In this document: one piece after another, positions 1 through 64,000 of the stretch
Layout of the letters: every line of letters begins with the position of its first letter
Numbering within the stretch: the stretch's first letter is position 1
Virus record (IMG/VR): IMGVR_UViG_3300035703_000010
Span: 124,001-188,000 of that record
Direction: 5' to 3' (one strand)
DNA from: a virus
DNA length: 64,000 bases
The notes under the pieces: model-generated
What the model was told of the DNA's origin: nothing
Databases searched by the model: none
Seen by the model: only the letters and a program-made list of their open reading frames with translations
Program-made: the position numbers and the translations under genes

Positions 1-846
1 ACACCAGCCACCGATGGGTCCGCCACTCCTTCGAATGATTCTCCTCAACAATCAAATGCTGGTAAAAATTTACAGGCTTTGGTTACTGTTAATGATGCAA
101 CTAAAAAGTTTATATCTGATCTTTCTAAGACATCAACGCAAGCTTTTGCAGATAACCTTAGAGGTTTAAGTATTCCTTATAACTCTAGTCATGTTGCTCA
201 AGGAATAACATTAGTTGATAATTCCAATAGAAACAATGGAAAAACCTTAGAAACAGTTGCTGATGATGACGTTTCTAATCCTTCATATTATGGAAAAAAT
301 CGTGCTCCTTTTAGAAATACAACAATAAAAGTTTTAGGGGTACAAGAATTTGACTATTTAATTTCTGTAGAATATTTCAATATGAAATTAATGAAAATGG
401 TAGAATCAAGAAATCTCATCACACCTCAGCAACTATCTGTATTAGTGAACAGTTCTATAGGCGTAAAAAATGCCTTAAATGAAAGGTTAAATACCCAACC
501 TCAAAACGTTGCCATTTCTGGATATAATAGCATCGTATCATTTATGCAAGAGAACACGAACGCAATTGTTCGTTCTTTTGAATCCGCAGGAGGAAAAGGA
601 CTTGCCGGTGTTATCGAGTCTATGAATTTTGATTGGTACAGCCAAACAACATGGGAGATAGCCCCTGGATCAACTGCTCCAAAAATGTGTAAGGTAACGG
701 TTAACTTCTCACCGATACATGATATCACACCAGGTATTGATCACATGGGTTATAATCGTGCACCGGTATATTCAGTTGGTAATGCCATGAATTCCACAAC
801 TCCGAATCAAGTTTCTGCGAACACGGTAGAGAAATCATCTAAGTAA
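1..846 (+). CDS. Virion/baseplate-type structural protein, 5'-truncated by window
   Basis: The frame is open from base 1, so the N-terminus lies outside the window; 281 residues are visible. The C-terminal part has a beta-rich stretch with the motif VNFSPIHDITPG followed by a Tyr/Asn-rich end, which I associate from memory with baseplate or tail-tube-adaptor proteins of contractile tails. It is followed after 20 bases by a gp53-like wedge gene and then a very large structural gene, so a baseplate role is the most economical reading. The family assignment is inference; the exact subunit cannot be told. Confidence 0.6.
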   Translation, partial: TPATDGSATPSNDSPQQSNAGKNLQALVTVNDATKKFISDLSKTSTQAFADNLRGLSIPYNSSHVAQGITLVDNSNRNNGKTLETVADDDVSNPSYYGKNRAPFRNTTIKVLGVQEFDYLISVEYFNMKLMKMVESRNLITPQQLSVLVNSSIGVKNALNERLNTQPQNVAISGYNSIVSFMQENTNAIVRSFESAGGKGLAGVIESMNFDWYSQTTWEIAPGSTAPKMCKVTVNFSPIHDITPGIDHMGYNRAPVYSVGNAMNSTTPNQVSANTVEKSSK

Positions 847-848
847 AG

Positions 849-859
849 TAATTACTTAC
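849..859 (+). promoter_or_regulatory. Candidate late-promoter-like motif TAATTACTTAC
   Basis: This sequence lies 18 bases before the gp53-like start. Close relatives of it occur before other genes of the window (17460, 38542). The promoter role is inference from recurrence only; the short distance to the ATG is a weak point. Confidence 0.25.
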
Positions 860-866
860 AATAAAA

Positions 867-1166
867 ATGGCAATTTTCAGTCGATATAAAAACGATCCTT
901 CATTAGGCTTTGGGTTTCAATATGGAACATCAACTTCGATATCTGCTGTAAGAAGCGCAATCAATGAAGGATTCATACCCATCGTAAAGACGATAGTTTT
1001 GACTGAAAATCAAAGGCTTGATCAACTTGCTGCGATATATTACAAAGATGCAAGATTTTGGTGGGTTTTGGCCGCAGGTTCAGACATAGGATGGGGATTA
1101 CAAGTTCCTCCTGGAACGATAATAAACATACCTGACATCAACGCCGTCGCCGCAATCGTGACTTGA
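867..1166 (+). CDS. gp53-like baseplate wedge protein with LysM-like fold
   Basis: A 99-residue protein. Residues about 45-95 show the pattern LDQLAAIYYKDARFWWVLAA followed by WGLQVPPGT and an Ile-Pro end. This is the LysM-like signature typical of T4 gp53-type baseplate wedge proteins and related short phage LysM proteins. It would act in the assembling baseplate. It lies between two other structural genes, which supports the call. No clear Shine-Dalgarno is visible; the start is chosen as the only in-frame ATG that keeps the whole domain. Confidence 0.72.
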   Translation: MAIFSRYKNDPSLGFGFQYGTSTSISAVRSAINEGFIPIVKTIVLTENQRLDQLAAIYYKDARFWWVLAAGSDIGWGLQVPPGTIINIPDINAVAAIVT

Positions 1167-1186
1167 AAAGGTTGTATAATTGAGCT

Positions 1187-4100
1187 ATGTCAAAAAGCTT
1201 TACAGATAGATTTAGCGCTAACTCTAACTATCAAGACGTGTATGCCGATTTTTCTTTTCCACAAGAACAAGACAAAGGATTAAGAGATCTTATAAGCATT
1301 CTGTTTCCTACATCTGCAGCTGGATTTTTAGATGCAAAACAAATTTGGGAAAAATTTAAAAATTTAGGATCGACATCGCCTTCATCAGGACAAACTATTG
1401 ATAATAAAAAGCTTGTATCATCTCTTTTAAGGATGTATCATTATCCTGGAAAGTTAGAAACTAATGGCATACCGCAACAAATAAAAGAATTTTATGCTGA
1501 AGATAACGCTGCAAGACCTTCTGCATATAATGCGTATTCTGAAGAACAGAAAAAAAGTAAAAGCGGATTTGCTGTTGTGGATGGAGATGTTTTAGAACAG
1601 CTATTTAAAATACAGCTGGCTGAAGAGAAATTTCAGTTTAATAGCGTTAATGAAGTTTTGCCCTCGGCGCTGTCTATGATTTTAGTCGATACACCATTGA
1701 TTGATTTGAAATTAAGAAACTGTGATATTGTTTCAACATTTCTTAATTACACACCCGGTATATTTGCTTCTCAGTTAGTACCTTATCTTGAAGCAACTTT
1801 CTCTTTTGAAAGAACAAAAACTGGACAAAGAGATTCGGCAGGAAGAGAAGTTGTAAAATCGAACAAAGTTATGTCTCCATTAACGTTTTTGTTGGGGCAA
1901 GAAGATGCATCTGCGGGTGACAAAGGGGGTTTAACAACTGCAACTTCTCTCATTTATGATTCATATGCAGCGACGAAAACGAAGAAATTTTATTCAACTG
2001 TAAACTTAAGTGAAGATTTTAAAAGGCAATATGCTGAAATTTGGCTCAAATCTGGAGATCAAAATCAGAGACAACAACAAGCAGATGCTTTGTTCCGCGG
2101 CAAGGTAACTTTGACTGATGAATATGCTCAGTCTGGTGAATATACTCAAGTTACAACGACAGGAATGGAAATGTTTACGATGCCACAAACATTAGTGAAC
2201 ATGGAATATGATCAAACAAAAAGGTATGAATCAGTACGTAATTCTACCATGCCTTTTGGTGCGATACAGACTTTCGTTGTTAACGTAACCTCAGCAGGAT
2301 TCGGTGTTTTCTCATATAAGACCGCGAATTTAACTTTAAAAGTATTCGATCGTTCAAGATTAAATGAAATTGCTGATTTTTTAAATCCATCATTGTATAG
2401 TCGAGCAACTATATGGATGACTTATGGGTGGCGTGCACCAGGTCAACCTCAAAGTGCGTCTGCTCGTGATAACAACGGATTTCACACAATGATTAATGAA
2501 AGTATGCTCAAGAAAGAAGCATATAGCATCATAAATACTTCTATTTCCATAGCAGATGATGGTTCATGCACGGTGACATTGAGCTTATGCATGAAATTTT
2601 CTAATGAGCTTTCTGTTGTTTCGTCGACCAGTGCAACTGCTGCGTATGATGTGGTGCAAGATCAGATTAACGACAAGCTAAGAAACATAAAAGATATTGC
2701 AGAACGTCTGGGACTAGGAGGCTCTGGCGCAGCAGACGTAAGAGGAAGCGTTCTTATACAAACTGCGTTAAATGGAAAATTGCCAGAATTAGATGCATCT
2801 GCATTACAAAAAGAGTTTAGTTCATTGGAAACTGCACTAAAAAATGATGCAGGCAACAATCCTGATTTAAAACAATTTCAGTCGTTAATAAAAGAGCTTT
2901 ATTCAGTTGCCGCAGGAGCTGGATCGAATAAATCTTCAGGAGCCGCTGCATTGGAAGGATCAGCAATAAGATCTGCGAATGAAAGGTTCGCGTCCTTAAA
3001 AAAACCAGAGAGTAGAAAATTAGACGTCTGGTCAGTTCCAAACAAAGATGGAAAATTTTCTCAAAATGAAAACATAGATCATCCATTTTATAAGTACTTA
3101 TATAAAGATTTAAACAAAGAAGCTGACACAGGATACGGAAGCTTCGGTGATGTTTCTTTTGCAAGATTATTCGCTACGTATTTTGCATCTGCGATGAAAT
3201 CGCTTGACGGGCTTGGAATCGCAGCTGTTGATGAATATCAAGTTATTTTTTATAGTTTTAACAACTATGCAGGTCCTGTCGCAGCAACGAATATTGGGGA
3301 GTTTCCGATAGATGTATCGACGCTAGAAAAAGCATATGCAGAAGAAGTTACCAAGAAGCGAGGAGAAAACTTTACTCTTTTAAATTTTTTAGAGATCGTT
3401 AGAAATTCACAATTTGGTAACGTTAGGCACAAGGCATTCGGATTTTCTTCATTATATGATGCTGAAGGAAAACTCTTGAAAGACAAAGATGCTGAATTTT
3501 TAAGAAAAAGAATATACAATAACAATTTGGGGGCTGCATTTACGATGCCTGCAGTAGATTTCTACGTTGAATCTTCTACGACTGCAGAAGGAATAAGTCA
3601 AAGAGATCTGTTATCAACCTATGATACAGGGTCCAGGTTGTCGTCAGCTAGCATAAATGGAGCGAAGCAAAACGGATTAAAAAAAATCGTTCGAATACAC
3701 ATTTATGATAAATCTTCGATTCCTCACGATGATGCTTACATGATTCTTCAAGGTCCTGAAGGATTCGTGAGATTAAAAAATGATTGGAGAAATAGAGTAA
3801 AAAATGCTAGCGATAACTTACGAAAACAGTTAGGAAAAGCTCCTGAAGTAGAAGTTACAACAAGTAGGGAAAATACCCAAATTAAATTGAAAGATCCCGA
3901 TGAACAATCAAAAGCCGACAAGGCACGAGCATCTAATGATGCTAGAGAAGCAGCAGCAAGAAAGATAGATGATGAATATCAAAAAGAAATTGAAGCATCA
4001 AAAAAAATCAAAAAGGAGAAACGTCAACAAGAAGCGCGCGAAGCTGCAGAAAGAAACCGAACAAAAAAATTGAGTAAGCTTGCTGCCCCGGTTAATGTTG

Positions 4101-4693
4101 AAGATAATGCCTACGTTGAAACAGTCGAATTACAAAATTTACAAATAAAAAACCAGTTAGGCATACCAAAATTCGAAAACCTGAAAAGGATAATAGCAGA
4201 ATCTGTTCCTACAATAACCGTCGGATCAAACGGAACATTGATAAAAACCATAAATTATTCCTCTGAACAAGATGCAGCACTGGCAACGATATTCATCATT
4301 CGTTCAAGAACAGAAGGCAAAGATCCAAATGCCGCGAACACTTCTGCACAAGGCGATCTTCCCATGAGAGTAACCCCTGGTCAATTGTCAATGACGACAA
4401 TGGGATGTCCGTTGTTAGAGTACATGCAACAATATTTCATAGATTTAGGAACCGGAACGACGATTGACAATCTTTATAACATAACTGGATTGACTCATAA
4501 TTTTGCTCCTGGAGTATTCACTTCAGATATTAAGTTCACATTTGCCGATGCATATGGAAAGTTCGAAGGCGCGCAAAACGTTGCTACCAAGGTCAACACA
4601 ATTGTTCGAAAGCTTGTTAATCAAATTGATGACGAAAAATCCGTTGCTGCCAAAAACGGAGGCCCAAAGAAAAAAAAGAAGCAGGCCCCGTAA
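1187..4693 (+). CDS. Very large baseplate-associated structural protein (1168 aa)
   Basis: A 1168-residue protein with no enzymatic motif that I recognise. Residues about 890-965 are a highly charged Ala/Lys/Glu/Arg-rich stretch predicted to be coiled coil. The C-terminal domain contains NITGLTHNFAPGVFTSDIKF, a beta-rich pattern reminiscent of the end of the first protein of the window. The extreme C-terminus is a lysine run. Its position directly after the gp53-like gene makes a baseplate hub or wedge role likely, but this is inferred from context, length and composition only. Confidence 0.6.
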   Translation: MSKSFTDRFSANSNYQDVYADFSFPQEQDKGLRDLISILFPTSAAGFLDAKQIWEKFKNLGSTSPSSGQTIDNKKLVSSLLRMYHYPGKLETNGIPQQIKEFYAEDNAARPSAYNAYSEEQKKSKSGFAVVDGDVLEQLFKIQLAEEKFQFNSVNEVLPSALSMILVDTPLIDLKLRNCDIVSTFLNYTPGIFASQLVPYLEATFSFERTKTGQRDSAGREVVKSNKVMSPLTFLLGQEDASAGDKGGLTTATSLIYDSYAATKTKKFYSTVNLSEDFKRQYAEIWLKSGDQNQRQQQADALFRGKVTLTDEYAQSGEYTQVTTTGMEMFTMPQTLVNMEYDQTKRYESVRNSTMPFGAIQTFVVNVTSAGFGVFSYKTANLTLKVFDRSRLNEIADFLNPSLYSRATIWMTYGWRAPGQPQSASARDNNGFHTMINESMLKKEAYSIINTSISIADDGSCTVTLSLCMKFSNELSVVSSTSATAAYDVVQDQINDKLRNIKDIAERLGLGGSGAADVRGSVLIQTALNGKLPELDASALQKEFSSLETALKNDAGNNPDLKQFQSLIKELYSVAAGAGSNKSSGAAALEGSAIRSANERFASLKKPESRKLDVWSVPNKDGKFSQNENIDHPFYKYLYKDLNKEADTGYGSFGDVSFARLFATYFASAMKSLDGLGIAAVDEYQVIFYSFNNYAGPVAATNIGEFPIDVSTLEKAYAEEVTKKRGENFTLLNFLEIVRNSQFGNVRHKAFGFSSLYDAEGKLLKDKDAEFLRKRIYNNNLGAAFTMPAVDFYVESSTTAEGISQRDLLSTYDTGSRLSSASINGAKQNGLKKIVRIHIYDKSSIPHDDAYMILQGPEGFVRLKNDWRNRVKNASDNLRKQLGKAPEVEVTTSRENTQIKLKDPDEQSKADKARASNDAREAAARKIDDEYQKEIEASKKIKKEKRQQEAREAAERNRTKKLSKLAAPVNVEDNAYVETVELQNLQIKNQLGIPKFENLKRIIAESVPTITVGSNGTLIKTINYSSEQDAALATIFIIRSRTEGKDPNAANTSAQGDLPMRVTPGQLSMTTMGCPLLEYMQQYFIDLGTGTTIDNLYNITGLTHNFAPGVFTSDIKFTFADAYGKFEGAQNVATKVNTIVRKLVNQIDDEKSVAAKNGGPKKKKKQAP

Positions 4694-4700
4694 CAATAGA

Positions 4701-4726
4701 AATAACGATTGTAAAGATTCGTTATT
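4701..4726 (+). terminator. Inverted repeat between structural and replication genes
   Basis: AATAACGA (4701-4708) pairs perfectly with TCGTTATT (4719-4726) across a 10-base loop. There is no U-tract, so this may be a weak terminator, an RNA-processing hairpin or an operator at the boundary between baseplate and replication genes. Confidence 0.3.
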
Positions 4727-4743
4727 CATGTTATGTTTGTACC

Positions 4744-5934
4744 ATGGATGTCGTTATAGGATCATCATTACTTGGATCTAAAAAGAGTTTGTTGACTTCT
4801 GATGAAGGATTCACGTGGATCGATAAAGAAAAAAACGATACGTGGTTCTTGTCAGGCGAGTTGAAGCAAAGTTTTGGGTTTTGTCTTGACACGGTCTTCA
4901 AATTAGAAAGCTTGCCTCCTGTTCCATCTGTTCATGAAAAATATAAGAAATCGATGTCATTATTGATGAAAGGTTCTCCTCCGTGGTCGATGATTCTTCC
5001 AAAGGATGAATACAGGCATTTCTTTAATGACGTTATGTCGTATGTAAAGACACATGAAAACGTTTCGAAAGATTATTATAAGAATTCCTGGGTACCTGGA
5101 AATGCTGTTTTAAATTTGATTAAGCCTGCCAAAACAGACGCTAATAAGATTAATGACATCATTCAAGCTTCTGCGGTAAACTCTCAAGTTGTAGAATCTT
5201 TTCGCCCAAGGTCAGGAGGGTATGCATCACCTATCGTTTATGATCGATTTGGAACTGTTACAGGTCGTCTTGTTGCATCTTCTGGACCAAACATTCTATT
5301 GTTAAAAAAAGATTACCGACAGATACTAAAGCCATCTCATCCTGATGGCAGGATAGTATCACTTGATTTTTCGTCTTTGGAAGCTAGAATTTTGTTGTAT
5401 GAATCAGGAAAAGATTGTTTAGAATTTGATCTATACGAGATGTTATCCAAAAGGTTTGGAGGTCTTCCAAGACAGATGGTGAAAGCTGCCGTATTGTCTG
5501 TGTTATACGGATCTTCAAAATCTTCTGTTGCTCTTCATTTAGGGGTATCAGAAGACAAGATAGCAAAGCTGATTCTTCAGATTGAAGAATACATCGATAC
5601 TCGTTCTCTTTTGAAGAGGCTAAAAAAAGAGCATAAAGAAACAGGGTACATCAAAAACAAATTTGGTAGAAAAATTCCTGTTGACCGTACACAGGACAAC
5701 ATATTCATCAATTACTATGCTCAAAGCACAGGAGTTGATGTTTCTTTGATGGGATTTTCAAAGATCATGGAAACTCTAGGGACGAATGGCGTAAGGCCAA
5801 TCTTCGTCCTTCATGATGCATTATTATTAGATGTCCATCCAGACAGACTACAAGATGTTTCAGACGTTCGTAATGTAAATGTCCTTGGATATGATCAGGC
5901 ATTTCCAGTAAAATTCGAAGAAATTTCAAGATAA
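4744..5934 (+). CDS. Compact family A DNA polymerase (polymerase domain only)
   Basis: A 396-residue DNA polymerase I-type palm/fingers module. Visible motifs are TGRL (174-177), motif A SLDFSSLEAR with catalytic D208, motif B RQMVKAAVLSVLYG (R243, K247, Y255-G256), a YAQSTGVD segment (325-332), and motif C H357-D358-A359. The usual motif C is HDE, so the Glu is replaced by Ala, while both metal-binding Asp residues are kept. There is no room for the 3'-5' or 5'-3' exonuclease domains; a separate 5'-3' exonuclease is encoded at 9560. A role in primer removal, gap filling or replication is inferred. The genome also encodes a PolIII alpha (26312-31206). Confidence 0.88.
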   Translation: MDVVIGSSLLGSKKSLLTSDEGFTWIDKEKNDTWFLSGELKQSFGFCLDTVFKLESLPPVPSVHEKYKKSMSLLMKGSPPWSMILPKDEYRHFFNDVMSYVKTHENVSKDYYKNSWVPGNAVLNLIKPAKTDANKINDIIQASAVNSQVVESFRPRSGGYASPIVYDRFGTVTGRLVASSGPNILLLKKDYRQILKPSHPDGRIVSLDFSSLEARILLYESGKDCLEFDLYEMLSKRFGGLPRQMVKAAVLSVLYGSSKSSVALHLGVSEDKIAKLILQIEEYIDTRSLLKRLKKEHKETGYIKNKFGRKIPVDRTQDNIFINYYAQSTGVDVSLMGFSKIMETLGTNGVRPIFVLHDALLLDVHPDRLQDVSDVRNVNVLGYDQAFPVKFEEISR

Positions 5935-5975
5935 AAACTTGTACAGAAATAAAAAAAGAATTACGATTCCTCATT

Positions 5976-6593
5976 ATGTCATTAACACCTGAAGAAATTG
6001 CTGCAAATTTTGATAAGTTTCGTTCTCTTTGCGAGAAGCTAGGCGACCGTTCAACTGTTGCATTAGAAATGGTAGACAAACTAGGCGAACAACTAGCTTT
6101 ATGTCCAGCTTCAAGTAGAAAAGAATTTCATGCAGCTTATCCAGGAGGCCTTGTAGAACATTCTCTTCGTGTGTTGTCAAATGCAATGAAGCTTGTCAAG
6201 ACTTATGGATGGGATGTTTCAAAAGAATCATTGATCATTAGCTGCCTGTTTCATGATATTGGTAAGGTAGGTCTTGCAAATGATGACGGAACAGTCACCG
6301 ATTATTATGTTCCTCAGGATTCAGAATGGCACCGCGAGAAACTTGGAGAGTTCTATAAGCACAACAAAGACATGCAGTATATGTCAACTCCTCAACGAAG
6401 CGTTAACATGTGTCAAGCATTCGGTCTCAAGTTGAAAACCGATGAGTATCTTTCAATTTTATTGAATGATGGTTTTGTTCTTGATGAAAACAAACCTTAC
6501 TGTTTGAAGACAAGTCCATTGGTTTTTGCAGTGATGACAGCTGACTATATTTCTACGATGCAAGAAAAAGTCGGCGGTCCCTGGACTCCTTGA
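5976..6593 (+). CDS. HD-domain phosphohydrolase
   Basis: A 205-residue protein with the HD superfamily signature: a first His in GLVEHSLRV (residue 58) and the doublet in CLFHDIGK (about 88-95), followed by helical segments. HD proteins of phages are metal-dependent phosphohydrolases acting on nucleotides or nucleic acids. Its position between the polymerase and the SSB gene suggests nucleotide metabolism (for example a dNMP/dNTP phosphohydrolase), but the substrate cannot be read from sequence. Confidence 0.75.
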   Translation: MSLTPEEIAANFDKFRSLCEKLGDRSTVALEMVDKLGEQLALCPASSRKEFHAAYPGGLVEHSLRVLSNAMKLVKTYGWDVSKESLIISCLFHDIGKVGLANDDGTVTDYYVPQDSEWHREKLGEFYKHNKDMQYMSTPQRSVNMCQAFGLKLKTDEYLSILLNDGFVLDENKPYCLKTSPLVFAVMTADYISTMQEKVGGPWTP

Positions 6594-6607
6594 GCATACT
6601 TAATTTC

Positions 6608-6883
6608 ATGAAAGAACAACTTCGTCATTACATCAGGATCATTCTTGATGAAATCATTTCTGAAAATCCTCGTGTAGCATCGCAGCTTGTTGCTGAACCT
6701 CGAAATAAAAGTGCTAAACCTGCTCATGACGAAGAAGATCTTGAAAAAGAAATTGAAGAATTCAGCGGAGTAGGATCTATTCAAGGATTTGCATTGCCTT
6801 TGGGCATGAGTCCTGATATGCCTATTGCTGGTTCAAAGAAGCGAAAAAAGAGTTCAAAGCGTAAAAAGCCAAGTTGGACGTGA
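6608..6883 (+). CDS. Small tagged protein with basic C-terminus
   Basis: A 91-residue protein of unknown function. I prefer the ATG at 6608 over an upstream TTG at 6590 because it gives the N-terminus LRHYIRIILDEI, which fits the short amphipathic leader shared by many proteins of this window. The middle is acidic, then comes GVGSIQGFALPLG, and the last 20 residues are a Lys/Arg/Ser-rich tail. It could be a DNA-associated or packaged protein; this is inference from composition. Confidence 0.6.
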   Translation: MKEQLRHYIRIILDEIISENPRVASQLVAEPRNKSAKPAHDEEDLEKEIEEFSGVGSIQGFALPLGMSPDMPIAGSKKRKKSSKRKKPSWT

Positions 6884-7001
6884 ATAAAAGCGTTGAACAC
6901 AATTAAAAGTTAGTAGTAGGGTAGAACTCACCTGCATGGAGCAGGGAGAAAAAATATTCCTGCTACAAATAGGAATAGGAAACGGAAAAGGAAAAAATAT
7001 T

Positions 7002-7838
7002 ATGGCAATTGATCTAGAAGCAATTAAGCGTCGTGTGGCTGAGCTTTCAGGTGTGAAGAAGACATCATCTGTCCAACTATGGAAGCCAAGTCTTGGTGAA
7101 CACAAGATTCGATGTCTTCCATGGAAGAATTCACCTGATGGGCAACCTTTTGCTGAGAGGTGGTTCTATTATATCGGCGATAATGCAGGTATTCTTGCAC
7201 CACATCAGTTTGGAAAACCAGATCCAATTAACGATCTTATCAAGAAGCTTTACGGCAGTGGAAAGCCAGATGATCGCGTTCTAGCTAAGAAGCTTGCTCC
7301 AAAGATGCGGTGCTATGCACCAGTCATCGTTCGTGGAGAAGAGGATAAGGGCGTTCAAGTTTGGGCATTTGGAAAGCTTGTTTATCAACGAATGCTTGGG
7401 TTCTTTCTTGATGAGGAGGTTGGTGACATCCTCTCGCCTACTGAAGGTTTTGACTTGAAGGTATCGATTACGAAGCAACCAGGTAAGCAGTTTAATGATA
7501 CAACTGTTGATCCAGCTCGTAGGCCAACTAAGCTTCACGAAGATTCAAAGCAGATGGAAACATGGCTAAATTCAATTCCAAACATTGATGATATGTATCG
7601 TCTAAAGTCGACCCAAGAGATTGAGACTGTCCTTAACAACTGGCTGAATGGCGGGTCTGCTGCAGATGCAACACCAGAAATGTCTAGAGGGATTGTTACT
7701 TCTGATGCTCTTGATGATCTTGTTGCAGAAGTAAAGTCATCTGATTCTAAGCCAGCAGTAAAGAAATCCAAGAAGGATGAAGACACAAAAAAGCAATCGC
7801 TTGATGATGCATTTGCTGACTTGATGAACGACGAGTGA
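7002..7838 (+). CDS. Single-stranded DNA-binding protein, T4 gp32-like
   Basis: A 278-residue protein. The ATG at 7002 is chosen because AAAAGGA (6986-6992) lies at correct spacing. The core has LGEHKIRCLPW, ERWFYYIG, RCYAPVIVRG and VQVWAFGKLVYQRMLGFF, the pattern of gp32-family OB-fold proteins. The C-terminus is Lys-rich and then acidic (SLDDAFADLMNDE), as in SSBs that use an acidic tail to contact partner proteins. A terminator-like hairpin follows and the recombinase gene comes next, matching a replication and recombination module. Confidence 0.82.
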   Translation: MAIDLEAIKRRVAELSGVKKTSSVQLWKPSLGEHKIRCLPWKNSPDGQPFAERWFYYIGDNAGILAPHQFGKPDPINDLIKKLYGSGKPDDRVLAKKLAPKMRCYAPVIVRGEEDKGVQVWAFGKLVYQRMLGFFLDEEVGDILSPTEGFDLKVSITKQPGKQFNDTTVDPARRPTKLHEDSKQMETWLNSIPNIDDMYRLKSTQEIETVLNNWLNGGSAADATPEMSRGIVTSDALDDLVAEVKSSDSKPAVKKSKKDEDTKKQSLDDAFADLMNDE

Positions 7839-7856
7839 TAGATAACTGATCATATA

Positions 7857-7889
7857 AAACGCCGGAGATCAAATAGGTTTCCGGCGTTT
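7857..7889 (+). terminator. Rho-independent-like terminator after SSB
   Basis: AAACGCCGGA (7857-7866) pairs perfectly with TCCGGCGTTT (7880-7889), a 10-bp stem with a 13-base loop. The trailing T-tract is short. It separates the SSB gene from the recombinase gene, allowing high, separate SSB expression. Confidence 0.7.
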
Positions 7890-7927
7890 GTACTATTCAA
7901 GCACTTTAGGAGATAATAACAAGACAT

Positions 7928-9115
7928 ATGGCTAAAAACAAAGAAGAGAAGACGTCATCGAAAAACAATGAAGTTGATTTTGCCGCAGAATTAATTCGCG
8001 ATATCAACAAAGAATTTGGTACTCGAATCGCCTATAATCTCGCCGAGATGGATGCACCGACTATCGTAAAACGTTGGATCGATACTGGATCAATTCAATT
8101 GAATTACGCAATTAAGAACGCATTTGGAGGTGGATACCCCGAAGGCCGAATCATCGAAATCTCTGGGTTGCCGTCATCAGGCAAGTCTCATTTAGCCTAT
8201 CATGCTGCATCTGTCGTTCAAAAGATGGGCGGGTTAGTCGTATATATCGATACTGAAAACTCTGTACCTGTCCAAAAATTGTCAGACATGGGAATCGACG
8301 TTCGTAAACGTTTTGTTTACTGCGATTCTCACTGTACAGAGGAAGTCTTCTCTATCATCGAGTCGACGATTCTTAAAGCGAAGCAGATCATTGAAAAGAA
8401 TGTTCCCATCTTAGTCATTTGGGATTCAGTTGCTGCGACGTCTCCAAAAGCCGAGCTTGATGGAGAGTATGATCAAAATTCGATTGGTCTACAAGCCCGA
8501 GCGATTTCAAAAGGTATGAGAAAGATCACTGGAGTCATTGGGCAGAATAACGTCACTCTATTGTGCCTTAATCAGCTTCGCGATAATATCGGCGTGATGC
8601 ATGGTGATCCCGCTGTAACTCCAGGTGGTAAGGCGATTCCCTTCCATTCTTCTGTTCGTATTCGACTTGGTAGTGGAAATCAAGTCAAAGACAAGAACGG
8701 AAACCCAATTGGCATTCATACGACTGTAACAATTAAGAAAAATAAAGTTGCTGCTCCATTCAGAAAGATGGAGTTTGACATCATCTTTGGTAAGGGAATC
8801 GTCGAAGATGAATACCTTTTTGATGAATGTAGATCACACTGCAAAGAAAATGGTCCTGTTAAACGCAAGGGACATGCTATCAATATTTCAGGCGAAGGTG
8901 CATGGAAGGAATTGAGCGTTGTAGATGAAAAAACAGGCGAAGTCGTATTAGAAAAGAAATTTTATAAATCTGACTTTGGATCTTTGATGAGAGATGAAGT
9001 TCATGGTCCTTTCATCATGGAAGTAGTTGATTGTGCTCTTACGTTGACGACAGGTCCTGCAGCTGAATCAGATAGTGATGATAACGTTACAGATGATGGA
9101 GGTTCAGATGAGTGA
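7928..9115 (+). CDS. uvsX: RecA/UvsX-type recombinase
   Basis: A 395-residue RecA-fold ATPase. The Walker A region is GLPSSGKSH (81-88 region), Walker B is ILVIWDSVAA, and CLNQLRDNIG matches the RecA L1-adjacent region, followed by TPGGKAIPFHSS. It would form filaments on single-stranded DNA for recombination-dependent replication and repair, working with the gp32-like SSB just upstream. The C-terminus is acidic (DSDDNVTDDGG). The stop overlaps the start of the dUTPase gene, indicating translational coupling. Confidence 0.9.
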   Translation: MAKNKEEKTSSKNNEVDFAAELIRDINKEFGTRIAYNLAEMDAPTIVKRWIDTGSIQLNYAIKNAFGGGYPEGRIIEISGLPSSGKSHLAYHAASVVQKMGGLVVYIDTENSVPVQKLSDMGIDVRKRFVYCDSHCTEEVFSIIESTILKAKQIIEKNVPILVIWDSVAATSPKAELDGEYDQNSIGLQARAISKGMRKITGVIGQNNVTLLCLNQLRDNIGVMHGDPAVTPGGKAIPFHSSVRIRLGSGNQVKDKNGNPIGIHTTVTIKKNKVAAPFRKMEFDIIFGKGIVEDEYLFDECRSHCKENGPVKRKGHAINISGEGAWKELSVVDEKTGEVVLEKKFYKSDFGSLMRDEVHGPFIMEVVDCALTLTTGPAAESDSDDNVTDDGGSDE

Positions 9116-9557
9116 ACGAATCACAAATCCAATTTGGGTCAAAGTTTTAACAGATGATGATTCCCAAATACCAGCTTATCAAACACCAGGTTCTGCTGCT
9201 TGTGATTTAAAGTCAACAGATGATGTTGTCATCCCACCAGGATCTAGGTTTGTGGTTGGAACTGGCATCAAATTAGAGATTCCTAGCGGATTTGGAGCAA
9301 TGGTTTGTTCTAGATCAGGATTAGCTGCAAAGAACGGTATTCAAGTATTGAATGCTCCTGGTATCATTGACACCGACTATAGAGGAGAGATAAAGGTAAT
9401 TCTGCACAACTCAGGTCAGTCAGAGTTTATTGTTAAAAAAGGCGATAGGATTGCACAACTTTTATTTTTTCCCATTTTTCAAGCCATCTTTCAAAAGGCA
9501 AAGTCAGTAACTGAAACCGTCAGAGGCGAAGGCGGATTTGGTAGCACAGGAGTTTGA
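9108..9557 (+). CDS. dut: dUTPase (dUTP diphosphatase), trimeric type
   Basis: A 149-residue enzyme hydrolysing dUTP to dUMP and PPi. The five trimeric dUTPase motifs are recognisable: PGSAACDL, CSRSGLAAKNG, NAPGIIDTDYRGE, KKGDRIAQL and a C-terminal GEGGFGSTG. The start at 9108 overlaps the recombinase stop and is preceded by GGAGG (9098-9102). It supplies dUMP for the ThyX enzyme encoded downstream and keeps uracil out of phage DNA. Confidence 0.95.
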   Translation: MSERITNPIWVKVLTDDDSQIPAYQTPGSAACDLKSTDDVVIPPGSRFVVGTGIKLEIPSGFGAMVCSRSGLAAKNGIQVLNAPGIIDTDYRGEIKVILHNSGQSEFIVKKGDRIAQLLFFPIFQAIFQKAKSVTETVRGEGGFGSTGV

Positions 9558-9559
9558 TC

Positions 9560-10513
9560 TTGAACATTGAACATCCGATCTTAATAGTTGATGCTCAAAA
9601 CTTATTTTTAAGAAGTTGGGCTGCATATCCAACTATGAATAAAAATGGAGAACCGATGGGCGGATGCATCGGTTTTCTAAAATCTCTTCAACGTATTTGT
9701 CGTGAAATTCAGCCTTCCCAAGTGTTTGTTGCTTGGGAAGGTGGCGGTTCACAACGAAGAAGAAACTTATATTCTGAATATAAGTTAGGACGAAGACCTG
9801 AAAAATTGAACAGGTTTTATGGCGACGATATACCGGATTCAGAAGAAAACAGAAAGCATCAACTGATAAGCCTATTAGGGATGTTAAAGTTTACTCCTGT
9901 TTGTCAGATCTATGTTTCAGATTGTGAAGGTGATGATGTCATAGCTCACCTTTGTAAAGGTCCGTTTAGGAATGATAAAAAAGTAATTGTCTCTTCAGAT
10001 AAAGACATGTATCAATTGTTAGATGACAAAACAGACATATACAGTCTTCATAAGAAAAAGATAGTTACTGCTGATAATATCTTTGAAGATTACAGGATAA
10101 AGACGCACAATTTTGCAATAGCAAAAGCAATTTGTGGAGATTCTGGTGATAATGTTCCTGGCGTAAAAGGTGTTGGATTTAAAAAGGTTGCATCTAAAAT
10201 TCCAATTCTTGCTGGAGATCAAGAGCTTATTTTGCAGGAAGTTTTTGACTTTTGTCAATCAAGAATTGATGAGTCTATTATTTATCGTCGCATCATGGAA
10301 AACGTTGACGACGTAAAACGAAACTGGAAATTAGTTCATTTAGACGGTGGAATGTTATCAGCAGATCAAGTTTCTAAAGTGCAATATGTTATCGATACAT
10401 TTGTTCCTAAGGTTGATAGGATGGGATTGATTAGAGCATTAGTCAAAGAAGGAATTGAAGACTTTGACATCGAAGGCTTTTTTTACGATCTGAATCCATT
10501 AGTTAAACGCTGA
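9560..10513 (+). CDS. 5'-3' exonuclease / RNase H-like (FEN family)
   Basis: About 317 residues. It has the flap-endonuclease fold signature: ILIVDAQNLFLR near the N-terminus, VAWEGGGSQRRR, SDCEGDDVIAHL, IVSSDKDMYQLL and CGDSGDNVPGVKGVGFKKA-like helix-hairpin-helix residues. It should remove RNA primers and 5' flaps, as T4 RNase H does, and complements the exonuclease-less family A polymerase. The start is likely TTG at 9560, which sits 7 bases after AGGAG (9548-9552); a TTG at 9554 overlapping the dut stop is the alternative. Confidence 0.88.
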   Translation: MNIEHPILIVDAQNLFLRSWAAYPTMNKNGEPMGGCIGFLKSLQRICREIQPSQVFVAWEGGGSQRRRNLYSEYKLGRRPEKLNRFYGDDIPDSEENRKHQLISLLGMLKFTPVCQIYVSDCEGDDVIAHLCKGPFRNDKKVIVSSDKDMYQLLDDKTDIYSLHKKKIVTADNIFEDYRIKTHNFAIAKAICGDSGDNVPGVKGVGFKKVASKIPILAGDQELILQEVFDFCQSRIDESIIYRRIMENVDDVKRNWKLVHLDGGMLSADQVSKVQYVIDTFVPKVDRMGLIRALVKEGIEDFDIEGFFYDLNPLVKR

Positions 10514-10524
10514 TTAACATTTTT

Positions 10525-11946
10525 ATGACTACACAAAATACAACTCCTACGTTCGGTACTTACGGCAAGTCTTTTCAAGAAAAGATCATGCAAGCTTTGT
10601 TAACCGATTGGAAGTTTGCAGAACAAATGACTGAAGTTTTCAATTCTTCATATTTTGAATTGAAATATCTTCAATTCCTCGCAGACAGGTATTTCTCATA
10701 CTCTAAGAAATACAAGGTTTTTCCGACTCTACAACTTCTTGCTACAATTATCAAAGAAGATCTTAAGGTAGGAACAGATGTTATTCTTCGCGATCAAATC
10801 ATTGACTATCTTCAACGAATGAAGAGCAATCCTGACGCAGGAGATCTACAATTCGTTCGTGAAAAATCTTTGGACTTTTGCCGCAAGCAAGCGTTGAAGG
10901 CAGCTTTAGAAAATGCTGTCGATCAAATGCAAGCAGATAAATACGAGTCGATTGTAGAATCTATCAAAAAAGCTGTCCAGGTAGGAACGGCTCCTTCTGT
11001 CGGTCATGACTTTTTTAATGAACTAGATGCTAGATTTACTCGTCTAAAAAGAGATACTATCCCGACTGGTATTCCTGAGTTAGATAAAAAAGAAATTTTG
11101 CATGGTGGTTCTGGAAAAGGTGAACTTCTTTGCGTAGTAGGTGGTTCTGGTTCTGGTAAATCACACTTTTTGACTATGATTGGTGCAAATGCATTGCGTC
11201 ATGGAAAGAATGTTCTTCATTATACCTTTGAGCTATCTGAAACTGCTGTCGGTATTCGTTATGATTCAAATCTATGTGATATTGATTCCAATGAAGTAAT
11301 GGATCGCAAAGAAGAAGTCAAGAAATTCTATGATGACAACAAGGGATTAGGAAGGTTATTCATCAAGGAGTATCCTACGAACACTGCGTCGATCTTCACG
11401 ATTCGATCCCACGTCGAAAGGTTGGATCTTAAGGGGTTTAAACCTGATATCATCGTCATAGATTATGCAGATATCATGAGATCGACGCGTCAGTTCGATT
11501 CTTTACGACATGAACTTAAGCTTGTCTATGAAGAGCTTAGAGGGCTAGCAATGGAATATGGCGTTCCTATTTGGACTGCATCACAATCCAACAAGGAAGG
11601 AGCAAATGCTGAAGTTATCGACATGACAAACATGTCTGAGGCCTATGGTAAGGCGATGATTTGTGACTTCATCATTTCAGTTTCTCGCCGGTCTCATGAA
11701 AAGGCTACAGGATGGGGTCGACTTTTCGTTGCAAAGAACCGTGCTGGTCGAGACGGTCTTGTTTTTCCTGCAAAGATTAATACCGCAAGAAGCCAATTTG
11801 AAATTGTTGGTGCAGCAGACGTTCCAGAAGCAGCTACTGTATCAGATGATGAAGCTCAAAAAAGAGCACTTCGAGCAAAATGGCAAGAATTAAAGAAAGA
11901 ATTTTCGACTCAAAAGCCGAACAACTTAGAAGCTAACGTTATATAA
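10525..11946 (+). CDS. DnaB/gp41-like replicative helicase
   Basis: A 473-residue RecA-fold hexameric helicase. An N-terminal helical region (about 1-160) precedes Walker A VVGGSGSGKSH (205-214), the family motif HYTFELSETAVGIRYD, Walker B DIIVIDYADIM, and the DnaB-type motif PIWTASQSN. It unwinds DNA ahead of the replisome. It is intact and carries no intein, although T4-like gp41 genes are known split-intein sites. It is flanked by the exonuclease and ribonucleotide reductase genes. Confidence 0.9.
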   Translation: MTTQNTTPTFGTYGKSFQEKIMQALLTDWKFAEQMTEVFNSSYFELKYLQFLADRYFSYSKKYKVFPTLQLLATIIKEDLKVGTDVILRDQIIDYLQRMKSNPDAGDLQFVREKSLDFCRKQALKAALENAVDQMQADKYESIVESIKKAVQVGTAPSVGHDFFNELDARFTRLKRDTIPTGIPELDKKEILHGGSGKGELLCVVGGSGSGKSHFLTMIGANALRHGKNVLHYTFELSETAVGIRYDSNLCDIDSNEVMDRKEEVKKFYDDNKGLGRLFIKEYPTNTASIFTIRSHVERLDLKGFKPDIIVIDYADIMRSTRQFDSLRHELKLVYEELRGLAMEYGVPIWTASQSNKEGANAEVIDMTNMSEAYGKAMICDFIISVSRRSHEKATGWGRLFVAKNRAGRDGLVFPAKINTARSQFEIVGAADVPEAATVSDDEAQKRALRAKWQELKKEFSTQKPNNLEANVI

Positions 11947-11948
11947 TT
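11942..11948 (+). promoter_or_regulatory. Candidate -10 box TATAATT before nrdJ
   Basis: TATAATT lies 33 bases before the ribonucleotide reductase ATG and matches similar boxes at 17460 and 25176. No clear -35 element; promoter role is inferred. Confidence 0.3.
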
Positions 11949-11974
11949 AAATTTCCCTAAACAGAGAACAACAA

Positions 11975-14554
11975 ATGACACACACACGAGATGAAGCATT
12001 TAAGGCATCGTTGGAATATTTCAATGGAGACGAATTGGCTGCATCAGTCTTCGTCGATAAGTACGCTCTAAGAACTCCAAAGGGTGAGTTATTAGAACTT
12101 ACTCCATCTGATATGCATCGTCGCATTGCTAAGGAGTTTGCTAGAATCGAGGCAAAGTATCCTAATCCACTCTCTGAGAAGGAAATTTTTTGTCTGTTGG
12201 CAGACGTCGAACACCTCGACATTGCACAAAGAGACAGGATGTCTATTGAAGAGCTTGCAAAGGAATCTAGAGGTTTAGGTCCAATCGTTCCCCAAGGTTC
12301 TCCTATGTCTGCAATTGGTAATGATTTCCAATACCAATCATTATCAAACTGCTTCGTCATTCAGTCACCCTACGATTCCTACGCAGGTATTCTTAAGGCC
12401 GACCAAGAACAAGCTCAGATCATGAAGCGTCGTGGTGGTGTTGGTTTCGATATCTCTACGATTCGTCCAAAGGGTATCGTAACAGCCAACGCAGCTCGTA
12501 CCACCGATGGTATCGGCGTCTTCATGGAGAGGTTCTCCAATACCTGCCGTGAGGTTGCTCAAGGTGGTCGTCGTGGTGCCTTGATGTTGACCATTGATGT
12601 TCATCATCCAGAGATTCGAACCTTCATCAACATCAAGCGAGACCTTAAGAAGGTTACCGGTGCTAACATCTCCATCCGTCTTACTGACGAGTTTATGCAG
12701 GCAGTGAAGGATGGCACACAAGTTCAACTTCGTTTCCCAGTAGAGAAGGATGCAAAGCACTCAATCGAACAAATGGTTGATGCCAAGCAACTTTGGCACG
12801 AGATCATCGAGGCAGCTTGGGCTTCTGCAGAGCCAGGTTTGCTCTTCTGGGATACCGTCAAGAAGAGAACTCCAACTGAGGCATACACTTCTTGTGGCTA
12901 TGGTTCGACTTCTACAAATCCATGCGGAGAGATCGTTCTTTCTCCATACGATTCTTGCAGATTGCTTCTCGTCAATCTCTATAAGTTTGTCAAAAATCCA
13001 TTCACTTCAGCCGCAGCTTTTGACAACGAAAGATTCAAGGACGTCGCTGTCAAGGCCCAAAGACTCATGGACGATTTGATCGACCTGGAGATCGAGGCGG
13101 TAGACAAGATTATCGCCAAGATCCAAAATGATCCAGAACCTGAAGAAGTCAAACAAGCCGAGCTCGATCTTTGGAACAAGATTAAGAAGGCAGCTCTTGG
13201 TGGAAGAAGGACTGGTTTAGGTATCACGGCCCTTGGCGATACTCTAGCGGCGATGGGATTCGTCTACGGCTCAAAGATTTCTATCCAGATGACAGAGTCT
13301 CTCTATAAGGCGCTGGCTCTATCTGCCTATCGTTCGACGGTAACGATGGCAGCAGAGCGTGGTGCATTCCCTGTCTTTTCTCACAAGCTTGAGGAGAAGC
13401 ATCCGTTCATCCAACAAATTCTCGAGTCAGACCCCGACCTCGTAAAGGATTATAAGAAGCATGGTCGCCGAAACATCGCTCTAACGACGACTGCGCCAGC
13501 TGGTTCTGTTTCTGTTCTTACGCAAACGACAAGTGGTATCGAACCGGCGTTCATGCTCTTCTACAAGCGCCGCAAGAAGGTCAACTGTGATGATCCAAAC
13601 ACCAGAGTCGACTTCGTCGATCCGCTCGGCGACAAGTGGCAAGAGTTCATGGTCTACCACCACGCTTTCAAGAAGTGGATGGAGGTCAATCATAAGACCG
13701 AGGAGCACGTCGCAGAGTCTCCATATCATGGCGGTACAGCCAATGAGATCGACTGGGTTGCCAAGGTGGATCTACAAGCGGCAGCGCAGAAGTGGATCTG
13801 CCATTCTATTTCTAACACCACTAACATTCCAAACTCAACTTCTGTCGACGTTGTTAAGGACATCTACATGAAGGGTTGGGAGACTGGATGTAAGGGCGTC
13901 ACTATCTATCGTGATGGTTGTCGAACCGGCGTCCTTGTGGCCGAGACGAAGAAGGAAGAGAGAAAGGTCGATGCTTCTGACCAACCGGAAACAATGGTAG
14001 AAAGCCACGCGCCAAAACGACCAAAAGAACTAACATGTGATATTCATAGAATTAACGTGAGGTCAGGAAATGACAACGAGTCATATCTTGTGTTGGTCGG
14101 TAAGCTAGCTGGTAAGCCTTATGAGATTTTCTGCGGATTGTCTCAACACGTCGAAGTTCCAAAGAAGGCTAAGACCGGAGTTCTTATTAAGAATGGCAAG
14201 AAAGACGGCGTAGCAACTTATAATCTCCAGATTCCAATTGGAGACGATGACCATCTTCTCTTCAAGGACGTTGTTGAGTTGTTCGCAAATCCCAACCATG
14301 GTGCCATGACAAGGACATTATCGCTAGCACTTCGACATGGTGTACCAGTTCAATACGTCGTTGAACAATTACAAAAGGATAAGCACAGTGGTCTACAGTC
14401 TTTCTCTAAGGCTGTTTCTAGAGTCCTAAAGACTTACATTCCTGATGGAACCAAGTCTCAATCAGACAAGACTTGTTCTTCTTGCGGAGTTGAAGGTTTG
14501 ATTTACAAAGAAGGATGCGTTACCTGTGCGTCGTGTGGCTGGAGCAAATGTTGA
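11975..14554 (+). CDS. nrdJ: Class II (adenosylcobalamin-dependent) ribonucleotide reductase
   Basis: An 859-residue single-subunit ribonucleoside reductase. It shows LSNCFVIQSPYDS, a Gly-rich RRGGVGFDIS segment, SNTCREVAQGGRRG, the NPCGEI motif (NPCGEIVLSPYDSC), and a C-terminal TSCPD-like domain ending in paired CxxC motifs (TCSSCG and TCASCG). These features and the absence of any nrdB-like gene nearby point to a B12-dependent class II enzyme reducing NTPs or NDPs for phage DNA synthesis. Codon choice looks more GC-rich than in neighbouring small genes. No intein is present. Confidence 0.88.
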   Translation: MTHTRDEAFKASLEYFNGDELAASVFVDKYALRTPKGELLELTPSDMHRRIAKEFARIEAKYPNPLSEKEIFCLLADVEHLDIAQRDRMSIEELAKESRGLGPIVPQGSPMSAIGNDFQYQSLSNCFVIQSPYDSYAGILKADQEQAQIMKRRGGVGFDISTIRPKGIVTANAARTTDGIGVFMERFSNTCREVAQGGRRGALMLTIDVHHPEIRTFINIKRDLKKVTGANISIRLTDEFMQAVKDGTQVQLRFPVEKDAKHSIEQMVDAKQLWHEIIEAAWASAEPGLLFWDTVKKRTPTEAYTSCGYGSTSTNPCGEIVLSPYDSCRLLLVNLYKFVKNPFTSAAAFDNERFKDVAVKAQRLMDDLIDLEIEAVDKIIAKIQNDPEPEEVKQAELDLWNKIKKAALGGRRTGLGITALGDTLAAMGFVYGSKISIQMTESLYKALALSAYRSTVTMAAERGAFPVFSHKLEEKHPFIQQILESDPDLVKDYKKHGRRNIALTTTAPAGSVSVLTQTTSGIEPAFMLFYKRRKKVNCDDPNTRVDFVDPLGDKWQEFMVYHHAFKKWMEVNHKTEEHVAESPYHGGTANEIDWVAKVDLQAAAQKWICHSISNTTNIPNSTSVDVVKDIYMKGWETGCKGVTIYRDGCRTGVLVAETKKEERKVDASDQPETMVESHAPKRPKELTCDIHRINVRSGNDNESYLVLVGKLAGKPYEIFCGLSQHVEVPKKAKTGVLIKNGKKDGVATYNLQIPIGDDDHLLFKDVVELFANPNHGAMTRTLSLALRHGVPVQYVVEQLQKDKHSGLQSFSKAVSRVLKTYIPDGTKSQSDKTCSSCGVEGLIYKEGCVTCASCGWSKC

Positions 14555-14570
14555 GTAATATTTAGTTTTT

Positions 14571-14900
14571 ATGAAAATAAAAATTGCTGATCTGCGAAAA
14601 CTAATTCGTGAGAATTATGCTAGGGAAATTCCTCAATATGCAGTTGAGCAAGCATATTCTTCTTCAATAAAATTAAAAAGTCCAAAAAGAATTGCAGATA
14701 GATGCAAAGAAGAATTAGAGCATTATTTTAAGATGCATATTAATTCTACTTCATCAGGTCCTGCAGATATGAGAAAGAAGATTTTAAAAATGCATAATGT
14801 TTTTGAAACTATGAAAGAAGAAATTATAGATTCAAAAAACATTAAAGATGAATTAAAAGACATTATCGATCAAACAGTAAGACGATTCTTATTCATTTAA
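14571..14900 (+). CDS. Small tagged helical protein
   Basis: A 109-residue protein of unknown function. The N-terminus IADLRKLIRENYAREI is one of the recurring amphipathic leaders with a hydrophobic-hydrophobic-x-E core (LIRE). The rest is predominantly charged and helical (KEELEHYF, MKEEIIDSKNIKDEL). It sits between nrdJ and thyX but need not share their function. Confidence 0.6.
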   Translation: MKIKIADLRKLIRENYAREIPQYAVEQAYSSSIKLKSPKRIADRCKEELEHYFKMHINSTSSGPADMRKKILKMHNVFETMKEEIIDSKNIKDELKDIIDQTVRRFLFI

Positions 14901-14925
14901 TTTTTACAATTTATAATATTCAACC

Positions 14926-15585
14926 ATGCCATCGCAACCAAACAAAGTAGAATTAATTGGTTTTTATGGGTCAGATGAATCGCATGCACTTTCAGCATGG
15001 ACTTCAACATCAAGAGACCTGACTGAAGACAAAAAAGACAGAATTCCAAAGTTGCTTAAAATGTTAGCAGAAAATGGACATGAAACTCCCTTTGAAAAGA
15101 GTTCACTCCACTTTCTAGTAACGACAGATATCGCTTCTCATATTCATCTACTTAAGCATCGAATTGGTGTTTCTATCAACGCTGAATCAGCACGTTACAA
15201 GGAACTTAAGGAAGACAAATACTACGTTCCAGTCGATTGGGATCTTGAAGAGCGCGAAGCTTACATTGAGCATCTAGAGTCAAGCTTGCAAAAGTATCAT
15301 TCAACTCTGGAAAGACTTGTCCAAAAAGGAATGAGTCGTAAACGTGCTAAGGAATCAGCTAGGCTCTATCTTCCGTATGGAAATCAGATCACTGCAGATG
15401 TAATGTTCAATTTTCGCAGTTTCGTTCATTTCATTAGGTTACGATATTCAGAACATGCTCAATTAGAGATTAAAGACATTGCAAAGCAAATGTTGGAATT
15501 GGTTCAAGAGACTGAATCATTTTCAGCAACAATGGATGCATTCGGATTAACTGTCGATGGGAAAGTTAGAGGTCCATTTACATGA
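14926..15585 (+). CDS. thyX: Flavin-dependent thymidylate synthase
   Basis: A 219-residue ThyX family protein. The signature reads KHRIGVSINAESARYKE (77-93), a phage-like variant of the RHRxxSxNxxSxR motif with Lys for the first Arg and one extra residue. The upstream HETPFEKSSLHF and the C-terminal FRSFVHFIRLRY also fit ThyX. It methylates dUMP to dTMP using FAD, NADPH and methylenetetrahydrofolate. A ThyA-family enzyme is also encoded (36480), so this is probably the true dTMP synthase. Its stop overlaps the next start. Confidence 0.92.
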   Translation: MPSQPNKVELIGFYGSDESHALSAWTSTSRDLTEDKKDRIPKLLKMLAENGHETPFEKSSLHFLVTTDIASHIHLLKHRIGVSINAESARYKELKEDKYYVPVDWDLEEREAYIEHLESSLQKYHSTLERLVQKGMSRKRAKESARLYLPYGNQITADVMFNFRSFVHFIRLRYSEHAQLEIKDIAKQMLELVQETESFSATMDAFGLTVDGKVRGPFT

Positions 15586-16178
15586 GCAAAATTATTGTCA
15601 TAGAAGGGCCTGATCGTTGCGGAAAAGCAACACAAGCAAAGCTTTTAAGAGAACGTTTAGCTAGTTTTGGAATAATGTCAACGATAGTTGAAGTTCCAGT
15701 AAGGTCTGCTGTAACGTATAGGATCATTTACTGGATGCTACAAAACGGCCTGGCCAAAAAATTTCCAAAATTATTCCAGGTATTACAGTTCTTAAATAGA
15801 AAGATTTTTCAATTATTAGACCTGCCTGGTCTAGAGAAGCAATATGACGCTATCATTTTTGATAGATGGAGTTTATCGACAATTGTTTATGGTGGTGCTT
15901 CAGGAGTGTCGCAAGATTTTACTGTTAAACTTTCAAAACATCTTAGACAACCAGATCATACGTTTATTTTATTAGGTATGTCTTTTCCTCATGAAGCAGA
16001 AGATGTTTACGAGGCTGATAAAAACTTGCAAGAAGACGTAAGAATTCGATATTCTTTATGGGCTGCTAATCATCCAAATGATACGACAATGATTAACTGT
16101 CAACAAAATAAGAAGAAAATATCAGTTCAAATTTATGAAGTTTTGAAATCAAAAAAGATCATTGACAGCTATAGATGA
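15582..16178 (+). CDS. Thymidylate kinase-like dNMP kinase
   Basis: A 198-residue P-loop kinase. The N-terminal IIVIEGPDRCGKATQ is the thymidylate kinase Walker A with Ala in the usual Ser/Thr place, and AIIFDRWSLSTIVYGG matches the TMP kinase DR(Y/W) motif. It should phosphorylate dTMP or another dNMP. It is translationally coupled to thyX, its likely source of substrate. A second P-loop dNMP kinase is encoded at 31218. Confidence 0.8.
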   Translation: MSKIIVIEGPDRCGKATQAKLLRERLASFGIMSTIVEVPVRSAVTYRIIYWMLQNGLAKKFPKLFQVLQFLNRKIFQLLDLPGLEKQYDAIIFDRWSLSTIVYGGASGVSQDFTVKLSKHLRQPDHTFILLGMSFPHEAEDVYEADKNLQEDVRIRYSLWAANHPNDTTMINCQQNKKKISVQIYEVLKSKKIIDSYR

Positions 16179-16223
16179 TTGATACAAAGTATAAAATTAG
16201 TTGTAAAAGCATAAAGAGGTATT

Positions 16224-16487
16224 ATGAGCTATAAGATTTCAGATTCAGTTGCAATGCGTTTTATTCAAATTTTTCAAGAAGCAGTTCTTCTTGGTGTAGA
16301 TGGTGCGGATCTCATGAGGCAAGTTCGTTTAACTGTAGATTCTACTGATGAAGATACTTTAACTCTTTGTCCTGAATATGAACGAATGGTTGAGTCTCAA
16401 CATAAGAAGTATTTAGAGGATGCAGAGAAGCTTAAGACACAAACTGATGCAACACAAGATTTCCCAAAATTAATTTTTGAGAATTGA
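16224..16487 (+). CDS. Conserved small phage protein, function unknown
   Basis: An 87-residue protein preceded by AAAGAGG. The N-terminal half (MRFIQIFQEAVLLGVDGADLMRQV, shortened here) is amphipathic helical, a pattern I recognise as common in large phages but without a known role. The C-terminal half is charged. No catalytic motif. Confidence 0.55.
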   Translation: MSYKISDSVAMRFIQIFQEAVLLGVDGADLMRQVRLTVDSTDEDTLTLCPEYERMVESQHKKYLEDAEKLKTQTDATQDFPKLIFEN

Positions 16488-16488
16488 T

Positions 16489-16569
16489 ATGACGTTTTCT
16501 TTGGCGTCAGTAGCTGTTATTTTTTCCCTAATAGTTGTTTTTAAATTTTTTATCTCTGAGGATGATTGA
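16489..16569 (+). CDS. Very small single-span membrane protein
   Basis: A 26-codon reading frame starts just after the preceding stop and ends with TGA overlapping the next ATG (TGATG), as expected for a coupled gene. The product is almost entirely hydrophobic (SLASVAVIFSLIVVFKFF) with a short acidic end, consistent with one transmembrane helix. Evidence is positional and compositional only. Confidence 0.45.
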   Translation: MTFSLASVAVIFSLIVVFKFFISEDD

Positions 16570-16934
16570 TGGATAAGCTTCAAGAAATGTGGAATCAACA
16601 AGAAAAATTTATGGAATTGCTTCAATCACGAAGAGGATTTCCTGAATTTCCACTTGACATGAAATCAAAAACCGGTCAAAAGTTCCTCAAAGGAATTACT
16701 CATGAATGTATGCATGAGTTATTTGAAGCTAATCTTCTTTTGAAAAACTCAAAAGACCATAGAGCTACTGACGTAAAAGAATTTAATCGTGAAGATTACA
16801 TTGAAGAACTTGTCGATGCTCTTCACTACTTTTTTGAAATTGCAATTTGTAGTGGTGTTACTATGGATGAACTTCATGAAGCATACATGAAGAAAGGTAG
16901 AATTAACATCAATAGAATTGAAAATGGATATTAA
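16569..16934 (+). CDS. MazG/dUTPase-like all-alpha NTP pyrophosphohydrolase
   Basis: A 121-residue protein. It has the pattern HECMHELFEAN (ExxxE), REDYIEELVDALHYFFEIA (ExxD) and a C-terminal KGRININRIENGY, typical of the all-alpha NTP pyrophosphatase superfamily of phages (MazG-like or dimeric dUTPase-like). It would hydrolyse a (d)NTP to the monophosphate. The ATG at 16569 follows a GAGG Shine-Dalgarno. Confidence 0.7.
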   Translation: MDKLQEMWNQQEKFMELLQSRRGFPEFPLDMKSKTGQKFLKGITHECMHELFEANLLLKNSKDHRATDVKEFNREDYIEELVDALHYFFEIAICSGVTMDELHEAYMKKGRININRIENGY

Positions 16935-16990
16935 AAAGTTCGTCGCACCCCTTTTCAACTTTAATAAGGTGATTATCATCTTTTTGTAAC

Positions 16991-17011
16991 GATGAAAATT
17001 AAATTTTCATC
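16991..17011 (+). promoter_or_regulatory. Hairpin in the hsp20 leader
   Basis: GATGAAAAT pairs perfectly with ATTTTCATC around a 3-base loop, 22-42 bases upstream of the Hsp20 start. A second short pairing (TTTCT with AGAAA, 17014-17027) brackets the AAAGGAG Shine-Dalgarno. It could be an RNA thermometer or simply a leader hairpin. Confidence 0.35.
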
Positions 17012-17032
17012 AATTTCTAAAGGAGAAATAAA

Positions 17033-17395
17033 ATGTTGACTAGGTATTATGGTACCGCTCGTACACCCATGTTTGATTTGTTCGATCCATTTAAGGTTTT
17101 TGATGATTTTGAAGCCTCTAAACATCGTTCAAGATTAGACACGATTGACGAAGAAGGCATTAAAATCGAACTTCCCGGAGTTAAATCAACTGATGTTGAT
17201 GTATCCGTTGAAGGTAGAACATTGAAAGTTTCAGGCAAGTCTAGACATGGAAAAGAATTTAGCTATTCTTATAGTTTAAAATCTGTTGTTGATGATTCTG
17301 GAATTGTTGCAAAACTTGAAGATGGTCTTTTAACGATTACATTACCTAAAAAGCAAGAAAGCTCTGTAAGAAAGATTCCGGTTTCGTCTACTTAA
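17033..17395 (+). CDS. Hsp20 / alpha-crystallin small heat shock protein
   Basis: A 120-residue protein with a short Phe-rich N-terminal arm (MFDLFDPFKVFDDF), an alpha-crystallin domain (about 38-110) with IKIELPGVKSTDVDVS and VAKLEDGLLTITLP, and a C-terminal Ile-Pro motif (KIPV). It is a chaperone holding unfolding proteins. Small heat shock proteins are known from T4-like cyanophages. A strong AAAGGAG precedes the ATG and a terminator follows, so it is probably its own transcription unit. Confidence 0.92.
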   Translation: MLTRYYGTARTPMFDLFDPFKVFDDFEASKHRSRLDTIDEEGIKIELPGVKSTDVDVSVEGRTLKVSGKSRHGKEFSYSYSLKSVVDDSGIVAKLEDGLLTITLPKKQESSVRKIPVSST

Positions 17396-17418
17396 AGTTG
17401 TATTTGATGGTGCTCAAG

Positions 17419-17448
17419 GCTCAATAATAAACGTTATTGAGCTTTTTT
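17419..17448 (+). terminator. Rho-independent terminator after hsp20
   Basis: GCTCAATAA (17419-17427) pairs with TTATTGAGC (17434-17442), 6-base loop, followed by TTTTTT. Confidence 0.85.
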
Positions 17449-17459
17449 ATTTTCTACGA

Positions 17460-17472
17460 TATAATTACTTAC
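17460..17472 (+). promoter_or_regulatory. Candidate promoter motif TATAATTACTTAC
   Basis: The motif lies directly after the hsp20 terminator and 32 bases before the next ATG, where a new promoter is needed. Near-copies occur at 849 and 38542, also before structural or tagged-protein genes. Confidence 0.45.
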
Positions 17473-17491
17473 ATTAACTTTTGGTGATATC

Positions 17492-17983
17492 ATGAATATA
17501 ACAGAATCTAAGCTTAGAGAAATAATCAAAGAAGAATACCTCCGTTTAACACCAGTTTCTGCTGGCGAATTGATGTCTGAACATAGAGCAATGCACCTCG
17601 CAGAAGAGTTAATTAATGAAGGACTATGGGACAGCATCAAAGCTTTAGCTGCTGGAAGTAAAGCAGCTGTAAAAACAGTGGCCGGTGCAGGAGCTGAAGC
17701 ATTAGGAAGTGCTGCAAATTCAGTTGTTGCTCCGATGATCAAAGCTGGAACTGAAGCAGCACAAGCTATTAAGGCAGTAAAAGATGATGCAGTTAAAGCT
17801 GCCGCTGCTGCTGCAGCAGAGTCTTTAAAGAAGTCTATTCAGGCAAGTTTAAAGACATCGATTGCTGATATGATCAAAAAGCTTGTTGCTTCTGGAAAAG
17901 ATGAAGCGACGGCAAAGAAAGAAGCAGGTCAAGCTATCGGACCAGCGCTAAGCCAGGCAATTGCATCAGCATTAAATCAATGA
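17492..17983 (+). CDS. Ala/Lys-rich tagged protein, candidate internal head protein
   Basis: A 163-residue protein beginning with KLREIIKEEYLRL, a clear copy of the recurrent leader. At residues 40-46 it has LINEGLW, which matches the (I/L)xE|G type of T4 prohead protease site and aligns with LEEGLF in the next gene. The remainder is extremely Ala/Lys-rich and helical, with repeated AAAA and KA segments, like phage scaffold/core or DNA-condensing internal proteins. The role is inference from composition and leader. Confidence 0.65.
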   Translation: MNITESKLREIIKEEYLRLTPVSAGELMSEHRAMHLAEELINEGLWDSIKALAAGSKAAVKTVAGAGAEALGSAANSVVAPMIKAGTEAAQAIKAVKDDAVKAAAAAAAESLKKSIQASLKTSIADMIKKLVASGKDEATAKKEAGQAIGPALSQAIASALNQ

Positions 17984-18002
17984 TGAATATTTTAAGGAAA
18001 AT

Positions 18003-18578
18003 ATGAAATTAACAAAAGCTTATTTGCAACAAATTATTCGCGAAGAATACGTAAAAGTTTTGTTTGAATCAAACGGTCAAACGATTTCTGATGAAAAAGC
18101 GAGATTGATTGCCGAAAACCTTGAAGAAGGTCTTTTTGGAGATCTTGTTAAAACTTTTAAAGCAGGAAAAGAAGCTTTCGGTTCTGCGCGTAAAGAATCT
18201 TTAGCTTCATCTGCCGCTGCTGCAATGGATTCAATTGCATCAAAACTTGATAAGTCCATGAAAGACCTTTTCTCTTCGACAGCTAGAGAGTTACAATCTA
18301 AAGCTAATCTTAGCATGGAAGATGCAGCAGAAAAAGCACAATCATTAATGACAATTTCTGCATCAAAACTTGTTCCAAGTCTTGAGCCTGTTGCTCAAAA
18401 AATGGAAAGAGATATAGAATTAGATTTCACAGATCCAGATACATACGCATGGCTTCAAACGGGAGAAAGACCTTCTGGCGAGTATCCTGCTGCGAAAAAA
18501 CAGAAAAAAATGATCGGCCGTCCTGTCCCACGGGTTAGAACAGGGTCTGGCCAGATGCGTGGCGCTAGCGGATTCTGA
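18003..18578 (+). CDS. Tagged protein, candidate internal head protein, paralogue of preceding gene
   Basis: A 191-residue protein with leader YLQQIIREEYVKVL and, at 40-45, LEEGLF in the same place as LINEGLW in the preceding protein. Residues 45-140 are helical and Ala/Ser/Lys-rich. The C-terminal 40 residues are basic (KKQKKMIGRPVPRVR) and end in a Gly/Ser-rich tail. The two adjacent genes look like diverged duplicates. A terminator follows. Confidence 0.62.
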   Translation: MKLTKAYLQQIIREEYVKVLFESNGQTISDEKARLIAENLEEGLFGDLVKTFKAGKEAFGSARKESLASSAAAAMDSIASKLDKSMKDLFSSTARELQSKANLSMEDAAEKAQSLMTISASKLVPSLEPVAQKMERDIELDFTDPDTYAWLQTGERPSGEYPAAKKQKKMIGRPVPRVRTGSGQMRGASGF

Positions 18579-18600
18579 TAGGCATTAGATTAATAGTTTA

Positions 18601-18635
18601 AATCGTGTCATTTATACAAATGACACGATTTTTTT
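18601..18635 (+). terminator. Rho-independent terminator after the tagged gene pair
   Basis: AATCGTGTCATTT (18601-18613) pairs perfectly with AAATGACACGATT (18618-18630), a 13-bp stem with a 4-base loop, followed by a T run. Confidence 0.9.
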
Positions 18636-18647
18636 ATTATTATTTAA

Positions 18648-19085
18648 ATGTCTCCTGACCTTGATAAAGTTCTTTGTGAAAAATACCCAAAGATATTTAA
18701 GAACAGAAACGGTTCTATCATGGAAACATGTATGTCATGGGGATTTGAATGTGAAGATGGATGGTTTGACATCATCGATATTTTATGTCATGAGATTCAG
18801 CATCATGTAGATTGGAAATCAAAGGATCTTTCTGAAGAAGAAAGAGAATCATTCCAGGTCGTCGCTGATCAAGTAAAAGAAAAGTACGGTACACTTAGGT
18901 TTTATTACTACGGTGGAGATGAAGTTATTGAAGGAATGGTATCAATGGCTGAGTCAATGTCACATAGGACTTGTGAACATTGTGGCTGCCCAGGAGATCA
19001 TAGGCCTGGCGGGTACATTAAAACCTTGTGCGATTCTTGCGATGACGAATGGAAAACATCAAGAGGAGTTATTCGGTGCAAATAG
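18648..19085 (+). CDS. Conserved phage protein with C-terminal zinc ribbon
   Basis: A 145-residue protein. The first part has CEKYPKIF and GDGW-like segments (EDGWFDIIDILCHEIQHH). The C-terminal part has the metal-binding pattern TCEHCGCPGDHRPGGYIKTLCDSC (two CxxC-type pairs). I recognise the arrangement as common in phages and environmental sequences but know no function. It contains HEIQHH, which resembles HExxH, but context does not establish a protease. Confidence 0.6.
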   Translation: MSPDLDKVLCEKYPKIFKNRNGSIMETCMSWGFECEDGWFDIIDILCHEIQHHVDWKSKDLSEEERESFQVVADQVKEKYGTLRFYYYGGDEVIEGMVSMAESMSHRTCEHCGCPGDHRPGGYIKTLCDSCDDEWKTSRGVIRCK

Positions 19086-19909
19086 GATGGGCAACTGACA
19101 TTCACCTAGACATGGCAGGTGATGTTTTAGGAAAAGTAAAAATGTTATCTTCACAATTAAAAAATTGTGAAGCTTTATTGATAACAGGAGATATATCAGT
19201 TTCAGAGATGTTGGTTCCTCATCTTTCTATGCTGGAGACAGTTATAGAAAAACCGATATATTTTGTTTTAGGAAATCATGATTATTATGGATCAAATATA
19301 GGAATCGTTAGAAGAAAAGTTACGAACATGTGTAATTCTTCTTCATTCCTAAGATACATGTCCAGCGTTCCTTTTATTAAAATTGACGAAGGGAAATACA
19401 TTATAGGTCATGATGGGTGGTATGATACGCAAAACGGTAATCCGTACAGTGATACATTGTTAATGAATGACTGGATAAGAATTGGAGATTTTAATTCTTC
19501 TATTCGAGCTTCCTATGATGGAAGAGCAATAAACAAAAATGTAATCGTTGGAATATCAAAACAGCTTGCTCAACAATCCGTAAATCATGTTGCTAACGCA
19601 ATTAAAGCAGTGATAAAAAGCAGCGAGCACATTGTTGTGATGACGCATGTCCCTCCGTTTAAAGAATCATTTAATGCTTCAGAAAAATATTCTGGTATAC
19701 CATCGACTGACATTTTACCATGGTACACTTCAAAAGTCATGGGTGATATGTTGCTGAATGCTGCGAAAACATATCCTCACGTTAAGTTTACAGTATTATC
19801 TGGACATGTCCATAGTCATTATGATGATGATTTGCTCAATAACTTAAATGTGAAAGTTGGAAGAGCAATTTATGGAAATCCGCAGCTAGCAACTTCGATA
19901 TCTGTTTAA
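19076..19909 (+). CDS. Calcineurin-like metallophosphoesterase
   Basis: About 277 residues. The binuclear metallophosphoesterase motifs occur in order: TDIHLD, LLITGDIS, VLGNHDYYG, VMTHVPP and LSGHVHSH. The GTG at 19076 is preferred because GAGGAG (19063-19068) precedes it by 7 bases; an upstream ATG at 19049 would overlap the previous gene further. The substrate may be a cyclic nucleotide, a nucleic acid end or a phosphoprotein; sequence does not decide. Confidence 0.85.
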   Translation: MQIGWATDIHLDMAGDVLGKVKMLSSQLKNCEALLITGDISVSEMLVPHLSMLETVIEKPIYFVLGNHDYYGSNIGIVRRKVTNMCNSSSFLRYMSSVPFIKIDEGKYIIGHDGWYDTQNGNPYSDTLLMNDWIRIGDFNSSIRASYDGRAINKNVIVGISKQLAQQSVNHVANAIKAVIKSSEHIVVMTHVPPFKESFNASEKYSGIPSTDILPWYTSKVMGDMLLNAAKTYPHVKFTVLSGHVHSHYDDDLLNNLNVKVGRAIYGNPQLATSISV

Positions 19910-19925
19910 TTATATAAGGGCGGTT

Positions 19926-20456
19926 ATGAAGAGATCGCTACTACTAAACTCAAACGGCGAACCACTACAGTTCATTAGTGAAGTAAGGGCAATTAAGCTT
20001 GTACTTAGCGGAAGAGCAGATCCGCAAACCGGATCTACTGGTGAACCTTCTTACTGGGATGATGAATACAATACGTGTTCAAGCGCTTTTAAGCTTCCAG
20101 CTGTTTTACGATTGAAGAATTACATTGTTCGCAAAATTGATAGAAAACCTCCACGATTTCAAAAGCGAGTATTGTTTAATAGAGATTCTTGGTGCTGTCA
20201 ATATTGTGGTATAGAATTAAGTTATTCTTCTATTACGGTCGACCATGTATTACCAATTTGTAAGGGAGGCCCAACAACTTGGAATAATTGTGTTGCGGCT
20301 TGCAAGATTTGCAATCGTAAAAAAGGTGGAAAAACATTAGAAGAATCAGGAATGAAATTAAAAAAGAGACCAACAGAACCATCGCCACTTCATTTTTGGG
20401 ATATATCTAAGTCTACTGCATGGCATGATGATTGGTCTATTTTCGTGAATGTTTAA
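19926..20456 (+). CDS. HNH endonuclease-family protein
   Basis: A 176-residue protein. An N-terminal region of about 75 residues precedes a zinc-ribbon HNH domain: CCQYCG, SSITVDHVLPICKGGPTTWNN and ACKICNRKK with two CxxC pairs. This arrangement (a leading LLLNSNGEPL segment, then HNH) occurs in bacterial and phage HNH nucleases. It may cut DNA at specific sites, act in packaging, or be a free-standing homing nuclease; it is not inside another gene. Confidence 0.85.
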   Translation: MKRSLLLNSNGEPLQFISEVRAIKLVLSGRADPQTGSTGEPSYWDDEYNTCSSAFKLPAVLRLKNYIVRKIDRKPPRFQKRVLFNRDSWCCQYCGIELSYSSITVDHVLPICKGGPTTWNNCVAACKICNRKKGGKTLEESGMKLKKRPTEPSPLHFWDISKSTAWHDDWSIFVNV

Positions 20457-20516
20457 TTACTGACATTTACATAAACTGCGATTGAAGTGAATAGTTATGC
20501 TAGGAGTTTTTTACAC

Positions 20517-21569
20517 ATGCGTTTGAAGTTATCTGACTTACAGAAAGTTGTCAAAGAAACGTTGCAAGAAAAAAAGCAATCTGAAGAATTTTGTAATGAG
20601 ATAAAAAAAGCTTTTGGTCCTTCTGTAGTTCTAAAAGATGATTTACAATCTTTAGCAGAAGCAGCAAATGAGCGTTTAGATGTAATCGAATACATGGGAA
20701 GAGAGTCAGTTAACTTCTCAAGAAAAGTCGCATTAGCAATGTCTTCTCATGAATCAGCTGAAGTCAGAAAACTCGCTGCAAGGTTGCTACCTGAAAACGC
20801 TTCTACAATCTTATTATTCGATCCGAAACCAAATGTTCGTTTAGCTGCAGCAAAAAAAGCAAAAGTTGAAGTATTAGAAGAAGCTGTAAAGAAATTTCCG
20901 AAAGACGTAGCATTAAAAGATTTATTTGAAGAAAAGAAAAAAGAAAAAGCATCTGCAATCGAAGCATCTGCTAGCCATAAAGATGAAGATATGCTTAGCG
21001 ATGAATGGTATGAAGGAGTAGCAAGAAAATTAATTCAAGATTATGCAAGAACCCTAGATACAACATGGCAAGGTTCTGCAGTAAAACAATTTTGTTCTTC
21101 AGTTAGAGCAACGACAAGACTCCCAGTAGATCCATCAAAGTTAATGGAAAAAATGTCAGAACTTCTTAAAAATCATGATGAAGCAAGACAAGAGTATTTA
21201 GAAATTAACGAAAGCGTAGAATTTCCAGGTTCTGAGTCTTATGATCCTGTTGACGACATGATGTGTGAAAATCTCTCTTCACAAAAATTTATCGATCGTT
21301 GCAACGAAGTTTTAAACATCAAATATTCTCAACTACCTCCTTCTATAATGAAATTTAAAATTCAAGAAGGATATACGATTAAAAAAATCCCAGTTTCGTG
21401 TACGTTGCCTCACGGCGGAGCTCCCAGACGGATAGATGAAATTGCTTTAGATACGTACGTAAAAAGCTGGAATGATAAGCAACGTTTAAATGGTGAACCA
21501 TTCGAAATTAAGTGGTCTTCTCACCCAGACGCAATAAATAAGATTACATTCAAGGTGGAATTAAAGTGA
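20517..21569 (+). CDS. Tagged protein with HEAT-like helical N-terminal half
   Basis: A 350-residue protein. The ATG at 20517 follows AGGAG (20502-20506) and gives the leader LKLSDLQKVVKETLQE, another copy of the shared motif. Residues about 40-150 contain repeats of the form VRKLAARLLPENASTILLFD and VRLAAAKKAKVEV, which look like HEAT or ARM-type alpha repeats. The C-terminal half is unassigned. No enzymatic motif seen. Confidence 0.62.
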   Translation: MRLKLSDLQKVVKETLQEKKQSEEFCNEIKKAFGPSVVLKDDLQSLAEAANERLDVIEYMGRESVNFSRKVALAMSSHESAEVRKLAARLLPENASTILLFDPKPNVRLAAAKKAKVEVLEEAVKKFPKDVALKDLFEEKKKEKASAIEASASHKDEDMLSDEWYEGVARKLIQDYARTLDTTWQGSAVKQFCSSVRATTRLPVDPSKLMEKMSELLKNHDEARQEYLEINESVEFPGSESYDPVDDMMCENLSSQKFIDRCNEVLNIKYSQLPPSIMKFKIQEGYTIKKIPVSCTLPHGGAPRRIDEIALDTYVKSWNDKQRLNGEPFEIKWSSHPDAINKITFKVELK

Positions 21570-22129
21570 TGAAAAAGAAAAAGCTTTCTGAGTCTATGGA
21601 AATGATGCTTACTGTTGAACCAAACTTAATGGTGATGACTGACAATATGATTGCTGAATGGGGCGGAACTCCTTATGCGGCTCTTTCAGTTTTGTTAGTT
21701 CATCTTAAGTACCTTTACTCTCTTCACCAAAATCATCATTGGACAGCAATGGGAGATCCTTACTATGGTGATCATCTTTTATTTCAACGCCTTTACGATG
21801 GAATTTTAAAAGAAGTCGATTCAGTTGCCGAAAAAGCAATTGGCCTTGGATGCACAGGAAATGTTGATCTTCAATTAGTTAATTCTCAAGTTCTTAAGTT
21901 AATCTGCGGACAAGGTTCTGCTAGCATGATTCCTCAATCATCTGATTTAGCTAAAAAATCTTTGATTGCTGAAATGAACTTTATTAAAGTAATTGATCAT
22001 GTTATTTCATCACTAGAAGAGTGTGGTCTTTTAACTTCAGGACTTTCAAATATGCTTGAAGGCATTGCAGACGTTCATGAAGGCCATGTATACTTACTGA
22101 AGCAAAGAATCTCTAAGCCTTTAGTTTGA
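21569..22129 (+). CDS. Dps/ferritin-like protein
   Basis: About 186 residues. The Dps four-helix signature is visible: NHHWTAMGDPYYGDHLLFQRLYDGILKEVD (discontinuous here) with two His 12 residues apart, then Asp and Glu at the positions of E. coli Dps D78 and E82; the position of D67 appears to be Gln. Dps proteins bind iron, oxidise it with peroxide and protect DNA. The start overlaps the previous stop. A phage Dps could protect packaged or intracellular DNA; the changed ligand could alter ferroxidase activity. Confidence 0.75.
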   Translation: MKKKKLSESMEMMLTVEPNLMVMTDNMIAEWGGTPYAALSVLLVHLKYLYSLHQNHHWTAMGDPYYGDHLLFQRLYDGILKEVDSVAEKAIGLGCTGNVDLQLVNSQVLKLICGQGSASMIPQSSDLAKKSLIAEMNFIKVIDHVISSLEECGLLTSGLSNMLEGIADVHEGHVYLLKQRISKPLV

Positions 22130-22139
22130 GGAATTTATC

Positions 22140-22373
22140 ATGGATCCAATGTTAGCAACAATCATGTACTTCGCAGGAAATTTTATCCCTCAAGGATGGA
22201 TGCCTTGCGACGGTTCTACGTTACAGGCGCAACAAAACGTAGCCTTATTTTCTTTGCTTGGAAACAGATTTGGCGGTGATGGTATCCACACTTTCTGCCT
22301 TCCAAAGATTCCTGATCTAAATGGACTTAAGGCAATAATCTGCGTTGAGGGTATCTATCCTGCAAGACCATAA
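22140..22373 (+). CDS. Tail collar domain protein (short, Mdp-like)
   Basis: A 77-residue protein matching the phage tail collar domain: TIMYFAGNFIPQGWMPCDG, NVALFSLLGNRFGGDG, then TFCLPKIPDL. Such domains are found in short tail fibres and in microcystin-dependent-protein-like proteins. It is much shorter than usual collar proteins, being a single domain with a hydrophobic end. Confidence 0.8.
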   Translation: MDPMLATIMYFAGNFIPQGWMPCDGSTLQAQQNVALFSLLGNRFGGDGIHTFCLPKIPDLNGLKAIICVEGIYPARP

Positions 22374-22383
22374 GGAAAACAAC

Positions 22384-22644
22384 ATGAAAATTACAGCAAC
22401 TCAACTTCGCAAAATTATCAAAGAAGAAGTAAAAAACGCAACTATCCTTGCAGAAGCTTCATCTGACTCTTACATGAAAGTTCAAGATACAGAAAATGGA
22501 AAGCAATATTCTGTTTTTGTTCAAGAAGGAACGACTCCTTATTCTGTTTCAATTTCTTTCGGAAATTCTTTCTCTATTAATCTAAACGTTGAAGATGCAC
22601 AGGCTCTGTGCGATGCAATCTCTAAAGCGTCAATGGAAATTTGA
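22384..22644 (+). CDS. Small tagged protein
   Basis: An 86-residue protein. MKITATQLRKIIKEEVKNA is a textbook copy of the shared leader. After a short linker the C-terminal part (KQYSVFVQEG, PYSVSISFGNSFSINL) forms alternating hydrophobic beta strands, so this looks like leader plus a small beta domain. Function unknown. Confidence 0.65.
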   Translation: MKITATQLRKIIKEEVKNATILAEASSDSYMKVQDTENGKQYSVFVQEGTTPYSVSISFGNSFSINLNVEDAQALCDAISKASMEI

Positions 22645-22667
22645 TACAATTTTATAAAGAGAACAAT

Positions 22668-23204
22668 ATGAAAATCACACCAGCAAAACTTCGTCAAATT
22701 ATCAAAGAAGAACTTTCACGCGCTCTGAAAGAAGATGAATCGTGCCCCAAAGACACAATGAATGAAGCAATGTCAAGAATTACACCTGACGAAGTTGAAG
22801 CTTGGAAGAGCGGAGACTGGGGTTATGTTTCTGGTGATGAACCGCATCATGTGGATACGGGCAGTGAAGATCCTAACCGCTTCCTACATGGTAAGGATGG
22901 TCATGATGATGAAGGTGCAATGGTTAAGTCTCGTCTTCATTCAATGAAAGATATGTCTAAAGACATTTGTGATGTCGTTCAACCTGAGGATCAACTTCCT
23001 GGTTGGGTTCAAGATCATATCTCTGTGGCTCATGAGAACCTTCAACAAGTTCATGGTTACCTTATGGGTAAGCAACATTCAATGGAACATGGCGTGATGG
23101 AATCAAAGAAGAATCTTACAGAAGCTCATAACAGAGTTACTCGTGAAGAGATGGATGCTTGGATGCGTGGCGATTGGGGATTTGTTTCAGAAGAAAATGA
23201 ATGA
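22668..23204 (+). CDS. Tagged protein with internal repeat
   Basis: A 178-residue protein with leader KLRQIIKEELSRAL. It contains two copies of an about 19-residue unit, R(I/V)T..E...AW..GDWG(Y/F)VS, at residues 37-55 and 156-174, flanking a His/Asp-rich middle. The architecture suggests two identical binding modules at both ends of a spacer. Function unknown. Confidence 0.62.
   Translation: MKITPAKLRQIIKEELSRALKEDESCPKDTMNEAMSRITPDEVEAWKSGDWGYVSGDEPHHVDTGSEDPNRFLHGKDGHDDEGAMVKSRLHSMKDMSKDICDVVQPEDQLPGWVQDHISVAHENLQQVHGYLMGKQHSMEHGVMESKKNLTEAHNRVTREEMDAWMRGDWGFVSEENE
22776..22832 (+). repeat. Coding repeat copy 1 (GDWG unit)
   Basis: Encodes the first of two related 19-residue units; 11 of 19 residues are identical with the copy at 23133-23189. 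Confidence 0.7.
23133..23189 (+). repeat. Coding repeat copy 2 (GDWG unit)
   Basis: Encodes the second GDWG unit, at the C-terminus of the same protein. Confidence 0.7.
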
Positions 23205-23240
23205 TACAAAGATAAGTTAATAGTATATCATTTATTAGAT

Positions 23241-24317
23241 ATGCAAAGAACTTTATGCTTTGATGATGTACTATTAGTCCCTCAATACTCTGAAATTGAA
23301 TCAAGAAAAAATGTTGATTTATCAGTTTCAGGGTTTGACGTTTCTGAAGCACAACTGACTACTTCTCATCCTGTTTTAAAGTGTCCAATTGTTGGATCTC
23401 CGATGGATACAGTTATCAGTCCTGCTGCAGCTGCAATTCTAGAAGACTTTGGAGGCTTTGGAGTTCTTCATCGGTACTGTACGATTCAGGAATCAGTTAA
23501 AATGTTTTTAGAAACTGTCAGCAAATGCCCTGGCAGTCAAACGCCTAATATCATGGTTGCTGTTGGAGCAACTGGCGATTATCTTGAAAGGGCCACTGCA
23601 TTATACGAAGCAGGTTGTCGAGCTTTTTGTATCGATGTAGCGCATGGTCATCATTCTTCTGTAAAGAATGCATTATCAGAAATGCGTTTAAAGTTTGCAA
23701 ATGAAGTTCACATCATGACAGGAAACGTTGCAACCCTTGAAGCGTTTAACGATTTAGCTGATTGGGGGTCAGATTCAATCCGCGTTGGCGTCGGAGGAGG
23801 TTCGATGTGTTCGACAAGAATCAGAACCGGTCATGGCGTTCCGACGTTACAATCTATTATGGATTGTGCAAAATCTGATAGAGATGTTTTTATCGTTGCT
23901 GATGGAGGAATTCGCAATTCTGGCGATGCTGTTAAGGCTCTTGCTGCAGGTGCTGATATGATTATGCTTGGTTCAGTACTAGCAGGTCATGATGAATCTC
24001 CTGGAGAATTGATCGATTCGCACGGATTATCTTATCAAAACAAGCCATTAGGAATTAGCCTATTTAAAAAATTCAGAGGAATGGCGTCAAGAGAAGCTCA
24101 AATTCAATGGAGAGGAAGAGTTTCAGTCGTCGAAGGTGAATCAACAACAATACCTTACAAAGGATCATTATCAAACACAATAACTGATCTATTAGAAGGT
24201 ATTAGATCTGGTCTTTCTTATTCTGGAGCTAGAACCATTAGAGAACTAAGAACCAGCGCTAGATTCATCACAGTGACAGCACAAGGGGTCCGAGAAAACG
24301 GACCCCATGGTAAATGA
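23241..24317 (+). CDS. IMP dehydrogenase / GMP reductase family enzyme
   Basis: A 358-residue TIM-barrel enzyme. It has TLCFDDVLLVPQYSEI at the N-terminus, SPMDTVI, the catalytic loop GGGSMCSTRIRTGHGVP with the active Cys, VADGGIRNSGDAVKALAAGADMIMLGS, and GMASREAQ. There are no CBS domains, as in GMP reductase and some compact IMPDHs; the end (ELRTSARFITVTAQGV) is closer to IMPDH. It would act in guanine nucleotide supply. IMPDH genes are known split-intein sites in related phages, but this one is intact. Confidence 0.85.
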   Translation: MQRTLCFDDVLLVPQYSEIESRKNVDLSVSGFDVSEAQLTTSHPVLKCPIVGSPMDTVISPAAAAILEDFGGFGVLHRYCTIQESVKMFLETVSKCPGSQTPNIMVAVGATGDYLERATALYEAGCRAFCIDVAHGHHSSVKNALSEMRLKFANEVHIMTGNVATLEAFNDLADWGSDSIRVGVGGGSMCSTRIRTGHGVPTLQSIMDCAKSDRDVFIVADGGIRNSGDAVKALAAGADMIMLGSVLAGHDESPGELIDSHGLSYQNKPLGISLFKKFRGMASREAQIQWRGRVSVVEGESTTIPYKGSLSNTITDLLEGIRSGLSYSGARTIRELRTSARFITVTAQGVRENGPHGK

Positions 24318-24329
24318 ATCTAAATTATA

Positions 24330-24833
24330 TCATTTTTCTCGTGGCCATTTCCCTGTAGCTTTATGCATCATCCATGCTGCTGCAGCTGCAGGGTTTTCTG
24401 CCCATCCTGATACTTTCTCCATTTTCTTAGCGAAAGTATCAGCTCCTTTTAATATTTTCTTTGCCGTTTTTTTGCTTGGGCCTTTTTGCTTTTTCTTTTT
24501 TGCTTCAGTCATTGCGCAACCGCATGGTTGTTCGATTTGAGTAGCCATCATTCCACATGCTGGGCAAACTCCGCTCATGTCACAAACACATTGTGAAACG
24601 GGTAATCCACATCCTTCGCAACTCTGCTCTGATGGCATGCATCCGCACTTTCCGGCGACGGACATCATTCCGCATGTTGGACAAATGTCACCCATACTAT
24701 CTTCGTCTAAGTCTCTTGCTCCAATAGCTCCGACAACCTTTATTCCAGGAACATCTCCAATTTTTGTTCCCATCTTAGAGTCAATAGGGTCGCCAAACAT
24801 TTCTAATATTGTTTTTTCTACGTTCTTTTTCAT
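24330..24833 (-). CDS. Cys-rich (zinc-ribbon repeat) protein
   Basis: A 167-residue minus-strand protein starting at the ATG at 24833. Its middle has repeated Cys pairs: ICPTCGMM, KCGCM, SCEGCGLP, QCVCDM, VCPACGMM and PCGCAM, likely several zinc sites. A Lys-rich linker follows, then a C-terminal SGWAENPAAAAAWMMH segment. It converges with the IMPDH-like gene (13 bases between stops). Function unknown; nucleic-acid or protein binding is plausible. Confidence 0.6.
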   Translation of the reverse strand: MKKNVEKTILEMFGDPIDSKMGTKIGDVPGIKVVGAIGARDLDEDSMGDICPTCGMMSVAGKCGCMPSEQSCEGCGLPVSQCVCDMSGVCPACGMMATQIEQPCGCAMTEAKKKKQKGPSKKTAKKILKGADTFAKKMEKVSGWAENPAAAAAWMMHKATGKWPREK

Positions 24834-24867
24834 GAAATTAAATATTCTCAATACATAGATTATACAA

Positions 24868-25173
24868 ATGGAATCTGATATTGCTTCTATGAATATCCTT
24901 TTATATTTCACCGCGTTTGTTTTAGGATACATCGTAGGGCGTATAACTGGAAAGCCTGACATCAGCGATCATAGAATCGATGCAAAAGGATCATTTTTTA
25001 AACCTGAAATTAGACAAAGAAAGCAAGTTGAAATTGATGAGAAGAAATTTGTAACATCTGTTTCTACTGATTCTTTAGAACGAAAAGGTAAAGATTTAGG
25101 AACGCAAACTATCGTAGAAGATGATCTTGCAACATCTGCATCAAAATTGGCGATGTTAAAGAAAAACAAGTAG
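24868..25173 (+). CDS. Small membrane-anchored protein
   Basis: A 101-residue protein. Residues about 8-27 (MNILLYFTAFVLGYIVGRI) form one transmembrane helix; the rest is polar, Lys/Glu/Ser-rich and probably cytoplasmic or virion-internal. Function unknown. It precedes the actin-like ATPase gene by 25 bases and might anchor it, but that is only positional. Confidence 0.55.
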   Translation: MESDIASMNILLYFTAFVLGYIVGRITGKPDISDHRIDAKGSFFKPEIRQRKQVEIDEKKFVTSVSTDSLERKGKDLGTQTIVEDDLATSASKLAMLKKNK

Positions 25174-25175
25174 TA

Positions 25176-25182
25176 TATAATT
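25176..25182 (+). promoter_or_regulatory. Candidate -10 box TATAATT before actin-like gene
   Basis: TATAATT is located 23 bases before the ATG; TAGGAGA serves as the ribosome binding site. Confidence 0.3.
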
Positions 25183-25198
25183 CATCTAGGAGACAAAC

Positions 25199-26203
25199 AT
25201 GGCTAAAGGATTAGACGTCGGTACATCATTTATAGTTCTTGCTGAAGAAGGCGCAAAAGGAAAAGTTACATACAAAGATTTCCGCGATGCTTTTTATGTC
25301 ATCAAACCTACAACTCCAATTGCAACAAAGATGATTGAAAAGGGATTAGCAGGAAAAACTTTCGTTAAGGATGCCGATGGTTCTTTCATCATCCTTGGAA
25401 AAGACGCAATTGAGAAGGCAGTCGAGAGAAACGATTCAGCTAAGAGACCGATGTATAAAGGCGTAGTTTCTTCAAAAGAAAAAGATGCAAGAAGAATTTT
25501 GACTTATATCCTTAAAGAAGTATCAGGAACACCAGCAGAACCAGGAGAAAAATTAGTCTTCTGCGTACCAGCTCAACCTGTCGATCAAGAAGATGAGGAT
25601 TTTGACGTCGGATACCATGAAGACGTAATCGTAAAACTTCTTACAGAAGTTGGGTATTCAGCACGTGCAATAAATGAGGCCGAAGCTCTTTGTTATTCTG
25701 AACTAGAAAAGGATGATTATACTGGAGTGGCTCTATCATGGGGCGCGGGAATGGTTAACGTTTGCGTAATGCTCAATGGTGAACCTGTCGTTACTTTCTC
25801 TACAACGAAGTCTGGTGACTGGGTTGATCGCATGGCTGCAGTGGCTACTGGAGAACCTGATTCTATCGTTCAGGCAGAAAAGGAAAATGGAGATTTTACC
25901 GTAGGTCAGCCGAATGACAATCAAGTTCTTGCTGCGGTTGCTTCTTATTATGATCGTCTAATCGATTACACGACGAAGCAATTGGCATCATCCATGGAAG
26001 GACATAAGTCTATTCCAAAGTTCAAGGATCCGCTTCCAGTCGTCGTTGCTGGAGGAACCTCAAAAGCAAAAGGATTCGTCGATCTTTTTGCAAAGAAACT
26101 TAATGAGAATGGTTTTCCGCTTCCTGTCAAAGAAGTTCGTCATGCAGCTGATCCACTTCATGCTGTTGCTCGCGGTTGCCTAATCGCTGCGCAAATTATG
26201 TAA
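25199..26203 (+). CDS. Actin/Hsp70-superfamily ATPase (ParM/MreB-like)
   Basis: A 334-residue protein. It has the phosphate-1 motif GLDVGTSFIVLA, a connect-1-like EAEALCYSE, phosphate-2 ALSWGAGMVNVCVM, and the adenosine motif VVVAGGTSKAKGFVDLF, in the order expected for actin-fold ATPases. Size fits ParM/FtsA/MreB-type filament proteins better than DnaK. Phage actin-like proteins can organise DNA or replication sites; that role here is inference. An independent terminator follows. Confidence 0.75.
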   Translation: MAKGLDVGTSFIVLAEEGAKGKVTYKDFRDAFYVIKPTTPIATKMIEKGLAGKTFVKDADGSFIILGKDAIEKAVERNDSAKRPMYKGVVSSKEKDARRILTYILKEVSGTPAEPGEKLVFCVPAQPVDQEDEDFDVGYHEDVIVKLLTEVGYSARAINEAEALCYSELEKDDYTGVALSWGAGMVNVCVMLNGEPVVTFSTTKSGDWVDRMAAVATGEPDSIVQAEKENGDFTVGQPNDNQVLAAVASYYDRLIDYTTKQLASSMEGHKSIPKFKDPLPVVVAGGTSKAKGFVDLFAKKLNENGFPLPVKEVRHAADPLHAVARGCLIAAQIM

Positions 26204-26224
26204 GTTTATTGTCGAGTTGTTTGG

Positions 26225-26250
26225 AAAGGGCTCCGTGTGGAGCCCTTTTT
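26225..26250 (+). terminator. Rho-independent terminator after actin-like gene
   Basis: AAAGGGCTCC (26225-26234) pairs with GGAGCCCTTT (26239-26248), 4-base loop, T-tract to 26250. Confidence 0.9.
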
Positions 26251-26311
26251 CATTTTAGAATCTTACTGGTGCAAAATATCTTGTCTTTAGGTTACAATAT
26301 GAAAATAGGTA

Positions 26312-29005
26312 ATGACTACAAAAGTTCCTTCACGATTCGTAGGCCTTCACAGCCACTCGGGGTTTAGTACCTTTGATGGACTTGATTATCCGCAAGAACA
26401 CATCGATTACGTTCTAGAGAACGGTATGGATGCCTGGTCGTTGACTGACCATGGTCACATGAACGGATTCTGCCATGCATATCTTCATGCCGAGAAGATG
26501 AAAAAATCAGGTAAGAACTTCAAGTTCATTCCTGGCTGCGAGATGTACGTCCATCCTGATCTAAAACAATGGCAGATCGATCTCGATAAGTCGAGAGAAA
26601 AACCGATCAAGGACGAATCTATCCTCACACCCCTCGCTGCGATCGTTGACGGTAACGATGAAACGACTGACATCGGTACCGATGAAGCCGCATTGACCAT
26701 CGAAAACGAGGAGGAAACAAAATCAGGCAAGTACAACGACCCGATCAAACGTCGGCATCATCTCGTTGTCCTACCGAAAACATCAATTGGCCTACAAAGG
26801 TTATTCCATCTAGTTTCTCGAGGTTATTTGGAGGGCTTCTATAGGTTCCCACGAGTTGATTATGCGATGTTGAAGGAAGCCGCAAAGGGAGGTCATCTCA
26901 TGATTTCAACAGCATGCCTAGGTGGTGTGCTGAGCTATGACGTCTTCTCAAAGGTTCAACGCGTCAAGTTCGATGACCTATCACACAAACTTCTTGATGA
27001 TAGGAGCTTGCTTGAGTCAACCTTGCTTGAGATGGGTAACACATATGACAAATTGGTTAATGCTGTAGGACGAGACAATGTTTGCCTTGAGCTACAATTC
27101 AACAAACTTCCAGCCCAACATCTTGTTAACCGCGCAATTCTTGAATTTGCGAAGAAGAATTCATTGACTGATCGACTCGTTGTAACTTGCGATTCTCATT
27201 ATTCTCGTCCAGACAACTGGAAAGAGCGTGAGATCTACAAGAAGCTAGGATGGCTTAATTACCAAAACTTCGATCCGAACATGCTGCCGAAGTCGAAGGA
27301 CGATCTGAAGTGCGAGTTGTATCCAAAGAACGCACCTCAGGTCTGGGATTCCTACCTGTCCACGTCTGAAGACATGTCATTCTATGATGATGATGTTGTT
27401 CGTGAAGCAATCGAGCGGACTCATGACATCGTCCACAATGAAATCGGCGATATCCATCCTGATAAGGAGATGAAGCTACCATCCTACGTCATCCCTGAAG
27501 GATTCACTGAAGATAAAGCATTGGTCGATGCATGTAAGAAAGGTCTCATTTGGCGAGGGCTCGATGACAAGCCTGAGTACATCGAACGTATCAAGTATGA
27601 GCTATCGATCATCAAAGGTAAGAAGTTCTCACGCTACTTCTTGACGATGAAGGCGATCATGGATTTGGCACGAGAACATATGTTGATCGGGCCAGGTCGC
27701 GGATCTGCTGCAGGTTCTCTCGTTGCTTATGTTCTTGGTGTTACTAACCTTGACCCTATTGAATACGACTTATCATTTGAACGCTTCCTTAACCCATCTC
27801 GACAAGGCGCTCCTGATATCGATTCTGACATTGGAGATCGCGATAAACTAATCGAGCTCATGCGCGAAAACTTTGGTAATAACAATGTTATCCCAATTTC
27901 TAACTACAATACTTTTAAGTTAAAGAGCCTCATTAAAGACATCGCGCGGTTCTACAACATCCCATTTGAAGAAGTCAATGCAGCCTTAGCTCCCGTTGAA
28001 GATGACGTAAAGAAAGAGGTCTTTAAGCCAGGAGTTGATAAGAATCTTTTCGTCTTGACTTATGAAGATGCGATGAAGTATTCAAAGTCGATGCAAGACT
28101 TCGTCGCAGCGCATCCAGAGGTTGCAGAACCTATCGAGATCTTATTCAAACAAAACCGATCTCTCGGCCGACATGCGGGTGGCGTCATCGTGTCGGAGAA
28201 CGTTGCAGAGAGGATGCCTCTTATTCTTGCTCGTGGCGAACCTCAAACCCCATGGGTCGAAGGTATGCACTATAAACACCTAGAAGAGTTCGGCTGGATC
28301 AAATTCGATCTACTAGGTCTTGAAACCCTGCGCATTATCGAACGAGCTATCTACCTGATTCTGCAACGTCGAGAAGGTGTAGCAAATCCAACATTTAAGG
28401 ATGTGAAGGCTTGGTTCGACAAGCATATGGATCCTAAGAATATCGATCTCAATGATCAAAGGGTGTATGAATACGTTTATCATGAGGGACGATTTGCTGG
28501 TGTGTTCCAGTGTACGCAACCTGGTGCTCAACGATTGTTCACTAAGGCAAAGCCTCGCAGCATCATCGACATTGCAACTTTGACATCGATCTATCGTCCT
28601 GGTCCTCTAGCGGCCAATGTCGATAAGATCTATATCGGCGCCAAGAACGAACCTGATAAGATCGATTACCAGCACCCTTTGATCAAGAAGGTGCTTGAGT
28701 CTACATACGGATGTTTACATGGATCAACTGTTATTACAACTGATATTGGAGATATTACGATTGAAAAAATCGTAGAAGATCAGTTAGTCGGAACAAAATT
28801 GCCATCTTTTAACGAAGAATCTTGCGAGATTGAACAAGACGAAATTGTTGCTGCAGTTTGCACTGGCGTTCAAGAGACTCTAACGATTGAACTTGAAGAT
28901 GGAAAAACTATTCGTTTAACATCAGATCATAGAGTGTACACAACTAGAGGCTGGGTCGAGGCTGGAGATTTGACTGCAGAAGACGAAATTTTTGGAATTG
29001 AATAG
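26312..29005 (+). CDS. dnaE: DNA polymerase III alpha, N-terminal part fused to split-intein N-half
   Basis: An 897-residue protein. Residues 1-800 are the N-terminal two thirds of a bacterial replicative polymerase: a PHP domain (GLHSHSGFSTFDG, LTDHGHMNG), the palm with PGRGSAAGSLVAYVLG and catalytic D502-I-D504, and ending in LESTYG. Residue Cys801 starts intein block A (CLHGSTVITTDIGDITIEKI), with block B-like LTSDHRVYTTRGW near 887, then a stop. In intact DnaE the STYG segment continues into the motif xIxYQEQ, which here resumes in the gene at 29923. The half protein cannot be a complete polymerase by itself; trans-splicing is expected. Confidence 0.93.
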   Translation: MTTKVPSRFVGLHSHSGFSTFDGLDYPQEHIDYVLENGMDAWSLTDHGHMNGFCHAYLHAEKMKKSGKNFKFIPGCEMYVHPDLKQWQIDLDKSREKPIKDESILTPLAAIVDGNDETTDIGTDEAALTIENEEETKSGKYNDPIKRRHHLVVLPKTSIGLQRLFHLVSRGYLEGFYRFPRVDYAMLKEAAKGGHLMISTACLGGVLSYDVFSKVQRVKFDDLSHKLLDDRSLLESTLLEMGNTYDKLVNAVGRDNVCLELQFNKLPAQHLVNRAILEFAKKNSLTDRLVVTCDSHYSRPDNWKEREIYKKLGWLNYQNFDPNMLPKSKDDLKCELYPKNAPQVWDSYLSTSEDMSFYDDDVVREAIERTHDIVHNEIGDIHPDKEMKLPSYVIPEGFTEDKALVDACKKGLIWRGLDDKPEYIERIKYELSIIKGKKFSRYFLTMKAIMDLAREHMLIGPGRGSAAGSLVAYVLGVTNLDPIEYDLSFERFLNPSRQGAPDIDSDIGDRDKLIELMRENFGNNNVIPISNYNTFKLKSLIKDIARFYNIPFEEVNAALAPVEDDVKKEVFKPGVDKNLFVLTYEDAMKYSKSMQDFVAAHPEVAEPIEILFKQNRSLGRHAGGVIVSENVAERMPLILARGEPQTPWVEGMHYKHLEEFGWIKFDLLGLETLRIIERAIYLILQRREGVANPTFKDVKAWFDKHMDPKNIDLNDQRVYEYVYHEGRFAGVFQCTQPGAQRLFTKAKPRSIIDIATLTSIYRPGPLAANVDKIYIGAKNEPDKIDYQHPLIKKVLESTYGCLHGSTVITTDIGDITIEKIVEDQLVGTKLPSFNEESCEIEQDEIVAAVCTGVQETLTIELEDGKTIRLTSDHRVYTTRGWVEAGDLTAEDEIFGIE
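28712..29002 (+). other. Split intein, N-terminal half (IntN)
   Basis: Encodes 97 residues from the nucleophile Cys1 to the stop. Blocks A and B are visible; the block B region has TxxH-like TSDHRVY. It ends without a linker or endonuclease domain, as in naturally split inteins. Confidence 0.9.
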
Positions 29006-29048
29006 ACATATGGGTATATTTATCTTCCAAGAAAGAGGCTCTTGGAAG

Positions 29049-29954
29049 ATGAGAACTTGTGAATGTTGTGATAAAAAATTTGTTTATACAGGACCAAAAG
29101 GAAAAAATTATCCCGCAAAGACTTGCAGCGCAGAATGTTATAAGATATTAAGATCAAAAAAAATATCTCAATCAAACATCGATAGAAGGATACACGAAAA
29201 AGTAGAAAAGATTTGCGAAATTTGTGGTACGATAATCATAACAAATGATACAGAGAACCAACGCATAACTTGCTCTAAGAAATGTCATTCTAAGAGATTA
29301 TCGAAATTATACGCAGGAAGAAAAATAACTGAAGAGTGGCGACAAAATCAGAATAAGTCAAAGACTAAAGACAAAATTGTAAAGCATGGAGATTTTTCAT
29401 GTGATAAATGTCAAAAACATTTTGATACCAACACTTCGCTTAGATCTCATAGATCATATTGTACTCCTGGAAATGAAGGTCATATTTGTTGCGAAATATG
29501 CAATAAGAGTTTTTCTACGCGAGGGTACAAGATCCATTTTAAGAGTCATGATTTAATATGGAGATCGAAGACTACAAGTTCTCTTCAAAAATCTCTACTA
29601 ACAAGAACGAAATGTCAGACTACCTCTAAATCAGAGTTAGAATTTTTTGAAAAATTAAAGTCTTTGTTGGGTGATGATGTTGTACACAAGTTTAAAATTG
29701 AAGGAATTACTCATGAATATGATTTTTTTGTTCCTTCAAAAAATGTTATCATAGAGTTTGATGGTGATTATTGGCATGGCAATAAGAAGCTATACGAGTT
29801 ATCTTCTAGAATGAAACGTCAATATCAGATTGATAAAGTGTGGAATGAAAAAGCAATAGCTGCTGGGTATAGAATAATAAGAGTTTGGGCATCAGAGTCA
29901 AAAGATTTTAAGTTGGAAAATTATGTTAACACCCTTGAAAATAAAGTCGATTAA
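29049..29954 (+). CDS. Vsr-like homing endonuclease with zinc-finger motifs, between intein halves
   Basis: About 301 residues. The ATG at 29049 follows AAAGAGG (29032-29038). The N-terminal half has four Cys-pair zinc modules (CECCDKKF, ICEICG, SCDKCQKHF with a C2H2-like end, ICCEICNKSF). The C-terminal domain (about 190-301) has ITHEYDFFVPSKNVIIEFDGDYWHGN and RIIRVWASE, the catalytic pattern of the Vsr-like PD-(D/E)XK fold used by EDxHD homing endonucleases of fractured genes. It should cut intein-less dnaE alleles to spread the cassette. An ATG at 28992 inside the IntN end is the alternative start. Confidence 0.88.
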   Translation: MRTCECCDKKFVYTGPKGKNYPAKTCSAECYKILRSKKISQSNIDRRIHEKVEKICEICGTIIITNDTENQRITCSKKCHSKRLSKLYAGRKITEEWRQNQNKSKTKDKIVKHGDFSCDKCQKHFDTNTSLRSHRSYCTPGNEGHICCEICNKSFSTRGYKIHFKSHDLIWRSKTTSSLQKSLLTRTKCQTTSKSELEFFEKLKSLLGDDVVHKFKIEGITHEYDFFVPSKNVIIEFDGDYWHGNKKLYELSSRMKRQYQIDKVWNEKAIAAGYRIIRVWASESKDFKLENYVNTLENKVD

Positions 29955-30036
29955 ACGTGACGTACCTGCAAAAGTTTATGATATTCAAACCAAGAAAAAT
30001 CATAACTTCATTGCAAATGGCTTCTTAGTTCATAAT
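29923..30036 (+). other. Split intein, C-terminal half (IntC)
   Basis: Encodes up to 38 residues. Block F (VYDIQTKKNHNFIANG) and block G (FLVHN followed by Cys+1) are complete, so the residues needed for splicing are present. Confidence 0.9.
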
Positions 30037-31206
30037 TGCATAATTTTTCAAGAGCAAACTATGAAGTTATGTTCTGTCGTTGCTGGGTTCCCGGAGGCTG
30101 AAACTGACACGATTCGTAGAAACATCATGAAGCGTTCTGCGTCTAAAAAGGATGCAGCTGCTGCAGACGCGAAGAAGGCAAAAGAAGACTTCGTCGCCGG
30201 AGCGATGAAGAACGGTGTGCCTGAAAAGGTGGCTGATGAACTATACGAGAAGATTCTCTTCTTCTCTGGCTACGGCTTTAACGCTTCTCACGCAGTGTCT
30301 TACGCAATTGATTCATATTACTGTGCCTGGCTTCTCACCTACTTTGAGGAGGAATGGCTATGCGCTTACCTCGAGTCGATGTCAGGAAATGATGAAAAGC
30401 GTGCTAAGGCATTCTCTGAAGTCAAGGCATTAGGTTACAAGATCGTCAACATCGACATCAACTATGCAACGAAGAGCTGGACGATCCTGGATGGTAAACG
30501 ATTCATGCCTAGCTTCCTTTCATGTAAGGGTGTAGGGGAATCCGCAGTAGAAGAAATCATGGAAAATCGTCCGTATAAATCAGTGGAAGATATGTTATGG
30601 AATGAGGATGGGTCATGGAGGCATTCCAAGTTCAATAAACGTGCCTTGGAGGCCCTCATTGCAATTAAGGCATTTGATTCTCTTGATTGTATCGGTCATG
30701 ATAGGACTTTCACCGGATACAAACACATGAGTGAGATCTTGATCAACAGAAACGGCGATATCAAGAAACATACAAAGAAGAATCCGACTGCAGGAATCGA
30801 AGCATTCCGTGAAGCTTTGATCGATACGAAGAACATGGATGAATGGTCCAGATCAGAATTGGTAGATAACAGCATAAAGTATCTCGGTTCATTCAACGCT
30901 GCGATGCTGATGCCAGAAGAGATCTTACAAAAGCTTGAGAGCAGAGGAGTCAAGTCTGTTGATGATTTATCTGAAAGCGACATCTATTGGTTTATCGTTT
31001 CTGATACAAAGCCTAAGAAAACGAAGACAGGAAAAAACTATTTGTTGTTAACGATTACTGGGCTTGGAGGACAAAACCATAGGTTGTTCTGTTGGGGATG
31101 GAATGGCGAAACAGAAATTCCCAAGTACAGCGTTTGCCTTTCAGAAATCACCGTAGATGGCTACGGTAATAAAACTTTCATGAGTAAGATTAAAGTCCTT
31201 GATTGA
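29923..31206 (+). CDS. dnaE: Split-intein C-half fused to C-terminal part of DNA polymerase III alpha
   Basis: A 427-residue protein. Residues 1-38 are IntC: KVYDIQTKKNHNFIANGFLVHN (blocks F and G), ending His-Asn before Cys39 (+1). Then the extein resumes with CIIFQEQTMKLCSVVAGFP, GYGFNASHAVSYA and further fingers/OB-fold regions up to the end. The start may be ATG 29923 or TTG 29935; both overlap the endonuclease gene end. Spliced to residues 1-800 of the upstream product, this gives about 1189 residues, a normal alpha-subunit length. Confidence 0.92.
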   Translation: MLTPLKIKSIKRDVPAKVYDIQTKKNHNFIANGFLVHNCIIFQEQTMKLCSVVAGFPEAETDTIRRNIMKRSASKKDAAAADAKKAKEDFVAGAMKNGVPEKVADELYEKILFFSGYGFNASHAVSYAIDSYYCAWLLTYFEEEWLCAYLESMSGNDEKRAKAFSEVKALGYKIVNIDINYATKSWTILDGKRFMPSFLSCKGVGESAVEEIMENRPYKSVEDMLWNEDGSWRHSKFNKRALEALIAIKAFDSLDCIGHDRTFTGYKHMSEILINRNGDIKKHTKKNPTAGIEAFREALIDTKNMDEWSRSELVDNSIKYLGSFNAAMLMPEEILQKLESRGVKSVDDLSESDIYWFIVSDTKPKKTKTGKNYLLLTITGLGGQNHRLFCWGWNGETEIPKYSVCLSEITVDGYGNKTFMSKIKVLD

Positions 31207-31217
31207 AGAGGTATAAT

Positions 31218-31739
31218 ATGGGAATGGTTATTTTATTTGACGGGCCTGACAAGGTCGGTAAAACTGAAATGGTCAAAGAACTTTCTAAAAGGCTAAACGT
31301 TCCTTCGTTTAAGAATGAATCTGAATGGAAAGCTTTTTCTGATGATCCTGATTATTTCGTTAACGCTTTAAGATACGGTGATCCATACTTTTATAATTTT
31401 CTAAAATCTACAGGGACATCAGTCATTCTAGATAGATCATATCCTTCAGAATGGGTGTACTCTAAAGTTTACGGAAGAAAGACTGATCAAGAAGCGTTGA
31501 GGCATATCGACTCTTTGGCTGCATCGTTTGGAGTAAAGATTATTGTTCCATATCGTACTTCTTACGATGGATTGCATGATGATATGCATGACATAGATTC
31601 TGAACAAATGAAAAAGATTTCAGACGTTTATATCGAGTTTATTGAATGGACGAAGTGTAATGTCCTACGTCTGTGTGTAGATTCAGAAGACCTTGATTGG
31701 GAAATGAAAACCATTCTAAAATTTATTGGGAAAAATTGA
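31218..31739 (+). CDS. P-loop deoxynucleoside monophosphate kinase-like protein
   Basis: A 173-residue protein. Walker A is DGPDKVGKTE at the N-terminus and SVILDRSYPSEWVYSKVYG matches the TMP-kinase-type DR motif. AGAGG (31207-31211) precedes the ATG at 31218. It is the second dNMP kinase-like gene of the window. Next to sugar genes and near the ThyA-family enzyme it could be the kinase for an unusual nucleotide, but this is inference. Confidence 0.75.
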   Translation: MGMVILFDGPDKVGKTEMVKELSKRLNVPSFKNESEWKAFSDDPDYFVNALRYGDPYFYNFLKSTGTSVILDRSYPSEWVYSKVYGRKTDQEALRHIDSLAASFGVKIIVPYRTSYDGLHDDMHDIDSEQMKKISDVYIEFIEWTKCNVLRLCVDSEDLDWEMKTILKFIGKN

Positions 31740-31743
31740 TATT

Positions 31744-32769
31744 ATGAAACTAGGAATCAGTTATTGGGGATTTTGTGAGCCATTTGAAGCATCTAAAGAG
31801 GCAAAGACTCCTGATGGTCATCGTTACGGTCGGCCTATCATGGTAGATGCCTTACTTAATCAAGGGCATGAAGTGTATGCGCTGCAGGAAAGAAGAGAAT
31901 CTACTCCATATCCTGGAATCACATATGACATGGGATTTCCTGATATTGACGTTCTATTTGTAGAATGGCGTTGGAAGACATACAAGAATTCTGGACCAAA
32001 CAAGTTTGAAAAAGATTTGGACAGACAGTTTGAACTATTGACTCATTATCATGGAAAGATTCCTGTCGTTATTTGGGATTGTGATTATAAAGTCACACAC
32101 TTAGATGAAATGATGTGGCCTGAAGCGATTATCGCAGATCCAGCTTTTGAGCCCAGGTATCTTACAAGAAAACGAGAAAGAATAATGTTCTGGACGGATT
32201 GGAAAAAGCTTCTTCCAGCTGTTTCTACATCATTTGAATATGGGTATGTAGGAAATAACTATGAGCGTCCTCAAGCTTTTGAAAAGTATTATTCTTTTCC
32301 GTCGTCGACTCTTCGCAATTATGGAATTCAAACGACAGTTCATGGAAATTGGTTGGAAGTTTCACCAGAAAGAGAATCTCCGAAAGTATTGATTTCTTCT
32401 CACCCTAGTATTTCATTTGCTCAAAGATTGAATTTCTATGAATCGATGAAGAGATTAAACTCATTTATTTGTACGACACATATTACAAAACCAGAATATG
32501 CTCAAAGAGGTTTTGCTTCTCCTAGATATGTTGAGAATATCGTTTCGAACGTGCCAGCTTTGGTTCCAAAAGAATTTTTGAAGTCGAATCTATTAGGGAA
32601 AGACTGGGCAGTTGAAGGTGGAGATTCTGTCATTGAAAAAGTCAAATTAATTTTTTCAATGAATTTAGAAGAAAGAAATTCGTTAATTTTAGAACAGGAA
32701 AATAATTTAAAATCTAGCGGTGTATTTTCAGTAAGTAATGTTGTAGATTTTCTTGAGTCGGTTAAGTGA
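31744..32769 (+). CDS. GT-B-type glycosyltransferase-like protein
   Basis: A 341-residue protein. It has a Rossmann-like N-terminal half (KLGISYWGFCEPFE, ALLNQGHEVYALQ, IDVLFVEWRW) and a C-terminal half with ISFAQRLNFYESMKRLNSF and a segment on FASPRYVENI, resembling glycosyltransferases of the CgeB/GT4 type that end in a conserved His/Arg/Glu region. It lies immediately before a sugar epimerase gene. It may glycosylate DNA, a virion protein or a host surface. The call rests on fold-like pattern, not on a decisive motif. Confidence 0.5.
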   Translation: MKLGISYWGFCEPFEASKEAKTPDGHRYGRPIMVDALLNQGHEVYALQERRESTPYPGITYDMGFPDIDVLFVEWRWKTYKNSGPNKFEKDLDRQFELLTHYHGKIPVVIWDCDYKVTHLDEMMWPEAIIADPAFEPRYLTRKRERIMFWTDWKKLLPAVSTSFEYGYVGNNYERPQAFEKYYSFPSSTLRNYGIQTTVHGNWLEVSPERESPKVLISSHPSISFAQRLNFYESMKRLNSFICTTHITKPEYAQRGFASPRYVENIVSNVPALVPKEFLKSNLLGKDWAVEGGDSVIEKVKLIFSMNLEERNSLILEQENNLKSSGVFSVSNVVDFLESVK

Positions 32770-32776
32770 GGAAAAA

Positions 32777-33772
32777 ATGAAAGTATTAATTACAGGTATT
32801 GCTGGTCTTCTTGGTGCAAACTTTTCTCGTTATTTGCTTGATAAAGGCTATAAAGTAGTTGGAATCGATGATTTAAGCGGCGGGTATGAAGATTCAGTAC
32901 CAAAGGATGCTACTTTTTATAAGCTTGACTTGACCGACCAAAAGAAGGTTGACGAGATTTTTAACGCAGAAAAGCCTGATTACGTTTTTCATTTTGCAGC
33001 ATATGCAGCTGAAGGTCTTAGTCCATTCATAAGAAATTACAATTACACAAATAATGTATTAGCTTCAACCAATGTAATCAACGCTTGCGTAAATCATGAT
33101 GTAAAGAAAATCATCTTTACGTCGTCAATGGCTGTTTATGGAGTAGGAAATCCTCCATTTACCGAAGAGCAACTACCAACGCCTGAAGATCCATATGGTA
33201 TTGCAAAATATGCAGTTGAAATGGATCTGAAGTTGGCTCATGAAATGTTTGGTCTTCGATACAGCATTGTTCGACCGCACAATGTAGTTGGAATCTACCA
33301 GAACATTTGGGATCGTTATCGCAACGTAATTGGAATTTGGATTCGAAAAGCAATGAATGGCGAACCACTTTCGATTTTTGGAGATGGTACACAAGTTCGA
33401 GCATTTTCAGACATTAAGTTTTATTTGGAACCATTTGAAAAATTAATGGATTCTTACGATGGAGAAATCTTCAACATCGGTGCTGACAAACATTACACAA
33501 TTAATGAAGCTGCAGACACAGTAATCGGCGTTGCAAAAGAGCTAGGAATTAACGCAACTAAAGTTCATCTAGAAAAGAGGAATGAAGTTCATACAGCATA
33601 TTGTGATCATACTAAGGCTCATAAGCTCTTGTCTTTTGAGGACAAAACAGATTTGCGAGAAACCGTTATGAAGATGTTTAAGTGGGCCATGGAACAGCCA
33701 AATCGTCCTACAAAGAGCATGAACTATGAAATTGAAAAGAACATGTATTCTTTTTGGAAGAACACAAAATGA
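32777..33772 (+). CDS. NAD-dependent nucleotide-sugar epimerase/dehydratase
   Basis: A 331-residue extended SDR protein. It shows the glycine motif TGIAGLLGAN, VVGIDDLSGG, FHFAAYAAEG, the catalytic SSMAVYG with Ser, and YGIAKYAVE with the YxxxK pair. This fits UDP-glucose/UDP-galactose 4-epimerase-type enzymes. GAGG at 32767-32771 selects the ATG at 32777. A second SDR of the same class is encoded at 35515. Confidence 0.88.
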   Translation: MKVLITGIAGLLGANFSRYLLDKGYKVVGIDDLSGGYEDSVPKDATFYKLDLTDQKKVDEIFNAEKPDYVFHFAAYAAEGLSPFIRNYNYTNNVLASTNVINACVNHDVKKIIFTSSMAVYGVGNPPFTEEQLPTPEDPYGIAKYAVEMDLKLAHEMFGLRYSIVRPHNVVGIYQNIWDRYRNVIGIWIRKAMNGEPLSIFGDGTQVRAFSDIKFYLEPFEKLMDSYDGEIFNIGADKHYTINEAADTVIGVAKELGINATKVHLEKRNEVHTAYCDHTKAHKLLSFEDKTDLRETVMKMFKWAMEQPNRPTKSMNYEIEKNMYSFWKNTK

Positions 33773-34548
33773 TCACGAATTTATCTTTTCCTGAAAATTT
33801 AAAAGATAGAGAGAAATTTATTTTTGATCAAGTTTTGTTAGGAAACTTTGATGCTTCATGGGTTCCTTTAACCTATGATATTTCTGGTAAAAAAGTTATT
33901 TTGAACGTTATGTCAGACGCGCTAAAAGTTGGAGGAATTAGAGTAAACGTCTCTGCGTTCCTCCAACAACAGCTAGCAGATGTTTTTGATGCTTCTTTGT
34001 TAACTGCGTTAGTTGCAGATTTGATGTACGTTCACGCGTCGAATATCCTAAATCCAGTTCCACAACCGATATCATCAACAGTGTCTTCTATGATATCTCA
34101 TGATGATAAAGTGACTAAACAATTGAAGTCTTATAATGGCGGAATAGTTTCTACAGTGGGAAAACATTGGATTTTAGATAAAAAAATAGATCAGCAACCT
34201 AGTAAAGCTTGCAATTATGGATGGCATTTTACAGGATCTAATTTTCAAGGAATTAATGGATTTCCTTCTACAACATTACAAAAAACGTTAGATGGTAAAC
34301 CAATCAAAGTGATTCAGCCGAATGCTACTGCTCATGATGCAAAGCATTCTGATTATTCACAAATTTGTCAATTGGTTTCTCAACAATGTTGGATTAATGG
34401 AGTAGAACATAGATTTTCTGATCTATTGCAAGATTCTTCATTGTGTAATTTGGTCAACCACAATGGTACATTAAAAAATACTAGACAACCTGGAGTTCAA
34501 AAGATTTCTGGCCAAGTTGTGTTATTTCCAACAACAATTTCACCTTGA
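33769..34548 (+). CDS. Conserved protein with NYGWH and HxxxHxDYSQ motifs, function unknown
   Basis: A 259-residue protein coupled to the epimerase (ATGA overlap). The C-terminal half shows GGIVSTVGKHWIL, CNYGWHF, VIQPNATAHDAKHSDYSQ and TRQPGVQ. I recall a similar Gly-Trp-His ... Gln-Pro ... His ... Asp-Tyr-Ser pattern in uncharacterised bacterial secreted proteins; the His/Asp cluster could be a metal or catalytic site. No signal peptide is evident. Confidence 0.5.
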   Translation: MITNLSFPENLKDREKFIFDQVLLGNFDASWVPLTYDISGKKVILNVMSDALKVGGIRVNVSAFLQQQLADVFDASLLTALVADLMYVHASNILNPVPQPISSTVSSMISHDDKVTKQLKSYNGGIVSTVGKHWILDKKIDQQPSKACNYGWHFTGSNFQGINGFPSTTLQKTLDGKPIKVIQPNATAHDAKHSDYSQICQLVSQQCWINGVEHRFSDLLQDSSLCNLVNHNGTLKNTRQPGVQKISGQVVLFPTTISP

Positions 34549-34555
34549 GGATATT

Positions 34556-34753
34556 ATGCCAACTTATGAATATCAATGCGAATCTTGTTCATTTTTTATG
34601 GAAAAAGTTCAATCAATAAAGGATGATCCTCTATCTGATTGTCCTCATTGTAATAAAAACTGCTTAAAACGCTTGATTTCAGTAGGAGGAGGATTTACTT
34701 TAAAGGGTGGAGGTTGGTACAAGGATCTTTATTCTTCTACTCCTTCGAAGTAG
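34556..34753 (+). CDS. FmdB-like small zinc ribbon protein
   Basis: A 65-residue protein: MPTYEYQCESCSFFME followed by CPHCNK, the four-Cys zinc ribbon of the FmdB/CxxC-CxxC regulatory protein family, then a Gly-rich end (GGGFTLKGGGWYKD). It may bind nucleic acid. Its 3' end overlaps the converging minus-strand gene by 17 bases. Confidence 0.8.
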   Translation: MPTYEYQCESCSFFMEKVQSIKDDPLSDCPHCNKNCLKRLISVGGGFTLKGGGWYKDLYSSTPSK

Positions 34754-35456
34754 ATCCCAACTTTTTTACGATGTTTCTGCTTGTTCTAGCAGCAGGATGA
34801 GATGGTTTAATTAAATTATGTTCGTCTTCATCAATTTTTGACTCAAATTTAGGTTTGATTTCTCCTGTCTCACAATTCAATATTATGTTGTATCCACCTT
34901 TTCCAAGCTTTAAAGGCTCAGTTAATGTGGATAGATAATCATATCTTCCTGCATTTATCATTTCTTTGTCAAACCATTGTTCTAGAACGAAATTAGAAAC
35001 GCTGACATTAGTACCATTGACATTAATTTCATATGAATTGCTTTCAACAGGATCACATAATTCAACAGCTACAAATGTTTCGTCTCCTCTATGCGACCAT
35101 AAATTGATATAAGGATTATAAAAAGTTTCAAGTATTTCATGAGAAAGAACTACGGAGACGGATTTTGATCCAGATAATACCGTTCCTCCATTGTCTAAAA
35201 CAGGATTAACAAAAACTCTACCCCAAACTTTTCCATCTGGGTCTTGTGTGTGGTATCCTAATGCGCTAGCATGATCTGAATCATCCATTATCACCATTGG
35301 AAATCCATCGTTGCCTTCTATTTTTATTTCCCATGGTAGTCTTCCTAAAATAGGACATGCATGATCTCTAAGTTGAATTCTGCACGCCTCGACCATAAGT
35401 TCGACATCTTGAGGAGATATTCTGTTTGATTTGTTTATGACGTTGAAAGTTTTCAT
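34737..35456 (-). CDS. Putative metallopeptidase-like protein (SHE motif)
   Basis: A 239-residue minus-strand protein. VSVVLSHEILETFYNP (His106-Glu107) resembles the zinc-binding helix of a family of putative phage and plasmid metallopeptidases with an SHExxE helix rather than full HExxH. VAVELCDPVES follows, as in those proteins. Function is not established. It is divergent from the epimerase gene at 35515. Confidence 0.5.
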   Translation of the reverse strand: MKTFNVINKSNRISPQDVELMVEACRIQLRDHACPILGRLPWEIKIEGNDGFPMVIMDDSDHASALGYHTQDPDGKVWGRVFVNPVLDNGGTVLSGSKSVSVVLSHEILETFYNPYINLWSHRGDETFVAVELCDPVESNSYEINVNGTNVSVSNFVLEQWFDKEMINAGRYDYLSTLTEPLKLGKGGYNIILNCETGEIKPKFESKIDEDEHNLIKPSHPAARTSRNIVKKLGSTSKE

Positions 35457-35514
35457 AGATATTCATAATTAACAATGAACTTTTAAAATAAAAAAGCGTA
35501 ATATAGGAAATGTT

Positions 35515-36483
35515 ATGAAAACCAAGAAAGCACTATTAACAGGCGCAGCTGGATTTATTGGAAGCAACTTGGCAAAAGAACTTTTGTCTAAAGGCGTAGA
35601 CTTAGATGTTGTTGATGATCTTTCAAGCGGTCATGTAGAGTTTTTACCTCAGCAGCTTCAAGAAACGTTAATAAAAGAGGATTTTTCATCACAAAATGTT
35701 TTAGATTTGATTAAAAACAAAAAATATGATGCTGTTTTTCACATTGCAGCAATTCCTCGAGTCAGCTATTCTGTAGATTTTCCAGTACAAACAAATGACA
35801 ATAACGTATCTAAGACCCTGTCATTAATTGATGCTTGTAGAGGTAATGTAGGAAGATTTGTTTTTGCTTCTTCATCATCAGTGTACGGCGATACGAATAT
35901 TTTACCAACTCCTGTTACATGTGAAAAAAATCCTAAATCTCCATATGCATTACAAAAATCTATCATAGAAGATTATTTGAAAATTTATTACAATTTGTAT
36001 GGATTGGACTCTGCTTGCTTAAGGTTTTTTAACGTATTCGGTCCTCATCAGCTTGGAAATTCTCCGTATTCTACTGCTTTAGGGGCTTGGTTGACTGCAA
36101 TCCATTCTGGAAATCAAATGCGATCTGATGGAGACGGATCACAATCCAGAGATTTATGTTATGTTGATAACGTTGTTGACGTTTGTATAAGAGCAGCAGA
36201 GTCCCAACAAGAATTAAAAGCCGTTAAATTAAACGTAGCTTGCGGAGTAAGAACTACGAATAAAGAAATTCTTTCTTACCTTTTATCCAAATATCCAAAT
36301 GCAAAATATTATGATGCACCATGGAGACCAGGTGACGTAATGCATACATTAGCTGATATTTCTATGACAAAGGAAGTTTTAGGTTATGAGCCTTTAGTCC
36401 TTCCTTGGGAAGGGATTGATAAAACCATTAAATGGTATGATGAAAATTGGGATATGATTAAAACTCTAGGTCTTTCAAAATGA
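35515..36483 (+). CDS. NAD-dependent epimerase/dehydratase (second copy)
   Basis: A 322-residue extended SDR protein with TGAAGFIGSN, VVDDLSSGH, FHIAAIPRV, ASSSSVYGD and PYALQKSIIED (YxxxK), plus FFNVFGPHQ. It is close to UDP-glucose 4-epimerases or related dehydratases. Its stop overlaps the start of the ThyA-family gene, tying it to nucleotide metabolism or to making a sugar donor for modified bases. Confidence 0.88.
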   Translation: MKTKKALLTGAAGFIGSNLAKELLSKGVDLDVVDDLSSGHVEFLPQQLQETLIKEDFSSQNVLDLIKNKKYDAVFHIAAIPRVSYSVDFPVQTNDNNVSKTLSLIDACRGNVGRFVFASSSSVYGDTNILPTPVTCEKNPKSPYALQKSIIEDYLKIYYNLYGLDSACLRFFNVFGPHQLGNSPYSTALGAWLTAIHSGNQMRSDGDGSQSRDLCYVDNVVDVCIRAAESQQELKAVKLNVACGVRTTNKEILSYLLSKYPNAKYYDAPWRPGDVMHTLADISMTKEVLGYEPLVLPWEGIDKTIKWYDENWDMIKTLGLSK

Positions 36484-37481
36484 AAGTTTACGAGAATTTC
36501 ACTGAAGCTTACGTCGACATTGTCAAAGATGTCTATACAGAGCCTGAATTCATTTCGTCTCCTCGCGGAATGAAGATCAAGGAGATCTTGGGATACCAAT
36601 TCAAGATCCTTAATCCTCGAAACAGAATTCCTTATGTTCCTGGAAGAGAGCTGTCGATCCACTACATGATCGCAGAGCTTCTTTGGTATTTGAGCGGAAA
36701 TGATTCAACGGATTGGATCTCGAACTATTCTGCTTTCTGGTCAAAGATCTCAGATGACGGCAAGACGGCCAACAGCGCTTATGGCGCTCGTATTTTCAAG
36801 CCTCATGATAGAATCGCAGCTAAGGTAAAACAGGACTGGACCCAATGGAATTATGTCGTAAATGAACTAAAGTCCGACCCTGATTCTCGCCGTGCCGTTG
36901 TTCATATCAGGTCTCCGCAGGATTCCATTCTTGCTAGCCTTGATGTGCCGTGTACTTTATCTCTTCAATTCTTTTTGAGGAATGACAAGGTTCACATGGT
37001 AACATCCATGAGATCATCCGATGTTATCCTTGGTTTAGCTTATGATGTTCCAGCATTTACTATCTTCCAAGAACTTTTGGCTCTTCAACTTACTCTAGAG
37101 CTAGGTCGTCCTATTGGTCTTGGGACATACACTCATTTAAGCGCTTCTCTTCATTTGTACGAGAGGCATTTTAAAATGGCAGAAAAAATACTTGAGGAAG
37201 ATAAGAAGCAGGATTATAGAAATGTTTTAGAGATGCCTCCTATGCCTTCTATGCCTCCGCTTGATGATCTGATGGTAGCGGAACGTGAGATTAAAAAGTG
37301 TATGACGGTTCCTGTTCTTTCAAGGGCGATTAATAACATCAACTTGAAAAGTGATTATTGGAACGATTGGTGTAGAGTTTTAGCATCTCATAAAGCTATT
37401 AAACTAAACGATGAACAAGCTTGTAACGAATTACTTTCTAATACAAAATTTGAAGGATACAGGTATTTCATAAAATCATGA
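36480..37481 (+). CDS. ThyA-family enzyme, probably dCMP hydroxymethylase (or dCMP methylase)
   Basis: A 333-residue thymidylate synthase superfamily protein. The active-site Cys is C158 (DVPCTLSLQF), R178-S179-x-D181 follows 20 residues later (MRSSDVILGL), and H/Y of the dUMP-ribose site are in LSASLHLYERH. At the position of TS Asn177 (31 residues after Cys) there is Asp189 (GLAYDVPAF). Asp at this position is known to give dCMP rather than dUMP specificity in T4 dCMP hydroxymethylase. ThyX elsewhere covers dTMP synthesis. The exact reaction remains inferred. Confidence 0.75.
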   Translation: MKVYENFTEAYVDIVKDVYTEPEFISSPRGMKIKEILGYQFKILNPRNRIPYVPGRELSIHYMIAELLWYLSGNDSTDWISNYSAFWSKISDDGKTANSAYGARIFKPHDRIAAKVKQDWTQWNYVVNELKSDPDSRRAVVHIRSPQDSILASLDVPCTLSLQFFLRNDKVHMVTSMRSSDVILGLAYDVPAFTIFQELLALQLTLELGRPIGLGTYTHLSASLHLYERHFKMAEKILEEDKKQDYRNVLEMPPMPSMPPLDDLMVAEREIKKCMTVPVLSRAINNINLKSDYWNDWCRVLASHKAIKLNDEQACNELLSNTKFEGYRYFIKS

Positions 37482-38056
37482 CTACGACATTTACTGTATT
37501 TTGTGGACCCATGTTTTCTGCTAAGACCACATCTTTGTTGTCTGTTTTAGACAGGTTTAAATATCAAGGTAAGAAGATTGCAGTTTTTAAACCCATGCTA
37601 GATGATCGATACAGTGTAGATAACATATCAACTCATGGAGGATGGAAAATTCCTGCAACTTGCGTAAAATTAGGAACCGATATTCTTGAGCATCTTGCAA
37701 ATATGGATGAAAATCCTAATGTAATTGCAGTAGATGAAGCTTTTATGATTCCTGGAGTTGCCGATGTTCTTATTTGGTTGTATCGAAGCGGTTATTCTAT
37801 CGTTGTTTCCAGTTTAGACTTGTCAGCAACTGGAAAGTCATTTAATGAAATCGAAAAAATGCTTCCTTGGGCAACTAAGGTCGAAAAACTAAGCGCAGTT
37901 TGTACAGTATGTAATAAAGATGCTTTTTACACATATAAAAAGCAAACAGGCGGAGATGAGATTGAAGTAGGAGGCGTTGAATTGTATGAGCCTAGATGTT
38001 CTAGATGCCATCCTATAATTCTAAATCAAGATAGAAATTATGCCATGAAGGATTGA
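37478..38056 (+). CDS. tdk: Thymidine kinase
   Basis: A 192-residue type II thymidine kinase. It shows FCGPMFSAKTTSLL (P-loop), KPMLDDRYS, IAVDEAFMI (DE motif), and a C-terminal zinc site CTVC...CSRC; GYSIVVSSLDLSATGKSF matches the lasso-region DLD-type motif. It phosphorylates salvaged thymidine. Start overlaps the preceding stop. Confidence 0.9.
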   Translation: MTTTFTVFCGPMFSAKTTSLLSVLDRFKYQGKKIAVFKPMLDDRYSVDNISTHGGWKIPATCVKLGTDILEHLANMDENPNVIAVDEAFMIPGVADVLIWLYRSGYSIVVSSLDLSATGKSFNEIEKMLPWATKVEKLSAVCTVCNKDAFYTYKKQTGGDEIEVGGVELYEPRCSRCHPIILNQDRNYAMKD

Positions 38057-38059
38057 TTT

Positions 38060-38539
38060 ATGTCAAATTCTTTAGAACGTAGTATTCAAAAATTGAGCGT
38101 TTTCATGAAAATGTGCAATGAATTGTCTACGCTGTCATATGATGACAAATATAAAGTTGCTTCTATAATAATAACGAAGGATTATAGAGAAGTTTGTGCT
38201 ATAGGATATAATGGAGGATACAAAGGCGGTCCTAATAAAAGATCATCTTTAGAACAAGGAAAATCAGGGTTTTTGCATGCTGAAGAGAATGCATTGTTCC
38301 ATTTATGCAAACCTTATGAACTTAGAGGTGATCTTTTGATGCTATGCACTCATAAACCATGTTCAATGTGCGCAAGAAGAATTGTCAATAGTGGGATTAA
38401 GAACATTATCTATTATTCTGATTATATTGATGCAGAAGCCGCTTCCGATGATATTTTTAAGGTTACTGGAACTTCTTGTGTTAAATTTGATCAACTTTTG
38501 CAGAATCCAGCTATTATCCTGAATATTCTAGAGTCCTGA
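38060..38539 (+). CDS. dCMP deaminase-family zinc deaminase
   Basis: A 159-residue protein with the zinc deaminase motifs HAEENAL and THKPCSMCARRIVNSGI (C-x2-C). It converts dCMP to dUMP for thymidylate synthesis. In phages making modified cytosine this enzyme can also adjust the C pool. It directly follows thymidine kinase. Confidence 0.88.
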   Translation: MSNSLERSIQKLSVFMKMCNELSTLSYDDKYKVASIIITKDYREVCAIGYNGGYKGGPNKRSSLEQGKSGFLHAEENALFHLCKPYELRGDLLMLCTHKPCSMCARRIVNSGIKNIIYYSDYIDAEAASDDIFKVTGTSCVKFDQLLQNPAIILNILES

Positions 38540-38541
38540 TC

Positions 38542-38553
38542 GATAATTACTTA
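38542..38553 (+). promoter_or_regulatory. Candidate promoter motif GATAATTACTTA
   Basis: It lies 26 bases before the start of a tagged-protein gene, between the nucleotide genes and the next block; matches the motif at 17460. Confidence 0.4.
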
Positions 38554-38567
38554 GAAGCGGAGTTGTT

Positions 38568-38933
38568 ATGAAGCATAAGCTTACAGAAAATTACATTATC
38601 AATATTATGAGAGAAGAATGGCAAAAAAAAATTAATTCTTTAATCTCAGAATCAAAGAAAGAAAAGCCGCGTGGTCTTCGCATGCAGGTTGATGTTGACG
38701 GCGACGGAAATAAAGAAAACGTTATAGACGTTGGATTACGAGTTCAAAAAAAGAAGCCTGACGATAAAAGGATCAATGTAAAAAGTGATCCTTCCATGGG
38801 TTTAGTATATACGGTTGTTTCAGTAAATGAACGAGATGGTACAATAACGTTAGGACGTCCAGGATCAGGAGACGGAGATAAAACAATAGTTATAACTAAA
38901 CAAGCTTTTGAAAGCGAATACGAAAGAAAGTGA
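38568..38933 (+). CDS. Small tagged protein with beta C-terminal domain
   Basis: A 121-residue protein. The leader TENYIINIMREEWQKKI is a variant of the shared motif (core IMRE). It continues to a Lys-rich linker and a small beta-rich domain (MGLVYTVVSVNERDGTITLG), possibly SH3- or OB-like. Function unknown. Confidence 0.6.
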   Translation: MKHKLTENYIINIMREEWQKKINSLISESKKEKPRGLRMQVDVDGDGNKENVIDVGLRVQKKKPDDKRINVKSDPSMGLVYTVVSVNERDGTITLGRPGSGDGDKTIVITKQAFESEYERK

Positions 38934-38943
38934 TAATAACATC

Positions 38944-39675
38944 ATGAACATTAAATCTTTAGGCGTAGATTTAGATAACATCTTAAAAGATGTTGTGAAA
39001 AATTCTATTAAAACACAAACAAATCAGTTACCAACTATTGAAAAGTTAGATGAAGCTTATGTTGCTGAACCAAAGGTTTTTAAGCAAGTATCAGAATTTT
39101 CTACACAAAAAACTAAAGATTCACATGATGCGTTATACAAAGGTTATGTAGAGTCATTAAACAAAATTTCTGCCGAATTAGATTCAGCCGATCGATCTTC
39201 TGCTGATTCAAAGCATTCTCAATATCGTTCTTTAAAGCTTGATGAAGTTTATAATTTAAATGCAACATGGCTTCATGAACTATATTTTGCAAATGCATTT
39301 GATCCTCATTCTGAAATTACCATGGATTCTTTATCATACATGAGGCTTGAACGCGATTTCGGAACTTTTGAAGATTGGCAAAGAGATTTTATGGCATGTG
39401 CAATGTCAGCCGGTAGCGGATGGGCAGTTTGCGGATATCACATGTTTCTTCAACGATACGTTAATACAGTAATAAGCAATCACAGTGATAATGTAATGTT
39501 GGGACTTTATCCCATTATCGTTGTAGACATGTGGGAACATGCTTATTATCGTGATTATCTAAATGACAAAAAGAGTCATTTAGTTGCAAGAATGAGAGAA
39601 TTTGATTGGGAAGTTATCGAAGAAAGAATTAAAAAAGCAGAACTATTCGCCCAGACGCTAAAGGTGAACCGATGA
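38944..39675 (+). CDS. Fe/Mn superoxide dismutase-family protein
   Basis: A 243-residue protein. The SOD pattern is visible: HDALYKGYVESLN (His61), WLHELYFANAF (His111), RDFGTFEDWQRDFMACA, SGWAVCGYH, and YPIIVVDMWEHAYYRDY with Asp195 and His199. These four residues match the metal ligands of Fe/Mn SODs. About 50 extra N-terminal residues precede the domain and begin with LDNILKDVVKNS, faintly like the shared leader. It would dismutate superoxide; whether it works in the cell or in the virion is unknown. Confidence 0.85.
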   Translation: MNIKSLGVDLDNILKDVVKNSIKTQTNQLPTIEKLDEAYVAEPKVFKQVSEFSTQKTKDSHDALYKGYVESLNKISAELDSADRSSADSKHSQYRSLKLDEVYNLNATWLHELYFANAFDPHSEITMDSLSYMRLERDFGTFEDWQRDFMACAMSAGSGWAVCGYHMFLQRYVNTVISNHSDNVMLGLYPIIVVDMWEHAYYRDYLNDKKSHLVARMREFDWEVIEERIKKAELFAQTLKVNR

Positions 39676-40226
39676 CTCGAAAATTAGACGTTTTTAAATT
39701 AAAGAAAATAATTCAGGAACAAGTAAAGCTAGTTCTTGAACAAAAAGAAAAAAAAGAAATTGAAGATTCTTTAGATCAACAAGTTGATGATCTGCTAGCA
39801 TCCTATGAATCTGAATCAAGATCAAAGAAAAATGAAGGTTTAGATTTTAGAATGATGACTCGCAGGTTTTTATCTTCAACAACTCGTACTTTAGTAGAAG
39901 CACAAGATGAAGATAAAAAAGAAGAAGAACCTTCAGAAGAAAAGAAAAAATTAACAATTGAAGATATTGATGTTGAAGAATTTGCTTCAAACGTGGCAAG
40001 AATGATTGAGAATTATGATTCTTTGCTTGAAGTAAGAAATACTCTTGCTAGAAGAGCTGTCAATTTTTTAATTGAAAACTATGAAGAAGACGTCGTTAAT
40101 CAATTCAAAGACGTATTAGAAGAAGTACACGATATTGAAATAGGAAAGTCAAAAGCAGAAATTGAAGATGAGAATTTTCAAGCACCACCAGCTGATCGTG
40201 CCGGAGGTGGTGGAGGTGCCGCTTGA
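39672..40226 (+). CDS. Acidic tagged protein with Gly-rich tail
   Basis: A 184-residue protein. The leader FKLKKIIQEQVKLVLEQ belongs to the shared set (core IIQE). The rest is strongly acidic and helical (EDIDVEEFASNVARMIENYDSLLEVRN), with the C-terminal tail APPADRAGGGGGAA. It could be a virion or scaffold-like protein. Start overlaps the SOD stop. Confidence 0.6.
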   Translation: MTRKLDVFKLKKIIQEQVKLVLEQKEKKEIEDSLDQQVDDLLASYESESRSKKNEGLDFRMMTRRFLSSTTRTLVEAQDEDKKEEEPSEEKKKLTIEDIDVEEFASNVARMIENYDSLLEVRNTLARRAVNFLIENYEEDVVNQFKDVLEEVHDIEIGKSKAEIEDENFQAPPADRAGGGGGAA

Positions 40227-40525
40227 TTCGTACTGATATTCTTTACGATAAAAAGTGCATTCATGTTAAGTTAACGAAAAATACTCATTTAAAATTAAGA
40301 GAAAAATTATTTCAGTATCAACTTTCAATGCAATCAGTTTTTGATGAATTTGCAAGACTGATAATAGAAGATGATAAAGTTGCAATTAAAGTATTAGAAG
40401 ATCTTTGCTTAAGACGAGCAAAATTAGAACTTGAAAAACCTATAAAAAAGACAACTTCATATAATAGAGATCGCATTAATGAACTAGATCATAATACGTT
40501 GTATAATATGATCAACGATGACTGA
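40223..40525 (+). CDS. Small protein with ribbon-helix-helix-like N-terminus
   Basis: A 100-residue protein; TTG start overlapping the previous stop, with GGAGG upstream. CIHVKLTKNTHLKLREKLFQ followed by MQSVFDEFARLII resembles a ribbon-helix-helix DNA-binding unit, though this is only pattern similarity. The C-terminal half is basic and helical. Confidence 0.5.
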   Translation: MIRTDILYDKKCIHVKLTKNTHLKLREKLFQYQLSMQSVFDEFARLIIEDDKVAIKVLEDLCLRRAKLELEKPIKKTTSYNRDRINELDHNTLYNMINDD

Positions 40526-40817
40526 AGAAAAAAAACAAAAAGAAGATAGACCAAAGATAAAATTATTTGATTATATCTTTGAGTCTTCAATCAAGTCTTC
40601 AAAAACAATACAAGGTATTGTTGCTGAGTTAGTCTTATTGACTGAAGACATACGTTCATTACGCGATACACTATTGGCACTATCAAAGGTCATACAAGTT
40701 CATCAAGGTATCATAGAAGATATTTGCATTGCATTTGAGCATGCTGCGAAGCAAGCTAAAAAAGATGAAATTTTATTACCTACGATTAAAGACGCAAAAA
40801 AGGATAAACTTAACTAA
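40518..40817 (+). CDS. Small helical protein, function unknown
   Basis: A 99-residue protein, charged at both ends, with a central amphipathic helical region (VAELVLLTEDIRSLRDTLLALSKVIQ) likely to form a coiled coil. The start overlaps the previous gene and the stop abuts the next ATG, so it is part of a tight operon with the membrane proteins that follow. Confidence 0.5.
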   Translation: MTEEKKQKEDRPKIKLFDYIFESSIKSSKTIQGIVAELVLLTEDIRSLRDTLLALSKVIQVHQGIIEDICIAFEHAAKQAKKDEILLPTIKDAKKDKLN

Positions 40818-41207
40818 ATGACTTGGAATAAAGTTTTAAAAACTGCAAAAAAATATTGGCAATATGTTGCTTTATTTTTTGTTGGTATTTTTGGATTTAT
40901 AATTTTTAGAAAAAAAGAAGTTGCTTCTGATGATCAAAAATCTTCTAGAGATTCAAAAAACAATCAATTAGACCAAATTGACGTTATAAGAAAAGATGAA
41001 CGAGATCAACAAGATGCAGTTGATAAAACTCTTGAAGATGGATTAAAAGTTGTTGAACAGCAGTATGAGCAACAAAAGAAAGAATTGACGCAAAAGAAAA
41101 AAGAAGAAATAAAGAACGTTTTAGAAATGCACAAAAATGATCCAGTCGGATTAGCAAAAAAACTGTCAGAGGTGACTGGATTTAAAATTATAATGCCAGA
41201 AGAATGA
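40818..41207 (+). CDS. Membrane-anchored coiled-coil protein (spanin-like topology)
   Basis: A 129-residue protein. One transmembrane helix (YVALFFVGIFGFIIF, about 15-31) is followed by a long charged coiled-coil region (about 45-105: QQDAVDKTLEDGLKVVEQQ). This topology resembles inner-membrane spanins or tail/lysis accessory proteins. No sequence match to a known spanin can be claimed. Confidence 0.5.
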   Translation: MTWNKVLKTAKKYWQYVALFFVGIFGFIIFRKKEVASDDQKSSRDSKNNQLDQIDVIRKDERDQQDAVDKTLEDGLKVVEQQYEQQKKELTQKKKEEIKNVLEMHKNDPVGLAKKLSEVTGFKIIMPEE

Positions 41208-41779
41208 GATATATGAAAAATAAATTAATTAATTTAGTTGTAGCTTTGTCTATTACGATGTCTTCAGTCTCTAATGCAGATGATTATTCTTTGAGTCCAG
41301 ACCCTGAAGAAGCAATAGACATTAACGTCGTTCCAAAAACAACGACGTTAACATTTCCAGAAATTCCAGAAATTCCAGAATCAGAACCTGATGTTGGTGA
41401 AGCAATTTCTCCAATGAAAAGATGGCAAAGGGCTCCTTTTACGGGCTTATTGCTTTCTCCAAGAGCTATTGCTTCTATCATGTATGATCTTCAAGAAAAA
41501 CAAGATTTAATTGAAATTGAAGTCAATAAAGTAACAAAGAAGCTTAATTTATTGCACAATCACGAAATATCAATTTTAAAGATTAGAAATGAATCAGATT
41601 CAAAAATTGATAAACTAAGAATTGAAGAACAGAAGAAAGAAATTGAAAAGCTTGATCTTCAAATAAAAAAAGAAAGAGAAAGCCGTCCTGATCCACTACT
41701 ATGGGCATCAATCGGAGCAGGGGCAGGAATTGTATTAACAACACTAACGGCTGCAGTTATTGTTTCAGTTGGAAAATAA
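41204..41779 (+). CDS. Exported protein with signal peptide and C-terminal membrane helix
   Basis: A 191-residue protein. The N-terminus (MKNKLINLVVALSITMSSVSNA then DD) is a typical signal peptide with a cleavable Ala. Then comes a Pro/Glu-rich segment (PEIPEIPESEPD), a coiled coil (about 85-155), and a C-terminal transmembrane helix (LLWASIGAGAGIVLTTLTAAV). It may span the envelope together with the preceding protein. Function unknown. Confidence 0.55.
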   Translation: MRYMKNKLINLVVALSITMSSVSNADDYSLSPDPEEAIDINVVPKTTTLTFPEIPEIPESEPDVGEAISPMKRWQRAPFTGLLLSPRAIASIMYDLQEKQDLIEIEVNKVTKKLNLLHNHEISILKIRNESDSKIDKLRIEEQKKEIEKLDLQIKKERESRPDPLLWASIGAGAGIVLTTLTAAVIVSVGK

Positions 41780-41789
41780 ATGAAATAGA

Positions 41790-42110
41790 ATGGTGGAAAA
41801 AATGGTAAAAAAATCGCAAGAAGATAAAAAAGTTCAAGACGCTCAGCAAAAAGAAAATAAAGTTCCTTGGTGGTGGATGAGAAATGATAAGGGACTTCAG
41901 TCTGTTTCAGTTACGTTTTCAGCTGTTTCTTTTATTGTTACCACTTTAATTTACTTAGGATCTGCATTTGAAAAAATAGGTCCAATCACGTTTAGGCCGT
42001 TTGACGTATCTGCAGCAATGACATATTTTATTCCTGTATTATCTTTGTATTTCGGCAGAAGACTTACTGATGCAAAATACAACGTTACGAATAAAAATGA
42101 CGCAGTCTGA
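41790..42110 (+). CDS. Small two-helix membrane protein, holin candidate
   Basis: A 106-residue protein. A charged N-terminus precedes two hydrophobic segments (SVTFSAVSFIVTTLIYLG and AMTYFIPVLSLYFG) with a short polar loop, then a basic tail. Size and topology fit class II holins, and the two preceding genes encode membrane/periplasmic proteins, but no endolysin is recognised nearby, so this is a hypothesis. Confidence 0.45.
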   Translation: MVEKMVKKSQEDKKVQDAQQKENKVPWWWMRNDKGLQSVSVTFSAVSFIVTTLIYLGSAFEKIGPITFRPFDVSAAMTYFIPVLSLYFGRRLTDAKYNVTNKNDAV

Positions 42111-42131
42111 TAATACTTATCGACATTCGAC

Positions 42132-42989
42132 ATGCATCATATTTTAATAACAGAATCATCTCTACGAGAATTGTTAAAAGAAATAATGGACTCATCTGCT
42201 CCTGTTAATGTAAACCCAGTAGTAGATCCACAGGCAGCAGAAACAAATCCTACAAATCAAAATTTTTCTCCTGACAATAAAATAGAATTAATGTCTGCAT
42301 TAAGAATGTTGGTAAATTCTGTAAATGATGAAGATGCTAACGATGTATACGTCGCAATTAAAGATGCAATAGAAGAAAAGGAAGATGAAATGAAAAAGGC
42401 TAACGTTGAAGAAGCAATTCGTATGACAATTAGAAAGATGCTAACTGAAGTGAACGATGATGATAGTGAAGACGATCTTCCAGGTCTTCCACCAGTAACA
42501 AAAATTCCAGCTGGACAACATGGTTCAGAGTTCATGAAAAGATTTGAGAAGTCAAAAGCAGGATTACAAAAAACGTTTTCATCCATGAGAGATGAAGATT
42601 ATGAACAACCTAGAGCAGATGAGCCTGCAGCTGGTAGAGGAAGAAAAAACGTAATGATGACAGACGTTAGCGGTGCATCATTTAAAGATATAGCAAAAGA
42701 GATGGGTTTTGCAGCTGAGTCAGGGGCAAAACAAGCTGTAGAGAAAGCATTATCAAAAGCAAAATTCGTTATGAAAATGGATTTAATGGATCCAGAACAA
42801 TTAGAAATTATCGTTCTTCAAAGCATGAAAGATTACATTGATGTATTGAAGAATACAGGAGAACTTGACACAGCAGAAGTCAAGATATTAAAAGATAACC
42901 CAGGAATAGTTCGAGAATTAGATGGATTCAGAGAATTTTTGGATAAAGAATTAAGAAAAGTAAGAAAATCCAACGAAGGCGAAGAATGA
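42132..42989 (+). CDS. Tagged acidic protein
   Basis: A 285-residue protein with leader ITESSLRELLKEIMDSS (core LLKE). It has a second similar segment around residue 93-102 (EEAIRMTIRKMLTEVND), an acidic linker, and a helical C-terminal domain (about 175-285) rich in Lys/Glu/Met. The duplicated leader-like segment suggests internal processing sites. Function unknown. Confidence 0.58.
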   Translation: MHHILITESSLRELLKEIMDSSAPVNVNPVVDPQAAETNPTNQNFSPDNKIELMSALRMLVNSVNDEDANDVYVAIKDAIEEKEDEMKKANVEEAIRMTIRKMLTEVNDDDSEDDLPGLPPVTKIPAGQHGSEFMKRFEKSKAGLQKTFSSMRDEDYEQPRADEPAAGRGRKNVMMTDVSGASFKDIAKEMGFAAESGAKQAVEKALSKAKFVMKMDLMDPEQLEIIVLQSMKDYIDVLKNTGELDTAEVKILKDNPGIVRELDGFREFLDKELRKVRKSNEGEE

Positions 42990-42993
42990 TAAT

Positions 42994-43752
42994 ATGAATG
43001 TTCAAGAAGCCATAGTAGCAGCCGTTCAGTTTGAACCTAAAATACTTAAAGTTCATGAAAACCTTGGTACGGCAGTTCAGCTTGTTCATGAAGCAGCTGC
43101 TAAAGGAGCTTCTGTTATCGTTCTTCCTGAACTTTGTATTAGCGGATACGCTTTAAGAAATTCTTCTGAGGCAATGGAATGTGCTCAAACAAGAGATGGG
43201 TATCAAACTCAAGCCTTTAAAAGAATTGCTGAAAATTATAATTGTCATGTAGTTTTAGGATACGTAGAACTTAGAGACGGTAATCTTTATAATTCTGCTG
43301 GAGTAATAGGTCCTACTGGGTTGGTTTCAAACCATCAAAAACATAATCTTTGGGGTAGTGATTATCTTTGGGCAACCCCATCTGATGCAATCAATCCAGT
43401 AGTGATTACAAGAGCTGGAAGATTAGGCACACTTATTTGCCGCGACGCGATGAACAATTATAGAAATTCTTATAAGTTTTTTAATGAAAACCATCGTTTC
43501 TATAAAAAAGGATCTATAGATACATTAGCACTATTAACCAACTGGAGCGGTGAGTATGGCTATCCAGATAATAACTGGGTTGATTTAGCTGAAGAAACAT
43601 GTTCAAACGTCATCGTTTCTAACAGGGTTGGCAAAGAAAGAGACTTAAGTTTCAAAGGCGGATCATGCATCATCGATAAAAATCGAAAGATTTGGTCTAA
43701 TGGTTCATCATTTACCGAATCAGCAGTCGTCGGTGGAGTCATTCTTTTATGA
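42994..43752 (+). CDS. Nitrilase-superfamily carbon-nitrogen hydrolase
   Basis: A 252-residue protein with the catalytic triad E46 (VLPELCISGY), K116 (NHQKHNLW) and C149 (GTLICRDAMN). The family hydrolyses nitriles or amides, or acts as the glutaminase part of NAD synthetase. No synthetase domain is attached. The substrate cannot be predicted; an amidase role in N-containing metabolite or NAD metabolism is possible. Confidence 0.85.
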   Translation: MNVQEAIVAAVQFEPKILKVHENLGTAVQLVHEAAAKGASVIVLPELCISGYALRNSSEAMECAQTRDGYQTQAFKRIAENYNCHVVLGYVELRDGNLYNSAGVIGPTGLVSNHQKHNLWGSDYLWATPSDAINPVVITRAGRLGTLICRDAMNNYRNSYKFFNENHRFYKKGSIDTLALLTNWSGEYGYPDNNWVDLAEETCSNVIVSNRVGKERDLSFKGGSCIIDKNRKIWSNGSSFTESAVVGGVILL

Positions 43753-44120
43753 AGCTAGTTGATTTAAATAGAGATTTTATAGAAAGAACAGTTAAACCTG
43801 TCGTTTCTGGTCTACCGATTAAGGTCTCAAATCCTGACAAATTAATCATTCCAATAGAAAAATGGAAGATTGATAAAGATAAGAAACTTACAAAAAAGTT
43901 TATCTTTGAATCGTACGAAGACAGAAATAGATTTCTTACTTCGATGTTATCGTACGAATTTCAATTAGGCCATCATGCATCTTTTGAGATGCATGAGCTT
44001 GAAATAAAAATATCTTTGTTGACTAAAGGCGTAGAAAAAATAACTGAACTTGATAAAGAATATGCTAAGTATGCGGACACGGTCCGAAGAGATTTAGTAT
44101 ATAAATTTAAAAATGATTGA
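43749..44120 (+). CDS. Pterin-4a-carbinolamine dehydratase-like protein
   Basis: A 123-residue protein. WKIDKDKKLTKKFIFESYEDRNRFLTSML followed by GHHASFEMHELEIKISLLT and ITELDKEYAKYAD follows the PCD family pattern (HH, then a beta strand ending T, then LTxxDxxxA). PCD recycles pterins or, as in hosts, partners regulators. Its start overlaps the nitrilase stop. The classical third His-Pro context is weakened (HHA rather than HHP), so activity is uncertain. Confidence 0.5.
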   Translation: MKLVDLNRDFIERTVKPVVSGLPIKVSNPDKLIIPIEKWKIDKDKKLTKKFIFESYEDRNRFLTSMLSYEFQLGHHASFEMHELEIKISLLTKGVEKITELDKEYAKYADTVRRDLVYKFKND

Positions 44121-44487
44121 CATAGACGATAAGCTAATGATGAGTGAGGAATTAATAGGCTTAATTCCAGATCTTGAAGAATATCATAAAGAAAATAAGC
44201 CGTTTATTTCTTATAAACTTTTAGGAAATGAATCTGCTTTTAGTTTCTACTTAAATTCAATTTCGGCAGGAAATACATTTTTTATAGAATATTTCTGCGA
44301 CTTGAAATCTTCATTAGAAATTACAAAAAATTATAATGAAATTGTAATAGAAGAATTTAATTTAATTTATAATGAGTTCATTTCTTCATTCGAAGGGCCA
44401 TTTAAGATTTTAAACGTATCGTTAAAACCAAGTAGCCAATCTGATAAGTCATTCTTATTACGTTTAGATTTAATCAAAGACGTGTAA
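44113..44487 (+). CDS. Small protein, function unknown
   Basis: A 124-residue acidic protein overlapping the preceding gene (ATG at 44113, stop of previous at 44120). It has mixed alpha/beta character (FISYKLLGNESAFSFYLNS, NVSLKPSSQSDKSFLLRLDL). No known motif. Confidence 0.5.
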   Translation: MIDIDDKLMMSEELIGLIPDLEEYHKENKPFISYKLLGNESAFSFYLNSISAGNTFFIEYFCDLKSSLEITKNYNEIVIEEFNLIYNEFISSFEGPFKILNVSLKPSSQSDKSFLLRLDLIKDV

Positions 44488-44531
44488 GTTATGTTTTTGT
44501 TTGTTCATCCTATTTATTAAAGGAGCGTATC

Positions 44532-44711
44532 ATGTCACAAGACAACGACAACGAAGATCTTACTTTCACATTTGATAAATTCATGGATGATATCTTGATA
44601 AAAGAATCTGCACAAAAGCCAGTTCTTTTAGAAGAAACTCCATCACGCAAGTACGTAAAGCGTTACATTGAAAAAGCAGCGAATAGAATCAAATACACAA
44701 AGGTGACGTGA
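44532..44711 (+). CDS. Small acidic protein, 59 aa
   Basis: An ATG at 44532 preceded by AAAGGAG opens a 59-codon frame whose TGA overlaps the next ATG. The product is acidic at the N-terminus (SQDNDNEDLTFTFDKFMDDILIKES) and basic at the C-terminus (KYVKRYIEKAANRIKYTK). The FDKFMDDILIKE part is loosely like the shared leader with an ILIKE core. Strong ribosome binding site and coupling make it a likely real gene. Confidence 0.6.
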   Translation: MSQDNDNEDLTFTFDKFMDDILIKESAQKPVLLEETPSRKYVKRYIEKAANRIKYTKVT

Positions 44712-45205
44712 TGTTGAAACGTGATGTGATTACAACTAAAATAGATTTAAAAGATTTTTTAAGCGGTGTAATTAAAGAATCTCTTCATTCAACGAAAAAA
44801 GTGATCAAAGAAGATGAAGAGAAAGAAGCTTTAAAAACTGGCGATGTGTCCGTAGAAGAAGTCATTGATAAGCTAAATACAATTAGAGCTGGAAAGTCTT
44901 TTAAAAGTGAAGAGATAAAATCTGCGATGGAATCTTATTTAAATGATTTAAATTCTGCAGAGAAAACAGCTTTATTTGCATTTCTAAAAGGAATTTCTCA
45001 AGTTGTTGGTGGCGAGGTTGAAGGAAGCAAAGCCGTAGAACCTCAAGATTCACCAGCAAATGTAAAAATGGAAAAGAAACCGTCTTCACAGAAAGTTACA
45101 GTTAAGCCAGTCGTAATTAAGAAACCAGAAGCGCAACCAGGTTCTGGCGCGAAAGGCAAAGAAGATACGACTCCTCCTGTGCCTATTGCACCCAAGAAAA
45201 AGTAA
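44711..45205 (+). CDS. Tagged protein with Pro/Lys-rich tail
   Basis: A 164-residue protein. The leader IDLKDFLSGVIKESLHS (core VIKE) is followed by a helical region (about 35-100) and a low-complexity Pro/Lys/Gly tail ending PVPIAPKKK. Function unknown; the tail suggests a flexible linker or DNA-contacting segment. Confidence 0.6.
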   Translation: MLKRDVITTKIDLKDFLSGVIKESLHSTKKVIKEDEEKEALKTGDVSVEEVIDKLNTIRAGKSFKSEEIKSAMESYLNDLNSAEKTALFAFLKGISQVVGGEVEGSKAVEPQDSPANVKMEKKPSSQKVTVKPVVIKKPEAQPGSGAKGKEDTTPPVPIAPKKK

Positions 45206-45209
45206 AGTC

Positions 45210-45264
45210 TAATAAACTTGGTGTATATTGTTATACATGAATACCGATAGCACCAAGTTTATTA
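45210..45264 (+). promoter_or_regulatory. 14-bp inverted repeat enclosing a start codon
   Basis: TAATAAACTTGGTG (45210-45223) pairs perfectly with CACCAAGTTTATTA (45251-45264). The 27-base loop contains the ATG at 45237, and a nested GTATA/TATAC pairing sits inside the loop just before the ATG. A translational control hairpin or operator is likely. Confidence 0.55.
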
Positions 45265-45422
45265 AACTTCCTAATGGAAACACGTTAGAAGTTTCTATTT
45301 TTCCAGGTTTTTTAGAAAAAGTTAAAGAACATTTTTCTTTGAGTAATGTCGAAGAAGTCAATGATGATCATGTTAGAATGTATATTTATGGTGCATTTAA
45401 AAGCGCATTAGATAAGCAATAG
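45237..45422 (+). CDS. Small protein with start codon inside a hairpin loop
   Basis: A 61-residue protein (MNTDSTKFIKLPNGNTLEVSI, here shortened). It has a small alpha/beta look and no known motif. Its first codons form the right arm of the inverted repeat at 45210-45264, so the repeat is partly coding. Function unknown. Confidence 0.55.
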   Translation: MNTDSTKFIKLPNGNTLEVSIFPGFLEKVKEHFSLSNVEEVNDDHVRMYIYGAFKSALDKQ

Positions 45423-45442
45423 CATGAAAGGAATCATTATAC

Positions 45443-45730
45443 ATGACCACTCCGATGTTGCAAGAGCTGATAAAACTTATTATCTTACAAGAATCTCGGA
45501 TTAGAGAAGCTGAAATAACTGGTGATCGCAAGGTTCCATGGGGATCTGAAGATCACGTTTCTGACTTAGAGAATCGCTGCGCAAATGTTGAGTATTGGAG
45601 AAATAAGTACCCAAGAGGTTCTGCAAAAAGAGATCATTACGGTACAGTTCTCAAACACCTAAAAAATGAATTAAAATCTGCAAAGAAAGCTGCGCAACAT
45701 AGACAACTTCACGAAAAAGAAGAGGAATAA
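45443..45730 (+). CDS. Small basic tagged protein
   Basis: A 95-residue protein. The N-terminus MLQELIKLIILQESRI is a variant of the shared leader (core IILQE). The rest is Arg/Lys/Glu-rich and helical (NRCANVEYWRNKYPRGSAKRDHYG). AAGGAA precedes the ATG. Function unknown. Confidence 0.55.
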   Translation: MTTPMLQELIKLIILQESRIREAEITGDRKVPWGSEDHVSDLENRCANVEYWRNKYPRGSAKRDHYGTVLKHLKNELKSAKKAAQHRQLHEKEEE

Positions 45731-45733
45731 ATC

Positions 45734-46966
45734 ATGGGTGGTGCCGTTGGGCATTTGCAGCACTTGTATGACGATCGTAATCTCACATTCGATGAGATAC
45801 AAGACATTCTTACTTCTGCCGCTACAGGCAAGCTTGAAAAAGTTTCAGAAAAGTTAGATGGATTAAACCTAGTTTTTTCTTGGGATGTTTCTTCAAATCT
45901 TTTAAAGGTTGCTAGGGCGGGAGGAGACATCAAGCGTGGAGGAATGGATGCAAAAGCATTAGCTTCTAAGTTTGCTGGAAGGGGTAATCTTACAGAGGCT
46001 TTTACTTTTGCATTTCATGTTCTAAATGAATCTCTTGTTGGATTGCCAAAAAAAGTAAAGTTGAAAATTTTTGGACCTCGCTCCAACAGATGGTATTCTG
46101 TTGAGATCATTTATGCAGCCAATCCTAACGTCATCAATTACAATTCTAACAACGTAGTGTTTCACAGATGGCCTGTATTTTCTGTTAGCAAAAGCGGAAA
46201 AGTGCAGATGACCACTGATGACCTTGGTGGCTTTGACCTTTTGACAAAACATATTGATAGAATGCAAAAGTCTATCAGCATGAAGGATTGGAACATTCAA
46301 GGTCCAACTTCTGTCAAACTTAAAAACTTTTCCAACTTAGCTTTTTTAAATAATGTTCTTGTAAAGATTAAAGATGAGTTATCTACGGTGGGATTATCAG
46401 GTAATTCTACGATTAGAGAATATCTAGGAGAAAAGATTAGACGTGATGCGGAACGTCTAAATCTTCAGCCTCACGTCGTTGGTATGTTGATTGAACGATG
46501 TCTTGCAGAACCTGGTTCTCCGACCCTTGTTCAAATTAAAAAAAATGCTAATAAATCAGACCATGATACAATCAACGATTTTGTTCGTAATTCTCTTGAA
46601 AGGATGAAGAGTTACGTGTTGCCAATTGAATTGGCTATCAACGATTTTGCTATTGAGCTTTTAAAAGGCCTTGAGTCAACGTTCGTTAATAACGCTGAAG
46701 AAGAAGTGTTACGACTACGTAATCAAGTTGCAAAAGCGATTTCTACTATCGAATCATCTGGTGATGAAACAGCCATGAGTATTTTAAAAAACCAGATGAA
46801 TAAATTGAAGTCGTTGGAAAATATCACATCACCAGTTGAGGGTGTAGTATTCATCTATAAAGGTAATGCATACAAATTTACAGGAAGTTTTAGTTCAGCG
46901 AATCAGATTTTAGGTCTATTCAAATATGGAAGAAAAGGTTCAGTCTTAAACCCTGAATCAATCTAA
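45734..46966 (+). CDS. Nucleotidyltransferase/ligase-like protein (KxDG motif)
   Basis: A 410-residue protein. The N-terminus GGAVGHLQHLYDD leads to VSEKLDGLNLVFSW, with K40-L-D42-G43 matching ligase motif I. Near the C-terminus VEGVVFIYKGNAYKFTGSFS resembles the ligase motif IV/V region (EGxVxxxxxxxYKxxG). This suggests a covalent nucleotidyltransferase fold, that is an RNA or DNA ligase-like enzyme. The large middle insert (about 190-360) is helical. Homologous proteins are common in large phages but the substrate is uncertain. Confidence 0.65.
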   Translation: MGGAVGHLQHLYDDRNLTFDEIQDILTSAATGKLEKVSEKLDGLNLVFSWDVSSNLLKVARAGGDIKRGGMDAKALASKFAGRGNLTEAFTFAFHVLNESLVGLPKKVKLKIFGPRSNRWYSVEIIYAANPNVINYNSNNVVFHRWPVFSVSKSGKVQMTTDDLGGFDLLTKHIDRMQKSISMKDWNIQGPTSVKLKNFSNLAFLNNVLVKIKDELSTVGLSGNSTIREYLGEKIRRDAERLNLQPHVVGMLIERCLAEPGSPTLVQIKKNANKSDHDTINDFVRNSLERMKSYVLPIELAINDFAIELLKGLESTFVNNAEEEVLRLRNQVAKAISTIESSGDETAMSILKNQMNKLKSLENITSPVEGVVFIYKGNAYKFTGSFSSANQILGLFKYGRKGSVLNPESI

Positions 46967-46970
46967 AATG

Positions 46971-47951
46971 TCATCCCCAGGTTTCTTTCCCTGATCGTCC
47001 TTTAACAGGTACTTTAAACTTTGGTTTGCCTTGCGATATCCTGCTGAATTTTATTTTGTCTTTATACGGGCTTTTAATCATCATAAATCCTTCAGGGGTG
47101 ACTAAAATGATGCCTGTTAAATCAAATACATCTTCTGCTAAAATAGTTTTTTCCCATTGAGACTTTAAAATATCTGGATTTGAAAAAACAGGACTGTTTA
47201 GTATTGATAGAGCTGCAGCTATGCTTGAAACGTCGCCTAGTTTACTTGAAGCTTCATCTTCATCGATGCCTAACAATCTAAGTATTTTCAACATGTTCGT
47301 TGGAGCAACTTTATATGTTTTATCGTTTATTTTGACATTCATCACTTTGCTTTCTGCAATTTTGATTATGCTTGAAGCGGCCATAATGATTTTCATAATG
47401 TCATTGAAACGTGCAGCAGTTATCTCTCCGCTTTGTAACAAATCATAATTGCTTTTACCTGATTTTGTGACGGCGTCTTTCATAAAAGACACAATTTGAT
47501 TGTATTCTGATGACATTCCGTTACTTTTTACAATTTCTTCAATGCCTGGAAAATCTATGAATTCTTGTAATTCATCAAACGCTATTCTTAGAGTCTTATT
47601 TATAGCACCTACAGCTAGATTTCCTTCCGTACCAGGTCTAATTTCGCTGTCTTTATCAGGGGCTTTTACTTCCCATTTTCCGCTGAATGGACCATCTGGG
47701 ATGTCTAAATCATATGATTCTGATTGACCTTGTACTTTTCCGCCTAAAATATCAGCTAGGCGATTTTCACCTGGTCCAACGCCTGTTTCTCCACTCAGCG
47801 GAACATCACTAGGAAAATCAACCCATTTATTTAATTCATCAAATTTAGGAGCATTATTAGGAGACTGTTCAGTTAATTTTTTTTCGAAGATCATCTTAGA
47901 CAGCTCTTCATTTATTATGCTTCGTAATTCTTTAATACGCATCTTCATCAT
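46971..47951 (-). CDS. Tagged protein with PD-(D/E)XK nuclease-like segment
   Basis: A 326-residue minus-strand protein. The leader KMRIKELRSIINEELSKMI (core IINE) is typical of the shared set. Residues about 58-110 read GPGENRLADILGG, SYDLDIPDGPFSGKWEVKAP, then EIRPGTEG: the Asp, Glu-x-Lys (EVK) and upstream Glu resemble a PD-(D/E)XK nuclease core. If real, this would be a nuclease with a packaging-type leader. The C-terminal 150 residues are unassigned. Confidence 0.58.
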   Translation of the reverse strand: MMKMRIKELRSIINEELSKMIFEKKLTEQSPNNAPKFDELNKWVDFPSDVPLSGETGVGPGENRLADILGGKVQGQSESYDLDIPDGPFSGKWEVKAPDKDSEIRPGTEGNLAVGAINKTLRIAFDELQEFIDFPGIEEIVKSNGMSSEYNQIVSFMKDAVTKSGKSNYDLLQSGEITAARFNDIMKIIMAASSIIKIAESKVMNVKINDKTYKVAPTNMLKILRLLGIDEDEASSKLGDVSSIAAALSILNSPVFSNPDILKSQWEKTILAEDVFDLTGIILVTPEGFMMIKSPYKDKIKFSRISQGKPKFKVPVKGRSGKETWG

Positions 47952-48018
47952 CTTAATTATACTTCTTGCTTGAGTACGACACTGCGTATTTTCGATAAAA
48001 TAGGAATATTTTGACTTC

Positions 48019-48897
48019 CTACTTTACTTCAGGATCGCTACAACATCTAAATCCTTGCTGGTAAAACGTGTGTAATTCTCCATGAGTTCTAATTGAACTT
48101 CTACATTGGGCTTTGGTACCAGACCAATATCCTCCTTTTAATATCGACCGGTATTTGTTTGAAATTGACGTCACAGTCCATTCTTCAACGTTTCCTATCA
48201 TGTCATGAACGTTGAATGGGCTTGCACACTTAGTTCGTGATCCTGAAAGATACCCTTGCCATAAGTGGTTTAACTCTATGCCACTTTTCATCGTTCCCCT
48301 TGGGAACATTAATCTATTATCATAAGCCTTCCATGGTTTGTCGATATTGCAACTTTCAGCATCTCGAATGTATCCATTCGGAAAAGGTAACATTTCTTCA
48401 CCTTCGCATGCAAATGTCCATTCGTCTTCTGAACACAATCTTTTTCCTTTTAATTCGCACAATTCTTTTGATTCTTCCCATGTTGTCATAACCCATGGCG
48501 CTGCACCGTCACGGTTTGGCCATTCGTATGGGTCGATACAAAAATGCATATCTTTTCTAGGAAGATCTTTTTTTATTTTTTCCCATTTTGCTTGATCAAA
48601 TTCAAGACAATATTCTTTTTTTTCTGACCATTTTTTACATGTAGATTTTTGCAAATTTTCTATATTGTCATATGAAAATGGATTGGAATCACGGGTTATT
48701 CCCATTTTTCCTTTAATTTCTATCATATCATTTCCAGGACAATTTTGTGAACCTTCATGAACAATTCCTGGATCTTTTTCAGCAATCCAGTATTTCTTAT
48801 CGATAAACTTCCAATTTATAATGTTTGATTCGATTCGAGGGCAGTTTTCTGTGCATTCTGCAAATAGAAGTTGTGATAGAACAATAACAAAATTCAT
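48019..48897 (-). CDS. FGE-sulfatase (SUMF1) domain protein with N-terminal signal
   Basis: A 292-residue minus-strand protein. The first residues (MNFVIVLSQLLFA) form a short signal peptide. Then WEESKELCELKGKRLCSEDEWTFACEG, NVHDMIGNVEEWT, SILKGGYWSG and QGFRCC are the hallmarks of the formylglycine-generating-enzyme/SUMF1 fold. Several members do not make formylglycine but bind or act extracellularly. It is Cys-rich, as exported proteins often are. In a phage it is unusual; a tail- or envelope-associated role is possible. Confidence 0.78.
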   Translation of the reverse strand: MNFVIVLSQLLFAECTENCPRIESNIINWKFIDKKYWIAEKDPGIVHEGSQNCPGNDMIEIKGKMGITRDSNPFSYDNIENLQKSTCKKWSEKKEYCLEFDQAKWEKIKKDLPRKDMHFCIDPYEWPNRDGAAPWVMTTWEESKELCELKGKRLCSEDEWTFACEGEEMLPFPNGYIRDAESCNIDKPWKAYDNRLMFPRGTMKSGIELNHLWQGYLSGSRTKCASPFNVHDMIGNVEEWTVTSISNKYRSILKGGYWSGTKAQCRSSIRTHGELHTFYQQGFRCCSDPEVK

Positions 48898-48901
48898 AGC
48901 T

Positions 48902-49159
48902 TTATTTTTTTACGTTATCGACCATACTGTACGGCACCCATCCCATTTCAGAATTACCTGTTAGGATTTTTATCCAAACTTGTGCGCCATGCCCTAGTCG
49001 TGATTCAATAATTATACCAATTTGGCCAGGTTCTAAATTTTCTATTCTAGAAAAAACGTATCCTGGTCCTATTCTCAGGACAACAGGAAATTTTCTTTTA
49101 GGTAAGATTACGATTAAGTCGCCTATGTCAAATTTTTTATCAAAAGATTCATCATTCAC
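48902..49159 (-). CDS. Small SH3-like protein, copy 1
   Basis: An 85-residue minus-strand protein. The pattern FDIGDLIVIL, then EPGQIGIIIE, VWIKIL, and GWVPYSMV looks like a small SH3-like beta barrel. A related protein lies on the other side of the ClpP-like gene. Its start overlaps the ClpP-like stop (ATGA). Confidence 0.55.
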   Translation of the reverse strand: MNDESFDKKFDIGDLIVILPKRKFPVVLRIGPGYVFSRIENLEPGQIGIIIESRLGHGAQVWIKILTGNSEMGWVPYSMVDNVKK

Positions 49160-49719
49160 ATTATAATTTCATCTACACAACCCCACTTTAGGGAGTCTTT
49201 AGCACTTAAATACCAGTCTTTCTTTTTGTTGTAGACTTTTTGTAGTTTTTCTTTAGTAATTTTTGTGCTTTCTAATGTCATCTCTTCAATTTTCTTTTGA
49301 AGTCGTTTTGTTTCAATGACATCCTCTTCTATTTCCTTTAGCTTCCCCCAGGCGGCAGAGCTAACTTGATGATACATCATTGTACCATGTTTATGAATAG
49401 AACGATGGTCACCATGGATCGCTATCATAAATCCGCAAGACATAGCGCAACCAGTCACCACGGTGTTAACAGGTGTTCCTTTATCTTTCATAATTGAAAG
49501 AAGTCCAAAGCATTGATAAACAGCCCCACCATATGAATCGATGTGAATTACGATGGGCTTTGGTTCATAAGATATTCCGTATATTGGATAAAACTTTTTT
49601 AGAAATTCGTCATGTTGCCTGATTTCTAAAATGCTTTTTGAAAGTTGATTCATCGAATCTTGATCGACTTGTTGCGCAAGGAAAAGACTGCGTGGAAATG
49701 GTTTTTCTAAATCAGCCAT
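49156..49719 (-). CDS. clpP: ClpP-like serine protease
   Basis: A 187-residue minus-strand protein with the ClpP fold. Catalytic residues are readable: Ser in GCAMSCGFMIAI, His in TMMYHQVSSAAWG, and Asp in KKKDWYLSAKDSLKWG. IVIHIDSYGGAVYQCFGLL matches the family's DSPGG-type oxyanion strand. No propeptide is obvious. Phage ClpP-like proteases may act in capsid maturation or hijack host Clp; without a Clp ATPase gene nearby the role is open. Confidence 0.85.
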   Translation of the reverse strand: MADLEKPFPRSLFLAQQVDQDSMNQLSKSILEIRQHDEFLKKFYPIYGISYEPKPIVIHIDSYGGAVYQCFGLLSIMKDKGTPVNTVVTGCAMSCGFMIAIHGDHRSIHKHGTMMYHQVSSAAWGKLKEIEEDVIETKRLQKKIEEMTLESTKITKEKLQKVYNKKKDWYLSAKDSLKWGCVDEIIM

Positions 49720-49756
49720 AATAAAATAACGTACTATACTATTTGATAGTTGTATA

Positions 49757-50047
49757 TTACGCTATTAAGCTGCTAAGGTATTTTGCACTAACCCAGCCTA
49801 CTATGTTTCTTTCAGTGCATATCTTTGCGCCGACGGATCCTTTTAAGGGGCTATAAATTTCTAAAAGAACAGCAATTTCATTTTTATTAAATTTGCCAAT
49901 AATTTTAGGCCAAAAATTTTCAAATAATTCTTCATGGCCTTCCCAAGTTTCCCAGATGGCTAATCCATTAGGCTGTCCAAAATCGACTAGAACGACAAGA
50001 TCGCCTGGATTTAATAGATTTTCGTTTATTGAATTAAACTTCTTTAT
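49757..50047 (-). CDS. Small SH3-like protein, copy 2, start unclear
   Basis: A minus-strand frame of up to 97 codons ends at 49757 and encodes LLNPGDLVVLVDFGQ, AVLLEIYSPLKGSVGAKI and IVGWVSAKYLSSL, clearly similar to the SH3-like protein at 48902-49159. No ATG, GTG or TTG is available before the domain; the first possible unusual start is ATA at 50047, ten bases after AAGGA. Alternatives are a +1 frameshift from the upstream gene (its stop at 50034 overlaps) or a sequencing error. The end coordinate is therefore tentative. Confidence 0.5.
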   Translation of the reverse strand: MKKFNSINENLLNPGDLVVLVDFGQPNGLAIWETWEGHEELFENFWPKIIGKFNKNEIAVLLEIYSPLKGSVGAKICTERNIVGWVSAKYLSSLIA

Positions 50048-50210
50048 ATTCTTCTATTTCCTTATCTTGTTCTAGGTTGTCTAATTCTATGATTAATTTA
50101 ATTAATTCTTGAACTTCTTGAGAACAGTCTTTGCCAATACTTCGCAAGTGTCGAATGAGATCATTTAATTGATTGATCTCTTCGACAAGAGATTCGCGTT
50201 TGCTCGTCAT
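50034..50210 (-). CDS. Small helical protein, 58 aa
   Basis: A minus-strand ATG at 50210 opens 58 codons giving a charged coiled-coil-like protein (VEEINQLNDLIRHLRSIGK, QEVQELIKLIIELD). It overlaps the next frame, which lacks a normal start. Probably a real small gene by position in the minus-strand block. Confidence 0.45.
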   Translation of the reverse strand: MTSKRESLVEEINQLNDLIRHLRSIGKDCSQEVQELIKLIIELDNLEQDKEIEEYKEV

Positions 50211-50289
50211 AACGTTACCTACGCGATTTTAAATATCAAGTAAGTTTGATAAAAACAAAAAATAAAAAAGAGCAAAAAAGTTGCAATGT

Positions 50290-50308
50290 ATAAGATACAT
50301 TATCTTAT
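50290..50308. promoter_or_regulatory. Inverted repeat ATAAGATA/TATCTTAT
   Basis: ATAAGATA (50290-50297) and TATCTTAT (50301-50308) are perfect arms around CAT. The repeat lies in the 207-base gap (50211-50416) between minus-strand genes and just before a small + strand frame; operator or terminator role possible. Confidence 0.35.
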
Positions 50309-50416
50309 ATGCAGCAATTTGCCCTAGAGATATTAAAAAAAGTTTTAGACTTTTTCTGGAAATTTCTCTTTTTTTCTGGATTTCTTGTTAAGTTTTTTGA
50401 TTTTTTATACCTTTAA
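50309..50416 (+). CDS. Possible tiny hydrophobic + strand peptide
   Basis: A 35-codon + strand frame fills the gap in the minus-strand block. It encodes an amphipathic to very hydrophobic Phe-rich peptide (VLDFFWKFLFFSGFLVKFF). No ribosome binding site is clear. It could be a membrane peptide, or a chance reading of a T-rich stretch; low confidence. Confidence 0.25.
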   Translation: MQQFALEILKKVLDFFWKFLFFSGFLVKFFDFLYL

Positions 50417-50668
50417 TCAATCGTCTAAACAAATATTAGAATCAAGTTCATGATACGTTTGATCGCTTTGCAAGATTTCTTGCAGGCTTACTTTTTTAGT
50501 TTCATCTTTAGAAAAGTAGCAAGATCCTTCTTCTAATTCATTAATTTTTTCTTCGAAAAGAGATAATTGATTTTGTGGTTCATCATAAGAAACGTTCTTC
50601 ATTTTAGGAACGTTGGGTAAGATGCAAATTGCGAAAGATGCTACGTATAAAACTTTTAAAATTTGCAT
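50417..50668 (-). CDS. Small exported protein
   Basis: An 83-residue minus-strand protein. The N-terminal LKVLYVASFAICILPNVPK is a signal-peptide or membrane-anchor-like segment; the rest is acidic with two Cys. It lies 1 base downstream of the isocitrate lyase stop, in the same operon. Function unknown. Confidence 0.5.
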   Translation of the reverse strand: MQILKVLYVASFAICILPNVPKMKNVSYDEPQNQLSLFEEKINELEEGSCYFSKDETKKVSLQEILQSDQTYHELDSNICLDD

Positions 50669-50669
50669 A

Positions 50670-51920
50670 TCAACCCTTATTGATAAATTGTTGCATTTCA
50701 GTTGAATGTTCTAACGCTAGAGTTGATGAAGTTCCTCCTGAAATTACTTTTGATACTTCATCAAAGTAACCTGTTCCAACTTCTCTTTGATGCTTTGTTG
50801 CAGTATATCCAAATTCCTCTGAAGCAAATTCAGCTTGTTGCAATTCAGAATAAGCCGCCATACCATGATCGCGATACTTTCTTGCTAACTCAAACATTCC
50901 ATGATTCAATGAATGGAAGCCTGCCAAAGTAACGAATTGGAACTTGTAACCCATAGCGCCAAGTTCTCTCTGAAACTTTGCAATTGTCGTATCATCAAGC
51001 TTCTTCTTCCAGTTGAATGACGGTGAACAATTGTATGCAAGAGGCTTACCTGGGAATTTTGCATGGATGCCTTCTGCAAATGTTTTAGCCTCTTCAAGAT
51101 CTGGTGTTGACGTTTCCATCCAGATCATATCTGCATAAGGCGCGTATGCAAGCCCTCTAGCAATAGAACGCTCCATTCCTGTCCTACATAGGTAATGGAA
51201 TCCTTCTGGAGTTCTCTTTCCAGATTCGATGTAATCGTGATCATATGGATCAACGTCGCTAGTGATAAGATTTGCCGATTCAGCATCTGTTCTAGCAATG
51301 ATAATCGTTGGAACATCCATGACGTCAGCAGCAAGACGAGCTGCAGTTAGTGTGCGAATAAATTGAGATGTTGGGACAAGAACCTTTCCTCCTAAATGAC
51401 CACATTTCTTTTCTGATGCAAGTTGATCTTCCCAATGAACGGCTGCTGCACCTGCTTCAATCATCGCTTTCATTAATTCAAAAGCATTAAGAGGACCTCC
51501 AAAACCAGCTTCTGCATCAGCTACGATAGGAGCCATCCAGTGTTTATCATTATTCGGATTTTCAGCATGATCAATTTGTTCTGCGCGTAACAATGCATTA
51601 TTGATTCTTTTAACGATTGCTGGTACGCTGTTTGCTGGATAAAGACTTTGGTCAGGATATGTGTTTCCAGAAAGATTTGCGTCAGCTGCGACCTGCCACC
51701 CAGATAGATAGATAGCTTCTAGACCTGCTTTAACTTGCTGTACGGCCATAGCTCCAGTCGACGCTCCAAGAGCATTGATATATGGTTTTTCGTTAATTAG
51801 CTTCCATAATCTTTCAGCTCCAAGCCGAGCAATAGTATGTTCTACCTTAGTTTTTCCTCTAAGTTTTTCAACGTCTGCTTGAGTATAAAGTTTTTTAATA
51901 TTCGCAAATCTGTCATCCAT
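50670..51920 (-). CDS. aceA: Isocitrate lyase
   Basis: A 416-residue minus-strand protein of normal bacterial AceA length (about 430). Hallmarks: [33 protein letters not shown] (discontinuous here), the catalytic [11 protein letters not shown] with Cys173, [27 protein letters not shown], and [15 protein letters not shown]. It splits isocitrate into glyoxylate and succinate. No malate synthase is in the window. All key motifs are intact, so it looks functional. AGGTGA precedes the ATG. Confidence 0.95.
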
Positions 51921-51984
51921 AAGTCACCTATAAAAGAATGTGGGAATAAATCTATCTACTTCATTAAAAGTTTTTACAAGTTTT

Positions 51985-52638
51985 TTAACTTTTTATTAGG
52001 ACTTGACGAACATATTTGCGGATCAATGATTCACCAATAATGTCATTCTTTAATATATCGAATATTTCATTGCCATGTTTTTGAATTGACTTTGGCAAAA
52101 AAGAAATGAATAGTTCTTTATTGTCATTTTCTTCTTCGACATCATCTTCGTCGTCAAATTCATTTTCATCTTCTTCAGCTGCATCTTCTAAGAAATCTCT
52201 CATTTGAGTTCCACTGATGTCAATCGTTTCTTGCCTGCTGATGCCTCTTGGAATAATCTGGCCATTCTTTAATAAATTTGGTGCAGATTCAATTAAGCTT
52301 TTTTCATTATAATTTCTGATGATGTCTTCATCATCAGAATAAATTGTGTACACATCTGTTGATGCTTCAGATTCAGCACGTTCTAATTCATTATAAACTT
52401 TTGCGACAGGAGAAGTACGATCATAATCTGGCGTTACGTTACTAGGTAACGTATCTTGAATATACGTTAACCAAATGTACAGCATCGTATCTCCACTTAT
52501 TCCTATGTCATCTTCTCTTCTATCTGCAGTAGAAACATATAATTTAACTTGATCATTTTCTTTTGCTGCAATTCTAACGAGCATATCATGACCAGCATGG
52601 TATGGTTTTGCAGCCATTGGAACTAAACCTATTTTCAT
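51985..52638 (-). CDS. HxGH-family nucleotidyltransferase (NMNAT-like)
   Basis: A 217-residue minus-strand protein. GLVPMAAKPYHAGHDMLV contains the HxGH nucleotide-binding motif and DISGTQMRDFL is the ISSTxxR-type motif of nicotinamide mononucleotide and related adenylyl/cytidylyltransferases. The middle has an acidic stretch (DEDDVEEENDN). The C-terminus ends SLIRKYVRQVLI, which resembles the leader motif found at the N-terminus of many proteins here. A Nudix gene starts 40 bases away on the other strand. Confidence 0.75.
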   Translation of the reverse strand: MKIGLVPMAAKPYHAGHDMLVRIAAKENDQVKLYVSTADRREDDIGISGDTMLYIWLTYIQDTLPSNVTPDYDRTSPVAKVYNELERAESEASTDVYTIYSDDEDIIRNYNEKSLIESAPNLLKNGQIIPRGISRQETIDISGTQMRDFLEDAAEEDENEFDDEDDVEEENDNKELFISFLPKSIQKHGNEIFDILKNDIIGESLIRKYVRQVLIKS

Positions 52639-52677
52639 AATCCTATATTTATCCTGAAATAATAATAAGTTTATGTT

Positions 52678-53100
52678 ATGTTAAAAACCGTAATATCATG
52701 CGGAGCAGTTGTTTATAAAAAAGAGGAAGAAAAAACTTACGTTCTTCTTGTAAAACAATCTGGACCGGTTCCTGGGTGGGGAATTCCTAAGGGACATATG
52801 GAACCAGGGGAAACTTACATAAAAACAGCGATTAGAGAAGTAAAAGAAGAGACAGGAGCAGACGTAAAAATTTTGACGAGACTTCCTCACGTCGTTTTAG
52901 AAAAAAGGAACTATAGAAAAATCGTTATTCCTTACTTGGCAATTCAAGCAAAAAATTCAATTCCTCGTTGCGATCATAAAATGAGTGAAGTTGTTGATGT
53001 AAAGTGGTTTGATATCGAAAATCTTCCTCAAATATATTCTTATCAAAAGCCAATCATCGATGCAGCAATGCTTATTTTGGGAGGATACCTCGATGGATAA
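52678..53100 (+). CDS. Nudix hydrolase
   Basis: A 140-residue protein with a complete Nudix box, GHMEPGETYIKTAIREVKEE (G-x5-E-x7-RE-x2-EE). It hydrolyses a nucleoside diphosphate linked to another moiety (ADP-ribose, Ap4A, NADH or oxidised nucleotides). Divergent from the NMNAT-like gene; the pair resembles NMNAT/Nudix combinations in NAD metabolism. Confidence 0.9.
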   Translation: MLKTVISCGAVVYKKEEEKTYVLLVKQSGPVPGWGIPKGHMEPGETYIKTAIREVKEETGADVKILTRLPHVVLEKRNYRKIVIPYLAIQAKNSIPRCDHKMSEVVDVKWFDIENLPQIYSYQKPIIDAAMLILGGYLDG

Positions 53101-53326
53101 AAGAATTTTAGATGAAGCCATTGAAGCTGTGTCTTCATACGTTGGAAAAACAGATAATTGGATTATTATAAAAAAAGAGCTTTTAAAGTCGTTGTCTTCT
53201 CAAGATAGAATGTATTTTTCCACGAGAGACCCTATCACAAAAAAGCAGTCTATGAATGACTTTGAAAAAATTGTGGCAGAAAAATGGTATAAAAAAACAG
53301 GAATACGTCCTATACTTATCGAATGA
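53093..53326 (+). CDS. Small protein, function unknown
   Basis: A 77-residue protein whose ATG at 53093 overlaps the Nudix gene and follows GGGAGG. It is helical and basic at the C-terminus (FEKIVAEKWYKKTGIRP). No known motif. Confidence 0.5.
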   Translation: MDKRILDEAIEAVSSYVGKTDNWIIIKKELLKSLSSQDRMYFSTRDPITKKQSMNDFEKIVAEKWYKKTGIRPILIE

Positions 53327-53327
53327 A

Positions 53328-54260
53328 ATGAATGTCCAAGAAAAAATTATAAGAGAGTTTATAAGAGAATCTTTGCTTTCTAATGAAATTATTGTTGAAA
53401 GCTCTTTTACTTCTGGCGTGAAATCTGCTGTTTCAGATTTGGGGAAAGTCGTTGCTGGATCTGCTGCAACTATATTAGCTTCAGTGAAACAATTAACAGG
53501 TTTAACGTATCAAGCTATAAAAGAAGTAGGTTCGTTGGGGATATTTAAAGCTGACTACGATAAAGTAAAAAGTCAATATCACCAAAACTTGGCAGAGATA
53601 CAAAAAGAATATGGAGCTGAAATTGATGCAGCTGAAAAAACTTTTTCAAAAGCCTTGTTCCCTTTAACTTCTGCAGCAAAAATAGGATTAGGAGCAACAG
53701 CTACAGCATTTTTCTTTGCAAACCCATTAGCGTTTATTGCCTTAGAAGGCACGGCTACTGGAACATCTAAAAAAATAAAAGGTGAAGTTGTGCCAAAGAT
53801 TAAAGATCTAAAATCTCAGGCACAAAAAGCCATTGATAAGTGGTCTGGTTATGAAGAACAAAGTGAAACTAAAAATAAAGGTAATGACCTTTTAAGACAA
53901 GATTGGGTAAGAGAAGGACAACAAAAGTTTAAACAATCTACAGAGTTGTATTTTAAACAAATAAATGATAAGATTAAAAAAATTTCATCTGCTGCAGATG
54001 TTAAAAGTCTTGGAATTCCTGATAAGATAGTTCAGCAGCTTTCGAAAGATTCAAAAAATCAAGCGGAAATATTAAAAGCTTGTAAAGCTTTAGCATTGAA
54101 TGAAATTCTTAATACTGTAAAAGTCGACAAAGAAAAACAAATAGCTGATGCAAAAAAAGCTAACGTTCCTGAGTCTGCAATAACTGGATCTAAAAGTTTC
54201 ATTAAATTATACGATAAGATCATAGTGACAATTAACGAAAAAATTTCATCATTAAAATGA
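53328..54260 (+). CDS. Tagged protein with hydrophobic central segments
   Basis: A 310-residue protein with leader QEKIIREFIRESLLSNE (core FIRE). Residues about 40-55 and 120-150 (ALFPLTSAAKIGLGATATAFFFANPLAFIALEGTA) are hydrophobic and could insert in membranes; the rest is Lys-rich and helical. A packaged protein that enters the host envelope during ejection is conceivable; this is inference. Confidence 0.58.
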   Translation: MNVQEKIIREFIRESLLSNEIIVESSFTSGVKSAVSDLGKVVAGSAATILASVKQLTGLTYQAIKEVGSLGIFKADYDKVKSQYHQNLAEIQKEYGAEIDAAEKTFSKALFPLTSAAKIGLGATATAFFFANPLAFIALEGTATGTSKKIKGEVVPKIKDLKSQAQKAIDKWSGYEEQSETKNKGNDLLRQDWVREGQQKFKQSTELYFKQINDKIKKISSAADVKSLGIPDKIVQQLSKDSKNQAEILKACKALALNEILNTVKVDKEKQIADAKKANVPESAITGSKSFIKLYDKIIVTINEKISSLK

Positions 54261-54302
54261 AATGTTCTAAACATGTGATCGACATCTTGTATAGTTTACA
54301 TT

Positions 54303-54608
54303 ATGCCGAAACGACAACAAAAAAGTTATAATGTTGATTTGATGCAGCCAGATGAACTAGGTGAAGTCAAAAAACTTGTAAAAGAGTTCGTGTCTAGAAT
54401 TGAAAACGTTGATAATGAAATTGAACTCTTAAAGCAAGATAGAAAAGAAATTATTGAAGAATATTCTACAAAGTTAGACTTAAAAGTACTCCAAGCTGCA
54501 ATGAGGGTTGTTAAGATTAAGCAAGGAGTCGCTCATAAAGATACGTTTGATCTCTTTTTGGAAGTTTTAGACCCAGAATTGGGATCATCATCAGAAGGTG
54601 ATACATGA
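54303..54608 (+). CDS. GapR-like (DUF2312-type) DNA-associated protein
   Basis: A 101-residue protein. KKLVKEFVSRIENVDNEIELLKQDRKEIIEEY followed by LKVLQAAMRVVKI strongly resembles the N-terminal coiled coil and first basic helix of DUF2312/GapR proteins, which track overtwisted DNA in alphaproteobacteria. The similarity is judged by eye. It is translationally coupled to the next gene. Confidence 0.55.
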   Translation: MPKRQQKSYNVDLMQPDELGEVKKLVKEFVSRIENVDNEIELLKQDRKEIIEEYSTKLDLKVLQAAMRVVKIKQGVAHKDTFDLFLEVLDPELGSSSEGDT

Positions 54609-54988
54609 GTAAATCTCCTAAAAAAACGCAACCTCAGCAGGAAGTCGAATTGAAGCCAAAGAAAAGTTTTTCTTTAAAGCTTTCCAAGCAAGAGCTTGTT
54701 CACTTGCGAGATTTATTTGGTGTGATGCTACCTGCAGACATGAAGTCAACAGTCAGTCAATCTCTTGCTTCTAGCCAGGATAGACAATTGGTCGAATCAA
54801 AGCTCTGGAATAAGGTTATTTCTTTATGTTCTGAGGCTGAAATTCCAATGGGAGAATATGCTCCTGATTTCGTCATAAGCATATCTGCTCCACCTCAACT
54901 TAATGTTTTTGAAATGATTTCTGACGATGAAGCCGTGGCTGCTACAGTAGTTCAACAGATGTTAGAAGAAGATGATTCGGAGGAGTAA
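54605..54988 (+). CDS. Small protein with acidic tail
   Basis: A 127-residue protein. A Lys/Pro/Gln-rich N-terminus is followed by KLSKQELVHLRDLFGVMLP (helical) and an acidic C-terminus (MLEEDDSEE). The acidic tail resembles those of SSB-interacting proteins. No known domain. Confidence 0.5.
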   Translation: MSKSPKKTQPQQEVELKPKKSFSLKLSKQELVHLRDLFGVMLPADMKSTVSQSLASSQDRQLVESKLWNKVISLCSEAEIPMGEYAPDFVISISAPPQLNVFEMISDDEAVAATVVQQMLEEDDSEE

Positions 54989-55401
54989 TGAAGTACTCTA
55001 TAGGTCAAGTCTTATATGTTTTGATGAACCGTGAAACAAAAATTTGTCCAGTTCAAGTCGTAGAAGAAATTACTAAAAAGAGTTTAAACGGAGAAACTAC
55101 AAATTACGTTGTTCGTACAGGAGCTAAGGGAGAAACTATTTCTTTGTCTGATTTAGACGGACAAATATTTGATTCGATAGATACATTGAAGCAAACTTTA
55201 CATGAAAAAGTAGTAAAGATGATTGATATTGTAGTAGAAAATTCAGAAAAAAGAGCAAAACAGTGGTTCTTCAATGAAGAGAAAAGTCTTGAAACTAATG
55301 TTGAAGAGATTCAAAACACATCAACGAATACTGATGATGCAATCGTAATTTTGCCTGATGGAACAAAAGCAAAAGTAAAAATACCTCTTTCGGGAACATG
55401 A
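54988..55401 (+). CDS. Protein with SH3-like N-terminal segment
   Basis: A 137-residue protein beginning YSIGQVLYVLMNRETKICPVQVVEEI (beta-rich, SH3-like) followed by a helical coiled region and a C-terminal strand. Start overlaps the preceding stop. Function unknown. Confidence 0.45.
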   Translation: MKYSIGQVLYVLMNRETKICPVQVVEEITKKSLNGETTNYVVRTGAKGETISLSDLDGQIFDSIDTLKQTLHEKVVKMIDIVVENSEKRAKQWFFNEEKSLETNVEEIQNTSTNTDDAIVILPDGTKAKVKIPLSGT

Positions 55402-55404
55402 TCT

Positions 55405-55671
55405 ATGATAGAGCAAAGAAGTGATGAATACGATAATGTCTATAAGACATTAAATGAAATTAAGAAAAAACTGACGGAGTTATCACTTACTGATTTATCA
55501 AAAATTCATGTAGGCATTGAATGGACATGGATGCCTTATGTAAAAGATCATATAGATTTTTTGATAGAGCAAACAGACGGAATATTACAAAACATTCATG
55601 ATTCTCCGCCTCCTGTAGCTAAAAATATCGATGCTGCAATCGATAACGATAATTTATCGATGAATGAATGA
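55405..55671 (+). CDS. Small acidic protein
   Basis: An 88-residue acidic protein (VYKTLNEIKKKLTEL, PPPVAKNIDAAIDNDN). No known motif; last member of the small-gene operon from 54303. Confidence 0.45.
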   Translation: MIEQRSDEYDNVYKTLNEIKKKLTELSLTDLSKIHVGIEWTWMPYVKDHIDFLIEQTDGILQNIHDSPPPVAKNIDAAIDNDNLSMNE

Positions 55672-55675
55672 AAAA

Positions 55676-55709
55676 TCCATCACCTATGTGTTATCATATA
55701 GGTGATGGA
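55676..55709 (+). promoter_or_regulatory. 12-bp inverted repeat covering a start codon
   Basis: TCCATCACCTAT (55676-55687) pairs perfectly with ATAGGTGATGGA (55698-55709), with a 10-base loop. The right arm contains the AGGTG ribosome-binding region and the ATG at 55705 of the methyltransferase gene. It would hide the start in a hairpin. Confidence 0.6.
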
Positions 55710-56286
55710 CTCGTTAGAAATCAAGCATGATCAAGAAAGCCCTTATTCTCTATGGGCTAGAAACGTTATTGATGAATTTAAAAACCTGACAAATGATGAA
55801 ATTTGTAAGCGAATTCAAGAACGTTCAAACGGATTTGCTGTTCTTATGACACATGTTAATGGAGACTTTAACATTGGAACAGTTCTAAGGTCTGCAAACT
55901 CGCATGGAGTTAAAGACTTTTTCTACTATGGTCGTAAGAAATTTGATCGTAGAGGATGTGTAGGGGTTCATAACTATACTCAAATGCAATTTTTAAGAGA
56001 TCTTGATGAAGTTATCAAGATCAAAAACGACTATTGTTTTGTCGCTTTAGAGAACAATATTGATGGTGTCGTATCATTACCAGATTTTGATTGGAATTTA
56101 AGTAAACCACCTTGCATTATCGTAGGAGAAGAATGCAACGGTATTCCAAAAGAAATTCTTGATCTTTGTGATGCGTTTGTAGAAATTCCTAGTTTTGGAT
56201 CTGTAAGAAGCATGAATGTCGGTTCTGCTTCTTCAATTGCGATGTATGATTATGTAAGTAAAAAACGAAAGATTAAATCTCAGTAG
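55705..56286 (+). CDS. SPOUT (SpoU/TrmH) RNA methyltransferase
   Basis: About 193 residues. The three TrmH-family motifs are present: NIGTVLRSAN, CIIVGEECNGIPKEIL and IPSFGSVRSMNVGSASSIAMYDY, which form the trefoil-knot SAM site. It should 2'-O-methylate rRNA or tRNA. Phage copies are rare; a role in altering host tRNA or rRNA modification is plausible. The start codon is inside the inverted repeat at 55676-55709. Confidence 0.85.
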   Translation: MDSLEIKHDQESPYSLWARNVIDEFKNLTNDEICKRIQERSNGFAVLMTHVNGDFNIGTVLRSANSHGVKDFFYYGRKKFDRRGCVGVHNYTQMQFLRDLDEVIKIKNDYCFVALENNIDGVVSLPDFDWNLSKPPCIIVGEECNGIPKEILDLCDAFVEIPSFGSVRSMNVGSASSIAMYDYVSKKRKIKSQ

Positions 56287-56311
56287 TTTAAACGTACTAA
56301 AAAACTGATTT

Positions 56312-57055
56312 TTATTTATCAAGAAATTTTCTTGTTACGCTAGGAAAATTTTTCTCAGCATATAAAATCCATGAATTTCTAATGTCTTCAATTGTTTTGT
56401 CAATCATTTGTTGATCATTTATCCCATGATTGATGAATGATCTTTCAATTTTTTGTAACATTTCATCTATGATCTCATAAAATGATTTTTTTTGTTTCTT
56501 TGACTGTTGTCTTGCTCCGGCAACAAATGCTGGTATTTCAGAAGGATCAGTATAGTATTTTTTCTTTTTTTCTATGTCTTTTTTATCTTGCATCATTTCA
56601 TATCCTGTCTGTATCGAAGAAACAGCTAATTCAGGACCTTGAGATGAATGTTCTAATTCATGTCTGATAGCGTTGTGTAGGTAAGGCTGAATCATTCTTA
56701 GATGAATAGGCATGAGCATTCCAGTAGTTGATTGAACCGTGATTGAAATGTTCAATTCATTTAATTGCCAGTCCCATGATGCTTCTGCTAAAGCTTTATC
56801 GTTCTTAGTATGAAGAACTTTAACGATCATACTTAATGAAATTTTTTCAGAAGTCTGTGGTGCAATATCATTGCTTATTTCTATAAGAAATTTTGCAATT
56901 CTAACAATGAAATTTCCTTCTTTCATTCTTGGAAGATCATTGATTTTTTCAATAGAAGAAGCAAGTTTCTTCATTGCAATTCTACTGATCTTGCTAGCAA
57001 GAGAATCAAGCTTCGACTCTAAAAGTAAACGTCTAATTATCGACTCATAAATCAT
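56312..57055 (-). CDS. Tagged zinc metalloprotease-like protein (HELEH)
   Basis: A 247-residue minus-strand protein. The leader MIYESIIRRLLLESKL (core LLLE) fits the shared motif and decides the start at 57055. The zinc-binding HExxH motif reads RHELEHSSQ (H132-E133-H136); a downstream Glu lies in DPSEIPAFVAGARQQ, typical of gluzincin-like sites. It may be a packaged protease. The substrate is unknown. Confidence 0.7.
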   Translation of the reverse strand: MIYESIIRRLLLESKLDSLASKISRIAMKKLASSIEKINDLPRMKEGNFIVRIAKFLIEISNDIAPQTSEKISLSMIVKVLHTKNDKALAEASWDWQLNELNISITVQSTTGMLMPIHLRMIQPYLHNAIRHELEHSSQGPELAVSSIQTGYEMMQDKKDIEKKKKYYTDPSEIPAFVAGARQQSKKQKKSFYEIIDEMLQKIERSFINHGINDQQMIDKTIEDIRNSWILYAEKNFPSVTRKFLDK

Positions 57056-57118
57056 AAAGTAAATATTTGTTGAAATGCTATAATGCAATTTTTATTGTCT
57101 ATGTAATATGATTGTTTA

Positions 57119-57808
57119 ATGAGCAAAACATTACTTTCAAGAATTTCTGCATCTATGTTGAAAGACGGATTGTCTCCAACATTAGAGATGATATCATACG
57201 CATTAGTTTGTGATGAATACGCAGCAGGAGTTGCCGATGAAGATCAATTACAGTTTGCTATGTGCAATTATCTCGATCAATCAGCAAGAAGATCAAGATC
57301 GCTTTCAGAAGTAATCAATAGAGTTAAAGAACCTCCTATTTCAGAGATTTTTACTGAATGCACGATCATGATGGTTGATGCGGTTATCAGATCACCAAAA
57401 TTTATTCATAGATCACTTCACGTTTCATCAGAAAATAATATCAAAATAGGGGATGGGAAATACATCAAACCAGATGTAGCAATTTGGAATGACGATAAGA
57501 TAATTGGAGTGATTGAATGTAAGACTAGTTTAGGAAGAGCTAGGAAAGAATGGAAAAATGATTTTGAACAAAGAGTTGAGATTTTTAAAGGAGTTGGCAT
57601 TAAGCCTGACTCGGTGTTCTTTGTAGTTGCAACAGAAAATTCTTGGCAAGGTTTTCCAGCAGATGATCCAAATACATTAAATTCGTGGTTTTCCTTATGC
57701 CCTAAAGGAACTTGGTTCGGAGGAGGAAAGCAAGGTGAACTTAAACTTTCAGATAAAATGAATCAAGGATGCTTGAAAAAATTAATTCAAAAATTAGAAA
57801 ATCTATGA
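57119..57808 (+). CDS. PD-(D/E)XK nuclease-like protein
   Basis: A 229-residue protein. YIKPDVAIWNDDKIIGVIECKTS carries the Asp and Glu-x-Lys of the PD-(D/E)XK active site, with LGRARKEWKNDFEQR following. The N-terminal 100 residues are helical. It could be a restriction-like enzyme, a host-DNA nuclease or a defence-related effector. It converges with and overlaps the minus-strand HTH gene by 6 bases. Confidence 0.7.
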   Translation: MSKTLLSRISASMLKDGLSPTLEMISYALVCDEYAAGVADEDQLQFAMCNYLDQSARRSRSLSEVINRVKEPPISEIFTECTIMMVDAVIRSPKFIHRSLHVSSENNIKIGDGKYIKPDVAIWNDDKIIGVIECKTSLGRARKEWKNDFEQRVEIFKGVGIKPDSVFFVVATENSWQGFPADDPNTLNSWFSLCPKGTWFGGGKQGELKLSDKMNQGCLKKLIQKLENL

Positions 57809-58171
57809 TTTTTTGTCTTCAAACGTATCACGTTCATCTGGTCTTTTAGACAATTTTTTATCTGATTCTTGTTCTTTTCTTTCTTCGTCTTGAAACTTAT
57901 CTTGAGCTCTCTGTAGCTTTGAAGACATATTGATATAATCGTACATTCTTCTTATGCTGATTCCAAGGGTTTTTGCAGCTTCTCTTGCATTACCATCAGA
58001 AGCTGCAAGAGCTTTCATTGCATCAGCAATTGCATCTGATCTTTCTATTTTATATTCTGCGCCGAATTTAGTTAGACCACCACCTGGCTTATCATCTTCA
58101 TTTAATAAAGATTCTTTTACAAATTCTCTAATGAGAACCTTTAAATTTGATAGTGTTCTTTTATTGCTCAT
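57803..58171 (-). CDS. Tagged protein with Fis-like HTH
   Basis: About 122 residues on the minus strand. The leader LKVLIREFVKESLLNED (core FVKE) is followed by a Gly-rich linker and an HTH_8/Fis-type segment, NAREAAKTLGISIRRMYDYI (residues about 64-83), then a charged Lys/Glu tail. It could be a DNA-binding regulator. A leader plus HTH would fit a transcription factor packaged in the virion. Confidence 0.65.
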   Translation of the reverse strand: MSNKRTLSNLKVLIREFVKESLLNEDDKPGGGLTKFGAEYKIERSDAIADAMKALAASDGNAREAAKTLGISIRRMYDYINMSSKLQRAQDKFQDEERKEQESDKKLSKRPDERDTFEDKKS

Positions 58172-58233
58172 CATTTTTATTCATGATAATTATCTATCGA
58201 TAGCCTTTTTTAAACTACTCGATACATATTACC

Positions 58234-61086
58234 GTGACTACGACGCAAATAAAAGGAAGCCAAATTCAAGATGGTTCTATCAAATCAGAAGATGTTGATG
58301 ATTCTCTTGAAAAAGATTTTACCAGAGTTAGAGTAACAACAGGTGATTCGTCACCAGACTTTCTTTCTACGAAGATCATAGCTGGTGATAATATCACGCT
58401 CAACATTGTCGGTTCTTCTGGATCGATTCAATATCTCGCCATATCTGGATCAGCAGGTGGTGGTGGTGGGGGAGGCAGCGGCGACATAACCTCAGTTTCT
58501 GCAGGAACTGGATTGAGCGGTGGTGGGACAAGCGGCGACGTTACTTTAGCGATAAATGATTCTATCGTTGCGACCGTTTCAGGAACAACATTTATAGGAC
58601 GAACAGTTCATTTAAATGGACTGAGCGGATCATTAACAACGCTTGCTGACGGAACTTCTTATCTAATCGCTGGTAATAACGTTGTTATAACATCTGGATC
58701 AGCTGGATCAATCACGATATCTAGCCTTGGAGGTTTCGTCGGTGGGAATGGGACTAATAACAACTTAGTTACCGCTGATGGAAGCGGAGCAATTGTCGCT
58801 GAATCAAACTTAAACTTTAACGGATCTATCCTTGACGTAACAGGAAGTATCATTGCTTCTAATTTAAGCCTGTCAGACAAGGTATTGATTACTTCTGGTT
58901 CGACTAGAACGATATCTCAAGCTTCGAATTTGACATGGGATAGTACAAACAGCTATCTTGGTATCAACGTTCCAACGGCTGCAAGAAACTTACACGTTCC
59001 AGCTGGAATCAGGGTTGGGACTACAAACTATCTTGAATGGGTTCAAGTTAGTTCTGCAGTACAAAGATTTACAGGAGGAGGTTCAACAACAACTTTAGAA
59101 TCCAACGCAGACATTTTGTTGCCTCCTGGGAAAACTTTAGGATTTCAACCAGGATTAGGCCAAACAAAAGATGCAGGATTTATTAGAGCTGGAGCTGGAA
59201 TTATAAACGTTAGCGGTTCTGCTCCCGGTGTAGTTCTAAGATTTAATGATTCCTCTACCCCATTAGCCGCTGGTGATCTTGGGATGAATGTATCTACAGG
59301 CCGCCCATCTGCTTTCATAGGAGGAGCTGTAAGATCCCTGGCTCACACAGATGAAATGGGAAATGTAGTAGGGCCAGCTTCAGCGACTGACAATGCTGTA
59401 GTACGTTTCGATCTTACAACTGGAAAACTAATCCAAGATTCGGTCGTAACAATTGCAGACACGACTGGCAACATTACAACACCAGGAGATCTTGCAGTTA
59501 ATGGCGGAGATATAACAACAACGGCTGCTTCGTTTAATCTTCTGAACGGTGCTAGCACGTTAAACATTGGCACTTCGAACATCGCAAGAACTATTAACGT
59601 TGGAACGCCGTCGTCAGAAGCGCAATCGATTAACATAGGTAGCAACTCTTCTCCAAATTCAATCATTATTGGAAACACGACGACAGCGACGACCACAAGA
59701 ATTCGAGCTGGTGATTTGTACTTAAATGACCTCAGCAGCGGTCTTGTGACTGTAGGAAGCACGACCAGCACTGGAAGTATAACAATCGGTCGTTCTACTG
59801 CAAGCAACTCAATATCGATAGGAGCTTCTGGAAACAACACTTCGAATACACAAACGATCAACATTGGTTCTGGAACTGGAACTTCTGCAATCATGATCGG
59901 ATCGAAGTCAGGGGCTTCTCCTGTCGTTATTCAAGCTGGAACTTCAGGACTATCCATCAGCGGATCAGCAAGGTTTAATCAAGGATTCAGTGGTTCATTG
60001 ACACAGTTAACTGACGGAACCCCATACCTTCTTGCAGGATCTAATATTACATTGTCAACTGGATCAAACGGAGCAGTGACAATATCGTCTACGGCTTCTG
60101 GCGGATCTGGAGCGCCGACAGATGCTTCATATGTAGTTCTTTCCAGCAATGGAACATTAACATCAGAAAGAGTTCTTACTGCTGGATCTGGTATCAGCAT
60201 CACAGATGGAGGTGCAGGAGGTAATGTTACTATCGCCGCTACAGGAGCTGGTGGGGGATCAGGAGGAATAAACTACTTTGATTCAACTGCAGCTGGATCA
60301 ATTTTTACATCAGGATCGACTGCATTTAAAGGCAACGAATTAGTTAGCTCACCGCGAAACAAGGGCTCTGATGTATTTTTCTATGTAAGCGGATCATCTG
60401 CTGATAAAACTTTGTTTGGTGGAGACGTTAGGATAAGTGGATCATTGACGATAGGATCAGGTTCTATAACGCTTACGTCGAATGACATTCAGTTCGGTTC
60501 GTCTGCTAACAGAATACAATTGAATGGTTCTGATCTAACGTTCGTAGATGTTTCAAACCCGAGCGGTAGGACGTTATCAAATATCTCAGATCTTATCTTA
60601 ATTGAAAGTAAATATATTGAAAGTAATACGCAGTCAGTCGTATTTTCTAACCTAGATGGGAACAGAGATAGAAATTATTACTTAGTTGGTAGAAGAATCA
60701 ACGGAGTCAATACGGTAACTTACGAAGTTAGACCGAACCAGTCAAATGCGAATCTTTTCGCGGTTTACCACATAATTGCGACCAACGGTTCGACTGTAAC
60801 ACACGCTGCATCTACTGCTTATGGAGCAAATTTTTACTGGGGTTCTTCTTTATCATCAGGATCTGTCGGAGATATCGAGATGTTTTTTAATGCCGAAAGT
60901 AGTAGGAATAGATTTTTTACATTAAAATCTCGTTATACTTCTGTATCTTCTTTGTATAATAATTTAGAAGTTTTTACTCGATGGACAAGTTCCGATAACT
61001 TTACTTCCCTTGAGATTAGAGGAAGCGCAGCAGATTCCTTTGTTTCAGGTTCTGAGTTCCATCTATATAGACTTAGAAGAGGTTAA
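58234..61086 (+). CDS. Large tail fibre protein
   Basis: A 950-residue protein starting at GTG. It is Gly/Ser/Thr/Ile-rich with many repeats of the form GSITI, TINIGS, SGSL and a poly-Gly stretch near residue 78, as in elongated beta-helical or triple-beta-strand fibres. Residues about 785-950 (LILIESKYIESNTQSVVFSNLDGNRDR and the end EFHLYRLRRG) match the C-terminus of the next fibre, suggesting a shared receptor-binding or trimerisation domain. Confidence 0.8.
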   Translation: MTTTQIKGSQIQDGSIKSEDVDDSLEKDFTRVRVTTGDSSPDFLSTKIIAGDNITLNIVGSSGSIQYLAISGSAGGGGGGGSGDITSVSAGTGLSGGGTSGDVTLAINDSIVATVSGTTFIGRTVHLNGLSGSLTTLADGTSYLIAGNNVVITSGSAGSITISSLGGFVGGNGTNNNLVTADGSGAIVAESNLNFNGSILDVTGSIIASNLSLSDKVLITSGSTRTISQASNLTWDSTNSYLGINVPTAARNLHVPAGIRVGTTNYLEWVQVSSAVQRFTGGGSTTTLESNADILLPPGKTLGFQPGLGQTKDAGFIRAGAGIINVSGSAPGVVLRFNDSSTPLAAGDLGMNVSTGRPSAFIGGAVRSLAHTDEMGNVVGPASATDNAVVRFDLTTGKLIQDSVVTIADTTGNITTPGDLAVNGGDITTTAASFNLLNGASTLNIGTSNIARTINVGTPSSEAQSINIGSNSSPNSIIIGNTTTATTTRIRAGDLYLNDLSSGLVTVGSTTSTGSITIGRSTASNSISIGASGNNTSNTQTINIGSGTGTSAIMIGSKSGASPVVIQAGTSGLSISGSARFNQGFSGSLTQLTDGTPYLLAGSNITLSTGSNGAVTISSTASGGSGAPTDASYVVLSSNGTLTSERVLTAGSGISITDGGAGGNVTIAATGAGGGSGGINYFDSTAAGSIFTSGSTAFKGNELVSSPRNKGSDVFFYVSGSSADKTLFGGDVRISGSLTIGSGSITLTSNDIQFGSSANRIQLNGSDLTFVDVSNPSGRTLSNISDLILIESKYIESNTQSVVFSNLDGNRDRNYYLVGRRINGVNTVTYEVRPNQSNANLFAVYHIIATNGSTVTHAASTAYGANFYWGSSLSSGSVGDIEMFFNAESSRNRFFTLKSRYTSVSSLYNNLEVFTRWTSSDNFTSLEIRGSAADSFVSGSEFHLYRLRRG

Positions 61087-61089
61087 TCC

Positions 61090-61398
61090 ATGAATCATCC
61101 TTGTAATTGTAATCCACCTGCAGTCGTATCTACTATAGTCGGTGATAGATGCCACATCACTAATGAAAGAGGAGAATGGTGCGCAATAATAAACAAAGAT
61201 GGAGTTTACTTACAAAACCTATTAGTTCCATCATCAGAAGAAATAACCAGAGAACAGGAACATCAACAAAAAATTCTTGCTGAACAATCAATTGCTGAAT
61301 CACGTGAAGCAAGAAAACAAGAGTTAAAAGCTAAATTAGACAGTGGCGAAACTTTAACTCTTCAAGAACTCACAGAATTATTAAAATTAGCATTATAA
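61090..61398 (+). CDS. Small protein, probably fibre-associated
   Basis: A 102-residue protein between two fibre genes. The N-terminal half has Cys-rich NHPCNCNPP and a beta-rich RCHITNERGEWCAII; the C-terminal half is a charged helix (REQEHQQKILAEQSIAESREARKQ, discontinuous) with LTLQELTELL. A fibre chaperone or hinge role is suggested by position only. Confidence 0.5.
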   Translation: MNHPCNCNPPAVVSTIVGDRCHITNERGEWCAIINKDGVYLQNLLVPSSEEITREQEHQQKILAEQSIAESREARKQELKAKLDSGETLTLQELTELLKLAL

Positions 61399-61410
61399 TT
61401 GGAGAAAACA

Positions 61411-61656
61411 ATGCCTTTAGATATTACGCCAAACACAGTTACATTAGACAAAGTTCGTATTGAACAGTTTACCGTCAGCCCTCAGTTAAACGCCGTTATG
61501 GTTCAATACTCAAAAGGTTATGATGATGCAAATGGACAGTATGTTCCAAAGGAATATACTCATGTTAATTTTACAGACGTATCATTCGATCAAACACTTT
61601 ATGAACAAGTGAAAAATACCTTATACTCTATGTTGAGCTCTCATCTCAATCAATGA
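61411..61656 (+). CDS. Small protein in the tail fibre locus
   Basis: An 81-residue protein preceded by TTGGAG. It has a beta-rich N-terminal half (NTVTLDKVRIEQFTVSP) and a helical end. Function unknown; location suggests a tail or fibre component. Confidence 0.5.
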   Translation: MPLDITPNTVTLDKVRIEQFTVSPQLNAVMVQYSKGYDDANGQYVPKEYTHVNFTDVSFDQTLYEQVKNTLYSMLSSHLNQ

Positions 61657-61726
61657 TTTTGAAGTAAAATAAAAATAAATTACGAACTTTAAAAAAATCG
61701 CCGCGGAATTTGATAAATATTTAGAC

Positions 61727-61738
61727 GGCGAATTCGCC
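61727..61738. promoter_or_regulatory. Palindrome GGCGAATTCGCC in fibre intergenic region
   Basis: A perfect 12-bp palindrome lies in the 126-base gap before the collagen-like fibre gene, which has no other gene. An ATAAATAT stretch (61703-61710 region) nearby is similar to T4 late promoter boxes. Regulatory role is a guess. Confidence 0.3.
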
Positions 61739-61782
61739 ATCGCACGCCTTTCGCTTGAACATAAAAAGAAAGGGCCTTAAGA

Positions 61783-63306
61783 ATGGCAATCTTATCAATA
61801 AGAAACTTCGGCAATATACAAATATTGAGAGTTGATTCTAATCCAGAGGGTATATCTGCTCCTACAAATTCACTTGCGACAGTATCCACTAGTCGAAACG
61901 TTTACAGAAACGTCGGAGGGACTAGCTGGCAATTATTGAATTCTGTTTCTATATTACCTCCAGTTGTTCCGAAGCCAGGTTCCGGATCTGGTTCAGGTTC
62001 CGGAGGCGCACAAGGTGCTCAAGGAAGAGTTGGGCATCAAGGTCTTCAAGGCCTTCAAGGATATCAAGGAAGCCAAGGTACTATGGGCACACAAGGTGTT
62101 CAAGGTGCACAAGGCGCTTTTGGGTATGGACCTCAAGGAAATAGAGGTCCTCAAGGCCTTCAAGGCGTCCAAGGTGATGATGGTGTCCAAGGACCTCAAG
62201 GTGTTCCAGGATCTCAAGGAGCAACTGGTATTGGAGCTCAAGGATATCAAGGCCGACCTGGAAATAAAGGAGAAGATGCAACTGAACCTGGTCCTCAAGG
62301 TTATCAAGGTCCTCAAGGTAATACAGGACCTGCAGGAACGTCAGGAACTCAAGGCCTTCAAGGAGCTCAAGGCGTTCAAGGAGCTCAAGGAAGAGTAGGC
62401 CCTAACGGGTCTATTGGTCCTCAGGGTCTTCAAGGTGCCCAAGGACGACAAGGATCAGGCGGAATCGGTCAACAAGGTTCACAAGGATATGATGGTGCGC
62501 AAGGTAGATCTGGATCAGCTGGATCTCAAGGTACTCAAGGCGCTCAAGGACATCCTGGATCTGACGAAATTGGAGCTCAAGGTGCTCAAGGAGTTCAAAG
62601 CGTAGTTGCAGGCCCTCGAGGATATGCTGGATTAATTGGCCCACAAGGTGGGATAGGCCCACAAGGCGATACTGGAGCTCAAGGATACGGAATACCAGGT
62701 CCTCAAGGTGACGTTGGTGCTCAAGGGCATCAAGGTAGAATCGGTTCGAATGGGTTATCAGGAAATACTGGAGATTCTAACGGGTCAGCTTTGATTCTAG
62801 TTGAAGCAAAACAAATCAGCACTGGAGTTCAAACAGTAACATTCGAAAATCTAGATGGAGATTCTGATAGAATTTATTTTATTAGAGGAAGAGTGTTAAG
62901 ACCAGCAGGATCTGCAGGAACTACATTTACTTATTCAGTTCGTCCTAATGGATTAACAACTAATTTAGCTTATATAAGCTACGGTGGATATTATAGCACC
63001 GCTGCAGGATCAAACGCTATCTCAACCAGCGCAGGATCTAGTGGGTATTTGATAGGTAGCAGCACTTCTACAACAAGATTTGATCTTCAGATGTGGATTT
63101 CTGCTGAAAAAACGTTGCCTAGACTCTTCGACATCGCTATTAGCAGAAGAGTTTTTGATGGATCAAACCAACAATTTGATGTTTGGAGAAGCGGGGTTCG
63201 TTGGAATGAAACTACAACGAATTTAACATCAATAGAAATTAACTGTGATAGATCTGGCGGTCTTGCTGCTGGAACTGAGCTTTACCTTTATAAATTAGTA
63301 TGCTGA
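61783..63306 (+). CDS. Collagen-like tail fibre protein, copy 1
   Basis: A 507-residue protein in three parts. The N-terminal about 75 residues have FGNIQILRVDSNPEGISAP and SLATVST. The middle, about 77-330, is an almost uninterrupted Gly-x-Gln collagen-like repeat (for example GLQGVQGDDG). The C-terminal part from about 335 has LILVEAKQIS and FENLDGDSDR, related to the end of the fibre at 58234. It would trimerise as a collagen triple helix on the virion. Confidence 0.88.
   Translation: MAILSIRNFGNIQILRVDSNPEGISAPTNSLATVSTSRNVYRNVGGTSWQLLNSVSILPPVVPKPGSGSGSGSGGAQGAQGRVGHQGLQGLQGYQGSQGTMGTQGVQGAQGAFGYGPQGNRGPQGLQGVQGDDGVQGPQGVPGSQGATGIGAQGYQGRPGNKGEDATEPGPQGYQGPQGNTGPAGTSGTQGLQGAQGVQGAQGRVGPNGSIGPQGLQGAQGRQGSGGIGQQGSQGYDGAQGRSGSAGSQGTQGAQGHPGSDEIGAQGAQGVQSVVAGPRGYAGLIGPQGGIGPQGDTGAQGYGIPGPQGDVGAQGHQGRIGSNGLSGNTGDSNGSALILVEAKQISTGVQTVTFENLDGDSDRIYFIRGRVLRPAGSAGTTFTYSVRPNGLTTNLAYISYGGYYSTAAGSNAISTSAGSSGYLIGSSTSTTRFDLQMWISAEKTLPRLFDIAISRRVFDGSNQQFDVWRSGVRWNETTTNLTSIEINCDRSGGLAAGTELYLYKLVC
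62011..62760 (+). repeat. Collagen-like Gly-X-Gln coding repeat
   Basis: A run of nine-base units, mostly GGN-NNN-CAA/CAG-type, encoding Gly-x-Gln triplets. Minus-strand open frames in this region come from the repeat and are not genes. Confidence 0.85.
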
Positions 63307-63321
63307 TGAAAGGAACATGAT

Positions 63322-64000
63322 ATGGCTGTTTTATTAAGAAAAAAATTTGGCATCATAGACTTGTTAAGAGTTGATGCTGTTCCTGATGGAATAACGGCTC
63401 CTGTTAATTCATTGGCAACGTTGTCGACTAATGGAAGCATCTATAAAAACGTAGGAGGGACTTCATGGCAATTAGTGAGTTCTTCAACGTTACTTCTTCC
63501 TTCTAATGATGAAGGTGGACAAGAAGGAGGCGGAGGAGCGGGTTCTCAAGGCGCTCAAGGAGCAAGAGGCGTACAAGGTGCTCAAGGTGCTCAAGGACCA
63601 GTCGGAAATGAAGGTTCAAAAGGAACTTCTGGATTAGGTGGGCCAGGAGGTGATTCTGGTTCCGGAGCGCAAGGTTTACAAGGGCCTCAAGGATTATTAG
63701 GACCACAAGGTCGTCCTGGGATGGTCGGCGCGCAAGGACATCAAGGAGTCCAAGGAGCAAACGGCGATACTACCCAACAAGGGCCGCAAGGAAATCCTGG
63801 AATCAAAGGTGCAGATGGTTCAGATAGCATTGGGTCAATTGGCCCGCAAGGGTTGCCTGGATCGCAAGGACCTCAAGGACAAAGTTATGCTGGTTATGCT
63901 GGACATAGAGGCATGTCAGGAGATACTGGTCCTCAGGGATCTTCTAATAATTCTCCAGGATTAACTGGACATACTGGATCACCAGGGCTTCCTGGAGATG
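63322..64000 (+). CDS. Collagen-like tail fibre protein, copy 2, 3'-truncated by window
   Basis: The ATG at 63322 opens a frame that runs to the window edge (226 codons visible). The N-terminal domain is paralogous to the previous gene (FGIIDLLRVDAVPDG, SLATLST, NVGGTSWQLV) and is followed by the same Gly-x-Gln repeat. The two genes look like a tandem duplication giving alternative or multiple fibres. The C-terminal domain is outside the window. Confidence 0.85.
   Translation, partial: MAVLLRKKFGIIDLLRVDAVPDGITAPVNSLATLSTNGSIYKNVGGTSWQLVSSSTLLLPSNDEGGQEGGGGAGSQGAQGARGVQGAQGAQGPVGNEGSKGTSGLGGPGGDSGSGAQGLQGPQGLLGPQGRPGMVGAQGHQGVQGANGDTTQQGPQGNPGIKGADGSDSIGSIGPQGLPGSQGPQGQSYAGYAGHRGMSGDTGPQGSSNNSPGLTGHTGSPGLPGD

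Follow-up and report, generated by a model that had tools for sequence, protein, structure and literature searches.

A putative mobile split-intein element in a phage DNA polymerase III alpha gene, and relatives in which the gene is fractured several times

Fractured genes with split inteins, found mainly in phage, were reportedly described by Dassa et al. in 2009. A free-standing, often Vsr-related nuclease gene is said to separate the halves of the enzyme gene, and control elements reportedly arrive along with the nuclease gene. Among replicative polymerases, PolB of the jumbo phage MIJ3 is split by an intein with an HNH nuclease gene between the halves (PMC6892783), and the PolB1 split inteins of Aes123 and CP21 are cysteine-less (PMC12707363). 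In crAss-like and Jug phages, selfish elements leave essential genes in several pieces (PMC7886860, PMC12363816). Here we describe a dnaE locus in a 64,000-nucleotide stretch of viral DNA (the window; positions 124,001 to 188,000 of IMG/VR record IMGVR_UViG_3300035703_000010, a 204,651-base virus contig). Like those of MIJ3 and Aes123/CP21, the phage replicative DNA polymerase encoded here is split by an intein. However, theirs is a family B polymerase and this one is Pol III alpha; the intervening gene is Vsr-like, unlike the HNH nuclease gene of MIJ3, and Aes123 and CP21 differ in their cysteine-less inteins.

The ORF list of the window gives three plus-strand frames at this locus: 26312-29005 (897 aa), 28992-29954 (320 aa from a TTG) and 29923-31206 (427 aa). 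Since these ORFs, dnaE-N, the nuclease and dnaE-C, lie in three different frames, a single stop codon inside one ORF cannot account for the locus. The features are as follows.

26312 to 28711, plus strand: N-extein of dnaE-N, residues 1-800 (PHP, Pol III alpha core and first part of the fingers); PF02811, PF07733, PF17657, phrog_405
28712 to 29002, plus strand: IntN, 97 aa, with Cys1 (CLHGSTVITT) and block B (TSDH); TIGR01445
29003 to 29005, plus strand: stop codon TAG of the dnaE-N/IntN ORF
29019 to 29053, plus strand: 12-bp hairpin, 29019-29030 paired with 29042-29053, with the nuclease start codon in the 3' arm
29049 to 29954, plus strand: nuclease gene, 301 aa from the ATG at 29049, with a Cys-rich N part, C2H2-like fingers and a Vsr-like domain
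29394 to 29552, plus strand: two zinc-finger motifs of C2H2-like type that probably bind DNA
29649 to 29894, plus strand: Vsr-like nuclease domain, HEYDFFVP...IIEFDGDYWHGN; TIGR00632, invariant residues, fold matches to 1cw0, 3r3p and 1vsr
29923 to 30036, plus strand: IntC, 38 aa, with terminal HN
30037 to 31203, plus strand: C-extein of dnaE-C, residues 801-1189, beginning CIIFQEQ (Cys+1)
31204 to 31206: stop codon of dnaE-C

The two junctions read LESTYG|CLHGSTVITT... on the N side and ...FIANGFLVHN|CIIFQEQ on the C side. Two curated NCBIfam models matched above their cut-offs: TIGR01445 (intein_Nterm, E=4.3e-9) from residue 801, and TIGR01443 (intein_Cterm, E=3e-10) ending at the junction. 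IntN has Cys801 at the extein junction and the block B His (TSDH), both conserved in the relative L003, and IntC ends in His-Asn followed by Cys+1 (LVHN|C). In the window and in L003 alike, IntN and IntC belong to different ORFs, and a free-standing nuclease ORF lies in the middle. Among solved inteins, the closest was the Spl DnaX mini-intein (E=1.5e-14), followed by NrdJ-1, a split intein (E=6.5e-14). A search of the whole 204,651-base record revealed no other intein and no second copy of the element.

The extein halves together make up one conserved enzyme, Pol III alpha, as judged from profile matches and alignment. dnaE-N matched PF02811, PF07733 and PF17657 up to residue 801 and phrog_405 with E=7e-165, and the exteins total 800 + 389 = 1189 residues, where intact relatives have about 1190. 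The alignment of the joined product with E. coli alpha LEPTYGIILYQEQ runs through the splice junction, pairing VLESTYG|CIIFQEQ with VLEPTYG|IILYQEQ in the fingers segment, and the splice point corresponds to a position after about E. coli alpha residue 682 (counted on the alignment). A sequence-only reading of this locus had proposed an N part of 800 extein residues ending LESTYG, then Cys1 of a 97-residue intein; a C part with a 38-residue IntC ending HN before Cys+1 and IIFQEQ; a joined alpha of about 1189 residues; and a sense-strand gene for zinc fingers and a Vsr-like nuclease between them. The ORFs, the two intein models, the alignment with E. coli alpha, the C2H2-like motifs and the fold matches to 1cw0 and 3r3p bear out each of these points, and alignment found Cys1, the block B His and Asn-1 all in place.

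One refinement concerns the nuclease gene. Its start is most likely the ATG at 29049, not the TTG at 28992 where the listed ORF begins, because the frame is shut just upstream in the closest homologue, that of L003; its 3' end shares 32 bases with the start of IntC. The nuclease domain contains the pattern H..D..P...EFDGDYWHGN, which is invariant in six homologues. TIGR00632 (vsr) matched with E=1.1e-4 at 22.5 bits, far under its curated cut-off of 97.85, so the protein is a Vsr relative and not a Vsr repair enzyme. A structure predicted from the six homologues (pLDDT 72.8, pTM 0.36; moderate confidence) gave as its best solved matches in Foldseek Vsr with DNA (1cw0, E=7.8e-4) and I-Bth0305I (3r3p, E=1.1e-3), and 1vsr was also matched in the fold comparison. 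On this predicted model, the gene between the dnaE halves probably encodes a homing endonuclease of Vsr-like fold. No relatives were found in isolated phages by tblastn, and no second nuclease of this type occurs in the whole 204,651-base record.

The hairpin over the nuclease start codon recurs in L003, L019 and L021, and two of its base pairs are altered on both sides among the four sequences. It is possibly a translational control that would limit nuclease translation; as just four sequences bear on it, this role is one that we infer. Two other readings of the region upstream of the nuclease were rejected. The frame before the nuclease ATG would read GIFIFQER, which resembles CIIFQEQ and could have been an extein mimic or captured target. 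However, the same hairpin DNA also lies ahead of the nuclease in L019, whose insertion interrupts another extein motif, and L003 has that frame closed upstream of the nuclease. A T4-like late promoter was also considered, but the regions upstream of the window genes show no enrichment of TATAAATA or related words.

The element is also present in L003, on a 9.8-kb contig, where its site and three-gene layout are those seen in the window. Protein identity between the window and L003 is 93% for IntN, 87% for the nuclease and 95% for IntC, compared to 81% and 72% for the exteins. At 4-fold sites, identity is 47%, 66% and 42% (5/12) for IntN, nuclease and IntC, compared to 27% in each extein, which is saturated. 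The closest relatives of the window dnaE, L004, L002 and L013, have an empty site, as do those of the L003 dnaE, L010 and L012, so that intein-less relatives, with which a comparison had been suggested, were available for both. A polymerase tree forcing the window and L003 together was rejected (lnL 364 lower, p-AU 2e-5). The greater likeness of the element than of the exteins, the distinct empty-site neighbours and the tree rejection indicate that the element crossed lineages after these had diverged. No co-conversion tract was seen by eye in the exteins flanking the window and L003 insertions. GC3 in the window is 24% for the nuclease and 22-32% across the element, compared to 48% for the host dnaE. 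The dN/dS values were 0.03 for IntN, 0.07 for the nuclease and 0.04 for IntC, from a single sequence pair with dS near 1 and itself uncertain; values this low indicate that all three are maintained. Horizontal movement and selection, as read from these comparisons, provide the strongest evidence that this would be a working mobile element.

Viral contigs were scanned with nuclease, IntN and DnaE queries, together with an HMM survey, which revealed that phage dnaE genes of this kind form a large clade. A single uninterrupted polymerase frame was found at 68 of 90 dnaE loci (after rough de-duplication; some are cut by contig ends). Split inteins were present at eight motifs and ten exact positions, listed here in the numbering of the window dnaE.

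Site A, STA|C, ~201: split intein in L013
Site B, GPGRG|S, 464: split intein in L019/G004, L022/G003 and G001
Site C, NPxR|S, 497: split intein in L002, L004-L009 and G001
Site C2, PDID|S or T, 504: split intein in G001 and G002
Site D, N|C within QNRSLG, ~616: split intein in G003
Site F, VFQ|C, 733: split intein in G004 and G001
Site G, YG|C, 800: split intein in the window, L003, G005 and G001; cut shifted downstream by one codon in G003 and by two in G002
Site H, GFNK|S, ~883: split intein in G001, G003, G004, G009, G010 and G011; N half of the intein only in G002

Compared to random positions, these sites are more often in conserved motifs (p about 0.011). The nuclease type of the window was found at G sites and also at F in G004; the remaining sites have other nuclease-like genes. 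Contiguous inteins also occur: L237 has them at A and B, G002 has one at B and L245 has one at C. L232, first counted as a broken dnaE, looks like a simple frameshift with no intein. Two intein HMMs run against the 80 best-matching bacterial dnaE loci gave no match to a related intein there.

Several relatives have dnaE in more than two pieces, a pattern that lay beyond the single-sequence view of the earlier reading. The gene is in four chains in G004 (sites B, F and H) and in five in G003 (sites B, D, G and H). In G001, a 309,433-base record, it is spread as eight ORFs across about 13.7 kb, with six split inteins and one break that lacks splicing parts. The order is residues 1-464, site B, to 497, site C, SGAPDID, site C2, 504-692, the unspliced break after 692, to 733, site F, to 800, site G, to ~883, site H and on to 1188. 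One chain of G001, running from IntC to IntN, therefore supplies just seven extein residues, SGAPDID, of which PDID is part of the Pol III alpha catalytic aspartate motif. In G001 and G002 alike, the C2 intein is divided close to its C-terminal end, so that the IntC is short, at about 17-30 aa. In the same two genomes, the half before the ~692 break terminates in a truncated IntN-like tail that lacks Cys1, the half after it lacks an IntC, and between them is a large nuclease-like ORF; to judge from these sequences, the gene is apparently broken here without splicing. At site G of G001 the split intein is kept and the nuclease is only a fragmentary remnant. At the gathering threshold, the G001 dnaE locus gave no Rfam intron match.

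The dnaE of the window represents a single-insertion state within this clade. We lean slightly towards the view that the clade polymerase is built from many separately translated chains via mutually orthogonal serial split inteins. If so, the G001 polymerase would consist of eight chains with six split inteins and one unspliced break, and the aspartates of its catalytic motif PDID would come from a chain of seven residues. The split inteins of the clade should be mutually orthogonal because they act within the same protein, and such a natural orthogonal set would be of use in ligating proteins from several parts. Since the clade includes empty, contiguous-intein, fractured and nuclease-remnant states, the route by which a contiguous intein becomes split can be tested directly in it.

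For the window dnaE, the data point with high confidence to a mobile trans-splicing split-intein element, with a homing nuclease, inserted in the Pol III alpha fingers; splicing, cleavage, homing and hairpin function are proposed from sequence. The dnaE-N precursor with IntN and the dnaE-C precursor with IntC would be translated separately, after which IntN and IntC would associate, fold and splice in trans. A thioester at Cys801 would be transferred to Cys+1 and Asn cyclisation would follow, yielding a continuous polymerase of 1189 residues. During co-infection the nuclease would probably cleave the dnaE of the other phage at its empty site, and repair would then copy the element in, while the start-codon hairpin may curb nuclease translation from read-through dnaE mRNA.

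The intein might no longer splice, with the polymerase halves associating non-covalently, as is reportedly the case for the genes-in-pieces Aeh1 NrdA that Friedrich is said to have described in 2007. The ~692 break of G001 and G002, without Cys1 or IntC, suggests that some breaks are tolerated unspliced, and other jumbo phages have a minimal Pol III alpha that is split with no intein involved (PMC7824862). At the window site, however, all splice residues are intact, IntN and IntC have dN/dS values (0.03-0.04) that are unexpected for dead appendages, and the break is inside a strongly conserved fingers motif, and we consider loss of splicing quite improbable. It is unlikely, though less so, that the split intein serves mainly as a checkpoint on polymerase assembly, with the nuclease secondary or decaying. 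The nuclease remnant beside an intact split intein at site G of G001 fits such a role, but in the window purifying selection acts on the nuclease, which has also moved horizontally, and the intein is absent from most relatives.

The source is a metagenomic virus record, so that the halves could be joined in the real genome or the contig could be chimeric. Against this artefact stand the three-gene layout of L003 and the same broken site in G005 and G001, on contigs from other samples, as well as the selection on IntN, nuclease and IntC; the explanation is already largely refuted and we regard it as very improbable. Introns are frequent in phage polymerase genes (PMC7886860), but a group I or II intron in place of the intein is the least credible reading of all, as the region has no Rfam match at E<=1 and the intein motifs are in frame with both exteins. 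The earlier proposal, in which a trans-acting split intein and a gene for a Vsr-like homing endonuclease fracture dnaE, is supported by domain models, solved inteins, the predicted nuclease fold, recurrence, selection and movement.

The cyanobacterial split DnaE inteins (Ssp, Npu) occupy the same host gene family and have trans-splicing halves, as is proposed here. Their insertion site, which we take to be near site H at ~884, and the location of their halves at distant loci are not those of the window, where the insertion follows residue 800 and the halves are adjacent with a nuclease gene between them. The window nuclease resembles I-Bth0305I and Vsr (3r3p, 1cw0) in its predicted catalytic fold, with the motif EFDGDYWHGN conserved in the modelled domain, but has zinc-finger-like regions, lies inside a split intein and shares about 15% identity with them. 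In crAss-like and Jug phages the interruptions are mostly group I introns or nuclease insertions rather than serial split inteins in dnaE. In the literature searched, which covered few subscription papers, there was no report of a phage dnaE that is fractured, or of several split inteins in a single gene; the earlier suggestion of novelty thus holds for that literature, and provisionally, being only partly checkable. The locus has all the sequence-testable defining features of a fractured-gene split intein and shares with the fractured genes (Dassa et al. 2009) a conserved enzyme gene, a split intein and an intervening nuclease gene. It differs from them in its host gene, phage Pol III alpha, in its YG|C site and in having relatives with up to six split inteins per gene. 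The arrangement itself is therefore known; phage Pol III alpha as its host gene is apparently new, and the serial split inteins of the dnaE clade, provisionally new as well, are the main interest. A replicative polymerase would be expected among the proteins least tolerant of breakage, yet in this clade it is broken at about eight conserved motifs.

In the related viral locus L346 (G001:C1:73001-88800), dnaE is made up of eight ORFs and contains six split inteins; the whole polymerase share of one of these chains is seven extein residues (SGAPDID). In this locus and in L347 (G002:C1:1-12600), a second related locus, dnaE is also broken near residue 692, where a large nuclease-like ORF separates the halves. 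Because the IntN-like tail at this break lacks Cys1 and the partner lacks an IntC, the sequences suggest that the polymerase break is tolerated there without splicing. The split intein at site C2 (residue 504) of both loci is cut close to its C-terminal end, so that block F stays on IntN and IntC is very short (e.g. MVVHSFLASNKSVVVHN). This split position is unusual for a split intein. At site H (residue ~883) of L347, the N half of the intein starts with Ser, and the C-terminal piece of dnaE beyond this site was not found within the 182,840-base record.

Contiguous inteins were observed at sites A (residue ~201) and B (residue 464) of locus L237 and at site C (residue 497) of locus L245, whereas relatives are fractured at these points. 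The contiguous inteins are possible ancestors of the split forms. A dnaE of the window's phage clade (49% identity) was also detected on a low-coverage 4.5-kb contig labelled as a Flavobacteriales MAG (L359); this contig probably comes from a phage and was grouped into a bacterial bin.

The start codon of the window's Vsr-like nuclease gene is buried in a hairpin (29019-29053) that is conserved across four loci, and two of its base pairs show compensating changes. A nuclease scan of viral loci (L031-L085) revealed many more cases in which IntN and IntC matches lie on separate ORFs flanking Vsr-like nuclease genes.

Other genes of the window were matched to phage protein families as follows.

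4744-5934, protein of 396 aa with a match to the C-terminal portion of the phage DNA polymerase family phrog_17
23241-24317, uninterrupted IMPDH-like gene near dnaE (phrog_9582 dehydrogenase)
32753-33772 and 35515-36483, two nucleotide-sugar epimerases close together (both PHROG 540)

Since the 396-aa protein matches phrog_17, this phage genome may carry a second polymerase-related gene besides dnaE. The IMPDH-like gene, uninterrupted here, is of a kind known to be fractured in other phages.

Follow-up and report, generated by a model that had tools for sequence, protein, structure and literature searches.

A probable dCMP hydroxymethylase in a large uncultured phage and a possible exchangeable decorator position in its operon

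Introduction

Xanthomonas phage Xp12 has a dCMP methylase and carries 5-methylcytosine in its DNA. Hydroxymethylases related to thymidylate synthase (TS) include the dCMP enzyme gp42 of phage T4 (PDB 1b49), whose gene adjoins a DNA glucosyltransferase gene, the dUMP enzyme gp29 of SPO1, and MilA, the CMP 5-hydroxymethylase of Streptomyces rimofaciens.

Three published accounts tie single residues to the chemistry of these enzymes. An Asp (or Glu) three positions ahead of the catalytic Cys, where TS has Leu, together with Ser/Thr-x-Tyr is given as the hydroxymethylation signature (PMC6400193); the A176S/K133R mutant of MilA has its preference reversed to dCMP (PMC5175136); and replacing only Asn177 by Asp can make a TS yield 5-methyl-dCMP (PMC8670742). 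The last source also describes the MetaGPA system, a TS-family enzyme with Asp177 beside a carbamoyltransferase and a dCMP deaminase, in which the carbamoyltransferase is reported to act on 5hmdC(TP) but on neither 5mdCTP nor 5hmdUTP. The same arrangement is found in Xanthomonas phage Xp15 and five related loci.

Here we analyse a stretch of 64,000 nucleotides (the window; positions 124,001 to 188,000 of IMG/VR record IMGVR_UViG_3300035703_000010), whose source is a large, uncultured phage; 24 kb of it, compared with phages by megablast, gave no match. Residues, folds, gene order and the exclusivity of neighbouring genes were computed. As a whole, the best explanation, which we consider very likely, is that the product of one operon gene makes hydroxymethyl-dCMP (hmdCMP), which is polymerised and subsequently modified further, in this phage probably by addition of a sugar.

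Results

A TS-family enzyme with the residues of dCMP hydroxymethylases

A sequence-only reading of the window had proposed a ThyA-family dCMP hydroxymethylase or methylase with Asp at the Asn177 position. The ATG-initiated reading frame is present as that reading stated, and its product (dCH) matches Pfam Thymidylat_synt with E 5.7e-31 (108.1 bits, cut-off 24.3), the sole PF00303 match in the 204,651-base record. By phmmer, its best PDB matches are the MilA structures 5jnh/5b6d (E 4e-45, residues 4-311).

36480..37481, + strand, predicted dCMP hydroxymethylase (dCH), 333 aa, MilA-like architecture with C-terminal extension (PF00303, PDB matches, residue signature)
36774..36782, + strand, codons of Ser99-x-Tyr101, counterpart of T4 dCH Ser94-x-Tyr96 (alignment; role from PMC6400193)
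36942..37046, + strand, dCH active-site stretch with Asp155, Cys158, Arg178, Ser179 and Asp189 (alignment with controls)

We aligned 81 distinct sequences, drawn from the window protein and 112 relatives (counted before identical rows were collapsed) plus MilA and E. coli TS; T2 Td, SPO1 gp29 and RB3 gp42 were compared in the same alignment. With dCH as the query the alignment is rich in close kin, and the peptide patterns used for retrieval did not include Asp155 or Asp189. The fold-family residues of the TS superfamily (catalytic Cys, Glu, phosphate-binding Arg) are present according to both Pfam and the alignment, and the catalytic columns are occupied by Glu66, Tyr101, Arg137, Cys158, Arg178, Ser179, Asp181, Gly185, Asp189, His225 and Tyr227. 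Cys158 (codon 36951-36953), Arg178 (37011-37013) and Asp189 (37044-37046) share columns with Cys146, Arg166 and Asn177 of E. coli TS, which bears out the spacing and the Asn-to-Asp replacement that had been read from the sequence.

In line with its proposed role as the dCMP determinant, this last column separates the controls: Asp stands in 78/81 rows, and Asn only in E. coli TS, T2 Td and the SPO1 dUMP hydroxymethylase. A scan of bacterial and archaeal relatives found Asp in 24/52. At Asp155 (codon 36942-36944), three residues before the Cys, Asp is found in 79/81 rows and Leu in the two TS rows. dCH equals T4-type gp42 at every diagnostic column (Asp189, Asp155, Ser99-x-Tyr101, Arg137/Ser179), whereas E. 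coli TS and T2 Td deviate from it at columns 99, 155 and 189, the SPO1 enzyme at 99 and 189, and MilA at 137 and 179, where Arg137/Ser179, the pair of deoxyribose enzymes, replace Lys133/Ala176.

Three candidates were set aside on these columns: an ordinary ThyA TS, since dCH lacks both Asn177 and the hydrophobic residue at Cys-3 (Asp189 and Asp155 instead); an SPO1 gp29-type dUMP hydroxymethylase, which has Asn in place of Asp189; and a MilA-type CMP enzyme, which is at odds with Arg137/Ser179. Asp189 together with Arg137/Ser179 supports dCMP as the substrate (PMC6400193 and PMC5175136). The 36480-37481 protein is very probably a dCMP hydroxymethylase.

Neighbouring nucleotide and sugar genes

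The window encodes further genes of nucleotide and nucleotide-sugar metabolism.

9075..9557, + strand, trimeric dUTPase (PF00692, E 1.2e-35)
14926..15585, + strand, ThyX thymidylate synthase (TIGR02170, 109.2 bits, cut-off 87.9; Pfam Thy1)
15582..16178, + strand, thymidylate kinase (PF02223, 1.7e-15)
16566..16934, + strand, dimeric-dUTPase-family pyrophosphohydrolase, candidate dCTPase (PF08761, 26.0 bits, cut-off 22.9; phrog_12184)
31203..31739, + strand, small P-loop nucleoside/nucleotide kinase-like protein, candidate hm-dCMP kinase (phrog_761, profile)
31744..32769, + strand, X347, predicted GT-B glycosyltransferase resembling T4 DNA beta-glucosyltransferase (BGT), candidate 5hmC glycosyltransferase
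32753..33772, + strand, NAD-dependent nucleotide-sugar epimerase 1, nearest to UDP-glucose 4-epimerase (4zrm)
35515..36483, + strand, nucleotide-sugar epimerase 2, nearest to 6dnt, WbgU/WbpP type
37478..38056, + strand, thymidine kinase (PF00265, E 1.7e-38)
38060..38539, + strand, dCMP deaminase (PF00383; phrog_174, 1.2e-26)

The stop of epimerase 2 overlaps the dCH start in an ATGA, and the dCH stop overlaps the thymidine kinase start by four bases. As had been noted from the sequence, ThyX is encoded apart from dCH, and it is the sole Thy1 match of the record. The accompanying argument that a second TS would be redundant extends to related records, with ThyX in 12/13 and exactly one PF00303 protein in 13/13. 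Among the window and 41 relatives, the dCMP deaminase is found at 38/42 loci and the kinase-like family at 39/42. This kinase matches phrog_761 (thymidylate kinase) with 1.6e-13, and a profile of 24 of its relatives matches YorR and deoxyguanosine kinase in the PDB. The dimeric-dUTPase-family match recurs in 13/13 related records (above cut-off in 10), and we regard it as a candidate dCTPase because a trimeric dUTPase is also encoded; this assignment and that of the hm-dCMP kinase are tentative.

We had at first suspected the epimerases of supplying the sugar for the glycosyltransferase. This proved unsupported, and they cannot be tied to X347, because they also occur in genomes with either of the alternative proteins described below. 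The record has in addition a separate surface-sugar gene cluster, which could use epimerase-made sugars.

One position with three alternative occupants

For the gene neighbourhood we used the window and the 41 most similar of 80 loci (L023-L063, 46-80% identity), leaving aside the 39 more distant ones. In 39/42 loci, one operon position (the slot) is taken by a single member of a set of three unrelated proteins: X347 at 27 loci (the window included), an unclassified 430-aa protein at 7, and a relative of the proven 5hmC carbamoyltransferase at 5. Across 13 records genome-wide, X347 is found in 8 and the 430-aa family in 4, the two together in none. PF16861 matches in 3/13 records; one match is the slot gene, and the other two (G007, G012) are copies far from dCH in records with another slot occupant. 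The slot carbamoyltransferases of the five loci have 32-33% identity over ~585 aa to the characterised 5hmC carbamoyltransferase.

Exclusivity by itself is weak evidence, because four other exclusive triples, each consisting entirely of lineage-specific genes, and a further 21 exclusive pairs reach the same coverage limits; only the number of switches sets the slot apart. On the dCH tree, much of which is weakly supported, the slot switches occupant at least 7 times; the branches with good support require at least 4 changes involving X347, at least 2 involving the 430-aa family and at least 1 involving the carbamoyltransferase. The other exclusive triples show 3 changes on this tree and the other exclusive pairs 1-2.

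When the 430-aa family was searched independently, dCH lay within ~4.3 kb in 10/10 loci, in 5 of them as a distant T4-type dCH. The family had no match in Pfam or PHROG and none convincing in the PDB, and hhalign found no link to X347 or to T4 BGT. From its sequence and gene context, we suggest that it may be another type of DNA glycosyltransferase.

X347, the slot protein of this phage

The neighbouring glycosyltransferase, absent from the sequence-only reading, bears most of the new information. X347 is 341 aa long from its ATG, or 347 from an upstream TTG. Searched with a 20-row profile against 177,635 PDB sequences, T4 BGT was its sole match up to E 1 (E 8e-5); hhalign gave E 3e-4 at 39.8% probability, and the sequence match spans the C-terminal 90 residues only. 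Arg261 and Glu264, invariant in 20/20 rows, align with T4 BGT Arg269 and Glu272, which we take to be UDP-binding residues. Structure prediction reached a pLDDT of 36.5 from a two-sequence input and of 91.7 from the 20-row alignment, and the latter model has a GT-B fold whose best VIA match is T4 BGT (Z 22.4). T4 BGT does not stand clearly above other GT-B enzymes (TarM Z 21.8, BshA 21.7), and because these non-DNA enzymes score nearly as high, a DNA acceptor does not follow from the fold by itself. Searched independently, X347 had dCH nearby in 8/10 loci, and the other two contigs end too early to tell.

The 31744-32769 protein is likely to decorate the modified base, with a sugar that may be of the glucose or galactose type, neither being favoured. 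The phage DNA thus probably holds glycosylated 5-hydroxymethylcytosine.

Discussion

Alternative readings

Hydroxymethylation is clearly favoured over methylation for dCH because of Asp155, Ser99-x-Tyr101 and the carbamoyltransferase relatives in the slot. A methylase in the style of Xp12, making 5-methyl-dCMP and so DNA with 5-methylcytosine, appears quite improbable. It would fit the finding that Asp at the Asn177 position suffices in TS mutants for the switch to dCMP, with a 5-methyl product (PMC8670742), but Asp155 and Ser99-x-Tyr101 form the published hydroxymethylase signature, with Leu for the former in TS (PMC6400193), the slot protein of five relatives is kin to a carbamoyltransferase reported inactive on 5mdCTP (PMC8670742), and both this enzyme and the slot glycosyltransferase here require a hydroxyl on the base. 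If the enzyme were instead a MilA-like CMP hydroxymethylase serving a small-molecule (nucleoside) pathway rather than DNA, its best PDB match and the C-terminal extension common to both would be explained; against this, the ribose residues Lys133/Ala176 of MilA are Arg/Ser in dCH, the very swap that turns MilA to dCMP (PMC5175136), and the operon consists of DNA-replication and deoxynucleotide genes, without antibiotic genes, which leaves this option very improbable. General libraries name the family thymidylate synthase and SPO1 gp29 likewise has Asp at the 155 column, as would suit a second TS or a dUMP hydroxymethylase in which Asp189 is neutral and the DNA holds T or 5-hydroxymethyluracil. 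We find this scarcely credible, given Asp189 in 42/42 close-family loci and in all other aligned phage relatives but the uracil enzymes, the ThyX of 12/13 records, scores far from the equivalog cut-offs (93 vs 327 bits for NF002497; 73.4 vs 108.35 for TIGR03284), and the rejection of 5hmdUTP by the characterised kin of the slot carbamoyltransferase (PMC8670742).

A different doubt concerns the slot, whose proteins might be unrelated to DNA, with X347 and the 430-aa protein glycosylating the virion or host surface and hmC left undecorated, or carbamoylated in some relatives only. The near-equal match of non-DNA GT-B enzymes to the X347 model, the co-occurrence of the epimerases with every slot type and the surface-sugar cluster all speak for this. 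Mutual exclusion with a carbamoyltransferase at one place through at least 7 changes, the fact that X347 matches no PDB sequence but T4 BGT, and the proximity of dCH to the 430-aa family in 10/10 loci and to X347 in 8/8 testable ones speak against it, and we consider it unlikely.

Proposed pathway and significance

The chemistry and order of steps that we infer for the hydroxymethylase reading draw on the residues and the T4 enzyme. Cys158 would attack C6 of dCMP and Asp189 would protonate cytosine N3; methylene-tetrahydrofolate would donate the methylene to C5, and an Asp155-activated water would yield the hydroxymethyl group. The candidate kinase (31203-31739) would phosphorylate hm-dCMP before polymerisation, with dCTP held low by the candidate dCTPase (16566-16934) and the dCMP deaminase, and dTMP coming from ThyX. 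The base would then be decorated by the enzyme in the operon slot, here the GT-B protein most like T4 BGT. On the modified cytosine, the sugar would most likely protect the phage genome against bacterial defences, restriction among them.

We give about even chances to a broader proposal, that this lineage of large phages combines a fixed operon for 5hmC production with one exchangeable decorator position serving at least three non-homologous chemistries (X347, the 430-aa family and the carbamoyltransferase), so that the final base changes repeatedly between close relatives. In such a scheme the carbamoyltransferase would be accompanied by a partner of its own, a degenerate dCH-like protein (tsl), switching would probably occur under pressure of host defences that target modifications, and the sugar of this phage may be a product of its own epimerases and not plain glucose. 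A search of the open-licence literature found no description of an exchangeable decorator slot. Should the slot proteins act on 5hmC-DNA, both X347 and the 430-aa family, neither of which is in the protein-family libraries searched, would be new DNA-decorating enzymes and useful reagents. They would also provide a clean natural experiment, since near-identical phage backbones that carry different final bases would allow a direct test of what modifications evade particular defences of the Type IV or glycosylase type.

Comparison with known systems

By itself, dCH is a known kind of enzyme and the Asp177 rule is known; this gene is a further member. With T4 gp42 (RB3 gp42 was used) it shares the Glu, Ser-x-Tyr, the Arg, Asp at Cys-3, the Cys, Arg-Ser and the Asp. 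Identity to RB3 gp42 is 27% over 225 residues, the 333 aa with the long C-terminal extension contrast with 246 aa in the T4-type enzyme, and in the tree dCH and the T4-type enzymes do not form a single group. In sequence, it aligns with MilA to residue 311, a span that apparently covers the region of the additional helical domain at the C-terminus of MilA (PMC5175136), but has Arg137/Ser179, the state of the dCMP-preferring MilA mutant, for Lys133/Ala176. SPO1 gp29 has the same Asp at Cys-3, but Asn at the cytosine/uracil column. Bacillus phage G (two records) is the only named phage with a match over at least 80% of dCH: its gp319, annotated as thymidylate synthase (98% cover, 32.2%, E 1e-40), has Asp at both diagnostic columns like dCH but Gly at the Ser99 column, and lies ~3.3 kb from an annotated alpha-glucosyltransferase in a gene order unlike that of the window.

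Unlike MetaGPA and Xp15, this phage has a glycosyltransferase in the slot and not a carbamoyltransferase. In its model X347 has the GT-B fold in common with T4 BGT (PDB 1bgt, 1nzd; Z 22.4 over 300-302 residues), at 13-14% identity and with sequence similarity detectable in the C-terminal third only. Relative to these systems, the variant features are a long dCH of apparent MilA architecture with deoxyribose residues, as read from its sequence, and an exclusive, repeatedly exchanged decorator slot in the dCH operon.

A predicted dCMP hydroxymethylase with the build of MilA

The window covers bases 124001-188000 of a 204,651-base parent virus record. Its ORF at 36480-37481 (+) encodes a 333-aa protein of the thymidylate synthase (TS) superfamily, here dCH. 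At its 5' end the dCH gene overlaps the stop of an epimerase gene, and at its 3' end the start of a thymidine kinase gene, which places it inside an operon. We aligned it with 112 relatives from fetched loci, with the CMP 5-hydroxymethylase MilA of Streptomyces rimofaciens and with E. coli TS; once identical sequences were collapsed, 81 rows remained. The sequence-only reading had matched Cys158, Arg178 and Asp189, with their spacings, to Cys146, Arg166 and Asn177 of E. coli TS, and this alignment bears it out.

Two columns discriminate the known activities. At the Asn177 column the window has Asp189, and Asp occupies 78 of 81 rows (the exceptions being E. coli TS, T2 Td and SPO1 gp29) as well as 24 of 52 bacterial and archaeal relatives scanned. 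Three residues before the catalytic Cys it has Asp155, where 79 of 81 rows carry Asp and both TS rows carry Leu. Asp at this position together with Ser-x-Tyr is the hydroxymethylation signature described in PMC6400193, and the window protein has Ser99-x-Tyr101; the MilA residue at the Ser99 column varies with the alignment (Thr vs Gly), which leaves the window's own residue unaffected. At the ribose/deoxyribose positions it has Arg137 and Ser179, as do T4 dCH and TS. Because of Asp189, Asp155, Ser99-x-Tyr101 and Arg137/Ser179, the predicted substrate is dCMP and the predicted product 5-hydroxymethyl-dCMP.

In the PDB its best matches are chains of MilA (E 4e-45, residues 4-311), which far outscore T4 dCH (1e-12). 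The protein thus has the MilA build, and this extends over the region of the additional C-terminal helical domain reported for MilA (PMC5175136). MilA carries Lys and Ala at the ribose/deoxyribose positions; dCH instead has the two residues of a MilA double mutant with a preference for dCMP (PMC5175136).

Also as claimed from sequence, ThyX is encoded separately. Among 13 related records, ThyX was found in 12 and exactly one PF00303 protein in all 13. The dimeric-type pyrophosphohydrolase, a second such enzyme beside the trimeric dUTPase, is a candidate dCTPase, with one match in each of the 13 records (above cut-off in 10).

Nucleotide-pool genes
9075-9557, trimeric dUTPase
14926-15585, ThyX
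16566-16934, dimeric-type pyrophosphohydrolase (weak match)

One operon position, three alternative occupants

Relatives of dCH were fetched using the protein and using an alignment, and gene families were clustered across 42 loci (the window and L023-L063). Polymerase III alpha was present in 41, the small kinase and the epimerase in 39 each, dCMP deaminase in 38 and thymidine kinase in 24. Near the kinase (31203-31739) is a slot with three alternative occupants unrelated to one another, and 39 of the 42 loci have exactly one of them there: X347 (27 loci; window 31744-32769), a ~430-aa protein (7) or a carbamoyltransferase (5). Two of the remaining contigs (L059, L062) stop just past dCH, and the third locus, L061, has a 380-aa protein that matches X347 by hhalign (probability 97.4%). 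With near-copies removed (30 loci, dCH identity <97%), the counts were X347 17, 430-aa protein 7, carbamoyltransferase 4 and none 2. Two conserved proteins between the epimerases, 33754-34548 and 34737-35456 (-), recur in 11 and 12 of the 42 loci and had no match in a Pfam and PHROG search.

Zero slot overlap arose in 0 of 200,000 independent shuffles, which ignore kinship, and further mutually exclusive gene sets exist among the 42 loci. Mapped onto the dCH tree, slot occupancy requires 7 changes, against 3 for the other exclusive triples; for pairs, X347 vs the 430-aa family needs 5 and the 21 other exclusive pairs 1-2. Given those 7 changes, and a minimum of 4 for X347 when only the well-supported branches are counted, the slot occupant is exchanged among close relatives. 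L023 (X347), L025 (430-aa protein) and L026 (carbamoyltransferase) each have a dCH 77-80% identical to the window's. X347 (8 records) and the 430-aa protein (4) never occurred together in 13 records searched full length.

X347 is a candidate 5hmC glycosyltransferase

The window X347 protein alone had no family match in the libraries searched. A 20-row family profile matched only T4 DNA beta-glucosyltransferase (BGT) in the PDB (two sequences, E 8e-5), and PF13524 scored above cut-off in 3 of 5 X347-type proteins scanned. The structure model (pLDDT 91.7, pTM 0.90) has a GT-B fold; in VIA-align 2 its top match was BGT (Z 22.4, rmsd 3.4-3.5, 300-302 residues), with TarM, BshA and others less than 1 Z unit below and T4 alpha-glucosyltransferase at Z 20.1. 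The modelled fold says glycosyltransferase; the sequence match and gene context point to DNA as the acceptor. The UDP-binding pair of BGT, Arg269 and Glu272, aligns with Arg261 and Glu264 of X347, neither of which varies within the family. Searched on its own, X347 had dCH nearby in 8 of 10 loci, and the other two contigs end too early.

The 430-aa family matched nothing in any library searched; searched on its own, it had dCH within ~4.3 kb in 10 of 10 loci, and in five of these the dCH is a distant one of T4 type. The slot carbamoyltransferases share 32-33% identity, across ~585 aa, with the carbamoyltransferase studied in PMC8670742, which is reported there to convert 5hmdC DNA and 5hmdCTP to 5-carbamoyloxymethylcytosine and to be inactive on 5mdCTP and 5hmdUTP.

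A ~217-aa TS-like protein (tsl) keeps D-x-x-C, R-A-S-D and the following Asp of the TS family and lacks the folate-binding half. It occurs in 5 of 5 loci with a slot carbamoyltransferase and in 0 of the 37 others, and it recurs at the distant locus L071 next to a carbamoyltransferase and a dCH. By hhalign, tsl matches dCH weakly (E 9e-4, probability 22.6%). Is tsl a dedicated partner of carbamoylation?

Positions of tsl
L026, 5363-6016
L031, 5371-6042
L032, 5244-5891
L033, 7334-7999
L071, 7179-7982

Proposed pathway and sugar-related genes

In the pathway we propose, dCH would make hm-dCMP, phage and host kinases would phosphorylate it, the hydroxymethylated nucleotide would be polymerised in place of dCTP, and the slot enzyme would then decorate the polymerised base, giving glycosylated 5hmC in the window phage. 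Modified bases of this kind usually protect against restriction, and by analogy that of the window phage may do so too. Two epimerase genes inside the dCH operon may bear on the sugar, but epimerases are also present where the slot occupant is not X347. Elsewhere in the same genome is a surface-sugar cluster encoding a DegT aminotransferase, a Polysacc_synt_2 dehydratase, a sugar nucleotidyltransferase and, by eye, glycosyltransferase-looking ORFs. This large minus-strand cluster lies outside the window at ~29-47 kb of the window's own record, G000 (loci L014, L015).

Other genes in the window

DNA polymerase III alpha (overall 26312-31206) is split into two ORFs, of which the first closes with an intein N-part and the second opens with an intein C-part. 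The gene is fractured, with a probable split intein; relatives at L007 and L008 have it as a single ORF. The isocitrate lyase family gene is an unusual phage cargo.

Further features
23241-24317, IMP dehydrogenase/GMP reductase-like protein
25199-26203, Volactin-type actin (PF25216, E 1.1e-66), directly upstream of the polymerase
26312-29005, polymerase III alpha, first ORF
28992-29954, HNH-endonuclease-like ORF between the polymerase halves
29923-31206, polymerase III alpha, second ORF
42994-43752, carbon-nitrogen hydrolase
48019-48897 (-), FGE-sulfatase-like protein
50670-51920 (-), isocitrate lyase family protein, 416 aa (E 4.5e-100)

Comparison with known systems

No description of the MilA-type build, the X347 family, the 430-aa family or the exchangeable slot was found in the open-licence literature searched. 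In T4, the gp42 gene adjoins that of BGT. In RB69, hmC is arabinosylated (PMC6024577), and Shewanella phage Thanatos places a pentose on cytosine (PMC12838424). In MetaGPA, modified phage DNA was linked with carbamoyltransferases and with TS-family proteins that carry Asp177 (PMC8670742). The dCH finding agrees with the picture of decorated phage cytosine drawn from MetaGPA, T4, RB69 and Thanatos.
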